IMG/VR virus record: IMGVR_UViG_3300033153_010718
Coordinates: 1-64,000 of that record
DNA from: a virus
Strand: one strand, 5' to 3'
DNA length: 64,000 nucleotides
Shown here one piece after another: positions 1 to 64,000 of the stretch. The notes under the pieces were generated by a model. That model searched no databases. It was not told where the DNA came from and saw nothing but the letters and a program-made list of their open reading frames with translations. A program made the translations under genes and the position numbers. Position 1 is the stretch's first letter; every line of letters begins with the position of its first letter.

Positions 1-79
1 GGTCTACCGCAGACCTGGCGATCTTCTTGTTCCAGCGGCCTTGGTCACGGGCGGTGAACTTGCGGTAGTCGGTGGGCAT
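1..79 (-). CDS. Start of an unidentified gene, truncated by the window edge
   Basis: Twenty-six codons are visible, beginning MPTDYRKFTARDQG, with AGAGG about 7 bases before the ATG. It follows the capsid gene in the same direction. The last visible residues are R-S-A-V-D, which could be the beginning of the motif shared by many small proteins in this window, but the gene leaves the window before this can be judged. Function is unknown. Confidence 0.5.
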   Translation of the reverse strand, partial: MPTDYRKFTARDQGRWNKKIARSAVD

Positions 80-144
80 CGTGTTGACCTCTGCCCGCAG
101 ATTAGAACAATGGTCAACACTCTGCAAGCTGCCCGGATGCAGAA

Positions 145-170
145 GAGGCGGCAGCTCTCGCTACCGCCTC
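145..170 (-). terminator. Hairpin after the capsid gene, possible terminator
   Basis: The stem GAGGCGG/CCGCCTC with inner AGC/GCT and a TCTC loop has one C-A mismatch. Read on the minus strand it is followed by TTCT rather than a long T run, so it is a weak intrinsic terminator candidate between the capsid gene and the next start. Confidence 0.4.
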
Positions 171-210
171 GTTCCGCTGACAATCGCTCTAGGCCGCTAT
201 GCGGCGGGCG

Positions 211-1647
211 CTAGAACAGGTTATCGATCTCGACGCGTGCGAAGAACTCGGGACGCACGAGACTGATCTTGTGACGCGTGCGGACCGCGCGGCGCAAGGA
301 GAGATCATTCGGGTCGATGAAGTTCGGGGTGATCTCCATCGGGACGTAGGGGCTGTAGATCAGGCCCGTGTCCAGGATGCTCGGTCCCTGGAACCCCATG
401 AGAATCTGATTCTCGGGGAACATGGGATCGACGAAGATCATCCACTTGCGGCGCAGGACACCCTGCTTGACGATCCCGCCCTGGTAGACGTGACCCTCTT
501 CCACCGCCGTGAAGCCGTCGATGCAGTCCAGCAGCGAGGCGACCTCGGAGCTGGTGATGCACCAGTTGCAGGGCGCGCGCTGGGTGCGCCGGTGCACGAT
601 GTGGCTCGCGCGCGACATGCGGATGACCAGGCTCTTGAGGTGCCTGTCGTCGTCCACGCCGCTCGGGGTCGCGCGGTCCCACTTGACCACGGCCATGGGC
701 TCGACAGCGTTCAGCGCCGTTCCGGCGATCTCGCGATCGATCTCGGCGGTCATCTCGTCGGACATCATGGCGACGTTGTCGGCGTCCACGTCCCGGCCCC
801 ACATGGCCTTGAGGTCGTCGGAAGCCTCGACGCTGGCCAGGCTCTTGAGCTTGCGGCTCTCGGCCTCGATCGACTTGATGTCGATGTCCAGCTGCACCTC
901 GGGGATGCGCGCGTTCAGCTCGTTGTCGTAACGGTACTCGATCGTGATCGCGTCGCCGTCCGCGGGAGCCGAGCCGAACACCAGACCGAGCTGGCCGCTC
1001 TGGTAGTTGACCGCGCCCGTGCCGCCGGCCATGTTCGTGCCAGCCACGACCGCGAAACCGCCAGCGCCGTTGTCGGTCGCGTTGACGATGCCGTTGACCT
1101 TGACGACCACGGTGCTCATCTGAGGCCGGGGCCACTTCAGGTTCTGGTTGTAGTCCAGCGTGACCGCATCGCCGGTGCCGAAGCGCTCGCCGTCGATGAA
1201 GTTGGAGCTGTACCACTTGTTCAGCACCTTGTTCATCTCGGTTCCGGCGACGACGGAGCCCTTGTCCGTGGCGTAGCGGGGCCGATAGAACGCGATTCCG
1301 CCGATCGGCCCAGTCATGGGCTGAACGGAAGCGATCTGGGTGGCGACGAGGCGCACGGCGGTCCGGCGAATCACCGGAAGCACGTACTTCATGAAGGGGC
1401 CGACATTCAGAGCGCGCGTCTCTTCGGTCAGTCGCAGAAGGTGACGCACCTCCTGCTCGATCATGAGCGCCGCGACGCCCTTGACGTAGTTGACGTAGCC
1501 GGGAGGCGAGCCGGACGAGATGTCCTCCTCGATGCCCTCCAGCATGTCTCCCCACTTGGCGACATACCGAGCCACCGCCGACGTGTCCTCGATCGGGCAC
1601 GCCTTCGCGAGGTCGGTCTGTCCTAACATTCGCCGTGCCGTCAGCAT
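211..1647 (-). CDS. Major capsid protein, T4 gp23-like
   Basis: This 478-residue protein is the probable shell subunit. The middle segment carries the gp23 signature AESRKLKSLASVEASDDLK followed by an M-T-A-E-I-D-R-E-I stretch, which matches T4 gp23 closely in spacing. Family knowledge: gp23 has the HK97 fold and loses an N-terminal propeptide cut by the gp21 protease. It lies downstream of portal and protease genes, the usual T4-like order. AGGAGGT lies just before the ATG. It is close to T4 gp23 (521) in length. Confidence 0.88.
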   Translation of the reverse strand: MLTARRMLGQTDLAKACPIEDTSAVARYVAKWGDMLEGIEEDISSGSPPGYVNYVKGVAALMIEQEVRHLLRLTEETRALNVGPFMKYVLPVIRRTAVRLVATQIASVQPMTGPIGGIAFYRPRYATDKGSVVAGTEMNKVLNKWYSSNFIDGERFGTGDAVTLDYNQNLKWPRPQMSTVVVKVNGIVNATDNGAGGFAVVAGTNMAGGTGAVNYQSGQLGLVFGSAPADGDAITIEYRYDNELNARIPEVQLDIDIKSIEAESRKLKSLASVEASDDLKAMWGRDVDADNVAMMSDEMTAEIDREIAGTALNAVEPMAVVKWDRATPSGVDDDRHLKSLVIRMSRASHIVHRRTQRAPCNWCITSSEVASLLDCIDGFTAVEEGHVYQGGIVKQGVLRRKWMIFVDPMFPENQILMGFQGPSILDTGLIYSPYVPMEITPNFIDPNDLSLRRAVRTRHKISLVRPEFFARVEIDNLF

Positions 1648-1689
1648 GGCTCTACCTCCTGGTAAACGAGACGCCGCAGAATTGCGGCG

Positions 1690-3465
1690 CTACCTCCGTG
1701 ATTGGCCGTTGCGTACCGCGCGAGCCAGGTTCGTCTGTTCCGTCAACGAAGTGCCCAAGAACGACAGGTCGTGGGCCGCCTCTCCGTTGCCGCGTTGTTG
1801 TTCCTCTTGCGCGACCTCTTGCTCGTAGGCGACGCGCTCGTCTTCGCGCATGGTCTCGCGCCCGCCGGACATCGCTCGCCGCACGCGCTCCAGCGGTCCG
1901 CCGGCCTCCTGCCCGCGCGTCTCGTAGCGCGTCGCCACCTCGTCGAGCTTGCGCTGCGACTTGATGCGGCCGTTGTGCACAGCCTCCATGATCTGCTGGC
2001 GCTTCGGGTGCCCGACGGTGCGGTCGCTGGCATAGGCGAACAGCGTTGCCTTCTCGCCGGTGCTCAGCGCGCTGTGCAGCTCGTCCTCGCGGCGAGCGAT
2101 CAGCTTGCGGGCCTCCGACAGCTCCGCGTCCTTGTTGGCGAGGGTCGCGAGGAACTGCTCCTGCAGGCCGTCGATCCGGCCGGCGATCTCCTCGCGGAAC
2201 GTAGAGTTCTGCTCGTCGAGCAGGTGCAGCCGCTGCTCGGCCTGCGTCGCCCGCTCCTCGGCGACCGCCGTCTGCTGCGCAGCCTCCTCCTCGGCCTCCT
2301 CCTGGGCCTTCTCGACCGAGGCCAGCGCTGCCTCGACGCGGGTGCGCAGCTCCTCGGCCGTCTTGCACTCGGTCACGTTGCCGATCATGTCGCGGACGTG
2401 GCGGTGATGGGGGTGCCCGGCCAGCTGCTCCGACACGTAGAGGCGGAAGGCCAGCTCGCAGCCCTTCTGCTCCAGCTTGGCGATCCTCTCGGACTCGGCG
2501 CCCCTGGCGGCCTCCTGCTCGTCCACCACCTTGGACAGCTCGTCGATCTGCAGATCCTTCTCGCCGAGTACCTTCTTCCCTTCCGGGTCTGGACGGAACG
2601 GGTGGACCATCTCGGCGATCCTGCCGAGGGCCATCTTGGCGCCGGCAGTCTCGGGGTCGGAGGCAAAGTCCGAACGGACTTCCTCTTCAACCGCAGTTCG
2701 CATCTCGGCAAGGGACCGCACGAGCTTGGCGGCGAAGTCCTCGCGCAGCTCCTCGGCAACTTCCTCGCGCAGCTTGGCGCGGTCCTCGTCGCTGTTCTCG
2801 GCGACGGTATCGGAAGCGATGCGCAGCGCGTGCTCCTCGATCTCGCGCACGGCGTCGGGGAACTTCTGCCGCAGCGCGGACTCGGTGACATTCGCCGGGT
2901 CGATGAGGATCTTCCCGGTCGGGTTGCCTTCGGTGTCCATGTCTTCGGTGAACATGGCCGGATAGGCGTCGTGGCAGGCGGGGTCCGCCACGAAATCCCA
3001 CGTGTTGAGCTTGAAGTCCTCGCCCACCATGTCCCAGCCCTTCGGACCGGAAGCGGTGGAGCCCATGCCCCGCGAAGACATGCCGATGGCGGCGCCTCGC
3101 CGCAGGAACGCGGCAAGGTTGCGACCGGCGTCGGCTTCTTCCACGACCTCGAACTTGCCGTGGACCTCGCCGTTGTTCTCCATCCACAGGCCGCGCATGA
3201 TGCAGCCCGCTTCCCGAACACGGCTCTTGCCGTCGCCGGGGTGATCGACGGCGCCCAGCACCGAACCTTGCTTGATTCGGGGCTGGAGCCGGGCGATCTC
3301 CCGCTCCATGACGGAGCGGGGGTAGACACGGTTGTTGGCCGTCGGCTTGTCCACGTGACCGATCTTGCCCTGGACGACGAGAGTCCCGCCGTCCTCGCCC
3401 TCCACCACCTGCAACTTCAGGGGAGGACCGAACTGATCGATAAGCACGCGCCGGTGAACCGTCAT
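1690..3465 (-). CDS. Prohead maturation protease fused to scaffold-like coiled coil
   Basis: Residues 1-180 resemble the T4 gp21 (S80-type) prohead protease: N-N-R-V-Y-P-R near 44-50, a D-H-P-G-D around His75, and G-M-S-S-R-G around Ser130/131, the likely catalytic His and Ser. From about residue 200 to 520 the protein is almost all charged helix (repeated E/R/A/L heptads), like an internal scaffold protein. T4 keeps these functions in separate genes (21, 22), so this 591-residue protein is probably a protease-scaffold fusion. It sits directly upstream of the capsid gene. Confidence 0.8.
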   Translation of the reverse strand: MTVHRRVLIDQFGPPLKLQVVEGEDGGTLVVQGKIGHVDKPTANNRVYPRSVMEREIARLQPRIKQGSVLGAVDHPGDGKSRVREAGCIMRGLWMENNGEVHGKFEVVEEADAGRNLAAFLRRGAAIGMSSRGMGSTASGPKGWDMVGEDFKLNTWDFVADPACHDAYPAMFTEDMDTEGNPTGKILIDPANVTESALRQKFPDAVREIEEHALRIASDTVAENSDEDRAKLREEVAEELREDFAAKLVRSLAEMRTAVEEEVRSDFASDPETAGAKMALGRIAEMVHPFRPDPEGKKVLGEKDLQIDELSKVVDEQEAARGAESERIAKLEQKGCELAFRLYVSEQLAGHPHHRHVRDMIGNVTECKTAEELRTRVEAALASVEKAQEEAEEEAAQQTAVAEERATQAEQRLHLLDEQNSTFREEIAGRIDGLQEQFLATLANKDAELSEARKLIARREDELHSALSTGEKATLFAYASDRTVGHPKRQQIMEAVHNGRIKSQRKLDEVATRYETRGQEAGGPLERVRRAMSGGRETMREDERVAYEQEVAQEEQQRGNGEAAHDLSFLGTSLTEQTNLARAVRNGQSRR

Positions 3466-3521
3466 AAGTGTCTCCGTAGGCTAGATGTTGAACGAGTAAA
3501 GCACCAGGTGCCAGCTGGCGG

Positions 3522-4796
<1,275 letters not shown>

Positions 4797-4805
4797 GGGT
4801 GTCTC

Positions 4806-5633
4806 CTATGCGGTGTCCTTGGTGTTTTCGGCGAGGCCCTTCAGAAACCTGGCCCCCAGCAGAAGGTGCCCGGCCATGTTCGCCACGCCCTCGTAGACTC
4901 CGGCCAGCTCGCTCTCGTCTTGGCGATCCGCCGTCGTCAGGGCCTGGATGGCGTACTTCAGGTCTGCCGCGATCTCGCGCGCCGTGGCGGCGGTGCCGAC
5001 CGGCGTCTGCGTCTCGGCAAGTGTCTTGATCGCACCGGCGGCCGTGCGAGCGGCCTCGGTCAGCGCTGCCTTGAGATCTTCCATCGTCCCGGGCAGATCG
5101 CCTTCGCGGATCGCGGGCAGCTCGATCTTGGCATCGGCCCCCACCGCCTCACGCACGACGCGATGCCAGTCGGCGTCCCGCTGCACGGAACGCTTGGCGA
5201 CCTCGGTCTGCACTCTGGTCGCGAGGTCCCCGCGGAAGTTGAGCGCGTTGGCGATCCCTGCCACCAGCGGCGTCGCCGACACCAGATCGTCGGCAAGGAT
5301 ATGGCTGACTGCGGCTTTCGCGGCCTCCATGACCTCGGCAGCCACGTCACCGATCGGCTCGGGAATCTCGAAGACCTCAACCTTCCCTAGCGTGACAGTT
5401 CCGTCGGCCTGGTCCTCGATCTTCACGCGCATGAGCGTCCCGTCGCGGGACGCGAGCACGTGGTGCGGGTAGGTCGCCATGAGCTGCGCGGGGCCCGCAG
5501 CCCACTCGGGCGTCTGCAGCGCCTCGATGATCTGCTCGCGGCGCGCCTCCAGGGAACCCTCGCGCAAACGCGAGAGCCGGTCGTCGGCCTTACGCGCGTT
5601 ACGCAAAATCGAGATGATGGCAGTGTCGTCCAC
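4806..5633 (-). CDS. Unidentified helical protein in the head module
   Basis: A 275-residue, mostly helical, soluble protein rich in Ala and Glu with no motif I can name. It begins MDDTAIISILRNARKADDR. It lies between the portal gene and the acidic core-like gene, all read the same way, so a structural or assembly role is inferred from position only. Confidence 0.65.
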   Translation of the reverse strand: MDDTAIISILRNARKADDRLSRLREGSLEARREQIIEALQTPEWAAGPAQLMATYPHHVLASRDGTLMRVKIEDQADGTVTLGKVEVFEIPEPIGDVAAEVMEAAKAAVSHILADDLVSATPLVAGIANALNFRGDLATRVQTEVAKRSVQRDADWHRVVREAVGADAKIELPAIREGDLPGTMEDLKAALTEAARTAAGAIKTLAETQTPVGTAATAREIAADLKYAIQALTTADRQDESELAGVYEGVANMAGHLLLGARFLKGLAENTKDTA

Positions 5634-5702
5634 GGCGGGTGCCCCTATCCTTCGTTTCTACGATCTACATCTATCCCTGGCAAGCACCCACCGGGGGTTA
5701 CG

Positions 5703-8700
5703 TCAGCGCCGCCCTCGGCGACTCTGGCCAGATGAGAAGCCCCGGCCCGACGGGAGGGCCATCATCCGGCCGTTTTGCTCCCGGAGCGCGAGCTTCTTCA
5801 GATCGGCGAAGAAGCCTCGGCGCGTGTGCTCGCGCGCGGCGAACTCCCGGTCGCGCCGATCGTCGCTCGACATGATGTTGCCGAGCTTGTCCACGATCTC
5901 CTGGTGCCGGCGCCGGGACTCCTTGTCGCGCTGCTCCTCCAGTCGGCGTTGGCGATCGTAGCGCCTCTGCTCCTCTGGCGTCTTGGCGGTGCCTTTCTTG
6001 ATCGCAGGCTTGCCGAACTTGGGCGCGGGCTTGGGCTTAGGCTCGGGCTTGCCACCAGCTGGCGCCTCCTCTGGCTCCTCCTCCGGCTTCTCCTCCGGCT
6101 CCTCCTCCGGGGCGCCACCCTCTTCTCCACCCTCTTCTCCACCCTCTTCTCCACCCATCGCCTCGCCGCCCGCGTAACTCGGCAGCTCGCCGGCCTGCTC
6201 CTCCCCGGCATCCTTCTTCTGCTCCTTCTCGATCGCCTTGATGTCGGCGTCGGAGAGCTTGAGGACGTTCTCTTGGATCCAGCGCGTGGACGTCCACGGA
6301 GCCACTCGGCTGGCGTAGTCCGCCGCCGCGTTCATCGTCTCGTAGGCCGCCAGCTCCCAAATCCCGGACGGGATCGTCATCTCGACGGAGAACTCCGGCT
6401 TCCACGGATCCTTCACGCCGCGCGCGGCCAGGTGCGTACGGATGATCCGCTCCCACCCAAGCCGCAGCTCGCGCTGCAGGTTCAACGTCACGCGCGCGGC
6501 GCGGACGTCGTCGTTCGACAGGATGCTCTTGCCGGGAATGCCGCCGTCCTGGCCGAGATAGTCGCTCGGCACGTTGAGCGTGCCGTGGAGCATCTTCTTG
6601 AAGTACTCGACGTCGTCCATGCTGTTGTGGACGAAGACGCCAGCCTCAAGCGCGAAGCACTCCGTGCCCGCGACGGTGAGGTCGTAGACCGGCTCTTGCC
6701 TGCCCGTCTTGCGGACGAACGTGACTTTGTGATTGCCAGGCGCGGCGGCGCGGCCCCGCGCGACCCAACCTGGGATATGCGCCTCAGCGAACGCACGCCA
6801 CGTGATACCAGCCTCGCGGAGCACACGCTTGATCACGCTTTGCGACAGCTTGGCCTCGTGCATCAGCTCGCGGACCGTGCGCGCCCCGGTCGCCTCGACC
6901 AGCTTGGCCAAGTCCTCGACAGACTCTACGGCTCGCCAGCGAGGGTTCTTCGCCCCCCTGATCCGCCGCTTGTGCTCCTCGCCCTGATTCCATGCCGTGA
7001 GGAGCTTGCTGTGCTTCGCCTTCTCCTCGGGCTTCGCCATCCGCGCCTTCATGCGCTTCCGGTGCCGCTCCTGACGAGCCGGATCGTTGGCCCACCGATC
7101 GCGAATGGACTGCCTGTTGGCCTCCGACTGGAGCGTTGCGCGCCGTTTGGCGGCTACCTCTGGCGAATGCAGCTGGCGGGCGTTCTCCTCGTGCAGCTTC
7201 GCGTGCGCCGAGCGCGTCACGCGCTGCAGCGCGGTCGGACGGTTGTCGCGCTTCCCGTTCTCGTGGTGGATCACGGTGCCCTTGATCCAGCCCTGATCCT
7301 CGTTCACAGCGTCGTAGACGCGCTGGTGCGTGTAGGCGTAGTCGTCCTCGGCCGGGTTGTAGACCTGCTCGTAGCCGTCGAGGCGGTCGCCGGCGGCCTT
7401 GGACGTCACTCGCCGATACAGCGGCATCAGCGAGTCGTCCTTCTTGAGATCTCTCGCCAGCACCCAGCGACCATCGCGCGTCAGGAACGGGTGGTTCCAG
7501 GTGCACTCCACGGTCTCGCCGTTGTCGAGCCCCACCTCCCAGATGTCCGCGCTCTCGTGAGAGAGCCGCGCAGAGCGCGCTTCGCCGGGGACGACCTCCC
7601 CGTCCTTGTTGCAGGAGTAGACCCAGTGCTTGCCGCCCTCGTCGGCCATCTCCTTGATGGTCTTGCTCGCGCCGTCGAGGAGCGGGATCCGGGTGCTGCC
7701 GACCAGGCATTGGTAGTCGGGACCGGCCAGCACGTCCACGCCGGCCAGCTCCTTGCCGTCGCGCACGGCAATGAAGATGTCCTCGTCCCGGGCAACCGCG
7801 TTGTAGCGCATGTCCAGGCGCCCGGTGCGCGGGTTGACCATCTTCTTCTTCTTGAGCGCGGACTTCGCCTGGCGAAGGAAGCCCTCCACCTTGTCCACGG
7901 GCACGTCGGTAACGTCGATCCGGTACACGAACCTCGCGGGCGCGCGGGTGAGCTTGTAGATCATCACGCTGTCTTCGAGCATGATCAAGCGTTTCCAGAT
8001 CCACCTGGCGCCTTCAGCGACCGAATTGTGCACCACCAGGCCATCGCAAAGGAAGTTGTGGTCGGTGTCGGCGACGCCGATGTCGTAGACCTCCTCTTCG
8101 CCGCAAGACTCGATCGACTTGATCGTTTCGAGCGCGAAGTCGCTGTCGCCGTCGAGGCGCTCGTCGTGCCACGTGATCGTGTAAGTCGGACCGCCCTTGA
8201 TGGGCTGGTCCTCGGCCTGCACCTTGCCGCTGTGGTAGTGAACAGTCCCGGCCTTGATACAGCCGTCGCGCGGCGCGCGCTCGCGAATGTTCCCGCACGT
8301 TAGCCCGAGTCCGTCCACCAGCGTCTTGATGTCCCGCACCAGAGCACGGTTGCATAGCTCGGTATGGTAGCGAACACGCCCATCCTGTTCCGTCGTCCAG
8401 CCATCCGCGTCGCGATACCCCTCCTCCAGGGCGAACACCCAGCTGGGAACGCGCTTGTCGTGCGCGCCGCCGATCCAACCGAGGTCACGTATGAGCGAAA
8501 CAAGCACGGTCGAGTTGGCGTGGACCTGCGCATTGTCTGTTGCCCTGCCGGGATTCGTTCCAAGCTCGGCCAGGTAGCTCTCGTAGTAGGCGTTCACGTC
8601 CTCGTTCGTGCCGCGCGCGAAGCAGAGCTGTTGGTCGGTCAACCAGCCGTCGCCGAGCATGAAGCCGAGGAACCGGCAGAACCGCTCGTCCACGAAGTCG

Positions 8701-10454
8701 GGAAGCCGTAGCTCGTTCGTGGACGGGTCGCGGTAAACGGCGAACGCGCCGTTGAACAACTCAAGTCCGACGGTCTGGAAGACACGCCGCAACGCCCCGA
8801 GGTCGATCGAGGAATTGCCCTCCAGCACGTCGCTCGCCTGCTTGCGTGTCAGCCCCTCCCGCTTGAGCGCGCCAGCGAGCCCGCGATCTCGTGGCCCGTA
8901 GCGAGTCGCGCGCCCATAACCGCTGGTCTGGAGCGCGGCGATACCGCGGTCCGTCAGCGACACGCGCGCGGCATCGTTGCCCATGTAGTCGAGCCGCAGC
9001 CCGAGCGGAGGCGGCGAACCGAGCGCCGGAGCCTTGGTCGCGGCGACGATCTCGTCCCCGACCTTCAGCTCCTCCAGCGGCTTCCAGCGGTTGATGCCGC
9101 CAACACGAACCAGGAACGGGTGGTTGGCAGTCGCGCGAATCTCGCGATGCACCGTCTTGAGCCGGAAGATCTCGCGAACGCCGTTGCACGTCGTGTCGAT
9201 CACCTTCGTAGTCCGAAGCATGCCGGCGTGTCGGCAGAACACGCGCTCGCCGACCTGGACATCGACAATGGGCTTTGGCCCTTGCTCGGTCCAAACGAGC
9301 CCATCGGCCGGGATGCACACTCCGTAAGGGGACCGCCGTCGCGTGGCCCTCATGCGGAAGTGGGCGACCTGCCAGTCCTCGAACAGCGCGAGGTTGGGAG
9401 GGATCTGCGCCTGGCCGGCCAACATCCGCCGCAGCTCCTGACCGTTCGCCGTGAACTTCCCGGTGATGTCCTGCACGAACCCGATCAGCCCGCCGTCGAG
9501 CCGCTCGACCCGCCGCACGGTGGGCACGGGCAGCAGGTTCGTGCCGACCACGCCGTTCTCGGTGATGAGCAGCTCCAGGAGATCGTTGCCCATCATCCCG
9601 AGCCCGTAGGCTTGGCTCCAGATCTCGTCCTCGACGCGCAGCACCTTGTGCAGGAGATCGTCGCCGATCCCGACGAGCGCCTTGTCCTGGCTCTGCGTCC
9701 AGATCGTGCGCCCGTCCTTGACCGACGGCTGCGTCGCGTCGTTGGCGAAGTAGCGGAACGCCGAGTTGTGGATGACCGCGCCTTCGCACACGAAGTTGTG
9801 CGTATCGGTGGTGATGTCGTAGACCTTTGCCTGGCCGGCGGGGTGCGGATTCCCGACCACCCCCAGCTGGCCGGAGCGCAGCGCGCCGATGAGGGTCGTG
9901 CCGGATGGGGAGAACCCGCCGTACATGCTGACGATCGTGTCGCCAGCGACGAGATCCTGGGCGTCCACGTAACCGCGGTCGGTGGTAAGGAGCTTGTGAT
10001 CGGCCGTCACCCGCATCTTCGAGCCGTTGCTGAGCGGGAAGGCGATCACCTCAACATCTCGACCGGAGAGCCTGGCGTGCGTCGCCTCCGTCGCGACGAT
10101 CTTCTTCGCCTTCACGTCGTAGGCGAGGATCTGCTGCTGGTCGTCGTCCATCGCCAACTGCTCGATCGGCACCGGCGAGCAGACCGCGCCGTCCATCACG
10201 TAGACGCGCATGCCCTCGGCGACGCAGTTTATATCCGGGTACTCCTCCATCGCCTCGTAGTCGGCGAGGCGGTCCATCAAGGACTGCGAGACGGTGAGCA
10301 GTCCGCCGATGTCCTCGCGGCCCCACACCGAGAACATGCTCGGGACGAGGTTGCGAGCTGCCGCTACCGAGGGCGAGTCCGCCTTCGCCCTCTCCTCGCG
10401 CTCAACGCCAAACACGGCGCGTAGCGCGCCGACTGCTCTGTCTCTAAGCGCCAT
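5703..10454 (-). CDS. Portal vertex protein (T4 gp20-like) interrupted by three inteins
   Basis: The 1583-residue reading frame encodes a portal protein in four extein pieces: residues 1-76, 231-379, 811-915 and 1278-1583, together about 636 residues. Extein text such as E-Y-P-D-I-N joined to S-A-F-R-Y-F-A-N-D-A-T, V-Y-R-I-D-V and M-D-D-V-E-Y-F is typical of gp20, where the portal forms the DNA gateway of the head. Each intervening piece starts with Cys, ends with His-Asn and is followed by Ser, as expected for protein splicing. The C-terminal extein has an acidic E/G/P-rich stretch and a basic tail absent from T4 gp20. Confidence 0.88.
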   Translation of the reverse strand: MALRDRAVGALRAVFGVEREERAKADSPSVAAARNLVPSMFSVWGREDIGGLLTVSQSLMDRLADYEAMEEYPDINCVAEGMRVYVMDGAVCSPVPIEQLAMDDDQQQILAYDVKAKKIVATEATHARLSGRDVEVIAFPLSNGSKMRVTADHKLLTTDRGYVDAQDLVAGDTIVSMYGGFSPSGTTLIGALRSGQLGVVGNPHPAGQAKVYDITTDTHNFVCEGAVIHNSAFRYFANDATQPSVKDGRTIWTQSQDKALVGIGDDLLHKVLRVEDEIWSQAYGLGMMGNDLLELLITENGVVGTNLLPVPTVRRVERLDGGLIGFVQDITGKFTANGQELRRMLAGQAQIPPNLALFEDWQVAHFRMRATRRRSPYGVCIPADGLVWTEQGPKPIVDVQVGERVFCRHAGMLRTTKVIDTTCNGVREIFRLKTVHREIRATANHPFLVRVGGINRWKPLEELKVGDEIVAATKAPALGSPPPLGLRLDYMGNDAARVSLTDRGIAALQTSGYGRATRYGPRDRGLAGALKREGLTRKQASDVLEGNSSIDLGALRRVFQTVGLELFNGAFAVYRDPSTNELRLPDFVDERFCRFLGFMLGDGWLTDQQLCFARGTNEDVNAYYESYLAELGTNPGRATDNAQVHANSTVLVSLIRDLGWIGGAHDKRVPSWVFALEEGYRDADGWTTEQDGRVRYHTELCNRALVRDIKTLVDGLGLTCGNIRERAPRDGCIKAGTVHYHSGKVQAEDQPIKGGPTYTITWHDERLDGDSDFALETIKSIESCGEEEVYDIGVADTDHNFLCDGLVVHNSVAEGARWIWKRLIMLEDSVMIYKLTRAPARFVYRIDVTDVPVDKVEGFLRQAKSALKKKKMVNPRTGRLDMRYNAVARDEDIFIAVRDGKELAGVDVLAGPDYQCLVGSTRIPLLDGASKTIKEMADEGGKHWVYSCNKDGEVVPGEARSARLSHESADIWEVGLDNGETVECTWNHPFLTRDGRWVLARDLKKDDSLMPLYRRVTSKAAGDRLDGYEQVYNPAEDDYAYTHQRVYDAVNEDQGWIKGTVIHHENGKRDNRPTALQRVTRSAHAKLHEENARQLHSPEVAAKRRATLQSEANRQSIRDRWANDPARQERHRKRMKARMAKPEEKAKHSKLLTAWNQGEEHKRRIRGAKNPRWRAVESVEDLAKLVEATGARTVRELMHEAKLSQSVIKRVLREAGITWRAFAEAHIPGWVARGRAAAPGNHKVTFVRKTGRQEPVYDLTVAGTECFALEAGVFVHNSMDDVEYFKKMLHGTLNVPSDYLGQDGGIPGKSILSNDDVRAARVTLNLQRELRLGWERIIRTHLAARGVKDPWKPEFSVEMTIPSGIWELAAYETMNAAADYASRVAPWTSTRWIQENVLKLSDADIKAIEKEQKKDAGEEQAGELPSYAGGEAMGGEEGGEEGGEEGGAPEEEPEEKPEEEPEEAPAGGKPEPKPKPAPKFGKPAIKKGTAKTPEEQRRYDRQRRLEEQRDKESRRRHQEIVDKLGNIMSSDDRRDREFAAREHTRRGFFADLKKLALREQNGRMMALPSGRGFSSGQSRRGRR
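6624..7709 (-). other. Portal intein 3 with HNH-type endonuclease
   Basis: Residues 916-1277 (362 aa). It starts C-L-V-G-S-T-R-I-P, has T-W-N-H-P-F-L-T near 985 and ends V-Y-D-L-T-V with V-F-V-H-N before Ser. The insert contains V-I-H-H-E-N-G-K-R-D-N-R-P-T-A-L-Q, an HNH nuclease core, then an Arg/Lys-rich stretch and a helix-turn-helix-like DNA-binding module near 1180-1225. Confidence 0.87.
8025..9317 (-). other. Portal intein 2 with LAGLIDADG-type endonuclease
   Basis: Residues 380-810 (431 aa). It starts C-I-P-A-D-G-L-V-W, contains T-A-N-H-P-F-L-V near 442, and ends V-Y-D-I-G-V with L-V-V-H-N at 806-810 before Ser. The centre has C-R-F-L-G-F-M-L-G-D-G-W-L around 593-604, the first LAGLIDADG helix, and a second possible one near 700-720. 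The endonuclease would home into intein-less portal genes. Confidence 0.87.
9765..10226 (-). other. Portal intein 1, mini-intein without endonuclease
   Basis: Residues 77-230 (154 aa). It begins C-V-A-E-G-M-R-V and has the block B pattern with T-A-D-H-K-L-L-T around residue 150. It ends V-Y-D-I near 211 and V-I-H-N at 227-230, followed by Ser. There is no room for a homing endonuclease, so this is a minimal Hint splicing domain. It should excise itself from the portal precursor. Confidence 0.88.
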
Positions 10455-10486
10455 CGGTCTTCTTCCCGGTCTGGGGCTTCACGCGA

Positions 10487-11182
10487 TCATACAGCACCGT
10501 AGGCCCCCATCAGGAAGATACCGCCGGCCGCGAAGGTCTCGCCGATCTGCGGCAGCACGTCGTAGACCTGCTCCTGCTCGAACTGCTCTTGGCCGAGAAT
10601 GCGGTGATTGTTAGGCGGCGGTGCCCACACTCGCTCGGCCATGCGCCGGAGCTTCGACTTGTTTCCGCGCCGCGGCTTGCCCTCGGTCACGAGGTTCGTC
10701 GGCTCGCAGTTCTCTGGATTGCCGTCCTGATGGCGCACGCGGACCCCTGAAGGAATTGGCTCCTCCGTAGCCCATTCATACACTAATCGCGCGACAGACC
10801 GCCATGCTTTCCTGTCGCAAGCCGCCGGCAACGCCCGCCTGTGCTCGCCGAGTTGCTTGAACAGCGGATGCGCGTCGCGCTTCCGCGCCTTGAGGTAGAG
10901 CGGCATCACCCGCGTGCCCGCGGACACGTAGCGCGCGTCAACCTGGTCGCCCTCGCGCGTCAGCAGCACCTGGTCGGGAGTCACGTGCAGACTGGTGCCG
11001 TCGTCGAGGACAACGCGATGGGTCTGCGCCATGCGGTGCTCGGCGTTCACGAAAATGCGGCCGACCGTGATCTTCCCGCCGTCCCACTGGAAGCAGTAGA
11101 CGGCCGCCTCCATTGCGGCCAGCTGGGCAACGGTCCGCGGTCCGCGAAGGGTGTGGATGATCATGTCGGCAGCGAGGCTCAC
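10487..11182 (-). CDS. Free-standing Hint domain protein with HNH-like core
   Basis: 231 residues from a GTG start. The N terminus S-L-A-A-D-M-I-I-H-T aligns with the start of portal intein 1 (C-V-A-E-G-M-R-V-Y) but with Ser for Cys, and V-T-P-D-Q-V-L-L-T matches Hint block B. The end reads V-Y-D-V-L-P then G-G-I-F-L-M-G, with no terminal His-Asn. V-R-H-Q-D-G-N-P-E-N-C-E-P-T-N-L-V resembles an HNH core. It therefore looks like a former intein that became a stand-alone gene, probably splicing-dead. It sits immediately upstream of the intein-rich portal gene. Confidence 0.72.
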   Translation of the reverse strand: MSLAADMIIHTLRGPRTVAQLAAMEAAVYCFQWDGGKITVGRIFVNAEHRMAQTHRVVLDDGTSLHVTPDQVLLTREGDQVDARYVSAGTRVMPLYLKARKRDAHPLFKQLGEHRRALPAACDRKAWRSVARLVYEWATEEPIPSGVRVRHQDGNPENCEPTNLVTEGKPRRGNKSKLRRMAERVWAPPPNNHRILGQEQFEQEQVYDVLPQIGETFAAGGIFLMGAYGAV

Positions 11183-11184
11183 GG

Positions 11185-11412
11185 CTACCCCCGCGTGACC
11201 GTAACCGTGAACTCGTCGTCGTCGCCGTCCACGACATCGAAAACCTTGCCGCCGTGCTCGACGCCGACGTACTCGACGGATCCGCCGCCGGTCGTTTTCT
11301 TGAGGTACTTCAGGAGCGCGTTCTTCTCATCGCGCCCTTTGATGGTCGCGTCGAACTCGCCGAAGTCGGCATCGAACTTGGCTTCTGTCAGCACGCGATC
11401 ATAGAGGCTCAT
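11185..11412 (-). CDS. Small protein with capsid-targeting-like N terminus
   Basis: 75 residues starting MSLYDRVLTEAKF. The sequence L-T-E followed by A fits the T4 gp21 cleavage rule (L/I-x-E then A/G/S), so the first ten residues may be a removable capsid-targeting peptide. The rest is small and beta-rich with no known family. It overlaps no neighbour but sits 3 bases from the next gene. Confidence 0.7.
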   Translation of the reverse strand: MSLYDRVLTEAKFDADFGEFDATIKGRDEKNALLKYLKKTTGGGSVEYVGVEHGGKVFDVVDGDDDEFTVTVTRG

Positions 11413-11415
11413 GTA

Positions 11416-11775
11416 CTACTCCCATACGATCTGTGCCGGCACCTTGTGACGACCTTTTGTTTTGCCCTTCATGCTCGTAATGTTGGCGCTTCCCGGATCG
11501 TAGGTCGATGCCTTCGTGTAGCCCTTCTCCAAGTGCAGGTGCTTGAGCCCGGTAATCTTGCCGATCTCCGCAGCCTTGCTTCGCAGAAGCGCTTGCACCT
11601 GACGCAAGGTCCCGTCGCTGTCGTACTGCGACATAAACTCGTCCATACCGATGGGCACCCGCGCCGGTAGCCCCATTTTCTTTCGACGCGTCAGCAGCCA
11701 CTTGATATGGCCGGCAACTGCTTGAATAGTTGGCCCGGCCTTGGCCTCGCCCAACACGCGCTCGTACAGACTCAT
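11416..11775 (-). CDS. Small basic protein with capsid-targeting-like N terminus
   Basis: 119 residues starting MSLYERVLGEAKA, again with a potential prohead protease site (L-G-E then A). The remainder is basic (T-R-R-K-K-M-G, K-G-K-T-K-G-R-H-K), which would suit DNA binding inside the head. No family recognised. Its start overlaps the stop of the upstream gene (ATGA). Confidence 0.7.
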   Translation of the reverse strand: MSLYERVLGEAKAGPTIQAVAGHIKWLLTRRKKMGLPARVPIGMDEFMSQYDSDGTLRQVQALLRSKAAEIGKITGLKHLHLEKGYTKASTYDPGSANITSMKGKTKGRHKVPAQIVWE

Positions 11776-12116
11776 GCCTGTCCTCCGATAGCAGTGTGCA
11801 GCCGATCGCGGAACGTGTTCAGCGACCTGTAGAGGTAGGGCCAGAGAACTGCAAGCCGCGCGTTCAGATCCGCGTCGCTGATGTTCGCGTCAGCGCTGGC
11901 CTGCTTCCGAAGCGCGGCCACGAAATCCTCGGCCACCTTCTGCGCGAAGCGCAGATCGCCGGCGAGCACCGGGGACAGGTCGAAGTCGATGGCCGTCTCG
12001 CGCACGAGGTCGTCCACCAGCTCGGCCGCGATCGTGGCGGGGGGCGGTGGCCCGGACGCCTTGCGGCGGATGTAGACCTGCCGTTTGCGGACTTCTGGGC
12101 GTTTCGCGAGCGTCAT
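11772..12116 (-). CDS. Unidentified small helical protein
   Basis: 114 residues, basic N terminus (K-R-P-E-V-R-K-R-Q-V-Y-I-R-R-K) followed by amphipathic helices. No motif recognised. Same operon as the capsid-targeted proteins and overlaps the next start by 4 bases. Confidence 0.65.
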   Translation of the reverse strand: MTLAKRPEVRKRQVYIRRKASGPPPPATIAAELVDDLVRETAIDFDLSPVLAGDLRFAQKVAEDFVAALRKQASADANISDADLNARLAVLWPYLYRSLNTFRDRLHTAIGGQA

Positions 12117-12134
12117 CGTCGTCTCCCAACAGGC

Positions 12135-12527
12135 TCACCTCGCAGGATAAGGTTTCGCCAGCCCCTCTTCCAGCAGCAGATCGTTGACAGTCTTCGTGCG
12201 ATCCGCCGGATCGTGGTAGACCTGCGCAATCCAGCGCGCGAAGCTCCCGGTCTTGTACGTACGGATCACGACTTCGCGCCCTTCGAGCAGCTCGGCAACG
12301 CGCTCCTTGGCCTTGTGCGCCAGCAGGCGTTCCGCTTCGCGCTCCTCTGGCGTTCCGCGGCGCGGTCGCAGTTCCGGCGCATCGACGCCGGCAAGTCGTA
12401 GCCGTTCGACGCGGTACGAGCCGAAGCCGAGATCGCACACAGCTTCCACAGTGTCGCCGTCGATTACGCGCGTGATCTTCGCCCGGTAGAACCAGAGCCG
12501 CTTGTCGTTGACCCCGAACTCGATCAC
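12135..12527 (-). CDS. Staphylococcal nuclease-like (thermonuclease) domain protein
   Basis: The GTG at 12527, preceded by AGAGAGG, gives 130 residues; a longer upstream extension has no ribosome site and is not chosen. V-I-D-G-D-T-V-E-A and R-L-R-L-A-G-V-D-A-P-E-L are the SNase hallmarks, including the metal-binding Asp and active-site Arg regions, and an E-R-E-A-E-R-L helix and the S-F-A-R-W-I segment complete the fold. No signal peptide. It probably cleaves DNA or RNA in the host cytoplasm. Confidence 0.8.
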   Translation of the reverse strand: MIEFGVNDKRLWFYRAKITRVIDGDTVEAVCDLGFGSYRVERLRLAGVDAPELRPRRGTPEEREAERLLAHKAKERVAELLEGREVVIRTYKTGSFARWIAQVYHDPADRTKTVNDLLLEEGLAKPYPAR

Positions 12528-12624
12528 GTAGCGCCCTCTCTGTGCTGGTCCCACGAGGCGCCATCCTACGGACTTTGCGCGACAGCCGCGAGCGCAACCC
12601 GATCTGAGAACAATCTGATTTTGG

Positions 12625-12660
12625 GGTGTAGAACTTCCGGCCAGCGTTGTTGGCGGGGTT
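12625..12660 (+). promoter_or_regulatory. Candidate promoter / leader repeat, copy 1
   Basis: Contains GGTGTAGAAC followed by TTCCGGCCAGCGTTGTT, nearly identical to 13078-13110. It lies about 20-50 bases upstream of a start codon that has a strong AAGGAGG. TAGAAC resembles a -10 hexamer; AT-rich sequence precedes it. Confidence 0.5.
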
Positions 12661-12677
12661 GGACAAGGAGGTCCCAG

Positions 12678-12953
12678 ATGAACGCAGTAGACCTGAACGA
12701 GATCGTCACCGAACGCCTGACCGAAGATGGCGTGCAGCCCATCACGATGGGCGCCGTCGCCTGCGGGCAGATCCGCGCCCAGATTCGCGCCGTGCTCAAG
12801 GTCGCGGACGCGGAGGGCTACGCCGCCTACCGCGCCCTCAAGTACCCGGCCGGCGAGGGCTCGGCCACGCCCGAGAGCCGCCTCGCCGCAACGCGCTTCC
12901 TCTTCGACCGGGCGCGCGACCTGCTGACCCCGCACTACGTGTCGTCGGAGTAG
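12678..12953 (+). CDS. Unidentified small protein, first gene of plus-strand operon
   Basis: 91 residues starting MNAVDLNEIVTERLTEDG after AAGGAGGTCCCAG. This start is preferred to an upstream in-frame ATG because of the ribosome site. Helical, with charged and Ala-rich segments; no family recognised. Confidence 0.7.
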   Translation: MNAVDLNEIVTERLTEDGVQPITMGAVACGQIRAQIRAVLKVADAEGYAAYRALKYPAGEGSATPESRLAATRFLFDRARDLLTPHYVSSE

Positions 12954-13063
12954 CCCGCGCCTGAGACCTCAACCCCGCCAACCGCCAGTCGGCCCCTCCT
13001 GGGGCCGGCTAGGCGCGTTTGTAAGTCATTGCAAGATAGGAAATAACGACAATCCAAAATGCT

Positions 13064-13110
13064 GGGTAGAACAACCTGTAGAACTTCTGGCCAGCGTTGT
13101 TAGCGGGGGT
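13064..13110 (+). promoter_or_regulatory. Candidate promoter / leader repeat, copy 2
   Basis: GGGTAGAAC at 13064-13072, then GTAGAACTTCTGGCCAGCG from 13078, a near copy of 12628-12660. It precedes the gene at 13127. The upstream 40 bases are unusually AT-rich for this genome, as expected for a promoter. Confidence 0.55.
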
Positions 13111-13126
13111 AGGAAGGAGAAACCAC

Positions 13127-14158
13127 ATGGCACTAAGCAAGAAGACGATCAACAAGCACAATATCAAGAGGGCAGAGGTGTTCGCGGAGCACGGGCTCGG
13201 CAACCACGACGTCCGCTACGCCCACCCGGCGTTCCTGGGATTCGGCGACGGCAGCGACCACAACTGCTGCCTCTGCGACCACAAGCACATCAAGTGGCTG
13301 TTCGCGATCCGCTTCGACGCCCCCGACCTGACGGTTGCGCTGGGCAAGGTCGCAACCGGCCTGGTCCGCACCGATGAGGTTACCCTGAGCGCGATCGGTT
13401 CCAAGTGCATCACCGACTGGCTCGACGCGGTCCCCGACTCGGTCGAGAAGCTCGAAGCGCTGAAGCGCTGGTCCGTCGAGATGGACAAGTGCAAGGAGGC
13501 CATGAAGGTCAAGGTCTGCGAGGATCTCTGCGCCGAGCTGGCCGAGGAGCGCGGCTGGGCGGTCCCCGAGGATTCCACGGCTCGCAAGGTCGTCCACACG
13601 GTCGGGTTCAAGAGCACCGGCTACCTCGCCCGCATGGCGATCCCCTGGAAGGAGCGCAAGCGCTTCAACAAGACCGCGGCCAAGGTGCTCTACGGAACCT
13701 GCGTGCGCAAGACCGCGCAGACCTGGATCAAGAACCTGGAGCTGGTGCTCGCCGAGCAGGCCAAGGTGGACGCCAAGAAGGCCGCCGAGGCGCCGGCGGC
13801 AACCGCGGCCCCGGTCAGCGATCTGCCCGAGGATCTGCTCAACATGAAGGACCCCGAGGAGGCCAAGCTGATCCTGCTCGGTCGCCAGGCGTGGATCGCA
13901 TGGGACCAGAGCGCGGACCCCGACCGGCTCAACGAGTGGGAGCGGACGACGTTCGCGGACATCGGCCAGAAGGTCGTCAAGTACCGCTCGTTCTGCCCCT
14001 CCCCCAGCAAGCAGAAGGGGCTCTACGAGAAGCTCCTGACCAAGCTCCTGGGCGAGCTGGAGGTCGCGCCCTGGTCCGCGGAGCCCGTCGCCGCCGGCGC
14101 GCTCCCCGGCGCCTTCACCTACCTGAGCTTGAGCGAGATCGCGGGGGCGCGCTACTAA
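13127..14158 (+). CDS. Zinc-finger protein of unknown function
   Basis: 343 residues from ATG 13127 with GGAAGGAG upstream. Residues about 45-110 contain C-C-L-C-D-H-K-H-I-K-W-L-F-A-I and later A-I-G-S-K-C-I-T-D-W-L, the pattern of a Cys-x-x-Cys ... G-S-x-C-I phage zinc domain. The rest is helical and basic. It may bind nucleic acid. First long gene after a repeated promoter-like element. Confidence 0.7.
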   Translation: MALSKKTINKHNIKRAEVFAEHGLGNHDVRYAHPAFLGFGDGSDHNCCLCDHKHIKWLFAIRFDAPDLTVALGKVATGLVRTDEVTLSAIGSKCITDWLDAVPDSVEKLEALKRWSVEMDKCKEAMKVKVCEDLCAELAEERGWAVPEDSTARKVVHTVGFKSTGYLARMAIPWKERKRFNKTAAKVLYGTCVRKTAQTWIKNLELVLAEQAKVDAKKAAEAPAATAAPVSDLPEDLLNMKDPEEAKLILLGRQAWIAWDQSADPDRLNEWERTTFADIGQKVVKYRSFCPSPSKQKGLYEKLLTKLLGELEVAPWSAEPVAAGALPGAFTYLSLSEIAGARY

Positions 14159-14544
14159 TGGCCAGCACACAGGACCGGGTGATCGCCTACTGCAAGACGA
14201 TCTCCCCAGAGACGCGGCCGAGCGAGCTGCTCGCGTTCTGTGGCGAGGTCGAGTCTGATCCGCTCCTCATGCCGCTGCCGATCATCTTCTTCGCCGCGCG
14301 CGGCGGCAACGTGTCGCAGCTCGTGGACACCGCGCACGCGGAGCGGAACGACGACGCTGTCGCGCCGTTTCTGACCACCTTGACGCGCTGCATTCAGTGC
14401 CGCACTCGCGGCCGAGACTACGTGCGAGCGGCCTACGAGCTGGCGCTCGACCTGGCCGGCGAATGGGACGACGAGGCCGTTGCCGTTGCCGCCCGACAGG
14501 CCCTGGCGCGCGAAGGAGCGGCAGAATGGGAAAAGCACAGCTGA
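14158..14544 (+). CDS. Unidentified protein
   Basis: 128 residues starting MASTQDRVIAYCKTISPETR; the ATG overlaps the previous TAA region by one base. Mostly helical with two Cys (C-I-Q-C). No family recognised. Confidence 0.65.
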   Translation: MASTQDRVIAYCKTISPETRPSELLAFCGEVESDPLLMPLPIIFFAARGGNVSQLVDTAHAERNDDAVAPFLTTLTRCIQCRTRGRDYVRAAYELALDLAGEWDDEAVAVAARQALAREGAAEWEKHS

Positions 14545-15233
14545 CCGACTCGCCCAAAGTCACGTTGACCAAGATCAGAAAGGCCCGCGAGTGGGTCGCC
14601 TACTACCACCAGTGGCGCAACGAGCCGGACTGCCGAAAGAAGCTCAACCGCTGGCGCCGGCAGCTGAAGAAGGTGCTGGCGGCGGCGGCCGAGCAGAAGC
14701 TGGAAGTTCCGCCTGATCCTTACGCGCCGCCTCCTCCTCCTCCCACCGAGGAGGAACTGCGCGAGGCCGCCGTCGAAGAGGCGAGAGGCCGCGTGCTCTA
14801 CGATCTGCGCATCGACGTGGACCAGCCCTACTGGTACCCGTGGGGCAAGACCGGATGGTCCGCTGTCGTGGTTACCGAGTTGGGCCGGATCTGGTGCAGC
14901 GCGTCGCGCGTGAAGCCGCGCACGGGTGAGATCGTCAGCAAGAACGGACGCGTGCGCCGGGACCGACTGGTGCGCCGCGATCCTGCGCTGCGCGGCAAGG
15001 ACCGGCCGGCGGGAACGCCACCGGAGATCGTGCCCGCGCCGGCCGCGCCAGCTGAGACCGAAGCTGCGGCACAGGTCAGCGCTGGTCCGGTACTGGAACC
15101 AACCCAAGTACCTGTTCCGGCTCAGAACCCGGAGCCCGGGGTAGAACGCACACCAGAAGAGGAGGCCGCCCACCAGAAGCGGATCGCCGACATCTTCGGA
15201 ACGAGCGACAGCTCGGACATCGACGACTGGTAG
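14526..15233 (+). CDS. Unidentified protein with Pro-rich linkers
   Basis: 235 residues from ATG 14526. An N-terminal basic helical part, a P-P-P-P-P-P linker, a small beta segment (G-W-S-A-V-V-V-T-E-L-G-R-I-W) and an acidic Pro/Ala-rich tail. The beta segment looks like an SH3-type barrel. The gene overlaps the preceding one by 19 bases. Confidence 0.6.
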   Translation: MGKAQLTDSPKVTLTKIRKAREWVAYYHQWRNEPDCRKKLNRWRRQLKKVLAAAAEQKLEVPPDPYAPPPPPPTEEELREAAVEEARGRVLYDLRIDVDQPYWYPWGKTGWSAVVVTELGRIWCSASRVKPRTGEIVSKNGRVRRDRLVRRDPALRGKDRPAGTPPEIVPAPAAPAETEAAAQVSAGPVLEPTQVPVPAQNPEPGVERTPEEEAAHQKRIADIFGTSDSSDIDDW

Positions 15234-15240
15234 CACCGGC

Positions 15241-16089
15241 ATGAGCGAGCGCGAGATCAGAAAGCCGACAACCTACACGCACGTCCGCGGCGGCGGGCGC
15301 AGCATGCAGTACTACGCGCTGCGCACGCGCTGGGAATGGACGATGTCCGGGAAGACGCGCTGCTGGACCACACTCATGAAGGAGACGTGGGGCAACGACC
15401 TCGACGCGATCACGCTGCTCGGGATCGCCCCCAAGCCGGTCAGCCGCGACTGGCAGCGCTTCGACGAGATGCGGGAGCTGGTAGATCTGGGCCGCCACCG
15501 CGGGACCGCCGAGGCGCTGTTCGAGCAGCTGAAGAACGGCACGGAGCGCGAGCACGAGCTGCGGCGGACCGCCGGGCGTCGCGCTTTCGAGGAGGTGCCC
15601 AGGCAGATGGCGGACCTGATCGCCGATGCCGTTCAGCGCGCCCTGCAGCTCGCCGAACGATTGCAAGAGTACGGCGTTCGCTACGCGCTTCGCTCCGACT
15701 GCGACGACGCGGTAGAGGCCGACTACCACGCCGAATGGGCAAAGGCCATCGCCGAGAAGTTCGGGGCTGCCAAGGTGCTGATCTCAAAGGACGCCAACGA
15801 GGCCACGACCACCGCCAAAAGGATCGTGGCCGAGCACCTGGGGAGCGTCGATGAGCAGCTGGTCACGGGCGCGTCGCCGGGGCGGGGCTACAACCCGATC
15901 ACCAGCGCGGTTTTCGGCATGCACACCGGCTCGCTCGTCAAATGGCGCAAGCGGCTGGTCGAAGTCATGACGGCCATTGAAGAGACCGAGCGGGCGCGCG
16001 TCACGATCCGCGAGCGCGAGAACCTGGTCGGCGTAGCCCCCCACGGCTTCGACGCCGGATGGGTCTCAGGAACCGCAGGAGCCCCGTGA
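15241..16089 (+). CDS. Unidentified helical protein
   Basis: 282 residues beginning MSEREIRKPTTYTHVRGGGR. Predominantly charged helix, no Cys pairs, no recognised motif. The stop overlaps the next GTG start. Confidence 0.62.
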   Translation: MSEREIRKPTTYTHVRGGGRSMQYYALRTRWEWTMSGKTRCWTTLMKETWGNDLDAITLLGIAPKPVSRDWQRFDEMRELVDLGRHRGTAEALFEQLKNGTEREHELRRTAGRRAFEEVPRQMADLIADAVQRALQLAERLQEYGVRYALRSDCDDAVEADYHAEWAKAIAEKFGAAKVLISKDANEATTTAKRIVAEHLGSVDEQLVTGASPGRGYNPITSAVFGMHTGSLVKWRKRLVEVMTAIEETERARVTIRERENLVGVAPHGFDAGWVSGTAGAP

Positions 16090-16376
16090 CGGACACACCG
16101 ACGACCGACAGGGCTCTCGGCCCGCATTACTACGGCCACGGCGACGCAGCGACGCTGCGCCGCGTCGCGGCGCGCGGCGACTGGCTGTCCGTAAGTCATG
16201 GGCGGGGGCGGTTGATCAGGCACATCAACGCCGACGGTCGCCACTTCGTCATGCGCCGGGGGGCGCGAGCGGCGTTCGCCATCTGCGCAGCCTGCGGCAC
16301 GTTCGCCGAGATCAGCTACGTCGCGGGCAACCGCCCGTTCTGCTCTGCCAGCTGCACGAGGAGACGCGATGACTGA
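16086..16376 (+). CDS. Small protein with C-terminal zinc ribbon
   Basis: 96 residues from GTG 16086 (GTGA overlap with previous stop). C-A-A-C-G-T-F and C-S-A-S-C near the end form a probable four-Cys zinc site. Confidence 0.62.
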   Translation: MTDTPTTDRALGPHYYGHGDAATLRRVAARGDWLSVSHGRGRLIRHINADGRHFVMRRGARAAFAICAACGTFAEISYVAGNRPFCSASCTRRRDD

Positions 16377-17037
16377 ACGCCACGACGTCAGGGCACCGAG
16401 GCGAGATGTTGTGGACCCCCGGCCCAAGGGCACCGTCCGCGTGCGCCTGATCGTCGAGGAGTGGCACGGCGAGAGCTGGGACCGCGAGCCCGACTACAAC
16501 ACCACGCTCGCCACCTTCTCGCCGGACCTCGTCGGGCCCAATGGCGAGGGTCTGCACCTGGTGGGCTCCCCGCTCCAGGTCTACCTCGGCGCCGTCAAGA
16601 ACGCCGTGAAAGGCATCAACATCGAGCTGGCGACCGCCGACCACTGGAGGTGCTGCGGCACGTGGCACGCCGACGCCTTGAGCCACTGCCCGCACTGCTT
16701 CCGGTCGCGGCACGTCTGCGGCACCTGCGGCATAGCCGTCGTTGGCGAGGGCTGGTGTGTGAAGCACCACCCAAACACGAAGCCGGAGTACGCGGCAGTC
16801 TGGGAGAAGATCCGAGCGCAGCTCGACATTGCCGTCAAGCACGCGGCGACGCCGCTCGGGGAGCTGCGGGAATTCAGGGAACTCCTCGCGCACAACGAGC
16901 TGGAACTCGCCTGGGACGCTCTCTTCGAGGCGGCGCCGAACCCGCCCGGCGGCTTCTTCTGGAAACCAATGGCGCGCGCCGCAGAGCTGATGCAACTCCC
17001 CGAGAAGGCCGCGGCTGCCGAAGCGCGATCCAAGTGA
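16369..17037 (+). CDS. Cys/His-rich protein of unknown function
   Basis: 222 residues. The middle holds R-C-C-G-T-W-H, C-P-H-C-F-R-S-R-H-V-C-G-T-C-G and W-C-V-K-H-H, several zinc knuckles. N-terminal beta-rich part, C-terminal helices. Overlaps its neighbour by 8 bases. Confidence 0.65.
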   Translation: MTERHDVRAPRRDVVDPRPKGTVRVRLIVEEWHGESWDREPDYNTTLATFSPDLVGPNGEGLHLVGSPLQVYLGAVKNAVKGINIELATADHWRCCGTWHADALSHCPHCFRSRHVCGTCGIAVVGEGWCVKHHPNTKPEYAAVWEKIRAQLDIAVKHAATPLGELREFRELLAHNELELAWDALFEAAPNPPGGFFWKPMARAAELMQLPEKAAAAEARSK

Positions 17038-17399
17038 ACCTGCCGGAGATCAAGCGCAACAAGAGGACCGGCAAGTTCCGGCTGAAGACCCCCGGCGACT
17101 ACATCGTGATGCACGGCGATCACGGTACGCGGACGGCCACGTGGGATGGCAGCACGTGGATCGACGGCGGCGGCGGCGGCCAACCGATCCAGTGGCGGGA
17201 GAAGGAACTCTACGAGGTCAATGGCCCGATCCCGGGCACCGAGTTCGAGCGCGAGCCGACCCAGGCGGACCGGGAGAAGCTGGCGCGCGACACGGCCTGG
17301 GCCTACACCAAGAAGCGCGGCGACATCGTCCGCACGCGCATCGCGTTCGATGGTGGCTGGGCGGCAGCGCTCAAGTGGGATGAGGACGGTAGACCATGA
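17034..17399 (+). CDS. Unidentified small protein
   Basis: 121 residues from GTG 17034, which overlaps the previous TGA. Contains a G-G-G-G-G loop and a basic helical C terminus. Function unknown. Confidence 0.6.
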   Translation: MNLPEIKRNKRTGKFRLKTPGDYIVMHGDHGTRTATWDGSTWIDGGGGGQPIQWREKELYEVNGPIPGTEFEREPTQADREKLARDTAWAYTKKRGDIVRTRIAFDGGWAAALKWDEDGRP

Positions 17400-17725
17400 G
17401 CGAAGGCGGAATGCTTCTCCCCCCAAAGCCTGGCGTCTGCCAGGAGTGCGCCGTCGATCATCCCCCCGAGGATCCCCACAACAACCAGTCGCTCTACTTC
17501 CAGTACAAGTTCCGCGGCGATCACGGGCGCTGGCCGACGTGGAAAGACGCCATCGCCCACTGCACGCCCGAGGTGCGGGAGTTCTGGGAAGAGGAGCTGC
17601 GCGCGGCCGGCGCGTGGGATGGCTGGGAAGGCGACACGCCGCCGGCTCCCGATGTCTTCCCGACGCCGGGCTACGTGGGGACAGTTGAGATCATCAAGGA
17701 CCCGGAGGAGGAGGAGCAGCCGTGA
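17396..17725 (+). CDS. Conserved phage protein with C-x-x-C and WPTW motif
   Basis: 109 residues. C-Q-E-C-A-V-D-H-P-P-E-D-P-H-N and G-R-W-P-T-W-K-D-A-I-A-H-C resemble a small protein I associate with many phage genomes, whose function is not known. Overlaps both neighbours by 4 bases. Confidence 0.68.
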   Translation: MSEGGMLLPPKPGVCQECAVDHPPEDPHNNQSLYFQYKFRGDHGRWPTWKDAIAHCTPEVREFWEEELRAAGAWDGWEGDTPPAPDVFPTPGYVGTVEIIKDPEEEEQP

Positions 17726-18012
17726 TCACGATCAGCATCGAGTGCGGTGAGACCGAGTACAGCACCGGCAGCCTGCCGCAGCTCCCGGGCCACTTTCCGG
17801 CCCCGCCTCTCAGCGAAGAGGACAGCCAAAGCCTCACGGATCTGTGCATAGCCATGCTCACCGCGGCTCGCGGCGAGATCATCGGCCTGAAGGACGGTGA
17901 CGAGGTCACGGCGGTGCTGCGCGACGCCGATTACACTCACCGAAGGCGATTCGTCGTGAACGGCGAAACCTACGTGCTGGTGGCCGCCGCCGCCGGCCGC
18001 GGCCGGCCATGA
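17722..18012 (+). CDS. Unidentified small protein
   Basis: 96 residues from a GTG start overlapping the previous stop. Alternating beta and helix, with an A-A-A-A-G-R-G-R-P tail. No family recognised. Confidence 0.58.
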   Translation: MITISIECGETEYSTGSLPQLPGHFPAPPLSEEDSQSLTDLCIAMLTAARGEIIGLKDGDEVTAVLRDADYTHRRRFVVNGETYVLVAAAAGRGRP

Positions 18013-18620
18013 CAGCAGAAGACGAGGCCGCGGGCGAGGCCGGTCCGTGCGCGCGGTGCCGCGACTACGAGCGCGAGCCGGGGGACTACGTCGAGGACGC
18101 TATCGAAGCGGAGGGCAAGGTCGCCGAGCTGACCAAGGAACTCGCCGAGCGCGATGCCTCCTTCGAGCTGCGGTGGAGCGCCGACATGCGGGCCATCGCG
18201 CGCTGGCGCGAAGAGTCGCCGGTCGAGCGCGACCTGTTCTGGCCCGATCACGCCGACATGGTCGTCTGGCTCCTCGGCCAGCTGACGGCCAAGGACGAGT
18301 TGATCAAGGCAGCGCTGGCTTACGCCATATGTCTGCGGAAACGCTTGCACGAGACCGGCGCCTACAAGCAGGCGTCAGCGGAGTGCCTCTACTGCGGCCA
18401 CGAGCACCAGGAGACCATCGACAAGCTGCGCGCGGACGTCGCGATGCAGGACCAGGTGCGCGAGGTCAGGGAAGCCGAAGAAGCCGAGGAGACCGACGAG
18501 GCCAAAGCCGCGGCGATAAGAGCCGCCTTCGAGGCTTGGGCGGGGACCGAGCCAAGCGAGTGGACCATGTACGGCAAGACCTTCGAGGCGGGCTGGGAAG
18601 CTGCGCGCAAGAAAGGCTGA
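18009..18620 (+). CDS. Acidic helical protein with zinc-like pairs
   Basis: 203 residues. C-A-R-C near the start and C-L-Y-C-G-H in the middle may bind zinc; the C-terminal half is an acidic coiled coil rich in E-A-E-E and ends in a basic K-K-G. Function unknown. Confidence 0.62.
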   Translation: MTAEDEAAGEAGPCARCRDYEREPGDYVEDAIEAEGKVAELTKELAERDASFELRWSADMRAIARWREESPVERDLFWPDHADMVVWLLGQLTAKDELIKAALAYAICLRKRLHETGAYKQASAECLYCGHEHQETIDKLRADVAMQDQVREVREAEEAEETDEAKAAAIRAAFEAWAGTEPSEWTMYGKTFEAGWEAARKKG

Positions 18621-18684
18621 GAATCTCCTTTCTCGCTCAAGGTCAGCACTGCCTTCTGCCGACAAGCAGGCCAGGAGGATGCAC

Positions 18685-18858
18685 ATGGCCGAGATTCGCT
18701 GGAACCTGGTCAACCATCTCCGCGAGCAGATCGCGCGCGGGACCTACGACAACGAGAAGAAGCTGAAGATCGCCGTCGATCGGATGCTCGGAAGGGAAGC
18801 GCCCCGTGCCCAAGATCACCGAGATGTTCGCGTTCGTGGCGGCCGACAAGGGGCCTGA
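18685..18858 (+). CDS. Small FlgM-like anti-sigma type peptide (tentative)
   Basis: 57 residues from ATG 18685 after CCAGGAGG. L-V-N-H-L-R-E-Q-I-A-R-G-T-Y-D followed by K-I-A-V-D-R-M-L resembles the C-terminal helix pair of FlgM-type anti-sigma factors (I-x-x-G-x-Y ... A-x-x-L-L). The resemblance is short, so the role is only a suggestion. The 3' part overlaps the next gene in another frame. Confidence 0.5.
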   Translation: MAEIRWNLVNHLREQIARGTYDNEKKLKIAVDRMLGREAPRAQDHRDVRVRGGRQGA

Positions 18859-19039
18859 CGACGAGGGCGTCATGGCGATGATGCTCCCGGACGGGATGTG
18901 GGCGCCGATGGTCGGCGCGGACCTCGCGCGCGCGGTCTCGCTCAAGCCCATCGCGGAGCAGATCGCGAAGACGTCCGGGAAGCCCTACAGGTGCCTCCAC
19001 TTCAAGCTGGACGGCGAGCTACCGCTGACGGAGGGATGA
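18806..19039 (+). CDS. Unidentified small protein
   Basis: 77 residues, GTG start. Begins MPKITEMFAFVAADKGPDDEG, a compact alpha/beta sequence I have seen only as uncharacterised phage protein. It is the last plus-strand gene before the tRNA array. Confidence 0.6.
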   Translation: MPKITEMFAFVAADKGPDDEGVMAMMLPDGMWAPMVGADLARAVSLKPIAEQIAKTSGKPYRCLHFKLDGELPLTEG

Positions 19040-19058
19040 TCAATTCGGTTGTTCTGGA

Positions 19059-19132
19059 TGGAGCCTGTGGGCTTTGCTCCCACCGCCTTCGGCTTGCAAC
19101 ACCGACGCTCTGCCTGAATGAGCTAAGGCCCC
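19059..19132 (-). tRNA. tRNA-Ala (TGC)
   Basis: Cloverleaf with 7-bp acceptor including the G3-U70 alanine identity pair and loop GTTGCAA. The T-loop is AGCAAAG, so both 54 and 55 depart from consensus. No encoded CCA. Confidence 0.85.
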
Positions 19133-19136
19133 ATGA

Positions 19137-19170
19137 TAGGTCCGCTCGGACTTGCACCGAGGTTGGCTTA
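19137..19170 (-). pseudogene. Orphan tRNA 3' half
   Basis: A perfect T-arm CTCGG-TGCAAGT-CCGAG and a 3' acceptor strand CGGACCT-A are present, but tRNA-Lys ends directly upstream, so no 5' half exists. Probably a deletion remnant. Confidence 0.5.
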
Positions 19171-19241
19171 TAGACCCGCAGGGTAACGCGCCCTGTTCCC
19201 CAGGGTAAAAGCCTGGTGCATCACTTTAATGCTTCGGATCC
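19171..19241 (-). tRNA. tRNA-Lys (TTT)
   Basis: Acceptor GGATCCG/CGGGTCT, D-stem GCAT/ATGC, anticodon stem CCAGG/CCTGG with loop CTTTTAC. T-loop is CGCGTTA. Its first base overlaps the last base of the HNH gene stop codon. Confidence 0.8.
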
Positions 19242-19723
19242 TAGATCAATCCGTAAGCTCTGGCCCACTTGCGGATCGCGTTGTCTGTAACTCCATATTT
19301 CCGACCAAGCGCGCACCAGCTCGTCGTCTCAATCTCTGCGGCCAACTGCCCTACCGCCGGCCGCTCGACCTTGCGATTGGCGACCCCCGCGCACTGCACC
19401 GAGCAGTAGGTCTTGCTGAGGTGGCCGGAGATCGCAGACTCAAACGTGTCCCCGCAGCTTGGGCACGTGCGATCCTCGCGAAGAATCGGCCGGTTATGGT
19501 ACCGGTCGTGCTCCACCTTCGACATCAGCTTGAGGTTCTCTAGCGCGTTGTTGCTCCGGTCGTCGTCCCGGTGGTGCACCACCTCGTTCGAGCCGAGCAG
19601 TCTTCCCAGATGCTCCGACATCACTGCACGATGCACGTAAACGATCCCGGCGGCGTTCGCCATCGGGTGCTTGGGATCGTAGAAATATCTGTACCCGTTG
19701 ATGTTTCCTATACGCCCAGCCAT
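19241..19723 (-). CDS. HNH homing endonuclease inside the tRNA array (1)
   Basis: 160 residues; ATG 19723 is chosen because residues from here match an HNH protein and the upstream extension runs into tRNA genes. H-R-A-V-M-S-E-H-L-G-R with N-E-V-V-H-H-R-D-D-D-R-S-N-N-A-L-E-N-L is the HNH core. Then C-P-S-C and Y-C-S-V-Q-C form a zinc site, and the C terminus is a helix-turn-helix (Y-G-V-T-D-N-A-I-R-K-W). Such genes spread by cutting and copying themselves into tRNA loci. Confidence 0.85.
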   Translation of the reverse strand: MAGRIGNINGYRYFYDPKHPMANAAGIVYVHRAVMSEHLGRLLGSNEVVHHRDDDRSNNALENLKLMSKVEHDRYHNRPILREDRTCPSCGDTFESAISGHLSKTYCSVQCAGVANRKVERPAVGQLAAEIETTSWCALGRKYGVTDNAIRKWARAYGLI

Positions 19724-19758
19724 GGTCAGAGCATAAAAGGAGAGAGTTCGAGTTTCAA

Positions 19759-19824
19759 TACTCCCGCCCGGAGTCGCGCCGGGAAGGGCCGATTTAGAAG
19801 ACCAGCCTGCACTCTGCCGGGAGC
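19759..19824 (-). tRNA. tRNA-Arg (TCT), short D-arm
   Basis: Acceptor GCTCCCG/CGGGAGT, anticodon loop CTTCTAA. Only about 12 bases separate acceptor and anticodon stem, against about 19 normally, so the D-arm is reduced. T-loop CGCGACT. Confidence 0.72.
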
Positions 19825-19829
19825 GCGGA

Positions 19830-19902
19830 AGCGGGCGAAGGGATTCGCACCCTCGACATCCGATTTGGAAGAACGGCGCTCTGACTGCTGAGCTACGCCC
19901 GC
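19830..19902 (-). tRNA. tRNA-Gly (TCC)
   Basis: Perfect 7-bp acceptor GCGGGCG/CGCCCGC, D-loop AGCAGTCA, anticodon loop CTTCCAA, T-loop TGCGAAT. Confidence 0.88.
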
Positions 19903-19906
19903 GAAA

Positions 19907-19977
19907 TATCCCGTAGGGGAATCGCACCCCTCGCTAGAACTTGAAAGGCTCTCGTCCTGCTACTAGACCGACGGGAC
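19907..19977 (-). tRNA. tRNA-Glu (TTC)
   Basis: GTCCCGT acceptor with G1-U72, D-stem GTCT/GGAC as in bacterial tRNA-Glu, anticodon loop CTTTCAA, T-loop TGCGATT. Confidence 0.86.
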
Positions 19978-19981
19978 AGGA

Positions 19982-20053
19982 TGGTCGTGAAGGGTTTCGC
20001 ACCCCTGGCCTTCTCGATGTCAACGAGATGCTCTACTCCTGAGCTACACGACC
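19982..20053 (-). tRNA. tRNA-Val (GAC)
   Basis: Acceptor GGTCGTG/CACGACC, D-loop AGGAGTA, anticodon loop TTGACAT, T-loop TGCGAAA. Confidence 0.88.
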
Positions 20054-20056
20054 GAA

Positions 20057-20146
20057 CGGAACGCCGAGGACTTGCACCCCACGCCTCTTGCGAGGACGCT
20101 CACCGCTTTCAAGGCGGGCCCCAGCACCTGACCGGGTTGACGTTCC
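20057..20146 (-). tRNA. tRNA-Ser (TGA)
   Basis: Class II tRNA with long variable arm, acceptor GGAACGT/GCGTTCC, G73, anticodon loop CTTGAAA, T-loop TGCAAGT. Confidence 0.85.
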
Positions 20147-20149
20147 TGA

Positions 20150-20221
20150 TGGAGCAGGCGGGAATCGCACCCGCGGCCTCGTGCTTGCCGAGCACGCGCT
20201 CTCCTACTGAGCTACTGCCCC
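20150..20221 (-). tRNA. tRNA-Ala (GGC) with C33
   Basis: Acceptor GGGGCAG with G3-U70. Anticodon stem CGTGC/GCACG leaves loop TCGGCAA, so position 33 is C, not the nearly universal U. T-loop TGCGATT, D-loop AGTAGGA. Confidence 0.82.
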
Positions 20222-20290
20222 GTAGCGCTCGGGGATCCTCCAACCAACGATCACCGCACGCAGCGAATGTCGTCGGCCAGCCGAGCATGA
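20222..20290 (-). other. Structured spacer, possible tRNA remnant
   Basis: GCTCGG ... CCGAGC closes a segment of about 60 bases on the minus strand, but no T-loop or anticodon arm is recognisable. It lies between two tRNA genes and may be a degenerate tRNA. Confidence 0.3.
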
Positions 20291-20361
20291 TGGAGCCATC
20301 GGGAGTTGCACCCGAAACCCCGCTGTGCGAGAGCGGTGTGATCCTGTTTCACCATGGTCCC
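20291..20361 (-). tRNA. tRNA-Ala (CGC)
   Basis: Acceptor GGGACCA/TGGCTCC with G3-U70 and one A-C mismatch at 4-69, D-stem GTGA/TCAC with loop AACAGGA, anticodon loop CTCGCAC, T-loop TGCAACT. Confidence 0.78.
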
Positions 20362-20364
20362 AGA

Positions 20365-20433
20365 AGCCGCTGCGGGGAGTCGCACCCACGTTCCGAGTCT
20401 TACAAGGACCCGTTCCGTCTCACGGCCAGCGGC
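20365..20433 (-). tRNA. tRNA-Thr (TGT), short D-arm and bulged T-stem
   Basis: Acceptor GCCGCTG/CAGCGGC, D-arm CCGT-GAG-ACGG with a tiny loop, anticodon loop CTTGTAA. T-stem pairs as CG(T)GGG/CCCCG only if one T is bulged. T-loop TGCGACT. Confidence 0.75.
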
Positions 20434-20437
20434 ATGA

Positions 20438-20512
20438 TCGGGCTGAGAGGATTCGCACCTCCGGCATCTCGCTCCCGAAGCGAGCACTCTGACTAGACTG
20501 AGTTACAGCCCG
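20438..20512 (-). tRNA. tRNA-Pro (CGG)
   Basis: C1-G72 acceptor CGGGCTG/CAGCCCG, D-loop AGTCTAGTCA, anticodon loop TTCGGGA, T-loop TGCGAAT. Confidence 0.87.
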
Positions 20513-20515
20513 ATA

Positions 20516-20599
20516 CGGAGAGCAGACGATTCGCACGCCATCCACGAGGGACCATCGGTTTTCGAGACCGCGACAGAGACCTGCCCTGCTTTACTCTCC
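20516..20599 (-). tRNA. tRNA-Ser (CGA)
   Basis: Class II, acceptor GGAGAGT/GCTCTCC, G73, anticodon loop CTCGAAA, long variable arm, T-loop TGCGAAT with an end mismatch in the T-stem. Confidence 0.82.
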
Positions 20600-20603
20600 A
20601 GAA

Positions 20604-20672
20604 TCCCGACGGACGGAATTGCACCGTCTTCCGCGGCCGTATGAAAGCCGGGCCTCGCTCTGAGTCGTCGGG
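20604..20672 (-). tRNA. tRNA-Met (CAT), minimal D-arm
   Basis: Acceptor CCCGACG/CGTCGGG, D-arm CTC-AGAGC-GAG (3 bp), anticodon stem CGGCT/GGCCG with loop TTCATAC, T-arm GACGG-TGCAATT-CCGTC. It could be elongator Met or an Ile tRNA with modified C34. Confidence 0.75.
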
Positions 20673-20676
20673 TAGA

Positions 20677-20748
20677 AGCCCCAGCTCGGATTCGCACCGA
20701 GGGCCTTTCCCATACCAAGGGAATGCTCTGCTACTGAGCTACCAGGGC
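20677..20748 (-). tRNA. tRNA-Thr (GGT)
   Basis: Acceptor GCCCTGG/CTGGGGC with wobbles, D-loop AGTAGCA, anticodon loop TTGGTAT, T-arm CTCGG-TGCGAAT-CCGAG. Confidence 0.86.
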
Positions 20749-20806
20749 ATCGCCGGATACCTGCCGAAGCAGGCCAGTCGGGCCTCGCCAACTGCTTGCG
20801 ATCCGA
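20749..20806 (-). other. Structured spacer, possible tRNA remnant
   Basis: On the minus strand CGGAT ... ATCCG encloses a hairpin CCTG-CTTCGG-CAGG. No T-loop of the array type is present. It occupies the space of a shortened tRNA. Confidence 0.28.
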
Positions 20807-20880
20807 TCGAGCTGGTGGGATTCGCACCCACGGCCTCTTGTCCCCCAGACAAGCGCGCTACTAAACTGCGCCACAGCTCG
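20807..20880 (-). tRNA. tRNA-Pro (GGG)
   Basis: C1-G72 acceptor CGAGCTG/CAGCTCG, D-loop AGTTTAGTA, anticodon loop CTGGGGG, T-arm GTGGG-TGCGAAT-CCCAC. Confidence 0.88.
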
Positions 20881-20883
20881 TAA

Positions 20884-20955
20884 TACTCCCATCAGGATTT
20901 GCACCTGAGTCTCGCGCTTCGGAGGCGCGTGTCCTTGCTGCTGGACGATGGGAGC
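20884..20955 (-). tRNA. tRNA-Arg (CCG)
   Basis: Acceptor GCTCCCA/TGGGAGT, D-loop AGCAGCAA, anticodon loop CTCCGAA, T-arm TCAGG-TGCAAAT-CCTGA. Confidence 0.86.
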
Positions 20956-20960
20956 CAGAA

Positions 20961-21033
20961 TACTCTCGGTGGGATTTGCACCCGACGATCTGCCGCTTAG
21001 GAGGCGGCTGCCTTACTGCTCGGCCACGAGAGC
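20961..21033 (-). tRNA. tRNA-Arg (CCT), bulged T-stem
   Basis: Acceptor GCTCTCG/CGAGAGT, anticodon loop CTCCTAA. The T-stem pairs fully only as GT(C)GGG/CCCAC with a bulged C. T-loop TGCAAAT. Confidence 0.82.
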
Positions 21034-21037
21034 AAGA

Positions 21038-21109
21038 AGCCCCAGCACGGAGTTGCACCGCGTTCTCCTGAGTACGAATCAGGCACATCGCTACCTATGC
21101 TTCAGGGGC
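21038..21109 (-). tRNA. tRNA-Thr (CGT)
   Basis: Acceptor GCCCCTG/CTGGGGC with one T-T mismatch, D-stem GCAT/ATGT, anticodon loop TTCGTAC, T-arm CGCGG-TGCAACT-CCGTG. Confidence 0.8.
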
Positions 21110-21113
21110 AGAA

Positions 21114-21196
21114 CGGAGAGCATCGGAGTCGCACCGAATACCGAAGCACGCACCGCCTTCCAAGCGGGCCCCAGGACTACCCCAGGCTTACTCTCC
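21114..21196 (-). tRNA. tRNA-Ser (GGA)
   Basis: Class II, acceptor GGAGAGT/GCTCTCC, G73, anticodon loop TTGGAAG, long variable arm, T-loop TGCGACT. Confidence 0.84.
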
Positions 21197-21212
21197 AGAA
21201 GAGGCCAGTCGC

Positions 21213-21788
21213 CTAAGCGACCAGCTCTTTTGCCAGGAACGGTTCCCAGCTAGCCATGACCGCGCCCTGCGGGGTGCGGACGCCCGCCTTCCAGCTGGGG
21301 GCGGTCGGCTTCTTCCGCAACTTCATACGGGCCTCAGACGGAGTCTTGTCGGCCTTCCGCGAATTGCAGGCGTTGCACGCGGCAACGCAGTTGTCCCAGG
21401 TCGTCGGACCGCCCTTCGAGCGCGGCACGACGTGCTCGATCTGCAGGCGGCTGCCCGGGAGTTCGTCACCGCAGTACTGGCAGGAGTGCTCGTCCCGCCT
21501 GAACAGGTTCGACCTGTTGAAGCCGATCTTCTGCGGAGGGCGCTCGCCGTACTGCTTGAGGACGATGACCTCCGGCGCCGGGACGTTGCCGCGGGCGGTC
21601 TTGATCTGCCGCTCGACGGCGCGCTCCTCGGAGACCCAGTCTTCGTAGGTCATGAGCATGTAGGTCTCGGGGTCGAGGATCATGGCCATGTCCCGCATGA
21701 CGTCCTCGATGGCCGTCCTGACCTTCGCGAAGGCGATCGGTTGCCAGTTCCGATTCAAGACCAGGCAGGGTTGGTTGACGACGCTCAC
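21213..21788 (-). CDS. HNH endonuclease inside the tRNA array (2)
   Basis: 191 residues. The N terminus V-L-N-R-N-W-Q-P-I is typical of bacterial/phage HNH proteins. C-Q-Y-C-G, then L-Q-I-E-H-V-V-P-R-S-K-G-G with W-D-N-C-V-A-A-C-x-x-C-N-S-R-K, forms the zinc-stabilised HNH site with catalytic His. It lies between tRNA-Ser and tRNA-Pro and is probably a mobile homing gene, though this family also has housekeeping members. Confidence 0.85.
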   Translation of the reverse strand: MSVVNQPCLVLNRNWQPIAFAKVRTAIEDVMRDMAMILDPETYMLMTYEDWVSEERAVERQIKTARGNVPAPEVIVLKQYGERPPQKIGFNRSNLFRRDEHSCQYCGDELPGSRLQIEHVVPRSKGGPTTWDNCVAACNACNSRKADKTPSEARMKLRKKPTAPSWKAGVRTPQGAVMASWEPFLAKELVA

Positions 21789-21800
21789 GACGCTCTCCGA

Positions 21801-21874
21801 TCAGGAAGGCGGGATTCGCACCCGCGACCTCTTGGTTCCAAACCAAGCGCGCTACTAGACTGCGCTACTCCCTG
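21801..21874 (-). tRNA. tRNA-Pro (TGG)
   Basis: C1-G72 acceptor CAGGGAG/CTTCCTG, D-loop AGTCTAGTA, anticodon loop TTTGGAA, T-arm GCGGG-TGCGAAT-CCCGC. Confidence 0.87.
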
Positions 21875-21892
21875 GAGTTGTTGTTGAAAGGC

Positions 21893-22042
21893 GCGCAGGC
21901 TGGGGAATCGAACCCCTGCTGAACCTCCTGGCACCGGCATCTCCCACGATAACCTTTGAGCAGGTTCCTTCCGAGCTATCCCCTCCGCGGTGGGGCGCTT
22001 TGGGGCGTTCCCTCGGTCGTCTGCTGCTCTGCCAAGCTGCGC
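21893..22042 (-). ncRNA. tRNA-like element of about 150 nt with canonical D- and T-loops
   Basis: The minus strand begins GCGCAGC-TTGGCAGAGC, which has the canonical G18-G19, and ends AGGGG-TTCGATT-CCCC then GCCTGCGC, the only TTC-type T-loop in the array. Ends pair as GCGCAG/CTGCGC-like strands. The interior (about 75 extra bases, with a GCTCAAA loop) does not fit one cloverleaf. It could be an intron-containing tRNA, a tmRNA-like RNA, or two fused tRNAs. Confidence 0.4.
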
Positions 22043-22046
22043 ATAA

Positions 22047-22129
22047 AGGAAGGCATCGGAGTCGCACCGAATACCGAAGCACGCACCGGTTAGCAACCGG
22101 GCCCTGGAACTACTCCAGGCTTACCTTCC
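22047..22129 (-). tRNA. tRNA-Ser (GCT)
   Basis: Class II, acceptor GGAAGGT/GCCTTCC, anticodon loop TTGCTAA, long variable arm, T-loop TGCGACT. The discriminator is T rather than the usual serine G. Confidence 0.83.
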
Positions 22130-22188
22130 AGCTGTGGTAGGGGAGGCGTCCCACACTTCGCTCGCGCGCCGGACCCGCGCGCGACCAA
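22130..22188. other. Spacer with a strong GC hairpin
   Basis: An imperfect inverted repeat around CGCGCG ... CGCGCG lies between two tRNA genes; no tRNA arms are seen. It may be a processing signal or terminator. Confidence 0.3.
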
Positions 22189-22263
22189 TAGGAACAGAAG
22201 GATTCGCACCTTCGACCTTCCGCGTATCAGGCGGACGCTCTAACTAGGCTGAGCTATGCTCCC
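22189..22263 (-). tRNA. tRNA-Ile (GAT)
   Basis: Acceptor GGGAGCA/TGTTCCT with wobbles, D-loop AGCCTAGTTA, anticodon loop CTGATAC, T-arm GAAGG-TGCGAAT-CCTTC. Confidence 0.86.
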
Positions 22264-22278
22264 AAGATGTTGCCGAGG

Positions 22279-22710
22279 TCAACGCGACTTGCGCGCTCTC
22301 TCGGTCGGCGGCTTCCCTCTGTTGTAGATCGACCACCGCGCGGCGCACGGTTTGCCGCAGAACGGGCCAGCCTTCGCCTGCTTCCGGTTGTGGCGCTCCC
22401 AGCGAGCCTTTCGCTCGAAGGGCGTGCCGCATCCGAGACAGGTCAGCGTGACCATCTCAATCTCACGGGACTCGCCGTGGAGTTTTGCGTGCGCAGAGGC
22501 GGTGAGAACCTCTAGGTTCTCGATTCGGTTGTCGCTGCGGTCATCGTTCTCGTGATGGACATGCTCCCAGGTCTCAAGGCAACGACCAAGGTGGGCCTCC
22601 ATGATCTCCCGATGCTCTCGCACCGTTCGTCTGCTGCCGTTCGCGTAGAAGACGGTGCAGATGCGATACCCATCCGCGATGGTCCACGGAGTACGACGTC
22701 GTTCCTCCAA
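22279..22710 (-). CDS. HNH homing endonuclease inside the tRNA array (3)
   Basis: 143 residues. [11 protein letters not shown] with [19 protein letters not shown] is the HNH core, C-L-G-C and F-C-G-K-P-C a zinc site, and the tail is basic. It resembles the HNH gene at 19241-19723 in layout. The gene separates tRNA-Ile and tRNA-Leu. Confidence 0.86.
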
Positions 22711-22714
22711 TGAA

Positions 22715-22787
22715 TGCTCCCTCCGGGATTCGCACCCGGAAACTCCCGGCCCTCAACCGGACGGCTTTGCTATTTGCCCAAGGGAGC
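22715..22787 (-). tRNA. tRNA-Leu (GAG) with short variable region
   Basis: Acceptor GCTCCCT/AGGGAGC, anticodon loop TTGAGGG, A73, T-arm CCGGG-TGCGAAT-CCCGG. The variable region is about 5 nt, unlike the long arm of bacterial leucine tRNAs. Confidence 0.82.
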
Positions 22788-22835
22788 GTAACACACTGTC
22801 TCTGGCGCGTCTGCTGTTCCGCCACGGCAACGTGA
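22788..22835 (-). pseudogene. Orphan tRNA-Leu-like 5' half
   Basis: GTTGCCG-TG-GCGGAACAGCAGACGC matches acceptor, D-arm and the start of an anticodon arm of a leucine-type tRNA, but no 3' half follows. A deletion remnant is most likely. Confidence 0.42.
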
Positions 22836-22909
22836 TACTCCCCCTCGGATTCGCACCGAGAAAACTCCGCAGTCTGAGTGCGGCGGCTTTGCTGTTTGCC
22901 CAGGGGAGC
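22836..22909 (-). tRNA. tRNA-Leu (CAG) with short variable region
   Basis: Acceptor GCTCCCC/GGGGAGT, anticodon loop CTCAGAC, variable region about 6 nt, T-arm CTCGG-TGCGAAT-CCGAG. Confidence 0.82.
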
Positions 22910-22912
22910 AAA

Positions 22913-22994
22913 TGGTCCCGCCGGGATTCGCACCCGGACGCCCGAAAGGGCACTCGTTTTAAGCGAGCTGCGTAGACTGTTCCACCACGGGACC
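22913..22994 (-). tRNA. tRNA-Leu (TAA)
   Basis: Acceptor GGTCCCG/CGGGACC, anticodon loop CTTAAAA, long variable arm GCCC-TTTC-GGGC, T-arm CCGGG-TGCGAAT-CCCGG. Confidence 0.87.
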
Positions 22995-22997
22995 GAA

Positions 22998-23069
22998 TGC
23001 CTCGGCTGGGATTCGCACCCAGGACTCTCGGGTTTGAGCCGAGCGGCGTTGCTGTTAGCCTACCGAGGC
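22998..23069 (-). tRNA. tRNA-Leu (CAA) with short variable region
   Basis: Acceptor GCCTCGG/CCGAGGC, anticodon loop CTCAAAC, variable region 4-5 nt, T-arm CTGGG-TGCGAAT-CCCAG. Confidence 0.83.
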
Positions 23070-23073
23070 GGGA

Positions 23074-23147
23074 TAGGGCGAGGAGGATTTGCACCTGCCG
23101 ACCATTCGCGTATAAGACGAACGCTACTGCTGCTGAGCTACCGCCCC
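23074..23147 (-). tRNA. tRNA-Ile (TAT), bulged T-stem
   Basis: Acceptor GGGGCGG/TCGCCCT, anticodon loop CTTATAC. T-stem pairs as GG(C)AGG/CCTCC with a bulged C. T-loop TGCAAAT. Confidence 0.82.
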
Positions 23148-23151
23148 TCGA

Positions 23152-23224
23152 TACTCCCACCAGGAATTGCACCCGGAATCTCTTGGTTCGAGGCCAAGCG
23201 CCTTAGCTGTTCGGCCATGGGAGC
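23152..23224 (-). tRNA. tRNA-Arg (TCG) with C33
   Basis: Acceptor GCTCCCA/TGGGAGT, anticodon stem CTTGG/CCAAG and loop CCTCGAA, so position 33 is C. T-loop TGCAATT. Confidence 0.82.
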
Positions 23225-23231
23225 GCGCAGA

Positions 23232-23304
23232 TGATCCCGGCGAGATTCGCACTCGCGATCTCCTCCTTCGCAGGGAGGCGTCCTGTCTGCTAGACCACGG
23301 GATC
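23232..23304 (-). tRNA. tRNA-Arg (GCG)
   Basis: Acceptor GATCCCG/CGGGATC, D-stem GTCT/GGAC with loop AGCAGACA, anticodon loop CTGCGAA, T-arm GCGAG-TGCGAAT-CTCGC. Confidence 0.87.
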
Positions 23305-23307
23305 GGA

Positions 23308-23380
23308 TACAGGATGAAGGGATCGCACCTTCGGCCTCGTGCGCCACAAGCACGCGCTCTACTGACTGAGCTAATCCTGC
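23308..23380 (-). tRNA. tRNA-His (GTG)
   Basis: Acceptor GCAGGAT/ATCCTGT, D-loop AGTCAGTA, anticodon loop TTGTGGC, T-arm GAAGG-TGCGATC-CCTTC. The base before G1 is C, so the extra G-1 of histidine tRNA is not encoded in the usual way. Confidence 0.82.
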
Positions 23381-23384
23381 GAGA

Positions 23385-23455
23385 AGCGGGCGGCGGGATT
23401 TGCACCCGCGACTCAGCCTTGGGAAGGCCACGCGTTACTACTACGCCACGTCCGC
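23385..23455 (-). tRNA. tRNA-Gly (CCC)
   Basis: Acceptor GCGGACG/CGCCCGC with one A-C mismatch, D-stem GCGT/ACGC, anticodon loop TTCCCAA, T-arm GCGGG-TGCAAAT-CCCGC. Confidence 0.83.
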
Positions 23456-23458
23456 AGA

Positions 23459-23540
23459 TCCGTCTGCTAGGTATCGCACCTAGTTCGCCGAAGCTCCCGG
23501 GTTACAGCCGGAACGCACCACTTGGTAACTGCCCAGACGG
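23459..23540 (-). tRNA. tRNA-Tyr (GTA) with C1-G72
   Basis: Acceptor CCGTCTG/CAGACGG, anticodon loop CTGTAAC, extended variable region, T-arm CTAGG-TGCGATA-CCTAG. Bacterial tyrosine tRNAs normally start G1-C72; C1-G72 is the archaeal/eukaryotic arrangement. Confidence 0.82.
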
Positions 23541-23543
23541 AAA

Positions 23544-23615
23544 AGCGGCTGAGGAGATTCGCACTCCCGACCCCCTCGATGGCAACGAGGCGCTCTACTG
23601 CTGAGCTACAGCCGC
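23544..23615 (-). tRNA. tRNA-Gly (GCC)
   Basis: Acceptor GCGGCTG/CAGCCGC, D-loop AGCAGTA, anticodon loop TTGCCAT, T-arm GGGAG-TGCGAAT-CTCCT. Confidence 0.88.
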
Positions 23616-23619
23616 ATGA

Positions 23620-23692
23620 TGGGCACAGAAGGATTCGCACCTTCGACTTCCTGCGTGTGAAGCAGGCACTCTGGCTGCTGAGTTATGCGCCC
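23620..23692 (-). tRNA. tRNA-Val (CAC)
   Basis: Acceptor GGGCGCA/TGTGCCC, anticodon loop TTCACAC, T-arm GAAGG-TGCGAAT-CCTTC. Confidence 0.87.
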
Positions 23693-23697
23693 GTGAA

Positions 23698-23767
23698 AGT
23701 CCCCCCGGGATTCGCACCCGGACCTTCCTGCTTCAAAGGCAGGCGCTCTACTGTTGAACTAGGGGAC
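23698..23767 (-). tRNA. tRNA-Gln (TTG)
   Basis: Acceptor GTCCCCT/GGGGGAC, D-loop AACAGTA, anticodon loop CTTTGAA, T-arm CCGGG-TGCGAAT-CCCGG. Confidence 0.86.
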
Positions 23768-23768
23768 A

Positions 23769-23840
23769 CTGACCCGGTAGGATTCGCACCCACGACATTC
23801 CGCTCCAGAGGCGGACGTTCTGCTGCTGAACTACGGGTCA
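23769..23840 (-). tRNA. tRNA-Gln (CTG)
   Basis: Acceptor TGACCCG/CGGGTCA with U1-A72, a glutamine identity feature, anticodon loop CTCTGGA, T-arm GTGGG-TGCGAAT-CCTAC. Confidence 0.87.
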
Positions 23841-23844
23841 AAAA

Positions 23845-23916
23845 CTCTCCCGGTAGGACTCGCACCTACGACACACCGGTTAACAGCCGGGTACTCTGCT
23901 GCTGAGTTACAGGAGA
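23845..23916 (-). tRNA. tRNA-Asn (GTT)
   Basis: Acceptor TCTCCTG/CGGGAGA, D-loop AGCAGCA, anticodon loop CTGTTAA, G73, T-arm GTAGG-TGCGAGT-CCTAC. Confidence 0.85.
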
Positions 23917-23917
23917 C

Positions 23918-23983
23918 ATGCCATCGAGGAGTTGCACCCCGCTTGGCGGCTTTGGAGACCGCTTTGTCCTACGAGCAATGGCA
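23918..23983 (-). tRNA. tRNA-Trp (CCA), shortened
   Basis: Acceptor TGCCATT/GATGGCA, anticodon stem GCGGT/GCCGC with loop CTCCAAA. At 66 nt it has a reduced D-arm and only a 4-bp T-stem. T-loop TGCAACT. Confidence 0.75.
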
Positions 23984-23988
23984 TAAGA

Positions 23989-24061
23989 TGACGCTGACGG
24001 GATTCGCACCCGCAATCTCCAGCTTGAGAGGCTGGCGAGATAACTACTACTCCACAGCGCC
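23989..24061 (-). tRNA. tRNA-Glu (CTC)
   Basis: Acceptor GGCGCTG/CAGCGTC, anticodon loop CTCTCAA, T-arm GCGGG-TGCGAAT-CCCGT. Confidence 0.84.
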
Positions 24062-24126
24062 GGGGCATGGTCGGGTAGCGGCAACCACCCTTGACAGTAC
24101 GCCCGATCCTGGCGCACGACCCATGA
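24062..24126 (-). other. Structured spacer, possible degenerate tRNA
   Basis: GGTCG ... CGACC closes a 55-nt segment containing GCC/GGC and GGTGG-TTGCCG-CTACC hairpins and the string CTGTCAA. An anticodon arm cannot be completed, so it is probably a decayed tRNA. Confidence 0.3.
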
Positions 24127-24198
24127 AGAACCGTCTCGGACTCGCACCGAGTTAGACGACTTTGCAGGCCGCCGCGTCACTACTATCGCCCACGGTTC
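24127..24198 (-). tRNA. tRNA-Cys (GCA)
   Basis: Acceptor GAACCGT/ACGGTTC, U73 as in cysteine tRNAs, anticodon loop CTGCAAA, T-arm CTCGG-TGCGAGT-CCGAG. Confidence 0.86.
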
Positions 24199-24201
24199 GG
24201 A

Positions 24202-24274
24202 TAGACCCGCTCAGACTTGCACTGAGTATCCCCGGATTAAGAGTCCGGTGCTTCCCTCGTTTAGCTTCGGGTCC
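24202..24274 (-). tRNA. tRNA-Lys (CTT)
   Basis: Acceptor GGACCCG/CGGGTCT, anticodon stem CCGGA/TCCGG with loop CTCTTAA, T-arm CTCAG-TGCAAGT-CTGAG. Confidence 0.84.
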
Positions 24275-24285
24275 AGGTTGCCGTC

Positions 24286-24540
24286 TTAGGACGGCGAGAT
24301 TCCTTTGGCGAGCTTCTCTCGCTCGCGAGCGCGCTTCTTCGCAAGCTCGACCTTGCGCTGTCGCGACGTCTTCTTGTCCTTCTTCTTGCAGAGGCACTTG
24401 TAGCAGTACTCTGGCGGCTGGTGCCGGCGCTTGCTCGCCACCAGCAGGTGCTTCAACTTGATCGGCCGGTCGCAGTCGCGACAGGTCTTGGAACTCAGCT
24501 CCGTGTAGGACGGATGGCCTTCTCTCGTGCTGTTGGCAAT
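24286..24540 (-). CDS. Small zinc-finger ORF with no standard start codon
   Basis: An open frame ending R-E-K-L-A-K-G-I-S-P-S encodes C-R-D-C ... Y-C-Y-K-C-L-C followed by a Lys/Arg-rich tail, about 84 residues. AAGGAGGT stands just upstream, but the first in-frame codon after it is ATT; no ATG, GTG or TTG is well placed. Either ATT is used or the true start is altered. Coding potential is supported by the ordered Cys pairs. Confidence 0.5.
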   Translation of the reverse strand: MANSTREGHPSYTELSSKTCRDCDRPIKLKHLLVASKRRHQPPEYCYKCLCKKKDKKTSRQRKVELAKKRAREREKLAKGISPS

Positions 24541-24559
24541 GCACCTCCTTGAAGTGGAA

Positions 24560-24633
24560 TGACGCCACCGGGAATCGCACCACGGGTCCTCACAGGTTAT
24601 GAGCCTGGCGAGCTACTGCTGCTCTATGGCGTG
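24560..24633 (-). tRNA. tRNA-Met (CAT), initiator-like
   Basis: Anticodon loop CTCATAA. Position 1-72 is C-C and unpaired, and the D-stem GAGC/GCTC has A11-U24, two hallmarks of bacterial initiator tRNA. The three G-C pairs expected in the lower anticodon stem are not all present (CCAGG/CCTGT). T-stem pairs as CCG(T)GG/CCCGG with a bulge; T-loop TGCGATT. Confidence 0.75.
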
Positions 24634-24634
24634 A

Positions 24635-24708
24635 CGACCGTGACGGGTTTCGCACCCGCGACTTCCACCGTGACAGGGTGGCACTCTGACTATCTGAGCT
24701 ACACGGCC
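24635..24708 (-). tRNA. tRNA-Asp (GTC)
   Basis: Acceptor GGCCGTG/CACGGTC, G73 as in aspartate tRNAs, D-loop AGATAGTCA, anticodon loop CTGTCAC, T-arm GCGGG-TGCGAAA-CCCGT. Confidence 0.87.
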
Positions 24709-24712
24709 AAGA

Positions 24713-24784
24713 TGTCCCCTCGTGGCTTTGCACCACGTCCTTTCGGTTTTCAGCCGAGCGCTCTACTGATTGAGCTAAGGAGAC
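24713..24784 (-). tRNA. tRNA-Phe (GAA)
   Basis: Acceptor GTCTCCT/AGGGGAC, D-loop AATCAGTA, anticodon loop CTGAAAA, T-arm CGTGG-TGCAAAG-CCACG. Confidence 0.86.
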
Positions 24785-24872
24785 AAGAACAACCAAATTG
24801 TCAAAGTGCACAGCAACATTGCTATCCGCTACCGCACTGAAGCGGGATTACATGGACTCACGAATCGCTGTA

Positions 24873-24925
24873 TAGACCCAACGGGAGTTGCACCCGTGCT
24901 GCAGGCTGACCCTGCGTGAACCTGT
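24873..24925 (-). pseudogene. tRNA-like 3' end, unresolved
   Basis: T-arm ACGGG-TGCAACT-CCCGT and acceptor strand TGGGTCT-A are clear. The nearest pairing 5' strand is AGGTTCA, leaving room for a single hairpin GCAGG-GTCAG-CCTGC but no D-arm. A remnant or an armless tRNA-like RNA. Confidence 0.4.
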
Positions 24926-25027
24926 CGTCTCTACTGCCTGTCCTTTGCCTCCTGTTACCTGTTCTCGATTTCTGCGCGGGATGCCCAGACGATGTCAGCG
25001 CCCAATGCGCGACACCCTGGAATCTGC

Positions 25028-25081
25028 GGGGTTGGTGGGTGGGTGCCGCGCTTTAGGCGCTTGTTGGCGTCCACCAACCCC
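25028..25081. repeat. Perfect 11-bp inverted repeat
   Basis: GGGGTTGGTGG and CCACCAACCCC are separated by 32 bases that contain a smaller GCGC ... GCGC hairpin. It would form a long stem in either strand transcript. Confidence 0.6.
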
Positions 25082-25294
25082 GCTCGGTATCGAGCATGGG
25101 GTAGGCGAATGCGCGGCAATTCGACGAGTGAGCGGTCAACAGGGACTCGCCGCGCAACGCCTGTTCTAGGCGTCCTCGCGTGGTCTTCGGCTGTTGAATG
25201 CTTCTGGTCACTGAAAGCTCTACCTCGTCACTCACAACACTAGACGATCGAGCTGCTCGCGTCTACAGGGGAACCAAAGAAAAGTGTGCAATCG

Positions 25295-26653
25295 TTAGTA
25301 AAGGCTGCTGTACGAGAGACCTGTCCCCGGCGGCTTACGCTTCTTGCCGGCTGACTGTTTCGGCGCCGGCCGGCGCGGGGCCCGCTTCCGCGGCGTACGC
25401 AACGACGACAGCGACTGCGGCTTCTGCTTCTTGCCGCCCTTCGGCTTCCAGAGCTGCTCGATCGTGCGGAGCAGACCTTTGACGACCTCCGTCATGCGCG
25501 CGTTCAGGTTCGCCGCCCGGCCGAGCGGCAGCCACCTGGCGTCCTGCATCTCCGCGCTCGGATGCTTGTTCGTGCACTCGGGCTTGCCGTGATCCACGTG
25601 CGACGTGTCCGGCTTGCCGCCGGTGTACTTCATGACGAAGTAGTGCGTCGTGTTCCGCCACAGGAAGAACTTGCGGCAGAGCGCCTGCTTCTGATCTTCG
25701 ATGAAGGCCAAGTCGTCCTTGTTGTTGCCGACTGCCTTCCTGGCAGCCGCCATGACCGCGCCGATGTCGTACTTGCCGCTGTCGCCGAACGCGCTCTTGG
25801 TCACGTGCGCGTGCGAACCCGCGACCTTGGCTTTGACGCCGGCCTCCTCGCGCACCTCGCGCGCGGCCCCCTGCTTCAGCGACTCGCCCGGGTCGAGCCC
25901 GCCCTTCGGGAACACCCACTTGCCGCCGTACTTCTGCGCCGTCTTCGTCACGAGCACGGGCAGGTCCCACATGTTCTCCGACTCGAAGGTCTTGAACACG
26001 ATCCCGCCAGCTGCGGTGCGGTCCAGCGACTCGCCCATCTTCTTGATGATGCCGTAGAGCTTCGTCTCCTCGGGCGTGTACTTCTTGGGCTTGGGCTCGG
26101 GCGCCGGCGTATAGAGCGCGCTGCTCTTGCCCTTGCTCCCCCACCACGACGATGACGACGACTTCTTCTTCTTCTTCTTCTTCCAGTCGTCGTCGAAGTC
26201 GTCCCAGTCGTCGTCGCCGGCCAGCGCTGACAGCGCGAAGTTCTTGCCGCCCGGGATGTCCAGGTTCTTCGCGTGCGCGACGACCTTGCCCTGGGCGTTC
26301 ACGATGTAGGCGTCCTTGATCTTGCGGTCGATCGGCTTGCCTTCCTTCGCGAGCGCGACGAGCGCGTTGTAGATGTTGGCGTCGGTCGCCGAGCCCCAGC
26401 GCTTCTTCCAGCGCGAGACGATCTCCTTGCCGACGCGGAGTCGGAGCTGCGACTTCTCCGTCTTCGTTGGCGCCTTCGGCTTGGCCCCGCCGCTGAACGA
26501 GCCGCCGGCCGCGAGCCACTTCTTCCACGACACGCCGGACGGCTTCTTGCCCTTGTCCAGGTCCGCCTTCGTGATCTTGGGCGTCTTGAGCGGGCGGCGC
26601 GGGGTCAAGTGGCCGCGCGACTTCTTGGCTTCCAGCATCGTCATGCCCAGCAT
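25295..26653 (-). CDS. NUDIX hydrolase domain protein with basic, low-complexity flanks
   Basis: About 452 residues from ATG 26653 (26644 is an alternative). Around residue 250 lies G-G-L-D-P-G-E-S-L-K-Q-G-A-A then R-E-V-R-E-E-A-G-V, a complete NUDIX box (G-x5-E-x7-R-E-U-x-E-E-x-G-U), so it probably hydrolyses a nucleoside diphosphate derivative. The N-terminal third is Lys-rich with a run of Lys then Ser, and the C terminus is R/K/P-rich. T-M-L-E-A-K near the start is a weak match to the capsid-targeting peptides of this phage. Confidence 0.75.
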   Translation of the reverse strand: MLGMTMLEAKKSRGHLTPRRPLKTPKITKADLDKGKKPSGVSWKKWLAAGGSFSGGAKPKAPTKTEKSQLRLRVGKEIVSRWKKRWGSATDANIYNALVALAKEGKPIDRKIKDAYIVNAQGKVVAHAKNLDIPGGKNFALSALAGDDDWDDFDDDWKKKKKKKSSSSSWWGSKGKSSALYTPAPEPKPKKYTPEETKLYGIIKKMGESLDRTAAGGIVFKTFESENMWDLPVLVTKTAQKYGGKWVFPKGGLDPGESLKQGAAREVREEAGVKAKVAGSHAHVTKSAFGDSGKYDIGAVMAAARKAVGNNKDDLAFIEDQKQALCRKFFLWRNTTHYFVMKYTGGKPDTSHVDHGKPECTNKHPSAEMQDARWLPLGRAANLNARMTEVVKGLLRTIEQLWKPKGGKKQKPQSLSSLRTPRKRAPRRPAPKQSAGKKRKPPGTGLSYSSLY

Positions 26654-26706
26654 TCTAGCCGGACCGGCGCCCTGGCCGGTAGCACTCTCCATGGGAGCGC
26701 CGCGCG

Positions 26707-26766
26707 TGCGCCACGCCGATTGGCGCACGGCAGCGACTTGCTGTTCCGGGGGAGGGTCGCGAACCC
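26707..26766. terminator. Two hairpins between operons
   Basis: GTGCGCCA-CGCCGAT-TGGCGCAC is a perfect 8-bp stem near 26707-26730; a further palindromic region CTAG ... GCTGATCAGC lies at 26766-26785. They separate the gene ending at 26805 from the NUDIX gene and may end or process the transcript. Confidence 0.4.
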
Positions 26767-26804
26767 CTAGCTGATCAGCCTAGCCGGCGCTCCCCGGGGG
26801 CGTA

Positions 26805-27143
26805 TCAGTCGTCGTCGTCGGAGTGCGGCCTGTCGTACCCCTCGACGCCCTGGGTGGTGCGCTTGGCAGTGCGCTCGTCGTCCCACATGATCGCGTCTTC
26901 GAGGTGCCTGATGACGATGCTGTTCTCCCGGCAGCGGAAGCTCTTGTTCAACATCTTGTAACGCGCAAGGCAGATGCGCAGCACCTGCGGAAGCTGCACG
27001 CCGTTGATGCCAAACTCCTTCACCGGTCCGTTCTGGAACTGGATCTGGAGATGGTCGCCGATGGCGACCTTGTCCCAATGACCGTTCGCATCGGCGTGCG
27101 TGTCGGGGGTGATATGAAACTCAGTCTTGAGCGTTTCGCTCAT
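26805..27143 (-). CDS. Possible Acb2/Tad1-like helical hairpin protein
   Basis: 112 residues. N-G-V-Q-L-P-Q-V-L followed by F-R-C-R-E-N-S-I-V-I-R-H-L-E-D-A-I-M-W-D-D-E-R-T and G-V-E-G-Y resembles the R-E-x-(S/A)-L-A-x-T-x-L-E-E-A-x-x-W pattern of the helical hairpin found in phage anti-CBASS/anti-Thoeris sponges. If correct it would bind host cyclic nucleotide signals. The match is from memory and partial. The tail is Asp-rich. Confidence 0.55.
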   Translation of the reverse strand: MSETLKTEFHITPDTHADANGHWDKVAIGDHLQIQFQNGPVKEFGINGVQLPQVLRICLARYKMLNKSFRCRENSIVIRHLEDAIMWDDERTAKRTTQGVEGYDRPHSDDDD

Positions 27144-27199
27144 GGTGAACTACCTTTCCGGCCCGTTGTTCGAGCCGGCGGGAAGGTAGCACAACCGGC

Positions 27200-27469
27200 C
27201 TACACCGTGTTGTTGTCCCGCCTGGCGTACAGCTTCAGCATCTCGCTCAGGACGCGCGCGTTCCTCACGGCGCCTACGCCCGAATCGAGTCCTGTTCGCA
27301 GGATGTGCGCCGCCACCAGCTTGATCTTGGTGTCGCCGTGCGCCCAGATCTCGCTCCGAAAGTACTCGGGCGTGCGCTTGTCCAGGTCTCGCAGTGCGTG
27401 CAGAATCTCGAAGGGCACGGGCCTCGCCGATGTGTTGAGCTGCTCTGTTGGAATGGGCGCTGCCGCCAA
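27200..27469 (-). CDS. Unidentified small protein
   Basis: 89 residues from a TTG start. Helical, ending A-R-R-D-N-N-T-V. No motif recognised; its ribosome site is weak, so the start is uncertain. Confidence 0.5.
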   Translation of the reverse strand: MAAAPIPTEQLNTSARPVPFEILHALRDLDKRTPEYFRSEIWAHGDTKIKLVAAHILRTGLDSGVGAVRNARVLSEMLKLYARRDNNTV

Positions 27470-27513
27470 CCACCGGCGCCCTACAGGAGATTAGCGGCAT
27501 GGTGCGCAGTGCG

Positions 27514-28041
27514 CTAGGCGTCTGGCAACCGTCCGAGCAAATCGACCGCGGATTCCAGCTCTAGCCGCAGCTTGATGATCTGCGCGTGCAGGGTCGCCGC
27601 CTCCTTCGCCGCGTCCGGCTTCCAGAACGTGCCGCACTTCGCGCAGATCTCGCCATCGATCGCGATCGATTGCCCGCCGGACATCCCGTCCACGTACGCC
27701 TTGGTAGCCCACCCGTCGCTGGCCCCGTTGTTTACGAGAGGATCGCCTTGGATGGCGTTGCCGCACTGGACGGCGCTAATGGGAACGCCGACACCGGCGC
27801 CGGTGACGGGAACGCCGACGCTGGTGCCGCCGCCACCGCTAATGCCGCCGGCCAGCTGGATCGTCTTGCTGCCCTGTACCGACAGCCCCTGCCCCGCCTG
27901 GATAGGCGGGATCTTCTTCGGCAGCCTGGCCTTCTTGTCCAGAAGCTCGTCTCGGACGCGATGGAGCTTGTCCAACGAGACCCGATACCCGCAGGACGGG
28001 CACGGCGGGCCTGGCTCCACGCGTCCGAGGGGATCGCTCAC
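27514..28041 (-). CDS. Glycine-rich zinc protein with C-terminal tag motif
   Basis: 175 residues from GTG 28041, which overlaps the previous stop. C-P-S-C-G-Y near the start and C-A-K-C-G-T-F later suggest two zinc pairs, flanking a G/V-rich low-complexity middle (G-G-G-G-T-S-V-G-V-P-V). It ends with S-A-V-D-L-L-G-R-L, the motif shared by the small proteins at 35-61 kb. Confidence 0.65.
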   Translation of the reverse strand: MSDPLGRVEPGPPCPSCGYRVSLDKLHRVRDELLDKKARLPKKIPPIQAGQGLSVQGSKTIQLAGGISGGGGTSVGVPVTGAGVGVPISAVQCGNAIQGDPLVNNGASDGWATKAYVDGMSGGQSIAIDGEICAKCGTFWKPDAAKEAATLHAQIIKLRLELESAVDLLGRLPDA

Positions 28042-28631
28042 GCGCCGGAGAGCCTCGCGAGGCGGGTGGGCGCCATGGCCTTCTGAACGGCTTCGGGGAG
28101 TCGCCCGAGGTTGTAGTTGGCGTGGAGCTTCTCCACGTAGGCGCGCAGCGTGCCCAGGTTCTCCTCGACCGCCAGCCGGTTGGGCCGCCCCGTCGTGCGG
28201 TTCTGCCTGCAGCCGAGCGTGAAGGCCACGTTGCGAACCGTCGTGTAACCGACCGTCCGCTCCCGCGTCTCGACGAGCTTGCGCGTTGCCGAAACGATCT
28301 GTCGCCTGTCGCGCTTGCCGAAGGTCAGCAGGAAGCCCATCGACGACCAGCCGCCCAGCTCGTGCCAGACCACCTCCTCCGGGAACAAGATGAACGCGCG
28401 CGCCGCGCGCGAGAGCATCTTGGCCGTGGCGCCGTGGGTTCCCATGTGGCTCACGCACCACGTGCGGAACTGCATGTCGCCGCTGCCGCCCCTCGGGAAC
28501 TCCTGCCGGACCTCGTGCGCGAGGCCGGCCGTCTCGAAATCCACCTTCGTCTGGAGCTTGGACAGTTCCCGCCATCGCTTGATGAACCGCCTCGCCTTGG
28601 CCCCGTCAATCTCCTGTTGCTTCTCTGCCAC
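28038..28631 (-). CDS. Unidentified basic helical protein
   Basis: 197 residues from GTG 28631 after AGGAGGAG. Rich in Arg and helix, with F-I-L-F-P-E-E-V-V-W-H-E-L-G-G-W-S-S-M-G-F. No family recognised. It is followed directly by the tagged zinc protein. Confidence 0.65.
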   Translation of the reverse strand: MAEKQQEIDGAKARRFIKRWRELSKLQTKVDFETAGLAHEVRQEFPRGGSGDMQFRTWCVSHMGTHGATAKMLSRAARAFILFPEEVVWHELGGWSSMGFLLTFGKRDRRQIVSATRKLVETRERTVGYTTVRNVAFTLGCRQNRTTGRPNRLAVEENLGTLRAYVEKLHANYNLGRLPEAVQKAMAPTRLARLSGA

Positions 28632-28703
28632 GATCTCCTCCTGCCGTGTTAGTTGGTTCTGTCGTCCTGCTCCTCGCAATCGGAGCAGGCGGAATCTAGC
28701 TCC

Positions 28704-29183
28704 TTAGCTGCCGAAACGGAAGTCGGCGAAATTGCCGCCCGCGCCTTTGTGCGCTCGTAGGGCTGCGCACACCAGCTCGCCCTGCTCGGTGAGCTTGACG
28801 ACTGGGTAGAGTCCGGTGCCGCCGACCTCGATCAAGCCGACGGCCTCCGCATCGTACATGGCATCCCAATCATCATGATCGGCCAGGTCCACGCCGCACG
28901 TGAGGCGCGTCGGGTACTTCGTCTCGTTGCCGTGCTCGTCCTCGAAGATTCGGAACGCGAGCCCCGGGTGCCGGTCGGCGTCGGTTCGCATGTGCTGCTT
29001 GGCCGGTACGCCCTTGTGGTCCACGGTGCGGCACTCCAGGTAGGCCAGCGTTGAGAAGTGGTCCTTCCCCCAGAGGGCCATCGGCACCGGCTTCCGGTCC
29101 GGCCACTCGCCGAGCGCGTCGGCCTGGACCTGGATTGCGGCTTTCGTGACTGCCCGAGGCTTACGCTTCTTGGTCTTTGGCAT
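28704..29183 (-). CDS. Unidentified protein
   Basis: 159 residues from ATG 29183 after GAGGAAG. Basic N terminus (K-T-K-K-R-K-P-R) then a mixed alpha/beta part ending with a possible winged-helix piece (L-Y-P-V-V-K-L-T-E-Q-G-E-L-V-C-A-A-L). Function unknown. Confidence 0.62.
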   Translation of the reverse strand: MPKTKKRKPRAVTKAAIQVQADALGEWPDRKPVPMALWGKDHFSTLAYLECRTVDHKGVPAKQHMRTDADRHPGLAFRIFEDEHGNETKYPTRLTCGVDLADHDDWDAMYDAEAVGLIEVGGTGLYPVVKLTEQGELVCAALRAHKGAGGNFADFRFGS

Positions 29184-29379
29184 CTGGCTTCCTCTCCTCA
29201 TCGCACTCGACCACGAACGGTCTGCGCTCGGTGTTCTCTAACCGCTGCCAGCCCGACCACAAGCCCGACGTCACGCGGTTGAGCACGTGCGAGATCGCCT
29301 CAGCGCCGGTCTCGGCAGACGTCCTGACGACAATGCTCTCGGACACCTCGCGCTGGAGCTTAATCGCCCAAACCGGCAT
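29161..29379 (-). CDS. Unidentified small protein
   Basis: 72 residues, MPVWAIKLQREVSESIVVRTS, an alpha/beta fragment with a charged tail that overlaps the next gene by 23 bases. No family recognised. Confidence 0.6.
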   Translation of the reverse strand: MPVWAIKLQREVSESIVVRTSAETGAEAISHVLNRVTSGLWSGWQRLENTERRPFVVECDEERKPDAKDQEA

Positions 29380-29569
29380 CTGGATTCTCCTTGTCGTTGC
29401 GCACGATCTCAGCCAATTCGTCCACCGCCGACGCCTTCGGGCACGGGAAGGCCAACCTGCCCCAACCGCCGGGCACCTGATCGGTCGCGCCGCACTTCTC
29501 GCAGATCTCGTCGAAGGAGCTGGCGCCGAACGAGAATCGCGTCTTGTGGCTCGGGTGGAGACCGCTCAC
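29360..29569 (-). CDS. Small zinc-pair protein with tag motif
   Basis: 69 residues, GTG start. C-E-K-C-G and F-P-C-P flank the middle; S-A-V-D-E-L-A-E-I-V stands near the C terminus. It belongs with the tagged small proteins further along. Confidence 0.65.
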   Translation of the reverse strand: MSGLHPSHKTRFSFGASSFDEICEKCGATDQVPGGWGRLAFPCPKASAVDELAEIVRNDKENPDAGLGD

Positions 29570-29573
29570 GGCG

Positions 29574-30056
29574 CTAGTCCGTTCCCGTGTGACCGAAGCC
29601 GCCCTCGCCGCGGAGCGTGGTGGACAGCTTCTCGCCTGGCGCGAGCCGCGCGACGTGGGCGCGCGCGACGGGCGCGACCACGAGCTGCGCGATACGCATG
29701 CCGTGCTCGACCGCGAATGGGGTGGCGCCGTGGTTGATCAGGATGACCTGGATTTCGCCACGGTAGTCGCTGTCGATGGTTCCCGGGGCGTTGGCCACGG
29801 TGATCCCGTGCTTGAGCGCCAGACCGCTGCGCGGCCTGATCTGGCCCTCGAACCCGTGGGGGATCGCCATCCGCAATCCGGTCGGAATGAGTGTGCGCTC
29901 GCCGACGTAGACCTTGGGAACGAGCACGCTGAGTGGGCCTTTGGGCCTCAGAGCGGCCCGCAGGTCGAGCCCAGCTGCCCCTCCGGTCTTGTAGCTGGGC
30001 GGCTCCAGCCCCTCGGCGTGCGGCAACATCTCGATCAGCAGCTCAGGTTCGGGCAT
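29574..30056 (-). CDS. dut: dUTP pyrophosphatase (dUTPase)
   Basis: 160 residues with all five trimeric dUTPase motifs in order: [34 protein letters not shown] and [11 protein letters not shown]. It converts dUTP to dUMP and pyrophosphate, keeping uracil out of phage DNA and feeding thymidylate synthesis. A GGGTAGAAC element lies 16-26 bases upstream of its ATG. Confidence 0.95.
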
Positions 30057-30072
30057 TGGCCCTCCGGGGTGT

Positions 30073-30082
30073 GTTCTACCCC
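30073..30082 (-). promoter_or_regulatory. GGGGTAGAAC element upstream of dUTPase
   Basis: Candidate promoter motif, 17 bases before ATG 30056; one of about a dozen such copies near gene starts. Confidence 0.5.
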
Positions 30083-30101
30083 GGTCGAGCGTTTCCGAGA
30101 G

Positions 30102-33100
30102 CTATTTCTTGCGTGTGCGCAGCGATTTGAGCGACCGCCGCTTGAGCCCCTCCGGTGCCTGCTCCCCAACGATCACCCGGTCGAACAGCGACTCCTCCGA
30201 GAGCTTGTCGAGGATGGTCGTCCGCCACTTGCCGGTCTTCTTGCTGCCGTAGTTGTAGGCCCCGGCGCGCTTGTGGCGATCGAACAGGGCGCCATCGCGC
30301 ATGTCGCTGGCGCCGCCGGTCCCCTGGAGCGGCGTGTCGAAGTCGATGAACAGCCCGTGCGCGCCACTGAGCGGCGACACGCGGCCTGTGAACTCCTGCC
30401 CCAGGAAAACGCCCTTGATGCGGTCACCCTTGCTCAAGGTGCCCTGGTAGCCTCCCTCCTTCTCGGCCTTGATCTTCAGCTTGAGGGTCTTGAGAGCATC
30501 GGCCACGGTCTTGCCGGCCTTGCTGACCGCGAGCAGGTAGTTGGGCTCGCCTTTGGGCGAGAGCTGCACAGCCCACCGCCGCGGTCCCAGGTTCAGGACC
30601 GAGAGCACGTAGAGGTTCCCGTAGGCCAGCTTGGTCGAGCCGGTCGGCACGAGGTACGCGCTGTAGCTCGTCTTTGACCCGTAGGAGGGGTGCCCCGGCG
30701 ACATCTTCATGTCGAGCTTGAGCCGCTTCTTGATGATCCCGACGATGTTCTTGTCGAGCCACGCCTTCGCGGAGTCGGGCAGGAAGTCGGTGGCCTCGGT
30801 CAGCCCGACATCCTGCTCCGACAGCCTCAGCGAGTTCATGTAGGCGTCTGCCCATATCTCCGCAAGCTGTTCCACGACGGCGACACCCTTGGGCGTAAGA
30901 GTGAAGACCGTGTAGGTGCCTTTGTCGTCTTGAGGACCACCAGCGAATTCTCGCGTCCCCAACCCACGTTGCTGCATCGAACTCGCGAACGTGTCGTGCA
31001 CCTCGATCTTCTTGCGCTTGTGCCCCGGCTGCGTAAACCCGCGCAGGACTGCGCGCAATTCGTAGATAGCGAGCAGGCCGGCGACCTGCTTGGCGGTCAG
31101 CTTGTGCGACTTGGCGAGCTTGCTCTTGCTCGCCGCTGCGTCGGCGATCTTCAGCGCTGCGCGCTTTGCGTTGAACGACGCTTTGACGCCTTTCGCCCTA
31201 CCGTAGAGAACATCTGCCTCGGTCAGCGCTGACGCGTCGAGTTCCAGCTCCTCCATCGTGCGGTCCAGATTCGCCGGCATTGATCGTTCTCCGGTCGGTT
31301 GGTCGATGGCCGTCTTACCCAGCAGCGTGCGATACTTCTCCCAGCCCCAGACTTCAAGCTCGGTCACGCGCCAGGAGCCTTCGGGCCTCGGCCCCTTGTA
31401 GGGCAGCTCATCCGCGTCCACGTAGGCCAGCGTCGCATGGGTCTTGAACTGCTCGGCGTAGGGCAGCTCAGCCTCTTCGGGCCCGTAGGTGTGTGCGATC
31501 GGGATTCCGGCCGCCTCCGCTGCCATGCGCAGATCAGAGTGCAGGCCGCCCAGGTTCGGCGTCGCGCCCATGTGCGGAATCGTCTGCCCGTCGTTATTCA
31601 CGAACTCGCTGTAGTGCTTCATGGTCATCGTGAACGGCTCGTACCCGCGCGAGACGCGCCTGACGACCTTGACCAGCTTGTCGTAGTCCGCGGCCGACAG
31701 GTCACCGGCGAACAGCAGCGTGTAGTGCGGAACCGAGTCGTCCTCTTCGCTCTTGTCCGGGAACAGCCGGGCGATGTTGTGCGGCACCGGCAGGAAGACG
31801 CCGCAGGTCGTGTTGTCGTTGGCGTCGGCCTCGCGTTCTTCGTCCAGCACGTCCAGCTCCTCGTCTTCTTCCGACTCGCGCACCTGCCCGAACAGCCGCC
31901 GCACCATCGCCTGCAGGAACTCCGACGGCTTGCGCCCGCGCTTGCTTCTCGCGCGACGCAATAGCGTACCGGTCACGGCCTCGGGCCACGCCTCCCTCGG
32001 CGTCGCGTTGGCGTAGTTGGTCGGCAGCTCATCGGTGTGCTTCTTCTTCTCCAACCAGGCGACAAGGTAGTCGTAGTCTTGGTAGGCGTACTGGTCCTGG
32101 AACCACCAGGACAACGACCCTACGAGCGTGGCGTCGTCGCCTTTCAGGCTGTAGTCACGGCCCCAGGAAGACGGAACGGTGTCCATTACCTTGAAACGGT
32201 CGTCCTTCCGGCGTTTGGCCACGTCGGTCACGATGCCGAGCTTCATGTCTCTGGTGAGCGGCTTGCCCATCGCCCAGAGCATCTTGTTCCAGAAGTTCCG
32301 ACCGTTCGCCGACAGCCCCTTGTAGTAGACCCGGTGTGCCAGCTCGTGCACGAGCGTCCAAGAGGCGTCCGCTATACCAACATCGCGAACCTTTCCGTCC
32401 GCAAGACCGATCTGGTCCGCGTAGACGATCAGCCGATTCGTACTGCTGCTGTAGCGGCCGGCTGAGCCGTCGGTCTTGTCGCGCCACATGAGCGTTACCG
32501 GACCGGCCAACCCCTTCGACCCGACGCCCGCTTGCTGGTAGAGCTTCAACGCTAACCCGCAGGCGTGGCGGAAGAAATCGTAACTCTTCCGCAACTCGTC
32601 ACCGTCGGCTTCGAGCTGGCGTTGGCCGAATTCGGCGTAGAGCAGCATTGGGCCGGCGCGCCCTAGTTCCACGCGATGCCGCTTCGTATCGGCAACCTTC
32701 TTCGCGAAAAACGGATACGCCCGGTGGAGCCAGTCGATACCAAAGTCAACTGCGCGTCGGATTTCGTGCACGCGCTGCATGACAGTCGTCTCGACGACGT
32801 ACCAGTTCAGTTTGTAGTAGGCTTTCTGCTCGCCACCACCTACGCGGTCGCCGATTTCTCGTAGATGCTTGGAACCTTCGCCCAGCCGCTCGATAGCCCA
32901 CTCCAGCGGTCCGGTGGAGTTGCTGCCGTAGCTGATACCAATGACGCTCTGGACACCGCGGTGAAAGATCATCCACAGGTCGCTTGCGGGGCTGCCGTGC
33001 CCAGCAGCGGCCAGGACATTGCGCGGCGTTCGCATGTCGTAGAGCTTGACCGCCGCCGCATCAAGCGAAGCCAGCGGCGAATTGGCCTTGTCAATCACAT

Positions 33101-34019
33101 CGGCAGCGCTGTGCGCCCACGCTTTGAATACCTGCTGCCACTTCTCCTCTGTGCCAGCTTCGTGACCGCCAAACGCATAGCCGGGAGGACTGGGAAGCGA
33201 CTTGTTGAGCTTCTTGATCGCAGTCTCGAATTCGCGTGCCGCTTTCACGCCCTTGCGCGCGGGCGCGAGTATCGCCTTCCAGTCCTTCGGCAGATCGCCG
33301 GCCTTCGCGCGCGGGTATTTCTTGAGGAGCTGCTTGTCGGACTTGTCGGCCTCGATCAGCGTAGTCGGCCGCGGCTCGCCAGCTGCGCGGGCGAAGAGGT
33401 TGACCGCATCGAGCGCGGCCTCCTGCTTTGGCGAGTAGCTGTTCTGTACCCGGAGTCGGCCGGCCTTCTTCCGAACAGGCTCCTCGTAGTGAACCCAAAC
33501 CACGTCGTTCGACTTCTTCGCCGCGAACGCCTGAGCATCCTTCTTGTGCCGGAAGGCGACGATGCCGCGGCCGTCGGCCCAGAGCATGACGAACGCCTTG
33601 CCCTCCTCGGCGGTCGCCGGCCACTCCGGCTTGAAGTCGGCGCTCTCCGCGTGAATGAGCGGAGCGCCCCGCGCGAACTTCTTCTGCGTCTGCATGTCGT
33701 CCATGCGCGCCGAGATCGGGTCGGCGCACGCCTGGCAGAGGTAGGACCACCTGCCCCACGCGCCCTTACGCATCGTGGTCGCCGCAATCTGGCCCCGTCC
33801 CGCGTGCCGGCACTTCTCGCACCCCGCCCCGCTCGGCGGCACCGCCTCGACGACGCCCTCCCGCTTGACGCCGGGAATCCCTCCCCGGTGCCCCCAAAGG
33901 CGCGCGCGGACCTCTTGCCACATCTCGCTGTTGACTTCCCGGGAAGCGCCCACGATGTCATCGGCGAGCTTCTGGTCCTCGGAACTCAGATCCTCGGTCA
34001 GCCGCGCGAAGAGGCTCAC
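30102..34019 (-). CDS. Very large multidomain protein with zincin and 2H-phosphoesterase motifs, likely packaged
   Basis: 1305 residues from GTG 34019 (GTGA overlap). The start M-S-L-F-A-R-L-T-E-D resembles the capsid-targeting peptides of neighbouring proteins. Near residue 556, W-T-L-V-H-E-L-A-H-R-V-Y-Y is an HExxH metallopeptidase site. Near 764 and 859, P-H-Y-T-L-L-F and T-H-A-T-L-A-Y are the paired H-x-T motifs of 2H phosphoesterases, which cut 2'-5' or cyclic nucleotides. A winged-helix-like segment lies near 970. A zinc pair C-E-K-C/C-Q-A-C is near residue 70-100. It could be an injected effector comparable in logic to T4 Alt. Confidence 0.72.
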   Translation of the reverse strand: MSLFARLTEDLSSEDQKLADDIVGASREVNSEMWQEVRARLWGHRGGIPGVKREGVVEAVPPSGAGCEKCRHAGRGQIAATTMRKGAWGRWSYLCQACADPISARMDDMQTQKKFARGAPLIHAESADFKPEWPATAEEGKAFVMLWADGRGIVAFRHKKDAQAFAAKKSNDVVWVHYEEPVRKKAGRLRVQNSYSPKQEAALDAVNLFARAAGEPRPTTLIEADKSDKQLLKKYPRAKAGDLPKDWKAILAPARKGVKAAREFETAIKKLNKSLPSPPGYAFGGHEAGTEEKWQQVFKAWAHSAADVIDKANSPLASLDAAAVKLYDMRTPRNVLAAAGHGSPASDLWMIFHRGVQSVIGISYGSNSTGPLEWAIERLGEGSKHLREIGDRVGGGEQKAYYKLNWYVVETTVMQRVHEIRRAVDFGIDWLHRAYPFFAKKVADTKRHRVELGRAGPMLLYAEFGQRQLEADGDELRKSYDFFRHACGLALKLYQQAGVGSKGLAGPVTLMWRDKTDGSAGRYSSSTNRLIVYADQIGLADGKVRDVGIADASWTLVHELAHRVYYKGLSANGRNFWNKMLWAMGKPLTRDMKLGIVTDVAKRRKDDRFKVMDTVPSSWGRDYSLKGDDATLVGSLSWWFQDQYAYQDYDYLVAWLEKKKHTDELPTNYANATPREAWPEAVTGTLLRRARSKRGRKPSEFLQAMVRRLFGQVRESEEDEELDVLDEEREADANDNTTCGVFLPVPHNIARLFPDKSEEDDSVPHYTLLFAGDLSAADYDKLVKVVRRVSRGYEPFTMTMKHYSEFVNNDGQTIPHMGATPNLGGLHSDLRMAAEAAGIPIAHTYGPEEAELPYAEQFKTHATLAYVDADELPYKGPRPEGSWRVTELEVWGWEKYRTLLGKTAIDQPTGERSMPANLDRTMEELELDASALTEADVLYGRAKGVKASFNAKRAALKIADAAASKSKLAKSHKLTAKQVAGLLAIYELRAVLRGFTQPGHKRKKIEVHDTFASSMQQRGLGTREFAGGPQDDKGTYTVFTLTPKGVAVVEQLAEIWADAYMNSLRLSEQDVGLTEATDFLPDSAKAWLDKNIVGIIKKRLKLDMKMSPGHPSYGSKTSYSAYLVPTGSTKLAYGNLYVLSVLNLGPRRWAVQLSPKGEPNYLLAVSKAGKTVADALKTLKLKIKAEKEGGYQGTLSKGDRIKGVFLGQEFTGRVSPLSGAHGLFIDFDTPLQGTGGASDMRDGALFDRHKRAGAYNYGSKKTGKWRTTILDKLSEESLFDRVIVGEQAPEGLKRRSLKSLRTRKK

Positions 34020-34510
34020 CTGACCTCCATCCTGAAAGGCCCATCGCCGTCGATGCCGAAGCGCTTGCGATACTGCCGGTCGTCGGGGTCCACAACGACC
34101 TCGAACGAGTGGCCAACACCGGCGGTGTCGCGAATGTACTCCAGGAGCTTCCGCAAGCCGCCCTCGTCGCCGCGCACGGAGACCTTGAAGCTCGTGTCCC
34201 ACTCCTTCTCTTCGATGACGATCGGCGTACCCCGCTCACCGCGCTTGACCTTGAACACCGCGTCGCCGCCGGTGCTGACGTAAGCGCCCTCAACGAACGG
34301 CCGACCCAACAAGCTCTTGAGCTTGGCGAAAATACGGTCACGAACCTGGCCCTGGTTGAACCCTTCCTCGGTTCGCGGCCCCAGAATCTCCGTCCACTCC
34401 TCGTGGTTGAACAGGTAGCACGGGTCCACGACGATCACCGACCCGGTGTCCACCGGCACGTCGTACTGGCCGAACTCTCCTTCGCACAGCACGCGATCGT
34501 AGAGGCTCAT
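34016..34510 (-). CDS. Protein with capsid-targeting-like N terminus
   Basis: 164 residues starting MSLYDRVLCEGEF; L-C-E then G fits the prohead protease rule. The body has V-I-V-V-D-P-C-Y-L, a motif I link to small phage/bacterial proteins of unknown function, and a beta-rich C terminus. Start chosen because the upstream extension is a shadow of the overlapping gene. Confidence 0.7.
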   Translation of the reverse strand: MSLYDRVLCEGEFGQYDVPVDTGSVIVVDPCYLFNHEEWTEILGPRTEEGFNQGQVRDRIFAKLKSLLGRPFVEGAYVSTGGDAVFKVKRGERGTPIVIEEKEWDTSFKVSVRGDEGGLRKLLEYIRDTAGVGHSFEVVVDPDDRQYRKRFGIDGDGPFRMEVR

Positions 34511-35136
34511 TTCGCCGCCTTCTTCTTGATGGTCTTGAGCGGCCGGCGCTCTGGCCAGCTGGACTCTTGCCGGTTCCGCTTTCTGGCCCGGTTCCGCTTG
34601 GCGAGCCACTTCTCGTAGACCTTGGTGCCCGGCTTGAGCAGGCTCACGGCCACGGAACCGCAGCGCTCGGCGCGCTCCTCGGACCACTGGCGTTTCTTGG
34701 AGCCCCTCTTCTCGCGCGCGCTGATGGCCGCGTCGAGCTTGCGCCTGAGCGCCGCCGCCTGAGCCGCAGTCTCCGGTCCCTGCTTGCCGGAGTTGAGCCG
34801 CTGGAGCTGCGAAAGCACCCGACTGACGTCATCCTCACCGAGCCGCCCGCACCCGCCGACGTCCTCAGCCAGCTTCGACGCCATCTCGATCAGCTTCACG
34901 ATCGGCACCACGTAGTCGAGGCCCGTCATGTAGCGCAAGCGGTGCTTGCGGATCTCGTCGGCCAGCTTCGGGTAGTCCTTGCAGCACTCCTCGGCGGCCT
35001 CGGCCATGTGACCAACGGCGAGCCACCGGTGCGCGGGATAGTCCTGCCGCGTCTCGGACATCAGCGCGGCGGCTTGGCCGAGGTGCTTCAAAACACAAAG
35101 GAGGCAACTTTCCCTTAGCTCCTGGAGAACCTTCAT
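34507..35136 (-). CDS. Basic helical protein of unknown function
   Basis: 209 residues from ATG 35136, overlapping the previous stop (TGATG). Helical with many Cys in the first half and a Lys/Arg-rich tail ending R-R-P-L-K-T-I-K-K-K. A similar R-P-L-K-T or R-S-L-K-S segment appears in the NUDIX protein and in the 1305-residue protein. Confidence 0.65.
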   Translation of the reverse strand: MKVLQELRESCLLCVLKHLGQAAALMSETRQDYPAHRWLAVGHMAEAAEECCKDYPKLADEIRKHRLRYMTGLDYVVPIVKLIEMASKLAEDVGGCGRLGEDDVSRVLSQLQRLNSGKQGPETAAQAAALRRKLDAAISAREKRGSKKRQWSEERAERCGSVAVSLLKPGTKVYEKWLAKRNRARKRNRQESSWPERRPLKTIKKKAAK

Positions 35137-35399
35137 CAGTGCGCCCCCATGGCGGCTTTCGCGAGGTGAACGAGCGAAGCGGCAGTCTCGCTGTCCTTGT
35201 AGGTGCTCTTGGCCTGACCGGCGATGGTCGAGAGCACGGCGCGGGAGATGTAGGCGTTCTGCATCTCCGGCGTCAGGCGCGCCCAGCCTGCTCCCCACTG
35301 CGCCTTCGCGCTCTTGCGCGCCGCGCCAACGGTCTGGCCGATCCAAGCCTTGTCCGGCTGCGCTTCGCCCTCGGTCATGAGCCTGCTGTGGAGATTCAC
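35136..35399 (-). CDS. Small protein with capsid-targeting-like N terminus
   Basis: 87 residues starting MNLHSRLMTEGEA; M-T-E then G is close to the prohead protease rule. The rest is helical and basic (A-A-R-K-S-A-K-A-Q-W). First gene of the 30-35 kb operon. Confidence 0.68.
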   Translation of the reverse strand: MNLHSRLMTEGEAQPDKAWIGQTVGAARKSAKAQWGAGWARLTPEMQNAYISRAVLSTIAGQAKSTYKDSETAASLVHLAKAAMGAH

Positions 35400-35460
35400 G
35401 GGATCGCCCCCTTAGCCGCTCCCATGTTCTCTGCTGGAGGCGTCGGAGGCAAGCAAAGGC

Positions 35461-35709
35461 TCAAGCCAGCTCGCCCAGCATGTCCACGGCGCTTCTGGCC
35501 TTGACCGGCACCCAGTCGTCGTGGTCGTAGACGCCTTTGAACGGCACGCGCTGGGCCCGGTCCGCGGCCGGGTTGTCCCGGTTCCGGTTGAAGGCGCGCG
35601 CTTGGCCGCTCGACAACCGCTGTACGAAGTCGGGCTCAGGCCAAAATCCGGCCGTGCGGCGTTCAGCGCAGTTCACGGTGCTGCAGTCGCAAGCCCGGTC
35701 CCACTTCAC
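35461..35709 (-). CDS. Small tagged protein
   Basis: 82 residues from GTG 35709 (GTGA overlap). C-D-C ... N-C may bind metal. It ends R-S-A-V-D-M-L-G-E-L-A, the shared C-terminal motif. Last gene of the 35-43 kb minus-strand operon. Confidence 0.68.
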   Translation of the reverse strand: MKWDRACDCSTVNCAERRTAGFWPEPDFVQRLSSGQARAFNRNRDNPAADRAQRVPFKGVYDHDDWVPVKARSAVDMLGELA

Positions 35710-36053
35710 GACAGCCGGGCCAGCCGCTCTACCGCCGACGTCCCGACGTGCTCGTCGAGGCGGTCGATTCTGAGCTGCAGCGCCTTGCGTATCTGCATTT
35801 GCGGGCAGCAGGCGCGCGCATCGCGCAGGATGTCGCGGAGGACCACGACGTAGGACGGCGGCCACGTCGTCACGTCAATCCGAACCTCTCCGCGGCTGGT
35901 CTCGTCGCTGTCGTCCAGCGCCTTCGCGATCTGGAGCAGCGCGGCGTAGGGCGGCGGGCGGCCGAGCAGATCGCGCCAAAGTCCGGCGTCCGTGCGTTCC
36001 CGCAGGCGCGGCCGGATCTCGGCGCAGATTCGTTTGGTCAGGTGCAGCTTCAC
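35706..36053 (-). CDS. Small tagged protein
   Basis: 115 residues from GTG 36053, starting with K-L-H-L-T-K-R-I. Helical; ends T-S-A-V-E-R-L-A-R-L-S. The opening residues echo those of the next gene (M-K-V-H-L-A-T-K-I), suggesting distant paralogy. Confidence 0.66.
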   Translation of the reverse strand: MKLHLTKRICAEIRPRLRERTDAGLWRDLLGRPPPYAALLQIAKALDDSDETSRGEVRIDVTTWPPSYVVVLRDILRDARACCPQMQIRKALQLRIDRLDEHVGTSAVERLARLS

Positions 36054-36493
36054 AACTCTTCGGCGTTGTAGTAAATATCGGCGATGCGCTGGCACTTCCA
36101 CTCCCGGCCCTCGCGCATGTCCAGCTCTTTCTTACGATCCGTGATCCTGCGCTGCCGCGAGACCAGCTGGTCGTCGCCGCCGAGGTCGGCCAACATCGTG
36201 ATCGGATCGCCGCGGTCCAACGGTTCCCAATCGTCCAGCTTCTTGGCCAGTACCAGAGCCATCGGAGTGCCGCTGTAGTTGTAGACGCGCGTCTCGTAGA
36301 CCGGCTCGTCGGTCTCCAGATCGAACTTCACCAGGTTGCTGGCGGCGATGAACGGCTGCTCCCAGGCCCGGTGCTCTTGCTCGAACTCCGGCGTGCGGCG
36401 GTGAATGCCCCACGTCTCGTTCTTGGGGCCCAGCAGGAACGGCCTGATCGCAACGTGGATCGCGCTTATCTTGGTCGCCAAATGCACCTTCAT
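36050..36493 (-). CDS. Unidentified protein with internal tag-like motif
   Basis: 147 residues. The region D-P-I-T-M-L-A-D-L-G-G resembles the shared motif but lies about 45 residues before the end, with a charged helical extension after it. Function unknown. Confidence 0.62.
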   Translation of the reverse strand: MKVHLATKISAIHVAIRPFLLGPKNETWGIHRRTPEFEQEHRAWEQPFIAASNLVKFDLETDEPVYETRVYNYSGTPMALVLAKKLDDWEPLDRGDPITMLADLGGDDQLVSRQRRITDRKKELDMREGREWKCQRIADIYYNAEEL

Positions 36494-36747
36494 GCCACAA
36501 CTCGCACGAGATCGCCCATGGTCGAGATGACATCACCGTCCTCTAGCTCGACCTCTGTGCAACCAATCGGCCGATCGGGGTCGGAAACCGGGGCGACGAC
36601 GATGACCGGCGCAAGGTCCAGCCGTTTCGGGTCGCCGATGATCTTCACCACAAACCCGTTCTGGCCCACGACGTTCGGCCGAATCGGCCGCGGCCACGCC
36701 TTCTGCAACTTCCTGATCCGCACGAGCGAGCCAATCTCGATCTTCAT
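36490..36747 (-). CDS. Small beta-barrel (KOW/SH3-like) tagged protein
   Basis: 85 residues. G-S-L-V-R-I-R-K and repeated beta strands suggest an SH3-like barrel; the end D-V-I-S-T-M-G-D-L-V is a variant of the shared motif. Confidence 0.65.
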   Translation of the reverse strand: MKIEIGSLVRIRKLQKAWPRPIRPNVVGQNGFVVKIIGDPKRLDLAPVIVVAPVSDPDRPIGCTEVELEDGDVISTMGDLVRVVA

Positions 36748-37100
36748 ACGGTTGTTCTACCCAGGTCGATCGAACCCAGCCGCTCAACACCGCCCATCCC
36801 CTCCAGCATCTCGGCGCGTTCGCGCAGCGCCTTGCCGGTGCCGGAGAGCGCCGGAAACTCCGACACCAGCCGAAAGGCGCGCGCGTAGGCGTCGTGCATG
36901 AGCACCGGCACGCGGATCGTGCGAACCTTGATCCCGTCGAGGTGGATGCGCGGCGATTCCAGCGGCGGGCGCGGCAGCGCTCGCATGACGGAGGCCAGCT
37001 CCTCATCGTCCGGGTTCTCCCACAGGATGTGAGCCAGCCCGCAGCGCAGCATCATGAGCTGAACACCGGTCAGCTTGATCGGTGTGCCGGATTTCTTCAC
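36744..37100 (-). CDS. Small tagged protein
   Basis: 118 residues. Helical with beta pieces; ends G-G-V-E-R-L-G-S-I-D-L-G-R-T-T-V. The last codons overlap the GGGTAGAAC element that serves the next gene. Confidence 0.65.
   Translation of the reverse strand: MKKSGTPIKLTGVQLMMLRCGLAHILWENPDDEELASVMRALPRPPLESPRIHLDGIKVRTIRVPVLMHDAYARAFRLVSEFPALSGTGKALRERAEMLEGMGGVERLGSIDLGRTTV
36754..36762 (-). promoter_or_regulatory. GGGTAGAAC element
   Basis: Seven bases before ATG 36747 and inside the end of the preceding gene, where it encodes the L-G-R-T residues. Confidence 0.5.
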
Positions 37101-37106
37101 GACCCT

Positions 37107-37116
37107 GTTCTACCCC
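37107..37116 (-). promoter_or_regulatory. GGGGTAGAAC element
   Basis: Six bases before the GTG at 37100, in the short gap after the gene ending at 37149. Confidence 0.5.
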
Positions 37117-37148
37117 GGCTCTTGCCCATCACCGGCCGATCTGTGAGC

Positions 37149-37661
37149 CTAACCACAGGAAGAGTCGTCGCTACCGTCGTCTGGCGCCAGCGCGGCCAAA
37201 GCGTCGATCACGGACACGTGCGCCAGGATCGCGGCACAGACCGCCTCGAACGCACGACCTTCCCACTTGGCAATGCGCTTCACCGCCGCTCGTCCCATCT
37301 CCACGAAGTTCTCGCCGCTGTTGAATTGCTCCTTCAGGATGACGCAGACGTACGGCTTGTATCGGTAGCGCTTGCCTTTGGGTGGATAGTACTGGTGATA
37401 GCCGCCGGAGCCGCAAGAGCGCCGCCAGTCGGTGGCGAGCATGTAGCTCTTGATCCACGTCCAGTCCAGGCTCTCGATGAGCTGCGCTCGGCGGTCGTCG
37501 CGGTAGACATCCGCGAGCCACTCGGCAACATCGTCCTTCGAGTGCGCCTTCTCGTCCGAGAACGCGAGCATTAGCTTGCGAACGATCGGCACGAGCGCCG
37601 GCCGCAGATCGATCTCGGTCGCGCCAGCTGGAACTTGCACAACGAACGGATCCCCGGTCAC
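37149..37661 (-). CDS. Unidentified tagged protein
   Basis: 170 residues from GTG 37661. Contains aromatic-rich Y-H-Q-Y-Y-P-P-K-G-K-R-Y-R-Y-K-P-Y and helices; ends with H-V-S-V-I-D-A-L-A-A-L-A then an acidic tail. Confidence 0.65.
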   Translation of the reverse strand: MTGDPFVVQVPAGATEIDLRPALVPIVRKLMLAFSDEKAHSKDDVAEWLADVYRDDRRAQLIESLDWTWIKSYMLATDWRRSCGSGGYHQYYPPKGKRYRYKPYVCVILKEQFNSGENFVEMGRAAVKRIAKWEGRAFEAVCAAILAHVSVIDALAALAPDDGSDDSSCG

Positions 37662-37951
37662 GTCCCCCACGCCTCCTCGGACAGCCGCGCCTTTTCGCGC
37701 AGCCAACGCCAGTAGCCGTCCTCCGTTCGCTTGCCGATCATCATGTAGTGCGGCGCGTGCGTCCCGTCGATGACCTTCTGCTCCATCGCGGTCAGGCCCA
37801 TCACACAATCGCCTTCGTGGTCTCTCGCGCGTACGCAACGCGACCACGCGGGCGAGCCGACGTAAAAGGCAAGAGACGTCGCGCTGCCGTCCCCGCACCG
37901 GAAGAGGTGGGCCAGGCGATCGACAGCGCTCTTGACCTCCTCAGTCATCAT
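37658..37951 (-). CDS. Small protein with the tag motif at its N terminus
   Basis: 97 residues. Unlike its neighbours the motif K-S-A-V-D-R-L-A-H-L-F is at residues 7-17. The C-terminal part is rich in Trp, Arg and Glu. Unknown function. Confidence 0.66.
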   Translation of the reverse strand: MMTEEVKSAVDRLAHLFRCGDGSATSLAFYVGSPAWSRCVRARDHEGDCVMGLTAMEQKVIDGTHAPHYMMIGKRTEDGYWRWLREKARLSEEAWGT

Positions 37952-38153
37952 CCTCCCGCACCAGGTCCCCGAGTTGATCTACGGCCGAGCGCGGCGGGCC
38001 GAACGCCGTCACGGTAATCTCGTCGTGGATAGTGGAGAACACCGGGCCGAGCTTCGTGACCCCGGCCGTCGCGATCTTCATCGAGGCGGCTAGGCGCTTG
38101 AAGGCCGGGAGCAACTGCGCGAAGGCGTCGGAGGTGTTGGTCTGCCGGCTCAT
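37941..38153 (-). CDS. Small tagged protein
   Basis: 70 residues from ATG 38153. Helix, a short beta stretch (E-I-T-V-T-A-F-G-P-P), then S-A-V-D-Q-L-G-D-L-V and an acidic end. Confidence 0.68.
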   Translation of the reverse strand: MSRQTNTSDAFAQLLPAFKRLAASMKIATAGVTKLGPVFSTIHDEITVTAFGPPRSAVDQLGDLVREDDD

Positions 38154-38422
38154 GGTTCCACCACCCGCGCCAGCCGGTCTACCGCAGACCAGGGCTCGTA
38201 GACCGGCTCCAGATGCGAGTCCAGCATGCCCTCCCCGAGCCGGAACGTGATGTTGAACCGCTGCACCAACGAGGGGCACGTCTCGCGCAATCGTAGGATC
38301 GTGCCGAACGCGACGCGCTGCCAGTCCCAGGGCGCCAAGCCGTCCGCCGGCTCCAAGCACTCGCACTCCTCGATCGTTCGGGCCACCAGAACTTTCTCGG
38401 CGTGGGTCGGTTCTTCGGTCAC
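38150..38422 (-). CDS. Small tagged protein
   Basis: 90 residues from GTG 38422. Ends W-S-A-V-D-R-L-A-R-V-V. No other motif seen. Confidence 0.67.
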   Translation of the reverse strand: MTEEPTHAEKVLVARTIEECECLEPADGLAPWDWQRVAFGTILRLRETCPSLVQRFNITFRLGEGMLDSHLEPVYEPWSAVDRLARVVEP

Positions 38423-38706
38423 GGTACGACCCGCCACGGCAAGCGCGGAGGCGAGGGCGCGCCGGGCCGCACCAGATCTGCGAGCCGGTCTACCGCCGAG
38501 CGCCGGTCCTGGTAACAGGCCATGGCCATGGCCGTCGCCATGTAGTTGACCGCGTCGTTCGCCTCCCGCCGCATCCTGTCAACACGGGTCTCGAAGTGTT
38601 GGAGTTCGGCGGCGAAACTGGGGGACGCCGGCTCCATGAAATGCGCCGGCACCACGAGCGCCTTGCTCATCATCAGATTGCGCAGGCGCTCGTATTCCTC
38701 CCTCAT
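38419..38706 (-). CDS. Small tagged helical protein
   Basis: 95 residues, charged helix with Met-rich stretch A-T-A-M-A-M-A, then R-R-S-A-V-D-R-L-A-D-L-V and a Pro-rich tail. Confidence 0.68.
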   Translation of the reverse strand: MREEYERLRNLMMSKALVVPAHFMEPASPSFAAELQHFETRVDRMRREANDAVNYMATAMAMACYQDRRSAVDRLADLVRPGAPSPPRLPWRVVP

Positions 38707-39050
38707 GGTTCGTTCCTCCCAACATCGCCCAGCAGGTCCACCGCGCTGATGCCGATAAGATCGGCCACGTCTCGCGCGATCCGCGCCATCTCGGCGCGGT
38801 GCTCATCCGGGCCGTGCACCACAGCGAAGCGCGCGAGCCAGTAGAGCGGTTCGACGAACGACGCGCGCTTGACCATCGTCCCCTCCGCGCGCCCTTGGCC
38901 CTGGAACAGCAGAAGTTCTGCGTCGGCGAGCGAGTAGACCATCAGATGGCCGGGAACCGCCTCGCGAATCTGCTCCTCCCGGCAGACGGACATCAGGTCG
39001 AGCAGGTAGGCGCAGGCGGCAGCGCTGACCGGCACTCCATCAGTCGGCAT
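38703..39050 (-). CDS. Small tagged protein
   Basis: 115 residues. Alpha/beta; I-S-A-V-D-L-L-G-D-V near the end. Confidence 0.67.
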   Translation of the reverse strand: MPTDGVPVSAAACAYLLDLMSVCREEQIREAVPGHLMVYSLADAELLLFQGQGRAEGTMVKRASFVEPLYWLARFAVVHGPDEHRAEMARIARDVADLIGISAVDLLGDVGRNEP

Positions 39051-39303
39051 CGGCTAGCCCTCCCAGCAGGTCAACCGCGCTAGCCTCCAAGTACTCCTTC
39101 AGCATCCAATCGGCGTCTCGGTGCGCGAACGAGCGCATCAGCTGTTTGTTGATCCGCGCCATGCGCTCCTCTGGGCACACGATCTCGAACAACTCCTGCC
39201 GTACCTTGGTATCGCCCGAGCGGGCGCGCTCGGTCAGTTCTGGATTCTCCTCGCACGCGGCGCACACACGCGCGGACCACGGCTCGCCCTTCCGCCAGGT
39301 CAC
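39040..39303 (-). CDS. Small tagged protein with Cys pair
   Basis: 87 residues, GTG start. C-A-A-C near the N terminus and a helical middle; ends A-S-A-V-D-L-L-G-G-L-A-D. Confidence 0.67.
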   Translation of the reverse strand: MTWRKGEPWSARVCAACEENPELTERARSGDTKVRQELFEIVCPEERMARINKQLMRSFAHRDADWMLKEYLEASAVDLLGGLADAD

Positions 39304-39539
39304 GACACCAGCTCGCCGAGTTGATCCACCACGGAAACGAGCACCAGACCGCCAGAGCGCCGATTGCCGGGCACGTGGCTCGCCACGCGTCCGTTATCGT
39401 CCCTGCGCGCACTCACGACAACCCTGTGCGGTTGAACATCGACCGCGGTCACCGTTCCCATGCGCCGCCCGTAGGTTTCCCTGTGAACCTCCCCGGACCA
39501 GTAACACCAGGACACGCGGTCTCCAACGCGGAAGGTCAC
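39300..39539 (-). CDS. Small beta-barrel tagged protein
   Basis: 79 residues from GTG 39539. F-R-V-G-D-R-V-S starts an SH3/KOW-like barrel; ends V-S-V-V-D-Q-L-G-E-L-V. Confidence 0.68.
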   Translation of the reverse strand: MTFRVGDRVSWCYWSGEVHRETYGRRMGTVTAVDVQPHRVVVSARRDDNGRVASHVPGNRRSGGLVLVSVVDQLGELVS

Positions 39540-39772
39540 ACCAGCTCCCCCAGCTTGTCCACAACGCCGAGCGGCCGGAGCAGGCCGACCACCTCGTGCG
39601 CGGGGTGGTCCGGCGTATCGTCGAAGCGGACTACGCACGTCGCGCCCGCCTTCTCGGAGTAGCCGAGCACCGTGCCGCGCCGCCCGCCGAGAGACGCCGA
39701 CTCTGGAATGCCCTCGACGCGGTCGCCGATCTTGAAGCGGTACCAGTAGTCGTCGCTGGGACGATCTTTCAT
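39536..39772 (-). CDS. Small beta-barrel tagged protein
   Basis: 78 residues. F-K-I-G-D-R-V-E-G and R-R-G-T-V-L-G-Y mark an SH3/KOW-like fold; ends G-V-V-D-K-L-G-E-L-V. Confidence 0.68.
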   Translation of the reverse strand: MKDRPSDDYWYRFKIGDRVEGIPESASLGGRRGTVLGYSEKAGATCVVRFDDTPDHPAHEVVGLLRPLGVVDKLGELV

Positions 39773-40176
39773 CGAGGCAGCGCCAGACTACCGAGCGCAT
39801 CCACGGCCTGCAGACCGGTCGCGTTGATCATCTCCGTGATGCGCCGCTCCAGGGCCGCGCGCACCTGCGGATTGGTCACCGGCTTCCGGTGCTGCGTCGG
39901 GCAGTCGTGCGAGTGGTCCGGCTCGTCCAGCGTGGACCTGATCAGCGAGAGCAAGAGCCGCACGCTCGGCAACGGCCACCCGTCGATGTCCTTGTAGACG
40001 CTGCCGCCGTACGTGCCCTTGTGAGAGCCGCTCATGATGAAGCTGCTGACCCGCTGATAGTGCTCGTCGCCGGAGCGGGTATCGGTCGGACGTCCGTGCC
40101 AGTCCCATGAGCCGAACGTGCGCTTGAGCGCGCGACACTGCGTCTTGCTGAACCGGACCTCGGTCTTAGGTCTCAT
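39769..40176 (-). CDS. Tagged protein of unknown function
   Basis: 135 residues. Basic N terminus, helical middle; ends L-Q-A-V-D-A-L-G-S-L-A. Confidence 0.66.
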   Translation of the reverse strand: MRPKTEVRFSKTQCRALKRTFGSWDWHGRPTDTRSGDEHYQRVSSFIMSGSHKGTYGGSVYKDIDGWPLPSVRLLLSLIRSTLDEPDHSHDCPTQHRKPVTNPQVRAALERRITEMINATGLQAVDALGSLALPR

Positions 40177-40384
40177 CGACCAGCTCCGCCAGTTGATCGA
40201 CCGCGGGCGCGGGCGCGAGACGATCGGGCGAGAAGACCCCGCCCTCTCCGTTGTTGAACTTCACGAACCAGCCGCCAGGTCCGTCACCGCCGCGGCTCGT
40301 GTCGCGGAGGATCCGACCGAGCATGCTCTGGTACTTCCCGCGCCGGCCGGTGTAGATGACCAGATCGCCCTCTTTCAGCATCAC
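40166..40384 (-). CDS. Small beta-barrel tagged protein
   Basis: 72 residues. K-E-G-D-L-V-I-Y-T-G and G-W-F-V-K-F-N suggest an SH3-like barrel; ends P-A-V-D-Q-L-A-E-L-V. Confidence 0.68.
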   Translation of the reverse strand: MMLKEGDLVIYTGRRGKYQSMLGRILRDTSRGGDGPGGWFVKFNNGEGGVFSPDRLAPAPAVDQLAELVDET

Positions 40385-40593
40385 GCCTCCTCCCGAACGA
40401 TGTTGGCCAGCTGGACCACGGCGGGCTCCGGCTCCAGCACTTCCTCATCGAGTGTGTACGTCCACGACGCGTCGCACGCGACGCGATAGGCGTGAGCGGC
40501 TCCCCAGTCGTAACAGTCAACGACGGTTCCCGGACCGGCGACCGGCTCCACCACGCGGTCACCGACCTTGAATCTTCCCTTGCGCTTACTCAC
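40381..40593 (-). CDS. Small beta-barrel tagged protein
   Basis: 70 residues. F-K-V-G-D-R-V-V-E-P and P-G-T-V-V-D; ends P-A-V-V-Q-L-A-N-I-V. Confidence 0.68.
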   Translation of the reverse strand: MSKRKGRFKVGDRVVEPVAGPGTVVDCYDWGAAHAYRVACDASWTYTLDEEVLEPEPAVVQLANIVREEA

Positions 40594-40813
40594 GGGCCAA
40601 CCTGGCGAGCCGGTCTATGGCCGGCTCCGGCCACAGGGCCTCCTCGACGAGGGTAATCCGCTCCTCGAAGAAGGGGGCGGTGATGGGGAGATCGAGCAGG
40701 AGTTGGTAGCTCCAGCCGATGTTCTGGTCCAGGTAGAAGAACTCGATGACCGCGGCACCGTAGAGGTAAGTCACTACGCGGTCGCCGATCTTGAAGCGCG
40801 CCGGCTCAGGCAT
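40586..40813 (-). CDS. Small beta-barrel tagged protein
   Basis: 75 residues. F-K-I-G-D-R-V-V-T-Y; ends P-A-I-D-R-L-A-R-L-A. Adjacent to two paralog-like genes. Confidence 0.68.
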   Translation of the reverse strand: MPEPARFKIGDRVVTYLYGAAVIEFFYLDQNIGWSYQLLLDLPITAPFFEERITLVEEALWPEPAIDRLARLARE

Positions 40814-41021
40814 CGTCCCCCACGATCGCGGCGAGCTGGACTACAACCGATTCCGGCTCCAACGCCCCCTGAACGTACTGGACCAAGGGCGCCGGGCGGT
40901 CGAGCGCGACCGTGTAGATCGGGCCGATAACACGGCCCTGGTAGTAGGTCTTGATCTTGCCGGAGCCGTGATGCGCGGTCACCACGCGGTCGCCGACCGC
41001 AAAGTGTGCCGGGCTAGGCAT
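40806..41021 (-). CDS. Small beta-barrel tagged protein
   Basis: 71 residues from ATG 41021. F-A-V-G-D-R-V-V-T-A; ends S-V-V-V-Q-L-A-A-I-V. Confidence 0.68.
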   Translation of the reverse strand: MPSPAHFAVGDRVVTAHHGSGKIKTYYQGRVIGPIYTVALDRPAPLVQYVQGALEPESVVVQLAAIVGDDA

Positions 41022-41226
41022 CGGCCAGCTCCCCGAGCAGATCGATCGCGGATCTCGGCACGACCTTCTCGACCGGCACCTCCTTGAGAATCCCGTTCGT
41101 GAACGAGAGATCGTAGGACGCGCGTCCGCGCACATTCCCGCGCACGGCCCAGATCGTCGCCCGCCAGCGCTCCTGCGCGCCTTCCACAGTCTCGTGCAGG
41201 TAGTAGACCTTGTCGCCAACCTTCAT
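41014..41226 (-). CDS. Small beta-barrel tagged protein
   Basis: 70 residues. M-K-V-G-D-K-V-Y-Y-L start; L-K-E-V-P-V-E-K-V parallels the plus-strand gene at 45252; ends S-A-I-D-L-L-G-E-L-A. Confidence 0.68.
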   Translation of the reverse strand: MKVGDKVYYLHETVEGAQERWRATIWAVRGNVRGRASYDLSFTNGILKEVPVEKVVPRSAIDLLGELADA

Positions 41227-41232
41227 ACCTAC

Positions 41233-41242
41233 GTTCTACCCC
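41233..41242 (-). promoter_or_regulatory. GGGGTAGAAC element
   Basis: Seven bases before ATG 41226, in the gap after the gene ending at 41290. Confidence 0.5.
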
Positions 41243-41289
41243 CGCTCTTGCGCTGCGGTGCACACGCATAGACCATGAAAGCGGAAGAG

Positions 41290-41883
41290 TCAGTCGCTAC
41301 CCCGCTCGCGCGGCGCCAGCTTCGCGAGCAGCTCCACCACGCTCGGCATGCCGGCCTCGTTCAGGTCCACGTAGATGCTGGACGCCATGCCGTCGGCCTC
41401 GAACACGACTAGCCGCAGGCAGTTCAGGTGCGCCCTCGGCTCGCACGCGCACACCCAGTGCTTTGCCCGGCGCCTCCAGCGGCGATAGCCGGCGCCCGAT
41501 TCCATGCCCTCGGGCGGGTCCGTGCTGTTCCAGTAGGGGTAGTCCTCCACGAAGTCGGGCAGCTCCAGCTCGTGCCGCGTCAGGTACTCGCCCCAGGGCA
41601 CCGTGTAGGCCCATCTGCCCCGCGGCCACCAGATCCGCCAGCCGCACTCCAGATCGAGAAGCGGGGTCCGGTGGGACTCTGCCGCCACCTTCCTGAAGAT
41701 GTCGGTGATCTTCCGCGTGCGCGCGTGCCAGGTATTCTTGTCCAGCACCTCCGGCTTGATCGCCGCGGCCAGGTGCCGCGCCTGCTCCAGGATGAACGCG
41801 TAATGCGCCGGCCGCACGGTGTCTACGAATTCGCCGAGCTTCGTCTTGGGGAAGCGCTTGCCCTCGAAGATCTTGGTACTCAC
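41290..41883 (-). CDS. Unidentified tagged protein
   Basis: 197 residues from GTG 41883. Helical start, then W-R-I-W-W-P-R-G-R-W-A-Y and two Cys (C-A-C). Ends S-V-V-E-L-L-A-K-L-A and a charged tail. Function unknown. Confidence 0.66.
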   Translation of the reverse strand: MSTKIFEGKRFPKTKLGEFVDTVRPAHYAFILEQARHLAAAIKPEVLDKNTWHARTRKITDIFRKVAAESHRTPLLDLECGWRIWWPRGRWAYTVPWGEYLTRHELELPDFVEDYPYWNSTDPPEGMESGAGYRRWRRRAKHWVCACEPRAHLNCLRLVVFEADGMASSIYVDLNEAGMPSVVELLAKLAPRERGSD

Positions 41884-42104
41884 CCGACAACCTCCGCGAG
41901 TAGATCGACAGCCGACATCGGACGTATATGGTCTGGGCGCACCCCGATGATGCGGGCCCGACCGACGCCGCGCGTGACCAAAGCGAGGATGGTGTAGCCG
42001 GCGTAGTTGGGCGGCGGGCAGCGCTCGATGGTCGCGTAGAGCCGGCGACCGGACTTCCAGCGCGGATCGTACATCACCCGGTCGCCGGTCTCGAACCCGC
42101 TCAT
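41880..42104 (-). CDS. Small beta-barrel tagged protein
   Basis: 74 residues. F-E-T-G-D-R-V-M-Y-D-P-R-W; ends M-S-A-V-D-L-L-A-E-V-V. Clearly related to the next gene (Y-E-P-G-D-R-V-I-Y-D-P-R). Confidence 0.69.
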   Translation of the reverse strand: MSGFETGDRVMYDPRWKSGRRLYATIERCPPPNYAGYTILALVTRGVGRARIIGVRPDHIRPMSAVDLLAEVVG

Positions 42105-42328
42105 CGGACGATGTCCGCAAGAAGCTCTACGGCCGACAGCGGCTCCAGCTGGCCGACCAACGCGCGCCTGGGCTGCCGCGGCACGCCCCCTAAACCGGGC
42201 CCGTCCATTCGGATGACGTAGCCTCCGTCATGGCACGGCCCGCTCACGGTTGCCCGCTCACGGTTGCCGTGCCACTGGCGCGGGTCGTAGATCACCCTGT
42301 CTCCAGGCTCATACGAGGTCAGGCTCAT
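42101..42328 (-). CDS. Small beta-barrel tagged protein
   Basis: 75 residues from ATG 42328. Y-E-P-G-D-R-V-I-Y-D-P-R-Q-W; ends L-S-A-V-E-L-L-A-D-I-V. Its codons for the motif differ from the neighbour, so the likeness is at the protein level. Confidence 0.69.
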   Translation of the reverse strand: MSLTSYEPGDRVIYDPRQWHGNRERATVSGPCHDGGYVIRMDGPGLGGVPRQPRRALVGQLEPLSAVELLADIVR

Positions 42329-42702
42329 AGGAGGCCGGGCTCGCGCGCGACCATGGCCAGCGCCGTGACTGCGTCCATGGTCTTGAGCATCTCCTTGCGC
42401 ATCGCTTTGGCGAAGAACGCCTGCGCAACCTTGAGCCCTTCGGCGTGTGCGGTCTCGGCGGCGGCGGCCTCGGCGTTCTTGTACACCACGCGATGCTCCT
42501 CGCAGCAGAACAGCCGCGGGAGCACGTCCGCGTCGTAGTGTCCGTGCTGCCACTCTGTGTAGAGCTTCGCAACCGAGTCGCCGACGTGGACGCTGCGCGC
42601 AACCCACGGGGCCGGCAGCTCGATCTTATCGCGCAGCGCGGCCCCGATCTCGTGAACCGTGAAGCAGAGCTGGCAGCGGAGCACGAGCGCCAGGCCCTTC
42701 AT
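42325..42702 (-). CDS. Tagged protein with Cys pairs
   Basis: 125 residues. C-Q-L-C and F-C-C-E-E-H could bind zinc; a helical end with D-A-V-T-A-L-A-M-V-A. Confidence 0.66.
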   Translation of the reverse strand: MKGLALVLRCQLCFTVHEIGAALRDKIELPAPWVARSVHVGDSVAKLYTEWQHGHYDADVLPRLFCCEEHRVVYKNAEAAAAETAHAEGLKVAQAFFAKAMRKEMLKTMDAVTALAMVAREPGLL

Positions 42703-43022
42703 GACGCCGTTCTACCCAGGTCCGCGAGACGGTCCACGGCGCTCCGCTGCTCCTCAAGAAGCTCGTCCAGATCCGAGAAGCCCGCCTCCTCGATCTTCTC
42801 TTCGGCGTCGAGCGCCCCTTTGGCGATCTCCAGCAGCTCGAACAGCGTGCTGTCGGTCAGCGCTTCAAAGAGGTTGGCCTCGTCATCGTCGGTAGTGCGT
42901 GCCAACAGCTGGTCGTGTACGTCGGTGATCTCCCACGAACCGTAGCGCAGCCTGCTGAACCGCTTGCCGCCGGCCATGCGCGCTGCGAGCAGCTCCAGCG
43001 CGGCGATCTTGCCTCTAGTCAT
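42699..43022 (-). CDS. Acidic tagged protein
   Basis: 107 residues from ATG 43022. Very acidic helix (E-E-K-I-E-E-A, D-E-L-L-E-E); ends S-A-V-D-R-L-A-D-L-G-R-T-A-S, and its last codons overlap a GGGTAGAAC element. Confidence 0.67.
   Translation of the reverse strand: MTRGKIAALELLAARMAGGKRFSRLRYGSWEITDVHDQLLARTTDDDEANLFEALTDSTLFELLEIAKGALDAEEKIEEAGFSDLDELLEEQRSAVDRLADLGRTAS
42709..42717 (-). promoter_or_regulatory. GGGTAGAAC element
   Basis: Seven bases before ATG 42702 and inside the end of the upstream gene. Confidence 0.48.
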
Positions 43023-43266
43023 CGTCGGCAACCTCCCCGAGCAATGTCACCGCGTCCAGCGGCACCAGGCAGAACACAAACGTCCTCAACGGCGGCGCGC
43101 CGCCACTGTCGTCGTAGTCCACCGAGACTTGGGCCACGAGCTTGCCGTCCATCCAGGTCCCGAAGAAGGGCACCGAGACCACAGTCCCAACGCGACCCGA
43201 GCGCGGCCCTCGGAACGCCCGCACGCGCACGCCCTCCTGCGCCCACGTGTCGATCGAAACGAGCAT
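43015..43266 (-). CDS. Small beta-barrel tagged protein
   Basis: 83 residues from ATG 43266 (TGATG overlap). Beta-rich (R-V-G-T-V-V-S-V-P-F-F); ends D-A-V-T-L-L-G-E-V-A-D. Confidence 0.67.
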   Translation of the reverse strand: MLVSIDTWAQEGVRVRAFRGPRSGRVGTVVSVPFFGTWMDGKLVAQVSVDYDDSGGAPPLRTFVFCLVPLDAVTLLGEVADDD

Positions 43267-43577
43267 CAGACCAGATCCGCCAGGCGGTCCACCGCCGGCA
43301 GCGCCACCAGGTAGCGCTCCTCCGTGCCGAGGAGCCGCTCGGTCGTGCGCGGAAGCGGGCGCAGGTTGTAGGTCCACCAGCCAAAGCCGAAGTGGGCGCG
43401 CTCCTTCAGCGACGAGTAGAGGTTCACCTCCTCGACCTCGAACCGCCGGCCGTAGCAGTATTTGCGCAAGACCACGTCGCCAACGGCGAACAGCGGGTAG
43501 CCGGCTTCCTCGGGAACGCGAACGCTCCCGCGCGTTCCGGCGTGCCACCGCCACCCCGCTTTTCCGACGTCGTTCAT
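43266..43577 (-). CDS. Tagged protein, first gene of the minus-strand operon
   Basis: 103 residues. Beta-rich with F-A-V-G-D-V-V-L-R-K; ends P-A-V-D-R-L-A-D-L-V. A GGGGTAAAAC element precedes it in the divergent intergenic region. Confidence 0.67.
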   Translation of the reverse strand: MNDVGKAGWRWHAGTRGSVRVPEEAGYPLFAVGDVVLRKYCYGRRFEVEEVNLYSSLKERAHFGFGWWTYNLRPLPRTTERLLGTEERYLVALPAVDRLADLV

Positions 43578-43583
43578 ACAGCT

Positions 43584-43621
43584 GTTTTACCCCCCTCGTG
43601 CGCCGGCAGCGGGGGTAGAAC
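43584..43621. promoter_or_regulatory. Divergent promoter region with paired motifs
   Basis: GGGGGTAAAAC on the minus strand (43584-43594) and GGGGGTAGAAC on the plus strand (43611-43621) face away from each other between the two divergent operons that start at 43577 and 43641. Confidence 0.62.
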
Positions 43622-43640
43622 AACACCAGGAGCAACCGCC

Positions 43641-44024
43641 GTGACGATCATCACGACCAAAAGCGACATTGACGTCCTCGACCTGTTCGTCCACGACCGC
43701 TACGACGCCGGCAACCTGGACGAGCGCGAACTGGCCGCAGCGCTCACCGCGCACATCCAGACAGCACTGACCAAGCACCTGAATTCCTGCCCGATGGACG
43801 AATGGGAACGGCTCACCAACCTCAAGGTCCAGGCGCCGGACGAGACCAACCTCGACCGCTTCGTGTTGGGCAACATCGCCGAACGCTGCAGCTCGTGGGA
43901 CGCGGTCGAGGCGACGTGGGCAAGAGCCGGACTACCTGAGACGATCTCCAATTCGCTAGCGAGCCTGCAGCAGAGCGGCGCGACCTGGCGGCTGGTGGAC
44001 GGAAAGCTGAAGAGGATTCGATGA
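43641..44024 (+). CDS. Unidentified protein, first gene of plus-strand operon
   Basis: 127 residues from GTG 43641 after CCAGGAG. Helical, no Cys pairs. The end has I-S-N-S-L-A-S-L but not the full tag. Function unknown. Confidence 0.66.
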   Translation: MTIITTKSDIDVLDLFVHDRYDAGNLDERELAAALTAHIQTALTKHLNSCPMDEWERLTNLKVQAPDETNLDRFVLGNIAERCSSWDAVEATWARAGLPETISNSLASLQQSGATWRLVDGKLKRIR

Positions 44025-44383
44025 CCGACCACAAGTTCGAGCCGGGCGACCGGGTGCGCACGAGCTTCGAGGGCGAGGAGTTCCCCGGCGTCTACGAGAT
44101 CGTGGGCTTCGACGCCGGCAACGGACCGGGCGCGCTGCTCGAATCCGCCGATGGCGATAAGACCTGGTGCCCGATCTCCGATCTGCACCTGGTCACAGAG
44201 CCGCAGCCCGCGCTCTCGCCCCGGCAGAAACGGAAGGTGCTCGACTTCGCCACCTTCTTCGCCAACCTGAAGCTGGCGCCCGCCGAAGCAGCGCTGACCT
44301 TGCTCAAAAGCCTGCTCTGCCTCGCCTGCGGCACTCCGCTCACAGAGAAGCACCCCGTCTGCTACTGCGAGAGGGACGATTGA
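44021..44383 (+). CDS. Beta-barrel plus zinc protein
   Basis: 120 residues. F-E-P-G-D-R-V-R-T at the start, then helix and C-L-A-C-G-T-P ... C-Y-C-E near the end. ATGA overlap with the preceding gene. It lacks a clear tag. Confidence 0.64.
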   Translation: MTDHKFEPGDRVRTSFEGEEFPGVYEIVGFDAGNGPGALLESADGDKTWCPISDLHLVTEPQPALSPRQKRKVLDFATFFANLKLAPAEAALTLLKSLLCLACGTPLTEKHPVCYCERDD

Positions 44384-44493
44384 CCTCAGAACCAAGCCCC
44401 TACGCGCCCAAGTTCCCCTGCTGCCGGTGCGGCAAGCCGGTGCACGTCAAAGGCGCCTACTGCGACGAGTGCTACCGCGCGAGGAACAAATGA
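44380..44493 (+). CDS. 37-residue zinc ribbon
   Basis: From TTG 44380, overlapping the previous TGA. C-C-R-C-G-K-P ... Y-C-D-E-C-Y-R-A-R is a four-Cys zinc site that fills most of the protein. Very short but tightly fitted between overlapping genes. Confidence 0.58.
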   Translation: MTSEPSPYAPKFPCCRCGKPVHVKGAYCDECYRARNK

Positions 44494-44822
44494 CAGCGCC
44501 CAGCTACTCAACGAACGACCCCAAGGGTTGGTGCGGCGACCCGCGCCGCGGCGCTGCGATGGGGCGTCCGACGGTCCAGGATGGCCAGCCCGAGGGCGAG
44601 CTGTTCCTGCGCCGCGTCCACCTGCGCGACGGCTACGACACCAACGGGACCTACTTCGGAGCGTGCATCAACGGCGTGCCGCCCCTCTGGTGGTACGCGG
44701 ACGAGAACGGCAACGTGGACGCCATGCTGCGGGCGCGCAGCGCGGAAGACGCCATCGCCCAGCTGATCAAGCTCTACCCCAACGCCAGGATCAAGGTCGC
44801 CACCGCGGTAAGGCACAAGTGA
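44490..44822 (+). CDS. Unidentified small protein
   Basis: 110 residues from ATG 44490 (ATGA). Mixed alpha/beta with W-W-Y-A-D-E-N-G. A-E-D-A-I-A-Q-L-I-K-L-Y could be a remote tag variant. Confidence 0.62.
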   Translation: MTAPSYSTNDPKGWCGDPRRGAAMGRPTVQDGQPEGELFLRRVHLRDGYDTNGTYFGACINGVPPLWWYADENGNVDAMLRARSAEDAIAQLIKLYPNARIKVATAVRHK

Positions 44823-45052
44823 GCTTCGCCGCTGGCGACCGCGTGATGTGGATTGACCCGGAGACCTCCGTGCCGCCGGTCATTCGCCTTCCGGGCACGA
44901 TCGTGTGGGTTGCCCCAGACGAAGGCCCCGGCCGGCATTGGCGACGCGTGCGCATTCGGCTCGATGAGAACCACCGGCCCTTCACGGTCACCGTTGACGA
45001 GATCGAGCCGATGTCGGCGGTCGAGCAGCTCGGCGACTTGGTCCACGAATGA
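44819..45052 (+). CDS. Small beta-barrel tagged protein
   Basis: 77 residues from GTG 44819. F-A-A-G-D-R-V-M-W; ends M-S-A-V-E-Q-L-G-D-L-V. Confidence 0.68.
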   Translation: MSFAAGDRVMWIDPETSVPPVIRLPGTIVWVAPDEGPGRHWRRVRIRLDENHRPFTVTVDEIEPMSAVEQLGDLVHE

Positions 45053-45255
45053 GCGGCAGCCCGACGAGCAAGTACCAGTGCGTGTCGCGCCCAGGCAAGT
45101 GCAAGTTCGAGTGGACCTGCGGACCGTGCTGCGCGTGCCACGTCCCCAGCTCGCCCAAGTCCAAGGCGAACGAAGCGGAGGCCGAACGTAGGCAGGCGCG
45201 GTGGCGGGCGAAGGATGCCGTGACGAAGCTCGGCAACGTGGTGAGTCCGCCGTGA
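45049..45255 (+). CDS. Cys-rich small tagged protein
   Basis: 68 residues. C-K-F-E-W-T-C-G-P-C-C-A-C-H is a dense Cys cluster; then charged helix and K-D-A-V-T-K-L-G-N-V-V. Confidence 0.66.
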   Translation: MSGSPTSKYQCVSRPGKCKFEWTCGPCCACHVPSSPKSKANEAEAERRQARWRAKDAVTKLGNVVSPP

Positions 45256-45470
45256 CCGCCAACGAAGCGCTCGCGCTCAAGAACGGCGACACCGTGATGA
45301 TGCGCGGGCTAGCCGATTGGCGTCGCGTCCGGGTGGCCCACAAGCGCCTCCGCAAAGACGGCTCGGTCCGCGCTATCGACCTGACCTGGCCGAACTCGCT
45401 CCTCAAGGAAGTGCCGCTGTCGCACATCGCCGCACTGTCGGCGATCGATCGCCTCGGAGATCTGGCGTGA
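45252..45470 (+). CDS. Small beta-barrel tagged protein
   Basis: 72 residues from GTG 45252. K-N-G-D-T-V-M-M-R-G and L-L-K-E-V-P-L-S; ends L-S-A-I-D-R-L-G-D-L-A. Counterpart of the minus-strand gene at 41014. Confidence 0.68.
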   Translation: MTANEALALKNGDTVMMRGLADWRRVRVAHKRLRKDGSVRAIDLTWPNSLLKEVPLSHIAALSAIDRLGDLA

Positions 45471-45697
45471 TGGCGAAGGCGAGATCGGCCCCCTTCTTCA
45501 AGCGCGGCGACCGTGTGCTGCTCCTGACCAAGCACTGGCGCGGCAAGGACCAGCGCGGAACAGTGAAGAAACACGGGTGGTGTGTCGGCGCTTGGCGCTA
45601 CGCCGTACGGCTCGATGGCCGGCGGGGGCTGACCCGCTACAACCGCACGTCGCTCCGCTTGCTGAACGCCATCGAACTGCTGGGGGAGCTGACATGA
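45470..45697 (+). CDS. Small beta-barrel tagged protein
   Basis: 75 residues from ATG 45470. F-K-R-G-D-R-V-L-L-L and G-T-V-K-K; ends L-N-A-I-E-L-L-G-E-L-T. Confidence 0.68.
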   Translation: MAKARSAPFFKRGDRVLLLTKHWRGKDQRGTVKKHGWCVGAWRYAVRLDGRRGLTRYNRTSLRLLNAIELLGELT

Positions 45698-45933
45698 CCG
45701 AGCCCGACTACGGCAAGCCCATCACCCGCTACGACCTCCTGCTGTCCCGCCCGCACCGAGCGTTTCTCGATGCGTTGGACGACGCCTTTGATGAGCCCGG
45801 CGCCTTCACGGCCGAACACGCAGACGACGAGTTCTGGCTGGAGACCAAGAAGGGGACTCGCGTGCTCCTGATCGCGCACGCGGTCTACCCGCCAGCGCCA
45901 CCAAAGCCCAAGAAGCCGGAGAGCCTGACATGA
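45694..45933 (+). CDS. Unidentified small protein
   Basis: 79 residues from ATG 45694 (ATGA). Acidic middle, Pro/Lys tail (P-A-P-P-K-P-K-K-P). No tag. Function unknown. Confidence 0.6.
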   Translation: MTEPDYGKPITRYDLLLSRPHRAFLDALDDAFDEPGAFTAEHADDEFWLETKKGTRVLLIAHAVYPPAPPKPKKPESLT

Positions 45934-46325
45934 AGTTCGGAGAATACGACGACGGCTACGACGAGCAGCCAGAGATCGACGGCCGCGTCACGCTCTACGT
46001 CATGGGAGCAATCGACGAGCTGCGGGCCATCGGCATCATCGAGACGATCGCCGGCGACCCGCCGCTCACGAACCACAAGCAGCGGAAGCTCTACCGCGAG
46101 CTGAAACTGGACGGCTTCAAGCCAACGCTTGACGAGGCCGAGGCGGTGCTCAGCAGGTCCGTGTGCGCCGACGACCAGGCCCTCTTCCTGCGCCTGTTCC
46201 AAGGCATCATCGAGGACGGCTGGAGCAAGATCCGCCGGATCCACGCCGAGCAGAAGGTGCAGGAGGCCCGCGATGACGAGGTCCGTCGCACCTACGGCTG
46301 GCCGGACAACTGGATTCCGCTATGA
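45930..46325 (+). CDS. Unidentified helical protein
   Basis: 131 residues, starts MKFGEYDDGYDEQPEIDG. Charged helices; overlaps both neighbours by 4 bases. No motif recognised. Confidence 0.62.
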   Translation: MKFGEYDDGYDEQPEIDGRVTLYVMGAIDELRAIGIIETIAGDPPLTNHKQRKLYRELKLDGFKPTLDEAEAVLSRSVCADDQALFLRLFQGIIEDGWSKIRRIHAEQKVQEARDDEVRRTYGWPDNWIPL

Positions 46326-46606
46326 CCCGCTCTCCCAAGCACTCCGGTGTTCCCCAACGGGTGGCGATTGAGCTGCTAACAACGCGGAAGAAGAACAGGT
46401 TCAAGGCTCTTTCGCGCTACAAGCAAGACGGCTGGCGGATCATCGCCGGAGCAATAATGGTCGTTCCTCAGAAGAACGGCCGCTACAGCATCGTAGACGG
46501 CGCGCTTCGCTACTACGCAGCAAAGAGATTCAAGATGCCGACGATGATGTGTCTGGTGTTCCCCTCCCGAGCACTGGCGCTGGAGTACTTGAGCGTATGG
46601 ACATGA
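46322..46606 (+). CDS. Unidentified small basic protein
   Basis: 94 residues, basic N-terminal half, hydrophobic strand M-C-L-V-F-P-S near the end. Slightly AT-richer than the neighbours. Confidence 0.6.
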   Translation: MTRSPKHSGVPQRVAIELLTTRKKNRFKALSRYKQDGWRIIAGAIMVVPQKNGRYSIVDGALRYYAAKRFKMPTMMCLVFPSRALALEYLSVWT

Positions 46607-46812
46607 CGGTGCGCGGATTCTTCGACGGCCACTGCACCAAGTGCGGCGCCCGGATCGGCTGGGCCGGAACGGTAGCGGACAGGCCGCCCTGCCACGCCTG
46701 CGGGTTCCAGCAGGATCCGAAGGAACTGGCCGCCGCCCAGAAGGCGATGGACGACGCTCGGAAGGCGATGACCAAGGCGATAGAGGCGCGCGCGAAGGAG
46801 CCCGATGACTGA
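46603..46812 (+). CDS. Small zinc ribbon protein
   Basis: 69 residues from ATG 46603 (ATGA overlap; ATG 46597 is an alternative). C-T-K-C-G ... C-H-A-C-G-F followed by a charged Ala-rich helix. Confidence 0.64.
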   Translation: MTVRGFFDGHCTKCGARIGWAGTVADRPPCHACGFQQDPKELAAAQKAMDDARKAMTKAIEARAKEPDD

Positions 46813-47023
46813 GCCGGATTACAAGATCGGCGATCGGGTCGTGGTAGCTGTTCATCAGCCGGGGCACCGCCGGGAAGGAAAGATCGAAAAGCTGCCCACC
46901 GAATGGCCACAGCTCTACGGGACGTGCTACCTGGTGCGGTTCCCGTCCGGCGCGACGGCTATGCTCACTGCGAGCGAAATCAACCACGTCGATGTCGTGA
47001 CGCGTCTCGCGGAGCTGGCATGA
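46805..47023 (+). CDS. Small beta-barrel tagged protein
   Basis: 72 residues. Y-K-I-G-D-R-V-V-V-A; ends V-D-V-V-T-R-L-A-E-L-A. Confidence 0.68.
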   Translation: MTEPDYKIGDRVVVAVHQPGHRREGKIEKLPTEWPQLYGTCYLVRFPSGATAMLTASEINHVDVVTRLAELA

Positions 47024-47325
47024 GTCTGCTCGGAACCAAAGACAAACGAGAGGGACTGTGGAAGTGGGCGCGCGGGCAGCAGCACAAGCTCAAGAACGAG
47101 CGCGGCAAGCTCGAAGATCGGATCAAGGCCATCGACTTCGACCTGGAGCGCTTCGCGCAGATCGAGTACGCGGCCAAGCCGAACCCGTGCAAGGCGTGCG
47201 ACGGGCTCGGCAAGATCCGTCACTGGATCGCTCAGGATGAGAGCGAGGTCAAGGACTGCCGCACCTGCAGAGGCTCCGGCGAAGGCCCGGATGTGGTGAC
47301 TCAGCTGGGCAAGGTGGTGTCGTGA
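47020..47325 (+). CDS. Tagged protein with DnaJ-type zinc knuckles
   Basis: 101 residues from ATG 47020. A helical first half, then C-K-A-C-D-G-L-G-K and C-R-T-C-R-G-S-G-E, two copies of the C-x-x-C-x-G-x-G repeat of DnaJ. Ends P-D-V-V-T-Q-L-G-K-V-V. Confidence 0.68.
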   Translation: MSLLGTKDKREGLWKWARGQQHKLKNERGKLEDRIKAIDFDLERFAQIEYAAKPNPCKACDGLGKIRHWIAQDESEVKDCRTCRGSGEGPDVVTQLGKVVS

Positions 47326-47606
47326 ACCACGACCCCGGCCTGTGGGGACCGCCGATGCCCTTCTACGAGGCGGTCGGGTTAAGCCGGGATGGCGTAGCCG
47401 GCCTGTTCGATGAGCTGCCCGACGACTACCCCGAGGATGCCCCGGGCACCGTGCTGAACGTCACGCTCCACGAGGGCGAGCCGCGCGCGATCAACGGCAA
47501 CCACTACCAAGCCCTGTGGCTCGACGAGCACGTCCGCGAGTGCAAGGACTGGCGCGCCTTTCACCCCAAGGATGCCGTAACCCGGCTCGGCGAGGCAGCA
47601 CCATGA
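47322..47606 (+). CDS. Small tagged protein
   Basis: 94 residues, GTG start. Acidic, with H-Y-Q-A-L-W-L-D-E-H; ends K-D-A-V-T-R-L-G-E-A-A. Confidence 0.65.
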   Translation: MNHDPGLWGPPMPFYEAVGLSRDGVAGLFDELPDDYPEDAPGTVLNVTLHEGEPRAINGNHYQALWLDEHVRECKDWRAFHPKDAVTRLGEAAP

Positions 47607-48031
47607 AGCGCGGCGATCTGGTCCGGGTCAGGCAGGACTGTGGCTTCACCAACGACGGGTTCTTCAGGCGCGGTCAGACCGGCAGGCTCGTGACGACCCC
47701 CGAGGAAGTTTGCGTTGACTGGCACAAGGGCCACTTCGAGACGAGCTGCCAGGTCCGCTTCGGCCCAGGCGACACCGCCACGATCGACAAGGACGATCTG
47801 GAGCCGATCGACGACGTCGTCTCGGCGCTCGCGCAGCTCGGGCACTTCCTGCCGACCGACGCTGACATCGGCCGCGGCGTGATCTACACCCCGCCGCACG
47901 GCGGACCGTCTGAGGACGGCGCGATCACCGGCTTCAACGATCAGTACGTGTTCGTGCGCTACCAGGACCAGCACCCGAGCGCGTCCGGCAAGGCCACGCT
48001 CCACGCGGATCTGAGGTGGCTGTCCCAATGA
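47603..48031 (+). CDS. Beta-barrel protein with internal tag motif
   Basis: 142 residues from ATG 47603. M-K-R-G-D-L-V-R-V-R begins a first barrel; I-D-D-V-V-S-A-L-A-Q-L-G lies at its end, followed by a second beta-rich segment. It looks like a tagged barrel with an extra domain added. Confidence 0.65.
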   Translation: MKRGDLVRVRQDCGFTNDGFFRRGQTGRLVTTPEEVCVDWHKGHFETSCQVRFGPGDTATIDKDDLEPIDDVVSALAQLGHFLPTDADIGRGVIYTPPHGGPSEDGAITGFNDQYVFVRYQDQHPSASGKATLHADLRWLSQ

Positions 48032-48276
48032 AATACGAAGGCCCGCCCTACTACGTCGGCGACATAGTGAACTGGCTCGGCTGGAAGAACAAACTCAACG
48101 GCTTCCCGCGCGTGCGCCGCGGGCACGTGTGGCGCATCAAACCGGCGCGATCGATGCACGGTCCGACGCTCTACGTGCGCGCACTAGACGGGTTCGGCAA
48201 CGCGACGCTGCTGCCCGGCCTGCACGGCGTCAGCAAGGTCTCGGCCGTGGACGCGCTCGCGGAGCTGGGACGATGA
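48028..48276 (+). CDS. Small tagged protein
   Basis: 82 residues from ATG 48028 (ATGA). Y-Y-V-G-D-I-V-N-W barrel-like start, basic middle; ends V-S-A-V-D-A-L-A-E-L-G. Confidence 0.67.
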   Translation: MKYEGPPYYVGDIVNWLGWKNKLNGFPRVRRGHVWRIKPARSMHGPTLYVRALDGFGNATLLPGLHGVSKVSAVDALAELGR

Positions 48277-48407
48277 CCGTCGTAGACACGCTGCTCGCGA
48301 TCATCGCCGCCACGCAGTCCGGCATTGAGACCATGCCCATCGCGCGGGCGCTTCGCCAAGCGGCGATCCGGCGTCTGGCAGAGGAGCTGGCGAATGAAAC
48401 TCCCTGA
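48273..48407 (+). CDS. 44-residue helical peptide
   Basis: From ATG 48273 (ATGA). M-T-V-V-D-T-L-L-A-I-I then two amphipathic helices. V-V-D-T-L-L-A-I-I is tag-like, so this may be a tag-derived peptide. Tightly packed between coding genes. Confidence 0.52.
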   Translation: MTVVDTLLAIIAATQSGIETMPIARALRQAAIRRLAEELANETP

Positions 48408-48636
48408 CCTCAAGCCTGGCGATTGGCTGCGGTGCACGCTGCCCGAACTCACCTCGATCTACGGCACCTACTGCCGGGTCATTCGCCTGCCGGACCCGGT
48501 CGCGCGGCGGGGAGCGTTCGTCGCGTTCCCGCCCATGCGCGAGGGCTGGAAGCCTTACCGCACTGCGCTGGACGACGGGCATTGGGTAAGACCCGACGAC
48601 GCCGTGACGCTGCTGGGATGGGTCGCCGCACGATGA
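48394..48636 (+). CDS. Small beta-barrel tagged protein
   Basis: 80 residues from ATG 48394. L-K-P-G-D-W-L-R-C; ends D-D-A-V-T-L-L-G-W-V-A. Confidence 0.67.
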   Translation: MKLPDLKPGDWLRCTLPELTSIYGTYCRVIRLPDPVARRGAFVAFPPMREGWKPYRTALDDGHWVRPDDAVTLLGWVAAR

Positions 48637-49082
48637 AGACCGTCGAGCGCGTCCTCTGTCTCTTCGGTCACCACGACTGGCACGTGGACAAAGAGGAAGA
48701 CCGGTTCGACCCCGACCACTTCGCCGACAACCACGACAGCCCCAACTGGTGGGGTATTGTCGGTGTCGGCGTTGCGGTGTTGCTCGCCTTCGTCGGCCTG
48801 ATCGGGACCATCGTCATTGTGGCCAAGCCCGCCGACGGCCCGCACAACCTCTTCCTCGGGTTCCTCGTGCTCGGCGCCGTCTGGGGCTGGGTCGCCTCGT
48901 TCATCTACCGCCACAGGAAACGGCGCGACGCCGTCTGCATTCGGTGCGGCAAGAAGCGCATGGAGTTCACCGACCGTCAGCAGCAGTTGAAGAACGCAAA
49001 GCTGTTCTTCACAAGCCTGCGCGAAGTGGAGGATTGGGACGACGATGACGCCCGCCAGAGGCCACCGAAGGTGAAGGCGTGA
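48633..49082 (+). CDS. Membrane protein with two transmembrane segments
   Basis: 149 residues from ATG 48633. Two hydrophobic stretches, W-W-G-I-V-G-V-G-V-A-V-L-L-A-F-V near residue 40 and L-F-L-G-F-L-V-L-G-A-V-W near 75, a C-I-R-C pair after them and an acidic tail. Likely inner membrane, unknown role. Confidence 0.68.
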   Translation: MKTVERVLCLFGHHDWHVDKEEDRFDPDHFADNHDSPNWWGIVGVGVAVLLAFVGLIGTIVIVAKPADGPHNLFLGFLVLGAVWGWVASFIYRHRKRRDAVCIRCGKKRMEFTDRQQQLKNAKLFFTSLREVEDWDDDDARQRPPKVKA

Positions 49083-49558
49083 ACAAGACCAAGGTACGCC
49101 TCTTCGCGGACTGGTCCCGTCCCAACAACAACAACGGGGTCGGATTCGCCGCCATCGGACGGCCCAATCCCGGCGGCGTCGAGTTCCACATCGACTTCGC
49201 GGACTGGACCCGTAGCGACGACAAGATCTCGATCGGTTTCACCATCATTCAGGAGCCCGTCAACGAGCCCAGCGACGACCTGTTCATCGTGAAGCTCGTC
49301 ATCCCGGACGACCCCGAGGAGGACGGCGCGGTGAACCAGCTGGGCGAGCTGGCCGGCGGTAACGCCTGGCACCGGGTCCAACGCGTGATCGGGCAGCAGG
49401 CTCCCGGCGGCTCCAAGCTCGAACGCGGCGTGCTCTACAACGTGATGCCCAACGTGCAGTGCATCGTCGAGCTGGACCCGCGCGGTCTCATCGAAACCGG
49501 CGTAGCCGATGGAGGGCTCACGATCATCCCGACCGTCTACAAGGTCGTGGAGCCGTGA
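49079..49558 (+). CDS. Unidentified protein with internal tag motif
   Basis: 159 residues, GTG start. N-terminal beta-rich half ending in D-G-A-V-N-Q-L-G-E-L-A near residue 82, then a second beta-rich half. Confidence 0.63.
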   Translation: MNKTKVRLFADWSRPNNNNGVGFAAIGRPNPGGVEFHIDFADWTRSDDKISIGFTIIQEPVNEPSDDLFIVKLVIPDDPEEDGAVNQLGELAGGNAWHRVQRVIGQQAPGGSKLERGVLYNVMPNVQCIVELDPRGLIETGVADGGLTIIPTVYKVVEP

Positions 49559-49818
49559 AGCGCTACAAGCTGGCCGCGGGACTGCTCAAGCTCACCAGCG
49601 CCCTCGCCCGCGCCCTGCCAAAGAAGTGGTCGCTGACCATCCTCAACGGCCAGGTCTACGCCTACAAGGACGACCAGTACTGGGTCTACCTGGACGACCC
49701 CGTCTCCAGGCTGGCGAGCGTCCTCGACGAATCGTCGCGGGCCGGCGCGCCGGACATCACGCACCTACCCGACAGGGGCGCCTGGCGCCGGGCCGAGTCG
49801 CTGCCGGAACGGCGATGA
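49555..49818 (+). CDS. Small tagged protein
   Basis: 87 residues from GTG 49555. Basic amphipathic N terminus, then Y-W-V-Y-L-D-D-P-V-S-R-L-A-S-V-L, a tag variant, and a charged end. Confidence 0.63.
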   Translation: MKRYKLAAGLLKLTSALARALPKKWSLTILNGQVYAYKDDQYWVYLDDPVSRLASVLDESSRAGAPDITHLPDRGAWRRAESLPERR

Positions 49819-50198
49819 TCTGCAAGTGGTGCAAGCGCAACCGCGCGCCCGCAAAGAGCGGCGGGCTGGGCTGCGCGGCATGTTTGCGCCAACGCGGGCG
49901 CCACCCGCGCTGTGCGCTATGCGACGGCCCAACCTACGGCACCGCCCCCGATCCGCGCTATCGGTTCTGCCCAACCTGCTCGCCGCGGAAACCAGCCCGT
50001 GCCCCCAGAGCCGACGAAATCGCCATCGTCCTGGTCAATCCGGTCGGCGAGGAGCGCGAAGTCTACCGCACCAGGAAAAGCACGCTCCCAACCCATTTCC
50101 GCGACGGCGCGCTGGTTCGCAACAAGTCGGTCTCCGGGCTTACCCCGCAGGTACTCGACACGACTTGGCAAGCCTGGGCCACAGCGCGAGCGCTTTGA
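49815..50198 (+). CDS. Multi-zinc protein
   Basis: 127 residues from ATG 49815. C-K-W-C, C-A-A-C, C-A-L-C and C-P-T-C give four Cys pairs in the first 60 residues, then a beta-rich basic part. Probable nucleic-acid binding. Confidence 0.66.
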   Translation: MICKWCKRNRAPAKSGGLGCAACLRQRGRHPRCALCDGPTYGTAPDPRYRFCPTCSPRKPARAPRADEIAIVLVNPVGEEREVYRTRKSTLPTHFRDGALVRNKSVSGLTPQVLDTTWQAWATARAL

Positions 50199-50221
50199 TA
50201 GCCTGGGGACAGGAGGGCGCC

Positions 50222-50422
50222 ATGAACACCATCAGGCTATACACGCGCGACGGCCGCATGGTCACCGAGGTCCAGGTACCGCCGTGGAATTCCGCGCCCG
50301 AGGTCTACGTGTGGGGCGAGCGAATCTTCGTCCTGCACACCAATGGCCGTTACGAAGAGGCGGCCGGCGTCTTCTTCATCCCGCCACAGATCGCCGAGCC
50401 CGACGCGCCGACACCGGGGTAG
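50222..50422 (+). CDS. Unidentified small protein
   Basis: 66 residues from ATG 50222 after GGACAGGAGG. Beta-rich, ends with a Pro/Asp tail. Function unknown. Confidence 0.62.
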   Translation: MNTIRLYTRDGRMVTEVQVPPWNSAPEVYVWGERIFVLHTNGRYEEAAGVFFIPPQIAEPDAPTPG

Positions 50423-50425
50423 AAC
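50416..50425 (+). promoter_or_regulatory. GGGGTAGAAC element
   Basis: About 21 bases before ATG 50447, with CCAGGAGG between; at the end of the preceding gene. Confidence 0.5.
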
Positions 50426-50446
50426 CAGAGGGCCAGGAGGAACACC

Positions 50447-50737
50447 ATGGCCCTGACGCCTAAAGAGCTGCTCAAGCCGGACCCCGAGCAGGTAGAACTG
50501 CTGAAGACGATCGAAACGCTCATCGACTGCAAGCTGAGCACGTACGAGATGGAGCAGGGCAAGGTGCTCTCGTTTTCCTTCGAGGACGTGAAGCCTCGCG
50601 CAAACCCGGCCACCATCAAAGCGCTCAAGCGGCTCTACACGAAGGCCGGCTGGCGCGACGTTCAGATCAACACCACGCACAGCATCATCACCATGACCTG
50701 TCCGCGTTACCGGGGCGGCCGTGGCCCCTGCGTCTGA
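50447..50737 (+). CDS. Unidentified small helical protein
   Basis: 96 residues. Helical, ends with beta strand and C-P-R-Y-R-G-G-R-G-P-C. No family recognised. Confidence 0.62.
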   Translation: MALTPKELLKPDPEQVELLKTIETLIDCKLSTYEMEQGKVLSFSFEDVKPRANPATIKALKRLYTKAGWRDVQINTTHSIITMTCPRYRGGRGPCV

Positions 50738-51050
50738 GCCCAAGTTCAAGATCGGCGACCGCGCCACGGCTTTTGGCCATATCGGGACCGTTGTCGCCGT
50801 CGGCTGGACGCCAATGGCCGAGCCAACCGCCGTCTACCGGTTGAAGCTGGAGTACGAGAACCCGTGGGCGACGGACCCGTGGCCGCGCCCGATCAGCAGC
50901 GGTCCGTACGGCGAGACCGTGCTCCCTGGTCTGCTAAAGAACGGCGAGCGCGACTTTCACGAGACGTATCTCACAGCCTACGGCTCTGCCGTAGACCGAC
51001 TCGGCGATCTCGTCCGGCCGGGGCAAGACCTGGGTAGAACAAGGGCATGA
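50721..51050 (+). CDS. Beta-barrel tagged protein
   Basis: 109 residues, GTG start. F-K-I-G-D-R-A-T-A-F and G-T-V-V-A-V; G-S-A-V-D-R-L-G-D-L-V then P-G-Q-D-L-G-R-T-R-A, the latter encoded by a GGGTAGAAC element. Confidence 0.67.
   Translation: MAPASEPKFKIGDRATAFGHIGTVVAVGWTPMAEPTAVYRLKLEYENPWATDPWPRPISSGPYGETVLPGLLKNGERDFHETYLTAYGSAVDRLGDLVRPGQDLGRTRA
51032..51040 (+). promoter_or_regulatory. GGGTAGAAC element
   Basis: Six bases before ATG 51047 and inside the end of the upstream gene. Confidence 0.48.
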
Positions 51051-51427
51051 TCCACGAGCCGCACCGACACCGGGTCCGCTTCAAGAAGGTCAAGCACACC
51101 GGCAGCCACCAGGACTACCGGATCCTGCTGAACGACACGCACGTCGGCAACATCCGCGCCGGGTTCAAGAACGCGCGCGGGCGTGGGCGCACCAAGAACT
51201 GGACAGCGCGCAGCGATGTAGAGGGCGTCGAGATCACCGTCCGCGGCGCCGGACCGCGCTGGTCCATCGCGCAGAAGCTCATCCGGTGCCTGAGCGAGCT
51301 GGGCGCGTTCCGCGCCTACCCGCCGCCCAAGTTCATGCAGACGACGCGGGATGTCGGCGCCGACGAGAAACCGCAGCGGACACCGGTCTCGGCCGACTAC
51401 CTGGCCAAGTGCAAAGCGAGGCGCTAA
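51047..51427 (+). CDS. Unidentified basic protein
   Basis: 126 residues, ATG overlapping the previous stop. Basic N terminus (H-R-H-R-V-R-F-K-K-V-K), alpha/beta body. Function unknown. Confidence 0.62.
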   Translation: MIHEPHRHRVRFKKVKHTGSHQDYRILLNDTHVGNIRAGFKNARGRGRTKNWTARSDVEGVEITVRGAGPRWSIAQKLIRCLSELGAFRAYPPPKFMQTTRDVGADEKPQRTPVSADYLAKCKARR

Positions 51428-52050
51428 TGAGCTTCCAGCTGGAGATCGAAGCCTGGTTCGAGCATACCGATTTCGACGTCGTCGCCCCGCTCATCAGCTC
51501 GGGCTCGGAGTTCCACATCGACGTGAACGTCCGCACCGAGTTCCGCGGCGAGCACAACATCAAGCTCCAGCTCAACGAGACGAACGCGCGCGCCTTGCGC
51601 GACGATCTGACCGAAGCGCTCAAGAAGTGCTACTACGAGCACGAGCGGGTGCACAGCGAGGAGCCGCCGCTCGTAGACCGGTCGCCGCAGAAGGCTGACG
51701 GTCTCGTTCAGCGGAATCCGGGCCCCGGCCCTGGCACCAGCTGCAGAATGCTGCCCTGGCACCAAGAGGCCCACTCGCTCGGCTCGACGTGCCCGTCTTG
51801 CGGGGGCAGCCATTGGGATACGGAGGAGGCCGACATCGCCTGCAGTACCCCGAGCTGCGGAAACGCGCGGGCTCCTGGCGGCGGCTACTGCCGGATCTGC
51901 ATAGCGGACGCCGAGGCGCGCCGCGCGCCGCCGGCCGATGGCCTGCCGCAGTGCTTCCGGCACCCGGAGTTCGGCGCAGGCGACTGCCCGCTCTGCGATG
52001 TCGGAGAACCGCCCAGCGACGGCGACACCGCCCCGGACGTCCCGTTTTGA
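51427..52050 (+). CDS. Protein with several zinc motifs
   Basis: 207 residues from ATG 51427. The first half is beta-rich with F-H-I-D-V-N-V-R-T-E-F; the second has C-P-S-C, C-R-I-C and C-P-L-C pairs. Function unknown. Confidence 0.63.
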   Translation: MSFQLEIEAWFEHTDFDVVAPLISSGSEFHIDVNVRTEFRGEHNIKLQLNETNARALRDDLTEALKKCYYEHERVHSEEPPLVDRSPQKADGLVQRNPGPGPGTSCRMLPWHQEAHSLGSTCPSCGGSHWDTEEADIACSTPSCGNARAPGGGYCRICIADAEARRAPPADGLPQCFRHPEFGAGDCPLCDVGEPPSDGDTAPDVPF

Positions 52051-52247
52051 TCACCGCAATCATCGTCTGGCTAATCCTGCTCACCATCGCGTGGATGGTC
52101 CTCTTCTGCTGGGTAATCTCGGGCTTCGCCCGGTGCCTCGGCGTCCACCGCGAGGTGCGCATAGTGCGCGAAGACCTGCTCGAACTGGCCAAGCTCTGCG
52201 CCGAAACGGACGCGGGGTGCGGCGGAAAGAAGTGTGGCGATGTCTGA
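52047..52247 (+). CDS. Small single-pass membrane protein
   Basis: 66 residues from TTG 52047 (TTGA overlap). The first 28 residues are hydrophobic (I-I-V-W-L-I-L-L-T-I-A-W-M-V-L), then a charged helix. Likely an inner-membrane anchor. Confidence 0.6.
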   Translation: MITAIIVWLILLTIAWMVLFCWVISGFARCLGVHREVRIVREDLLELAKLCAETDAGCGGKKCGDV

Positions 52248-52545
52248 CCTCGATCAACACGATCTCCAAGTAGGCAGGTGCCTTCTCCATCCGCAGCAGC
52301 AGGCGCACGGCTGCCCGGAGTGCGCCAGGATGCGCGCCTACCCGGTCACGCCCTGCCCGCGATGTAAGCAGCCCATGCTGCAACCGTGGGACGGCATCTG
52401 CACCCGCTGCCACAAGATGCAGGACAAGCAAAAGCGCCTCAACTACGACAGGCGCTACCGCGATCTGGTCTGGAAGAACCGAGACGTGATCGACTTTGCC
52501 GGCTACGAGGACATCCGCGCCGATCTCAAGGAAGCTCGCGGATGA
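52240..52545 (+). CDS. Zinc ribbon protein
   Basis: 101 residues from ATG 52240. C-P-E-C and C-P-R-C ... C-T-R-C-H form zinc pairs, followed by a basic helix. No family recognised. Confidence 0.63.
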   Translation: MSDLDQHDLQVGRCLLHPQQQAHGCPECARMRAYPVTPCPRCKQPMLQPWDGICTRCHKMQDKQKRLNYDRRYRDLVWKNRDVIDFAGYEDIRADLKEARG

Positions 52546-52643
52546 GGCGCTTCCGGTTCGACTGGGACAGCGACAACTGCGGCGACAACAACGGCCACTG
52601 CGAGTGCAACCCGCCCTGGGCCGCCTACAGGATCAAGGCATGA
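52542..52643 (+). CDS. 33-residue acidic peptide
   Basis: From ATG 52542, overlapping both neighbours by 4 bases. F-D-W-D-S-D-N-C-G-D-N-N-G-H-C-E-C; possibly metal-binding. Accepted only because of the gene fit. Confidence 0.45.
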   Translation: MRRFRFDWDSDNCGDNNGHCECNPPWAAYRIKA

Positions 52644-53617
52644 GCTTCGTGCTGCAAGGCATCGACTTCGGGCCAGTCCACTGCGCCTCGGGCGCCCAGG
52701 GCTGGTTCGGCGAGGGCTACTGGTTCCACCGGTGGGTTCCCGGCCTCGACTGGACGAACTGCGCATTCGTCGCCAAGACGACGACCCTCGCCGCGTGCGC
52801 GGGGAACATGCCGCTCGCGCACGTGCCGCCGCCCTCGCGCTACTACGAGCCGCGGGAGCTGTTCCCCAAGTGCATCGTGGTCAAGCTCCTCCGCGGCGTC
52901 ATCCTCAATTCCGTGGGCCTGTCTGGACCCGGAGCGTACGCCCTGTTCGAGACGGGGCGGTGGCAGAAGCGCACCGAACCGTTCTTCCTGAGCTTCATGT
53001 CCGTCGCCGATTCGGCTGAGGAGCGCTACAACGAGGCCGCCGCGTTCGCCATAATGCTGGAGATCCGCCGCCCTTGGTTCGCGGCCCCGTTCGGGCTCCA
53101 GGTCAACCTCTCCTGTCCCAACGCCGGCCATGCGCCAGCTGAGATCGCGGCCGAGGCCGAGAGCATCCTCGGCGTCTTCCAGCAGCTCCGCGCGTCCGGC
53201 GTCCCCATCGTTCCCAAGTTCAACGTGCTGTCCTCGCCAGACGCCGTGCAGCGCCTCCAAGGACTCTGCGATGCGGTCTGCGTGAGCAACACGATCCCGT
53301 GGGGCATGCTGCCCGAACGGATCCGCTGGTCGAGCCTCTTTCCGGGAAGTCAGATCTTCGGCTCGCCGCTCGCGCACCTGGGCGGCGGCGGGCTCTCCGG
53401 CCGTCCGCTGCTACCGCTCGTTGCCGAGTGGGTGCGGGAAGCCAAGCGGGCCGGCCTTGTAGTCCCGGTCAGCGCTGGCGGCGGCATTCTGCACCCGATG
53501 GACGTGGACTTCCTGGTCAACGCTGGCGCCGACAGCGTCTTCCTGGGGTCGATCGCGATGCTGCGCGGCTGGAGACTGTCGCGAACGATCCAACGCGCAC
53601 ACGAAAGGTTGACATGA
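52640..53617 (+). CDS. Dihydroorotate dehydrogenase-like TIM-barrel protein
   Basis: 325 residues from ATG 52640. V-N-L-S-C-P-N-A-G, P-K-F-N-V, C-V-S-N-T-I-P-W, G-G-G-L-S-G-R-P-L-L-P and the closing S-A-G-G-G-I ... L-V-N-A-G-A-D-S-V-F-L-G-S match the FMN-binding order of the DHODH family. The protein is slightly short and has an unusual N terminus, so it may have a changed substrate. It would act in pyrimidine metabolism if active. Confidence 0.72.
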   Translation: MSFVLQGIDFGPVHCASGAQGWFGEGYWFHRWVPGLDWTNCAFVAKTTTLAACAGNMPLAHVPPPSRYYEPRELFPKCIVVKLLRGVILNSVGLSGPGAYALFETGRWQKRTEPFFLSFMSVADSAEERYNEAAAFAIMLEIRRPWFAAPFGLQVNLSCPNAGHAPAEIAAEAESILGVFQQLRASGVPIVPKFNVLSSPDAVQRLQGLCDAVCVSNTIPWGMLPERIRWSSLFPGSQIFGSPLAHLGGGGLSGRPLLPLVAEWVREAKRAGLVVPVSAGGGILHPMDVDFLVNAGADSVFLGSIAMLRGWRLSRTIQRAHERLT

Positions 53618-53838
53618 GTCTCAAGAGACACGAGCTGTCCGTGATCGCCGACCTCCTGGAGTTCGCGTCCGGCGACTTCTGCTCGAAGGGCTGTTCCGAC
53701 TACCTCATCGAGTCGAAAGCCGAGAAGCTGGTGGCCCGCGACATGGGCCAGGCCGGCGAGGACATCCTGCTCGGCGAGGACATCGCCGATCACCTGGAGA
53801 AGCGGGTCAGGCGGGAGCTGAAGAAGGCGAAGACATGA
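53614..53838 (+). CDS. Unidentified small protein
   Basis: 74 residues from ATG 53614. Helical, acidic, with two Cys (C-S-K-G-C), ending in Lys. Function unknown. Confidence 0.6.
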   Translation: MSLKRHELSVIADLLEFASGDFCSKGCSDYLIESKAEKLVARDMGQAGEDILLGEDIADHLEKRVRRELKKAKT

Positions 53839-53993
53839 ACGGCTCCAATCTGCGGCACTGGCTCGGCGACCTGAACAACGAATTCATGCCGGTCGTCGTG
53901 CGCGTCGGCGACAAGAACATCGCGGTCGTGGACGCCAAGGAAGAGGGCGGGAAGATCATCCTGCTCGTCAAGCCGGAGGACCCCGATGCCTGA
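53835..53993 (+). CDS. 52-residue beta-rich protein
   Basis: From ATG 53835. W-L-G-D-L-N-N-E-F then strands V-V-V-R-V and I-I-L-L-V. Not named by any family I know; overlaps the next start. Confidence 0.55.
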   Translation: MNGSNLRHWLGDLNNEFMPVVVRVGDKNIAVVDAKEEGGKIILLVKPEDPDA

Positions 53994-54312
53994 CCCCGAC
54001 GGACTGCCCCCCGAGCTGCTCGCCCAAATCGAGGCCAACTGCGAGGCCGAGACCGTGATCCACAGGATTCGCGTCATCCTGGGCAGTACGACCCGCCCGG
54101 GGTGCTTCGGCGGCCTGCCCGCCCCCGGCATGGACTACTCCGAGGCCCTGGCGAAGATCCGAGCCCTCTTCCCGGCCGCCCGCACCCCGCTTGAGGCTTA
54201 CCTGCGGCGCGCGCTCCTGCCGGGCAAGTGCGCGGAGTGCGGCGAGGAGCGCTTCAGGACAGCCGAAGGCGCGATCTGTGCCCTCGGGCACGAGGACACC
54301 GGACCGACGTGA
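53986..54312 (+). CDS. Small protein with C-terminal zinc pair
   Basis: 108 residues. Helical N terminus; C-A-E-C-G-E-E near the end with another Cys. Unknown function. Confidence 0.62.
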   Translation: MPDPDGLPPELLAQIEANCEAETVIHRIRVILGSTTRPGCFGGLPAPGMDYSEALAKIRALFPAARTPLEAYLRRALLPGKCAECGEERFRTAEGAICALGHEDTGPT

Positions 54313-54971
54313 GCGACGACGAGCTGCGCGAGGCCGAGCGTCACCGCAACGACAACCAGGCGCGGTACCTCAAGGCTCGCCTCCGCGCCGGCACCCTGAC
54401 GCGCGGCCAGCTGGCCATCGCCGCCTACGTCGGCCACGAGCCCGCGGGCGAGGTCATCGGCGAGATGCCGGACCGGTCGCTGCCGCAGAGCGCCACCAAG
54501 TGGCATCCGACCTCGCGCTTCCACGCGTTCGTGAAAGACCTTCCCGCGCCGGCAGCGCTGACCGCCGCCATCGCCGCGGCGCGCGCCGTCCAGCTCGCGA
54601 CCTGCTTCGAGCACCGGCGCGACTGCACGCGCTCGCGCTGCGTCCCGATCCGCGCCGTCATCGATGCCGCAACGCGTTATCGCGACGACCAGACGGACGA
54701 TGCCCAGACCGAGTGGGACACGGTGTGCACGGACATCGGCAACGACATGGCCCTGTGGCTGCCCGTGCCCTATTGCACCGAGAAGCTCTACCGGGCGAAC
54801 GTCCTGACGGCCTGCGATGAGGCCGGGGTCTACCCGGTCCGCCGCGAGGTGTGCCGCCAGATCATCGAGTGGGTGCTGGGTGACCCCGGACCGTGCCGCC
54901 AGGCGGTCAGGTGGGCGCTGCATGGTGTCCCTGAGCCACACACGGCCGTCAGGAGCGACGATCCTGTCTAA
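54309..54971 (+). CDS. Unidentified helical protein, last plus-strand gene
   Basis: 220 residues from GTG 54309. Charged helices and three scattered Cys clusters (C-F-E-H-R-R-D-C-T-R-S-R-C). Its stop meets the convergent minus-strand gene. Confidence 0.64.
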   Translation: MSDDELREAERHRNDNQARYLKARLRAGTLTRGQLAIAAYVGHEPAGEVIGEMPDRSLPQSATKWHPTSRFHAFVKDLPAPAALTAAIAAARAVQLATCFEHRRDCTRSRCVPIRAVIDAATRYRDDQTDDAQTEWDTVCTDIGNDMALWLPVPYCTEKLYRANVLTACDEAGVYPVRREVCRQIIEWVLGDPGPCRQAVRWALHGVPEPHTAVRSDDPV

Positions 54972-55213
54972 GTCGGCCGCCTGACCCCGGTCGGCGGGGT
55001 CAGGGCATCCGATCCCCTAACTCCAGTCGGCGGCGCAGGGGGCTCCAGGGCTCGGCGACGGTACGGAAAGACCAGCAGCTCCTGGATCTCGCCCGGAACA
55101 GCGGACAGGATAATCGAGACGCCTTCCCGGCCGCCCTCGTGGCAGCGCACCACGGCTTCCGCCGGCAGCTTCGAGAGAGTATCACCTTCGTGCGCGCGCC
55201 CGTAGACTTCCAC
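54968..55213 (-). CDS. Unidentified small protein with duplicated PPTGVR tail
   Basis: 81 residues from GTG 55213. The tail repeats P-P-T-G-V-R twice (P-P-T-G-V-R-G-S-D-A-L-T-P-P-T-G-V-R), encoded by a 24-base direct repeat near 54980-55030. Function unknown. Confidence 0.55.
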   Translation of the reverse strand: MEVYGRAHEGDTLSKLPAEAVVRCHEGGREGVSIILSAVPGEIQELLVFPYRRRALEPPAPPTGVRGSDALTPPTGVRRPT

Positions 55214-55223
55214 AGGCCCGATT

Positions 55224-55577
55224 CTATCCGACGTGTGCCGCCGACCCGGACACCGGATTTTGAGGAAGCGCGGCGATGTACGTCTGCAGCGCCTCCAGCA
55301 GGTCGCCGTCCCTGGTGCAGGGGACCATGAGGTACTGCTCCGCGCCGAGGCCCTCGGCCTCGCGGCAGGTGTCGCAAAGGAAAGCGCCCAGCCGGAGCGG
55401 GAACTTCCTCGGGTACTTGAAGCCCGGCTTCCAGAGCACGAGCACCCCGAGCCGGATCTCGTCCATCTCGGCTTCGCAGATGTTGCAGTAGGGCAGTTCA
55501 AGCTCGACGCCGCCTTGGCCTTTGACCGTGCGCGTCTTGATGGGGTGCGATCCGTCTCGTGCGAACGCTCGTGCCAT
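55224..55577 (-). CDS. Zinc-pair protein
   Basis: 117 residues. C-N-I-C-E-A-E-M-D and C-D-T-C-R-E-A-E form a four-Cys zinc site around a beta region. Function unknown. Confidence 0.63.
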   Translation of the reverse strand: MARAFARDGSHPIKTRTVKGQGGVELELPYCNICEAEMDEIRLGVLVLWKPGFKYPRKFPLRLGAFLCDTCREAEGLGAEQYLMVPCTRDGDLLEALQTYIAALPQNPVSGSAAHVG

Positions 55578-55592
55578 GATTCCTCCCCGCAG

Positions 55593-55850
55593 CTACAGCA
55601 TAGCCGAGATGTTCTTGGCGGCCGACGCGATCTCGCTGAGAGCGACCTCGCGCGCCTTCCAACGCGCGACACGCCCGGCCGCTTCCCCGTCAGGATCGCC
55701 GAGGGCGGCCAGCTGGTCCACGGCAGACGGCTCGTACGGCTCGAAACAGCTCGACTGGCGCAACGCCTTCCTGTGCTTCGCGCTGTCCATCATCGGCTTG
55801 ATGCTCATGAGCACGTTCCACAGGCCCGACATCAGCCGCAGCAGCGTCAC
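55593..55850 (-). CDS. Small protein with internal tag motif
   Basis: 85 residues, GTG start. E-P-S-A-V-D-Q-L-A-A-L-G-D-P-D-G-E-A-A occurs in the middle, followed by A-R-W-K. The same layout is seen in the next two genes, so the three are paralogs. Confidence 0.66.
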   Translation of the reverse strand: MTLLRLMSGLWNVLMSIKPMMDSAKHRKALRQSSCFEPYEPSAVDQLAALGDPDGEAAGRVARWKAREVALSEIASAAKNISAML

Positions 55851-56167
55851 TCGTCACCGCCGAAGCCGCCCATGAAACTGATCGACCATCGCATCTCCTC
55901 CTGGTGCTCGTCCCACAGCTTGATGTTCTCGGCCGCGGCCCCGTCGGGATCGACCAGCGCGGCCAAGCGATCGACCGCGGACGGCTCCCGAGCCGCGAAC
56001 ATCGCCCGTCTGTGGGCCGCCTTCGCCGCCCGTTCCGCCTTCCGCGCCTTCCGCTCGTCGCGGATGGCCTTCCGCCGGTCGTACTCGGCCTTCTGCGCCG
56101 CCGATCTCGCCTTCGCCGACCGCGACTTGGGCGTCTTGGTCGCTTGCCGGCGCGATCGGCCTCTCAC
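55847..56167 (-). CDS. Basic protein with internal tag motif
   Basis: 106 residues from GTG 56167. First 70 residues very basic coiled helix (R-K-A-I-R-D-E-R-K-A-R-K-A-E-R); then E-P-S-A-V-D-R-L-A-A-L-V-D-P-D-G-A-A-A and W-D-E. Paralog of its neighbours. Confidence 0.66.
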   Translation of the reverse strand: MRGRSRRQATKTPKSRSAKARSAAQKAEYDRRKAIRDERKARKAERAAKAAHRRAMFAAREPSAVDRLAALVDPDGAAAENIKLWDEHQEEMRWSISFMGGFGGDE

Positions 56168-56355
56168 GACAGCCACCCATCGAACCACCGGGCGCGGTCC
56201 GAAGCCTCCGCAGCCTGGTACTCCTCCCAGCGCGCGACTTTCTTGGCAGCCGCGCCGCAGGAATCCTCCAGAGCGGCCAGCCGGTCAACCGCGGAAGGCT
56301 CGGGCACCGGCCGCGAGAGAATCCTGTCGTCGTCGTAGATCTTGTCGTCGATCAC
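56164..56355 (-). CDS. Small protein with internal tag motif
   Basis: 63 residues. E-P-S-A-V-D-R-L-A-A-L-E-D-S-C-G-A-A-A followed by V-A-R-W-E-E-Y. Paralog of the two genes to its left. Confidence 0.65.
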   Translation of the reverse strand: MIDDKIYDDDRILSRPVPEPSAVDRLAALEDSCGAAAKKVARWEEYQAAEASDRARWFDGWLS

Positions 56356-56561
56356 GGCAGGTTGTCGTCCAGGATCTGCACAGCAGCGCTGACCGTCGCC
56401 GTAGCCTGCGCCTTCGCCTTGCCGATGCCGGCCTGCAGAACCGTGCGCGCCGCTCGCATCGCCGTGTGCGCCTTGGTCAGCTCCAGCGCGAGCATCTGCT
56501 CGCCGTCGCCGTCCCGCACGATGGAATTCATGAGCCCCGCGTCGGCCTTCTTCGCGGTCAT
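56352..56561 (-). CDS. Small helical protein with tag-like end
   Basis: 69 residues from ATG 56561. Helical; ends V-S-A-A-V-Q-I-L-D-D-N-L-P, a looser variant of the shared motif. Confidence 0.6.
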   Translation of the reverse strand: MTAKKADAGLMNSIVRDGDGEQMLALELTKAHTAMRAARTVLQAGIGKAKAQATATVSAAVQILDDNLP

Positions 56562-56869
56562 CGTTCCCCGAGCGCCTTCAGCGCCTTTCGGATCCTGGTG
56601 TCCCCGCTCATGGTCATGTCGCACGTGAACTGGAACCGGCCGGTGGGGAGAAAGTGGGCCGACCACGTCCCGTGCCGCGGACTGCCGTCTACTCGAACGC
56701 CGCCGCGGATCGTGGCGAACGCCTCTACGCCGTCCTCGTACTTGAGACCGTCGAGGAATTTGAGCGCCCTCTTGATGCTCGACTTGGCCACCGCGCCCCA
56801 CTCGAACACGGGCTCCTGCAACGCCGTCTCAAGCTCGGCCATGACCGCGTCTACGCTGCGCCTGGTCAT
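56558..56869 (-). CDS. Unidentified protein
   Basis: 103 residues from ATG 56869. Helix then beta strands (G-T-W-S-A-H-F-L-P-T-G-R-F-Q-F-T-C). Function unknown. Confidence 0.6.
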   Translation of the reverse strand: MTRRSVDAVMAELETALQEPVFEWGAVAKSSIKRALKFLDGLKYEDGVEAFATIRGGVRVDGSPRHGTWSAHFLPTGRFQFTCDMTMSGDTRIRKALKALGER

Positions 56870-57243
56870 TCGAGGCGCAGCTCGATCAGCGGGTGCTCGC
56901 GGATGATGTTCACCAGCCAGTCGAAGACCGTCGGTCCAATCCTGGCCTCTGCCGCCGCCAGATCGTGGCTCACCGCCGACCGCGACCCCGGGTGACACCG
57001 CCGCAGCCGCAGCTTGAGGCGCCACACGGTCTCCTCGTAGCCCAACCGCTTGGCCGATTCGATGGCGTTCTTCCACACGAGCACGAAACCGCCGGACGGC
57101 GTGCCCCATTCACCCCGCAGGACATCGTTGAACGCGTCGAGGTTGCGGCCCCACGCGGCAGGCTCGATCTCCAGCACGCGCTCGATCTCGTCGTAGAAGC
57201 CGTTGAGGCCCTGGAACCGTGCGCCGTCGATCTCGTACACCAT
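56866..57243 (-). CDS. Barstar-like protein
   Basis: 125 residues from ATG 57243. Y-E-I-D-G-A-R-F-Q-G-L-N-G-F-Y-D-E-I-E-R-V-L followed by W-G-R-N-L-D-A-F-N-D-V-L matches the barstar fold signature (strand-helix-helix, N-L-D-A-x-x-D). Barstar inhibits barnase-type ribonucleases. Here it could neutralise a host toxin RNase. A C-terminal helical extension is present. No partner nuclease is seen nearby. Confidence 0.68.
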   Translation of the reverse strand: MVYEIDGARFQGLNGFYDEIERVLEIEPAAWGRNLDAFNDVLRGEWGTPSGGFVLVWKNAIESAKRLGYEETVWRLKLRLRRCHPGSRSAVSHDLAAAEARIGPTVFDWLVNIIREHPLIELRLE

Positions 57244-57271
57244 CAGTCGCTCCAGCGTTGTTGGGCCATGC

Positions 57272-57457
57272 CTACCCTCCCGCCTCCTCAACCTCTGCCG
57301 TGTTCATGCCAAACGCCTCGGCAATCACGATCGCGCCCTGACGAGCAAAGTGCCCCGCCCGGTCCGCCGCGTCACAGTGCACGGACGTTAGTAGGAACAA
57401 AGTGGCGTCAATGAGGGCCTCGGCCTGATCACGCGACAGCTCCACGTGCTTGCTCAT
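57272..57457 (-). CDS. Small helical protein
   Basis: 61 residues, M-S-K-H-V-E-L-S-R-D-Q-A. Ala-rich helices; no motif recognised. Confidence 0.55.
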   Translation of the reverse strand: MSKHVELSRDQAEALIDATLFLLTSVHCDAADRAGHFARQGAIVIAEAFGMNTAEVEEAGG

Positions 57458-57458
57458 C

Positions 57459-57938
57459 TCAGTCGCTCCATCGCTTGCCGCAGTCGAGGCAGAGGAGGTG
57501 CTCGACAGACCCTTGGCTCCAGCCGGTCGTCTCGCGGTTGAGGTGCCGGCAGCGCGCCTGCACGTCGCGCGTCGCGAGCTGCTCGGGCAAGCCGCGCATC
57601 GGTGTCAGGAGATCGTGCCGCCACAGATGCGGCCAGCCCAGTGACGAGCGCTCGCTGGAGAAGCTCATGGTCACGATCTCACCGTCGGGCCGCTCCAGGC
57701 TCCAGCTCTCGCTCTCCCAGACCACGTGATAGCGCCAGTGGTTGCGCGACTCGCTCTCGGCCTGACCGTAGTTGACGCCTCCCACGACACCTACGACACA
57801 CACCCCGGAACCGCGCCACGGGTTCGGATCGTCGCTCTCGCGGAAGCGCTCCATCGTCATGGCCACGACGGTCACCGGCTCGATGGGGATCTCGGGCGGC
57901 AGCGGCAGCGTGGGGTGCAGTTGGTGCGGCACCGTCAC
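57459..57938 (-). CDS. Unidentified protein, paralog of the gene at 59011
   Basis: 159 residues. The pieces P-P-E-I-P-I-E-P, G-V-N-Y-G-Q-A-E-S and N-H-W-R-Y-H-V-V-W-E match the gene at 59011 closely (P-P-E-V-P-I-P-P, G-V-N-Y-G-R-A-E-G, N-Y-W-R-Y-R-V-V-W). A zinc pair C-L-D-C-G is at the end. Its start is uncertain: the family suggests residues upstream that are in frame without a start codon. Confidence 0.6.
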   Translation of the reverse strand: MTVPHQLHPTLPLPPEIPIEPVTVVAMTMERFRESDDPNPWRGSGVCVVGVVGGVNYGQAESESRNHWRYHVVWESESWSLERPDGEIVTMSFSSERSSLGWPHLWRHDLLTPMRGLPEQLATRDVQARCRHLNRETTGWSQGSVEHLLCLDCGKRWSD

Positions 57939-58581
57939 CGCGGTCCGCTCGTCGTCGTAGCCAACCCAGCCGCTCGATCGCGCTAGCGCTCTCGGCGATG
58001 TACTCGGCGTTGTCGAAGGTGAGGAACCCCGAGTCCACGCCCGAGTAGTGCCGCGCCGCGACCTCCTCCCCCGTCAGCCGCCTGGGCCCGGCCGGCTCGG
58101 GGCCGTAGATGAGCAGCGTGTTGGCCCGGTTCGGCGCGTGAGCGATCAGCTCCCGCCGACCGAGGCACTCGAAGAGGCCGGGCCACCCGCACGCCGACCC
58201 GTCGGTGTTCTGCCCCAGGTAGATGACGACCTCGGCGCGGTCCAGGATCCCCAGCAGCCCAGGCATCGGGCGGTTGGCTGGCCAGCTGAGGAACGCGACG
58301 CTGGGCACGGGACCGTCGTAGTGCTCGAAGTAGCTCTGGACGAACTGAATCTTGTCGGGCACGGGATTGCTCCCTACCAGCCAGACGGCCCCGCCTTCGA
58401 GATCAACGTCGAGGCGTTCCGGCGGATTGCGGTCCACCGCGATGACGCGCCCAACGTCGCAGTGCGCCACGAGGAACTTCGACCAGCCCAGGTCCCCGCA
58501 TCCCAGGTCGATCACCTCGCAACCGCGCACCGCCACCTTCACGTGGTCCCGCTGATAGGCGCTCAAGCGGCCGTAGGTCAT
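57679..58581 (-). CDS. SAM-dependent methyltransferase-like protein with overlong frame
   Basis: 300-codon frame from ATG 58581. V-I-D-L-G-C-G-D-L-G-W-S is a class I methyltransferase motif I, with V-I-A-V-D-R-N motif II after it. About residue 200 the tag S-A-S-A-I-E-R-L-G-W-L appears, yet the frame continues 260 bases into the next gene. A frameshift after the tag would restore a short end, so the C-terminal 90 codons may be spurious. Confidence 0.6.
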   Translation of the reverse strand: MTYGRLSAYQRDHVKVAVRGCEVIDLGCGDLGWSKFLVAHCDVGRVIAVDRNPPERLDVDLEGGAVWLVGSNPVPDKIQFVQSYFEHYDGPVPSVAFLSWPANRPMPGLLGILDRAEVVIYLGQNTDGSACGWPGLFECLGRRELIAHAPNRANTLLIYGPEPAGPRRLTGEEVAARHYSGVDSGFLTFDNAEYIAESASAIERLGWLRRRADRGDGAAPTAPHAAAAARDPHRAGDRRGHDDGALPRERRSEPVARFRGVCRRCRGRRQLRSGRERVAQPLALSRGLGERELEPGAARR

Positions 58582-58799
58582 GGCGCGCGGTCCGAGCCTT
58601 TTCGGTAAGGCCCGGGGTGCTGGTCGTAGCGGTCGCGCACGCGAAGGCCGTCCGCCTCGCTCGCCTTCATGGAGTCGAACCGCAGGCCGCTCATGCCGTG
58701 CTCGCCGTGGCAACGGAAAGCCACGCCAGACTCGGTAACGGTCACGCGAACGGCGGGTCCTCCACAGTAAGGGCAGTCTACGTTCATGCGCTTGGCCAT
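58578..58799 (-). CDS. Small zinc protein
   Basis: 73 residues from ATG 58799. C-P-Y-C-G-G then later a Cys/His (R-C-H-G-E-H), suggesting a zinc finger; basic tail. Confidence 0.62.
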   Translation of the reverse strand: MAKRMNVDCPYCGGPAVRVTVTESGVAFRCHGEHGMSGLRFDSMKASEADGLRVRDRYDQHPGPYRKGSDRAP

Positions 58800-59014
58800 C
58801 ACGCCTCCGGGTGCACGCGGCAGTGAACCCGCTTCTTCAGGAGCTTCTTGCACGTCTTGCAGGTGACCTTCTTCGCGTCCCGCGTCGCGTTGCCCTCGCG
58901 CTTGATCTTCCGAGCCCGATCTCCCGAGCAGCACGCCGCCCAGCCGCCGATGATGTGCGTCGTCGAGCGCACCGCGGCGTAACAGATCGCGCCGGAGTAG
59001 TGGATTGCGCTCAC
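58799..59014 (-). CDS. Small basic Cys-containing protein
   Basis: 71 residues from GTG 59014. Ends with C-K-T-C-K-K-L-L-K-K-R-V-H-C-R-V-H, a likely zinc knuckle. Unknown role. Confidence 0.58.
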   Translation of the reverse strand: MSAIHYSGAICYAAVRSTTHIIGGWAACCSGDRARKIKREGNATRDAKKVTCKTCKKLLKKRVHCRVHPEA

Positions 59015-59460
59015 GCCTGCGCCGCCCCCGGCAACCCCCGCATGACCACCAGCATGTCGTGCCGCCACGGATGCGGCCAGCCCGGCAGCCCAGGCTCGCT
59101 GGAGAAAGCCATCGTGATGACCTCGCCGTCCGGCCGCGTCATCTCCCAGCCCTCGAACTGCCAGACCACGCGGTACCGCCAGTAGTTCCTCGGCTCGCCC
59201 TCGGCCCTGCCGTAGTTGACGCCGGCCACGACGCCCACCGCCGACACGCCGGAGTCCCGCCACAGTTCGCGGCTCTCGTCGTCGTGCTGGAAGTAGAGCG
59301 CCATCGGCATGGCCACCGTAGCCCCCGGCGGAATCGGCACCTCGGGCGGCAGCTGAGCAGTCACCGCATGCGGGTGCGGGCACGCAGCCCGCTCCGCGTC
59401 GTATTGCCGCAGCGCGTTGATCACGGCGGAACTCAAACCAGGTTCGTCTTCGTATTTCAT
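59011..59460 (-). CDS. Unidentified protein, paralog of the gene at 57459
   Basis: 149 residues. Near the N terminus S-S-A-V-I-N-A-L-R-Q-Y is tag-like. G-V-N-Y-G-R-A-E-G-E-P-R-N-Y-W-R-Y and I-T-M-A-F-S are shared with the paralog. Beta-rich; function unknown. Confidence 0.65.
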   Translation of the reverse strand: MKYEDEPGLSSAVINALRQYDAERAACPHPHAVTAQLPPEVPIPPGATVAMPMALYFQHDDESRELWRDSGVSAVGVVAGVNYGRAEGEPRNYWRYRVVWQFEGWEMTRPDGEVITMAFSSEPGLPGWPHPWRHDMLVVMRGLPGAAQA

Positions 59461-59669
59461 GTCTCTGTTCTACCCAGCTCTGCCAACGCGAGCACCGCAG
59501 GCTGCTCGATGTAGCAGCCGTCGGCGTGACGACTCAGGCGATGGCCCTCGCACGTGTGCCACGCCCAGACCTCGCCGTCGCCTCCCAAGATCAGCTCGCC
59601 CCAGCACGGCCTGCCCGAAGCACCGCGGTCGCTGAGCGTGCTTACCCAGCACTCGGGCTGCTCAGGCAT
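59457..59669 (-). CDS. CEGH-family tandem paralog 1, tagged
   Basis: 70 residues from ATG 59669. C-W-V near the start, R-P-C-W-G-E, H-T-C-E-G-H-R-L and the end Q-P-A-V-L-A-L-A-E-L-G-R-T. Five such proteins lie in tandem. Cys/His content suggests metal binding. Confidence 0.66.
   Translation of the reverse strand: MPEQPECWVSTLSDRGASGRPCWGELILGGDGEVWAWHTCEGHRLSRHADGCYIEQPAVLALAELGRTET
59467..59475 (-). promoter_or_regulatory. GGGTAGAAC element
   Basis: Seven bases before the ATG at 59460 and inside the end of the gene starting at 59669, where it encodes L-G-R-T. Confidence 0.48.
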
Positions 59670-59898
59670 CAGCCAACTCCGCAAGCGCGAGGACAGCAGG
59701 CTGTTCGACGTAGACCTGCTGGTCGTAGAGCAGCCGGTGACCCTCGCACGCGTAGACCGCGTGCGAGGAGAAGGGCTTCCCCGACTTCCAGTTCGTCCTG
59801 ATCGTCGCTGCGACCTTCACCACTCCCCAGCACGGTCCGCCGAGCTGCCCGCTGACCAGCGAGTTGTCCACGTCCCTCGTCCAGCACTTCTCAGTCAT
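59662..59898 (-). CDS. CEGH-family tandem paralog 2, tagged
   Basis: 78 residues from ATG 59898. G-G-P-C-W-G-V-V, Y-A-C-E-G-H-R-L-L-Y and Q-P-A-V-L-A-L-A-E-L-A. Overlaps its neighbours by 8 bases. Confidence 0.67.
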   Translation of the reverse strand: MTEKCWTRDVDNSLVSGQLGGPCWGVVKVAATIRTNWKSGKPFSSHAVYACEGHRLLYDQQVYVEQPAVLALAELADA

Positions 59899-60094
59899 CG
59901 ACAAGATCCGACAGCGCGATGACGGCCGGCTTCTCGACGTAGGGTCCGCCGCTGTAGACCAGCCGATGGCCCTCGCACGCGTAGATCGGATCGAGAGCTT
60001 CGACGATGAGGATGCGGCGAGCCTCCCCGATCGCGCCCCAGCACGCCCCCAGCTTGTCATCAGCCGCCCGGCACCCGCGCCCCGGCTCAGTCAC
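59891..60094 (-). CDS. CEGH-family tandem paralog 3, tagged
   Basis: 67 residues. G-A-C-W-G-A-I, Y-A-C-E-G-H-R-L-V-Y and K-P-A-V-I-A-L-S-D-L-V. Confidence 0.67.
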   Translation of the reverse strand: MTEPGRGCRAADDKLGACWGAIGEARRILIVEALDPIYACEGHRLVYSGGPYVEKPAVIALSDLVDD

Positions 60095-60284
60095 GGGCTA
60101 GCTCCGCGAGAGCGAGCACAGCCGGCTGTTTGATGTAGTCGTCGCCGCGCCACGTGTTCCGGTGACCCTCGCACGCGCAGAGAACCTCCTCGTCGAGCCG
60201 GACCGGATCCACGCGTGTCACCGCGCCCCAGCACGGCCCCCCGTAGCGGCCCCCGTACACGCAGCACTCGGGCTTCTCAGGCAT
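60087..60284 (-). CDS. CEGH-family tandem paralog 4, tagged
   Basis: 65 residues from ATG 60284. G-G-P-C-W-G-A-V, C-A-C-E-G-H-R-N and Q-P-A-V-L-A-L-A-E-L-A. Confidence 0.67.
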   Translation of the reverse strand: MPEKPECCVYGGRYGGPCWGAVTRVDPVRLDEEVLCACEGHRNTWRGDDYIKQPAVLALAELARD

Positions 60285-60594
60285 CAGCCAGCTCGGCCAA
60301 AGCCACGACCGCGGGCTTCTCGATGTAGGCGCCCTGCTCGTAGAACAGCTGGTGCCCCTCGCACGCGTAGATCTCGTGCGCGACGTCGCGATCCCCCTCC
60401 TCGTAGTCGCAGTAGGGCTCCGAGACCAGTCGATCGATCTTGACCGTAGCCACGCACCGCGTCGCGCCCCAACACGGCCCACCGATCACGGTCAGGTCCA
60501 GGTCCCGGTCCGACCAAGCGCACTCCGGCGCGCAAGGCTCGCGGTGGACAGCGTAGAGGTCAGGCCATTTTGGGTATTTTGCCAGCCCTTCCAC
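60277..60594 (-). CDS. CEGH-family tandem paralog 5, tagged
   Basis: 105 residues from GTG 60594, preferred for its GGGAGGG; GTG 60627 is possible. G-G-P-C-W-G-A-T-R, Y-A-C-E-G-H-Q-L-F-Y and K-P-A-V-V-A-L-A-E-L-A. The N terminus is longer than in the others and has C-A-P-E-C. Confidence 0.65.
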   Translation of the reverse strand: MEGLAKYPKWPDLYAVHREPCAPECAWSDRDLDLTVIGGPCWGATRCVATVKIDRLVSEPYCDYEEGDRDVAHEIYACEGHQLFYEQGAYIEKPAVVALAELADA

Positions 60595-60619
60595 ACCGCC
60601 CTCCCGCGTTACAGAACCG

Positions 60620-60829
60620 TTACTCACCAGCCCCAGCCGCCGTCCGACAGCTCGCACACATGGCCGTCAACACCGGACCCGGCGGCCCGATGGTAATCCC
60701 CTGTCCCGGAACCGCCTCGATCTTCAATCTCGGCACGTTCGGATCCTCGCACGGCACCCATCGCCACCCTTCCGGCAGCTCGGCACCCTCGTGCTCGACC
60801 TCCCGCCGACACGGCCCGCCGCAGCGCAC
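60620..60829 (-). CDS. Small Cys-containing protein
   Basis: 69 residues from GTG 60829, overlapping the TAG of the gene before. R-C-G-G-P-C near the start and C-A-S-C near the end. Beta-rich, function unknown. Confidence 0.58.
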   Translation of the reverse strand: MRCGGPCRREVEHEGAELPEGWRWVPCEDPNVPRLKIEAVPGQGITIGPPGPVLTAMCASCRTAAGAGE

Positions 60830-62106
60830 TACTTGCCGGTCTTCGGGACCTTCATGAGATCCAGGCACGCCAGCGGGAAGATCGCCTCACCCGCGCCACC
60901 GTTCTCGCGGAACCACGCCACGTCCGCGGTCGCCGACGCTCGGCAGTTGTCCGTCGCCGTGGTCCGCGTCACGCTCGTCACCGTCATGAACGGCCCGCCC
61001 GACTTCAGCCGCACGATGTCGCCAGCCTTGATCTCGGGAGTCGCATCAGCGCCCGGCCCCTGACCGCACGTGTGCGGCGCGTTGTCGCCAGCGCAACCGC
61101 GGCACAGCCCGCCCCCCGAGAGCATCTTACCCAGGCCGGTCAAGCCGGCCTCGCGTTCCTCTGCCATTGCACTCTCCTCGGTCTTCTTGGGCTTCTTCGC
61201 CTTCTTGGTCTTGGCGTTGTCCACGTTCGTCTCGTCCACCGCCACGCCGGCCATGTCGCGCAGCGACCCGCGCAGGTCCGCCTCGAAATCCCGCCGCAGC
61301 TCCTCGGGCACGGCGATGATCTTCAGGCCGGGATCGTCCGCCGGACCCTCGCCACCTTCCAGGATCCTGCTGACCTTGATCCTTACCGGCGTAGCGCCCT
61401 TGGGGTAAATGGCCACGCGAAAGTTCTTCTTGGACCACGCCGCCGGGTTCGCGTCCCACGCGGCCATGGACACGTAGGTCGCACCGTTCTCCGCAATAGC
61501 GCGCGTGTTCCTGTACCCCGACCCGGTCACGACTATCGCGCCCGGCAGCGGAACGCAGCCGACGTTGGCCACGGTGCTGCGCCGATGCAGGTCGTGCGCG
61601 GTCGCGGCCAGCCTCTTGCCGTCAATGCCGGAATCGTTGGCGTTGTCCACGATCAGCCCCACCACGTTGAGCCCCATGATCGCCGGATCGTCAGCCGGCG
61701 CCGCGATCACGACGACGTTGTCGGGAAACTCCAGCGTGTTCTTGGTCGCGACGTACCTGCCGTTGAAGTAGGGCGCGGTGCGCAACAGCGCGTCCAGGAG
61801 CTGCACCATGTTGTTGCCGCACAGGACCACGTGCAGCTTCTCGCTCTTGCTGATCCCGTAGGCCCGCGCCCCGCCGACCTCCATCAGCTCGTACAGCAGG
61901 CGCAGAGCGACCAGCTGGCAGAACGTGGTCTTGCCGGTCGCCAGCGCACCGTCCACGACGAGCGGTTGGTGCCTGTAGGGCTGGCCGAATACCACGGCGA
62001 AGAGGTCAATCCAGCCGGGGTAGACCGTGCCCGCCAGCTTTCCGCTGAACTCGGACAGCGACAGGAACTCCCCGAGGCTCGCCAAATCGCGCTCGATCTT
62101 CAACAT
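60829..62106 (-). CDS. Terminase-like ATPase with C-terminal DUF2158-like domain
   Basis: 425 residues. G-A-L-A-T-G-K-T-T is a Walker A motif; L-E-F-P-D-N-V-V-V-I-A-A-P-A then L-N-V-V-G-L-I-V-D-N-A resembles the terminase large-subunit layout, but the expected D-E-A of Walker B reads D-N-A, so activity may be altered. After a Lys-rich linker, a domain G-D-I-V-R-L-K-S-G-G-P-F-M-T-V resembles DUF2158. No nuclease domain is seen. Confidence 0.66.
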   Translation of the reverse strand: MLKIERDLASLGEFLSLSEFSGKLAGTVYPGWIDLFAVVFGQPYRHQPLVVDGALATGKTTFCQLVALRLLYELMEVGGARAYGISKSEKLHVVLCGNNMVQLLDALLRTAPYFNGRYVATKNTLEFPDNVVVIAAPADDPAIMGLNVVGLIVDNANDSGIDGKRLAATAHDLHRRSTVANVGCVPLPGAIVVTGSGYRNTRAIAENGATYVSMAAWDANPAAWSKKNFRVAIYPKGATPVRIKVSRILEGGEGPADDPGLKIIAVPEELRRDFEADLRGSLRDMAGVAVDETNVDNAKTKKAKKPKKTEESAMAEEREAGLTGLGKMLSGGGLCRGCAGDNAPHTCGQGPGADATPEIKAGDIVRLKSGGPFMTVTSVTRTTATDNCRASATADVAWFRENGGAGEAIFPLACLDLMKVPKTGK

Positions 62107-62125
62107 GTTCTGCCTCTTCTCTCTT

Positions 62126-62386
62126 CTAGCTGTTAATGATCAGGCACGCGCGCGGGAACGTGTGCGTCTGTACCAGCCCGTCGTCGTTGATCCAGACCAC
62201 GTCCACGCGCGGTGGCAGAGACGGCCCCGGGCCGTCGGCCAGCGTTCGGGCCAACTGCATCACGCCCGTCACCGTCATGATCGGTCCGCCGCTTTTGAGC
62301 CTCACGGTGTCGCCGACGAAGACAGGCTCCAGCTTCTCGGGCGGCTTGTCGGCAGGCTTCTCGGTCTCTTCGGACACGTTGTCCAT
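62126..62386 (-). CDS. DUF2158-like small protein
   Basis: 86 residues from ATG 62386. V-G-D-T-V-R-L-K-S-G-G-P-I-M-T-V-T-G-V and V-V-W-I-N-D match the DUF2158 pattern and the C-terminal domain of the ATPase next door. Acidic N terminus. TGATG overlap with the upstream stop. Confidence 0.7.
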   Translation of the reverse strand: MDNVSEETEKPADKPPEKLEPVFVGDTVRLKSGGPIMTVTGVMQLARTLADGPGPSLPPRVDVVWINDDGLVQTHTFPRACLIINS

Positions 62387-63273
62387 CAGTCCCTCAGTTC
62401 CGCCACGCAGATGCTCTTGGGATTGGTGATGACAACCTTCTGCCGCAGGACCATGCTCATGCCGTTCTTCTTCACAGCGTCGTTCGGCAGGAACTGGAAC
62501 ACGTAGGGCACCCACGCGATACTGCCGAACAGCGCCGCGTGCGCGCCCTTGTTCAAGAGCAGCAGCCGATCGCCCGGGAAGTGGTGCTGCGGCATGACGC
62601 GCACGATCTGCTGATTCTGCAGCCCCGCAGCCCGCGCGTGACTGCACACCGCGACATTCGGCAGGAGACCCGAACGACTGAAGCCCTTCTGCCGCTCCAG
62701 CTCGGCAATGTCAACCAGCGTCTGGCCCATGGTGACACGGGTGTTCGGCTCCTCCACCACCTCCAGAGCTTGGGCCAGCGCGCTGTGCATGCAGAAGGTG
62801 ATCGCCTCGTCGAACAGGTACTCCAGGATCGGGGCGTGCAGCTCACTCAGGTAGGTCGGCAGCCACGTGAGCCTGGTCGGCAGATCGAGCGGGTCCACGG
62901 ACACCGCCTCGGTCTCCACGCGGAACGCGAGATCGAGACGCGCATCACCAGTCGGCTTCGCGGCCGGATCGTCCGGGTCCAGCCGCGTCAGCAGCGGCAA
63001 CCCGTAGCACGGCTGCGAAGCAGGGTGTACTGCGAAGAGATCGTGCACCTGGTGCCTGGCGAAGGCGAAGCCCAGGCCCTTCATGATCAAGTTCTTCCAA
63101 TCCCCGCCGAGCAGCTCCTCCAAGGGATCGGTCGAGCGCTCGTCGAGCCGCCCGAAGTAGGCGAACTGGCTCGACAGGAGCCGCGCTGTTGCTGCGGCCC
63201 TCGTCACCGATGTATCGCGCGGGATGCAATGCTCCCACGCGTCCGCTTCGTTGCCCCAGTAGCTCGGTCGCAT
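62386..63273 (-). CDS. Unidentified protein upstream of the ATPase
   Basis: 295 residues from ATG 63273 after GGAGGG. Helical with beta strands; V-T-M-G-Q-T-L-V-D-I-A-E-L-E and the end V-V-I-T-N-P-K-S-I-C-V-A-E-L. No family named; it could be a structural protein. A GGGTAGAAC element lies 24 bases upstream. Confidence 0.65.
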   Translation of the reverse strand: MRPSYWGNEADAWEHCIPRDTSVTRAAATARLLSSQFAYFGRLDERSTDPLEELLGGDWKNLIMKGLGFAFARHQVHDLFAVHPASQPCYGLPLLTRLDPDDPAAKPTGDARLDLAFRVETEAVSVDPLDLPTRLTWLPTYLSELHAPILEYLFDEAITFCMHSALAQALEVVEEPNTRVTMGQTLVDIAELERQKGFSRSGLLPNVAVCSHARAAGLQNQQIVRVMPQHHFPGDRLLLLNKGAHAALFGSIAWVPYVFQFLPNDAVKKNGMSMVLRQKVVITNPKSICVAELRD

Positions 63274-63296
63274 GTCGGCCCTCCTCGCCTGGCGCT

Positions 63297-63305
63297 GTTC
63301 TACCC
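63297..63305 (-). promoter_or_regulatory. GGGTAGAAC element
   Basis: About 24 bases before ATG 63273, with GGCGAGGAGGG between. Confidence 0.52.
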
Positions 63306-63487
63306 TGGTTCGCGGACTCTGCGCAGTCCTCGGTTCCCGGATCTGGACTTGGTGTTGATGTGAAGGCGGGCTCTTAGGAGTCCCGATGTTGCCGAGGCGG
63401 CGGGGTAGGGGGTCGGCGTGGCGGACCTCGACAGCAGCCACCATTCTGTGCAGGAGCTTGCGCAGTCCGCCGTGCTACTCTGGATGG

Positions 63488-63853
63488 ATGGCCGACGATC
63501 GAGACAGGCTGTCTAAACTGAAGATCCTCCGGGACAGGACCGACAACGCTGGCGAAAGAGCTGCAGCAGAGGCTGCACTCCAGCGCGGACTCCGTCGAGC
63601 TGGCTTGGTCGAGGCAGACCTGGTGCCGCCCACACCAGCTCGGCCTCCTGGCGCTCCCCCCGTTGGCGCGCGAGTGATGACGCCGTTCGGGGTCGGGACG
63701 ATGATGCCTGATGGTCGGATCCGGCTGGACGGCCCGCCACCAATGCCGCAGCCGATCATCCAGGTGCGGGTGTTCGGTGGCGGCTTCGGCGGCTTCAGCG
63801 CGACGTCGGCGAGTACCGACACCGGCACGAGCGGATTCAGCTTCAACTTCTAA
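63488..63853 (+). CDS. Unidentified protein with Gly/Ser tail
   Basis: 121 residues from ATG 63488. Charged helix, Pro-rich linker, then a Gly-rich tail ending G-F-S-F-N-F. Function unknown. Divergent from the gene at 63273. Confidence 0.58.
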   Translation: MADDRDRLSKLKILRDRTDNAGERAAAEAALQRGLRRAGLVEADLVPPTPARPPGAPPVGARVMTPFGVGTMMPDGRIRLDGPPPMPQPIIQVRVFGGGFGGFSATSASTDTGTSGFSFNF

Positions 63854-63901
63854 GGCCCGGCGTTGGCGTCTGCCCCAGCTTCCGGTTCTGCCCCGCAGCG
63901 T

Positions 63902-63940
63902 TGGTATCCGATGTATCCGAACGGGGGCCGGATTTCGGAT
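63902..63940. promoter_or_regulatory. Inverted repeat, possible operator
   Basis: TATCCGA ... TCGGATA frame GTATCCG and CGGAT pieces in a 40-base palindromic stretch near the window edge. No gene overlaps it. Confidence 0.35.
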
Positions 63941-64000
63941 ACCTTCGGCGCTGGTGCACCTACTGTCGGGGCAGCCGGCGCCCCGAACTGCGAACTGCGC

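Follow-up and report, generated by a model that had tools for sequence, protein, structure and literature searches.

Three inteins in a T4-type phage portal gene, their counterparts in related portals, and a putative freed intein upstream

A gp20-type portal gene interrupted by three inteins of three different architectures raises the question of how several such elements came to share one phage structural gene, and whether the case stands alone. The gene is the longest open frame within the window, i.e. the 64,000 nucleotides analysed here (positions 1–64,000 of the 120-kb IMG/VR virus record IMGVR_UViG_3300033153_010718). A Pfam profile search assigns the frame to Portal_T4 (5e-39), and head genes are found in its neighbourhood. 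The exteins are homologous to the solved T4 gp20 (PDB 3JA7, 6UZC; E 3e-27).

211–1647, minus strand: gp23-type major capsid protein (context; profile search)
1690–3465, minus strand: gp21-type prohead protease with a long C-terminal extension (context; profile search)
5703–10454, minus strand: gp20-type portal precursor, ATG start, 1583 aa, or 636 aa minus the three inteins
9765–10226, minus strand: intein 1 (site 76), 154-aa mini-intein with no endonuclease, residues 77–230, YPDIN/CVAEG...AVIHN/SAFRY
8025–9317, minus strand: intein 2 (site 225), 431-aa LAGLIDADG intein, residues 380–810, SPYGV/CIPAD...LVVHN/SVAEG
6624–7709, minus strand: intein 3 (site 330), 362-aa HNH intein, residues 916–1277, GPDYQ/CLVGS...VFVHN/SMDDV

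Site numbers denote the mature (extein) portal residue that precedes each intein, and a slash marks an intein boundary. There is no second portal across the 120-kb record, and the Pfam splicing profile has no match in it beyond the three portal inteins. No portal homologues were found in GTDB genomes. Two other features of the window can be mentioned. The extension of the S77 prohead protease domain appears coiled, and perhaps represents a protease-scaffold fusion. A tRNA gene cluster is present at 19059–24785 (minus strand), with 29 (ARAGORN) to 33 (Rfam) tRNAs; these were the sole matches when the window was scanned with Rfam for group I introns. We know of no inteins in T4 gp20, and the window portal differs from it in this respect.

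The inteins have the residues of class 1. All three begin with Cys1, carry the block-B TxxH motif (TADH, TANH and TWNH) and end in His-Asn followed by Ser+1 (VIHN/S, VVHN/S and FVHN/S). They score 48, 54 and 69 bits with the Pfam model Intein_splicing (PF14890; cut-off 35.8 bits). The sequence-only reading of this DNA had described a gp20-like portal with a mini-intein, a LAGLIDADG intein and an HNH intein; the boundaries and the Pfam profiles agree with it in lengths, starting residues and terminal signatures, and its estimate that inteins make up about 60% of the frame is borne out by the computed share (947/1583, 59.8%). It had also suggested a comparison with inteinless portals. Homologues without inserts exist, and when the exteins are joined by script, the DNA of the 636-aa portal is 77.8% identical to that of the intein-free portal L006 over 1443 bp, with zero gaps across all three intein sites.

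That the record is a metagenome contig leaves room for the view that some or all of the inteins are assembly artefacts, and the earlier reading had named this as what would refute it. The evidence makes this very improbable. The gene is a single open frame with exact splice junctions, and there is no sign of chimeric assembly, since GC3 is alike in exteins and inteins (0.83–0.95). Furthermore, inteins homologous to each of the three occupy the same site of the portal in other, independent contigs. That three inserts should all keep the frame, bear complete splicing signatures and have same-site homologues elsewhere is, as judged from sequence, not a matter of chance.

The three inteins had been called exceptional, and this stands only in part, as multi-intein portals recur in related phages. 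Searches with the exteins found close portals with zero, one, two, three, at least five and six inteins, and searches with the inteins alone led mostly to T4-type portals again. Inteins are present in 116 of 215 distinct portal ORFs, 55 of which have one, 42 two, 14 three, three have four, and one each has five and six. Thus 61 of the 116 carry at least two and 19 at least three. The count of 19 includes contigs that are almost identical (L240/L241) and calls that are in part ambiguous or truncated (L168, L324). It should be pointed out that these counts are not natural frequencies, because the contig pool was collected partly via intein queries and is biased towards inteins.

The maximum is seen in L072/L243, where a portal frame of 2600 codons without a stop (L072 5299–13101, IMGVR_UViG_3300033407_000015) has inteins at sites 76, 136, 225, 250, 302 and 365. 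An independent Pfam model matches splicing domains at all six places. The portal exteins of L072 are 98% identical to those of L012, yet L012 has one intein. Three portal inteins are also found in a deposited but unannotated 484-kb genome of an uncultured phage (LR756508.1; L163 1764–5924). In the same genome there is a further intein in the ORF just upstream of the portal (L163 93–1682), and a different contig (L325, G005) has another long ORF of 1964 aa in which intein splicing domains are matched at least twice (13420–16794).

Several class 1 inteins in one conserved gene have been described before. Haloarchaeal MCM has four intein sites (PMC10643990), and the Trichodesmium ribonucleotide reductase has four inteins (Liu et al. 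2003, listed in PMC4649490); four is also the highest number for one gene in the literature searched. These genes resemble the window portal in mixing full-length and mini-inteins, and in having empty alleles with unsuitable +1 residues. The portal family differs in being a phage structural gene with about 20 sites family-wide and up to six inteins per ORF, and in having its two endonuclease families split by region. Among phages, portal and terminase inteins are listed for mycobacteriophages in the available part of PMC5050341. These are likewise inteins in head and packaging genes, but the portal inteins listed there are of one type, from subcluster C1, and that part of the paper does not describe multiple insertions per portal. 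In crAss-like phages, one TerL has two inteins of the Hint-Hop type (PMC7886860), which is similar in that a phage gene has several inteins, but the gene is a terminase, the number is two, and the phage lineage is another.

The three window inteins appear to differ in state and history. Homologues of intein 1 are found at site 76 in 17 other called loci, and none of the 17 has an endonuclease. Intein 1 is read as a resident element because it diverges faster than its extein: intein and extein identities are 38% and 62% between the window and L072, and 56% and 73% between the window and L008, and site-76 inteins of L072 and L018 show 71% against 94%. In inteins 2 and 3, similarity is about equal to that of the extein (65% vs 62% and 64% vs 64%). 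The site-250 inteins of L018 and L013 are more similar than the exteins (73% vs 66%), which would fit inteins that are still mobile. In most comparisons, synonymous sites have come close to saturation.

The LAGLIDADG endonuclease of intein 2 is probably decaying. Its first motif (FLGFMLGDG) is present, but eight residues are deleted before the second (EEGYRDADG), and an Arg lies inside the motif helix. The deletion is private to the window, and all 12 other endonuclease-bearing site-225 inteins keep the eight residues. The Pfam LAGLIDADG_3 score is below cut-off, and the predicted structure resembles VMA-type inteins at modest confidence (pLDDT 70, pTM 0.48). Intein 3, on the other hand, retains its HNH residues. 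Its motif, VIHHENGKRDNRP...AHAKLH, lies in a domain that interrupts the Hint fold and aligns to HNH inteins of other sites, with a Pfam HNH_3 score below cut-off. At site 330, close relatives have Ala or Asn at +1 when the site is empty and Ser or Thr when it is occupied, a pattern like that of the refractory alleles of MCM-d (PMC10643990).

The sequence-only reading had also seen in these inteins a natural series of endonuclease gain and loss. Within the window this does not hold, as the splicing-domain tree places the three inteins in separate lineages. Descent of the mini-intein from HNH inteins at the same site was considered as well, but the tree does not group them. The idea does apply to single sites across relatives: site 250 has LAGLIDADG inteins of 405–450 aa and shorter forms of 238 and 140 aa, and site 302 has HNH inteins of about 386 aa and forms of 203 and 140 aa.

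Across all fetched portal loci, in which about 20 insertion positions are in use, the two endonuclease families occupy different parts of the gene. LAGLIDADG-family inteins are found at portal residues 136–252 only, and HNH-family inteins together with the mini-intein at residues 60–131 and 290–365. The partition is complete at every called site, with zero mixed sites. When sites up to three residues apart are counted as one, 20 remain, of which six are LAGLIDADG sites; if the sites are taken as independent, the six would form one uninterrupted block by chance with a probability of 15/38760, or about 4e-4. Inteins of the same site also cluster on the splicing-domain tree (43 changes vs 146.8 when shuffled), a tree of 143 columns in which many forks are without resolution, and the rare sites 230, 237, 238 and 252 nest in the starred site-250 group. 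From the nested rare sites and the same-site clusters we infer local hopping within the portal gene.

A possible, though rather doubtful, alternative is that each of the three inteins was acquired separately, from donors unrelated to one another, such that the clustering of families by region would reflect target preference and not intragenic movement. The separate lineages of the window's inteins are in keeping with this, as are the non-portal relatives interspersed among the HNH inteins of the tree. HNH-family inteins occur in phage contigs in a caspase-like gene (L166 7539–9569), in the RNA ligase gene RtcB (L198 7758–9965) and in a dCMP deaminase gene (L193 7755–9410). These rule out families confined to portals, and because related inteins sit in such genes, not every portal intein need be portal-born. 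Against independent capture are the completeness of the partition and the way several minor sites nest within the lineage of the major site next to them. In addition, F and G are 33% similar over 417 aa, more than any non-portal match (about 27–29%) in a search of 50,697 phage records.

Immediately upstream of the portal is a gene, here termed UP, that appears to derive from an intein.

10487–11182, minus strand: UP, free-standing, splicing-dead Hint-HNH gene, 231 aa, ending 32 nt before the portal ATG

UP aligns over its full length to HNH inteins, beginning at intein residue 1 and ending soon after the last Hint strand, but Cys1, the block-B His and the terminal Asn are all lost. Structure prediction gives, with good confidence, a Hint fold into which an HNH region is inserted (pLDDT 87, pTM 0.83), and its best matches are intein structures. 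On the tree, the nearest group to UP, with moderate support, is that of the HNH inteins of portal sites 67 and 76; derivation from a portal intein is moderately supported. In 17 other distinct loci, too, UP directly precedes the portal, and a scan for UP alone gave matches confined to this portal clade. Two low-scoring matches were set aside, as they represent ordinary inteins of other ORFs (L169, L188). UP would seem to be maintained. Ratios of dN/dS are 0.10–0.23 in well-matched pairs of relatives, one pair having lost the motif His, and 0.44–0.55 in pairs with the more diverged window copy; among relatives UP is, by this measure, under purifying selection. The HNH site is eroded in the window copy, with RH in place of the inteins' HH and the later motif His absent. 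The motif His is missing in eight of the 18 members, and the gene is retained all the same.

The best comparison is with HO and WHO of yeasts (PMC7282813), which are also intein-like proteins that do not need splicing and are encoded by free-standing genes beside a conserved gene. UP shares with them a free-standing gene and the Hint-plus-endonuclease architecture. It differs in being HNH-type and not LAGLIDADG, in lying upstream and not downstream, in being found in phages, and in its eroded nuclease site. Because UP is HNH-type and has no zinc-finger domain, it may be said to work like HO/WHO and not to belong with them.

UP is accompanied by the mini-intein in many loci, which brings up a role in mobility. 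Endonuclease-less introns of phages can be mobilized by a neighbouring endonuclease in collaborative homing (PMC10448857, PMC2988022), and UP might likewise act in trans on intein 1. The likeness is that of a splicing element without an endonuclease beside a free-standing, endonuclease-like gene; here, however, the element would be a protein intein and not an RNA intron, and the partner is intein-derived and probably inactive. Besides the window, 14 fetched loci have both UP and the site-76 mini-intein, and both are absent from 160 other portals whose upstream sequence is long enough to tell. Three loci have UP and no portal mini-intein (L006, L013/L092 and L091/L228), and in each of them there is still a mini-intein, either as a relic beside UP or intact inside it. 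The relics of L006 (4201–5280) and L013 (4327–5280) are free-standing, decayed ORFs just upstream of UP that have lost Cys1 and His-Asn, and the portals there are without the site-76 intein. In L091 (8836–9990) an intact mini-intein (CFAST...IVCHN/STRC) is inserted in UP, i.e. an intein within an intein-derived gene. Also, the HNH intein nearest UP on the tree (L327, L328) occupies site 67 of the portal, and the site of the mini-intein is nine residues away. Nevertheless, trans-acting homing is unlikely. The mini-intein appears to be vertically inherited, the co-occurrence may reflect shared ancestry in one clade, and L323 has the mini-intein and no UP. Cleavage of the neighbouring portal gene by UP is doubtful because the HNH motif is eroded, and domestication is favoured for the same reason.

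A domesticated UP might be an accessory protein of the portal or of packaging that is unrelated to mobility, similar to the HNH proteins encoded next to terminases, its intein ancestry being incidental. The fixed position beside the portal, the purifying selection and the loss of both splicing and nuclease residues fit such a role, and the intact intein inside UP in L091 suggests that the uninterrupted UP protein matters. But the role is a predicted one, and HNH packaging proteins, so far as is known, need their metal-binding site. An accessory function is plausible but well short of probable.

The reading preferred here, with a probability of roughly 0.8, is that of three self-excising inteins in a portal gene that is an intein hot spot in this lineage and its relatives, together with an intein freed as UP. 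The portal would be translated as a 1583-aa precursor. As the residues shown suggest, the three class 1 inteins would then excise themselves via a Cys1 thioester, a branched intermediate with Ser+1 and Asn cyclization, to give the 636-aa gp20-type portal. Intein 1 would be an endonuclease-less resident inherited with the portal, intein 2 would have arrived as a homing intein of the LAGLIDADG family, with an endonuclease that is now probably in decay, and intein 3 would be an HNH homing intein with its motif intact. The two families, LAGLIDADG in mid-gene and HNH on both sides, seem to have entered conserved portal motifs repeatedly, and the tree suggests that they often moved to nearby sites of the same gene. 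One HNH lineage appears to have left the portal, lost splicing and most of the endonuclease site, and persisted under selection as UP. A stronger version, in which a radiation within one gene proceeded by hops between neighbouring motifs until as many as six inteins coexisted and one was released and domesticated, is put forward tentatively, at a little under even odds.

Of these results, the hot spot across the family and the putative freed intein hold the greater interest. Neighbouring inteins hinder each other's homing in one direct test (PMC10643990), and the portal family bears on the question of how several homing inteins coexist in one gene. It includes closely matched pairs (six inteins vs one, with exteins 98% identical), some 20 insertion sites, endonucleases of two families, sites in every stage of endonuclease decay, and empty alleles whose +1 residue is unsuitable, so that the order of invasion, co-homing and loss become directly testable. 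The freed intein, UP, would represent the domestication of an intein in a bacteriophage.
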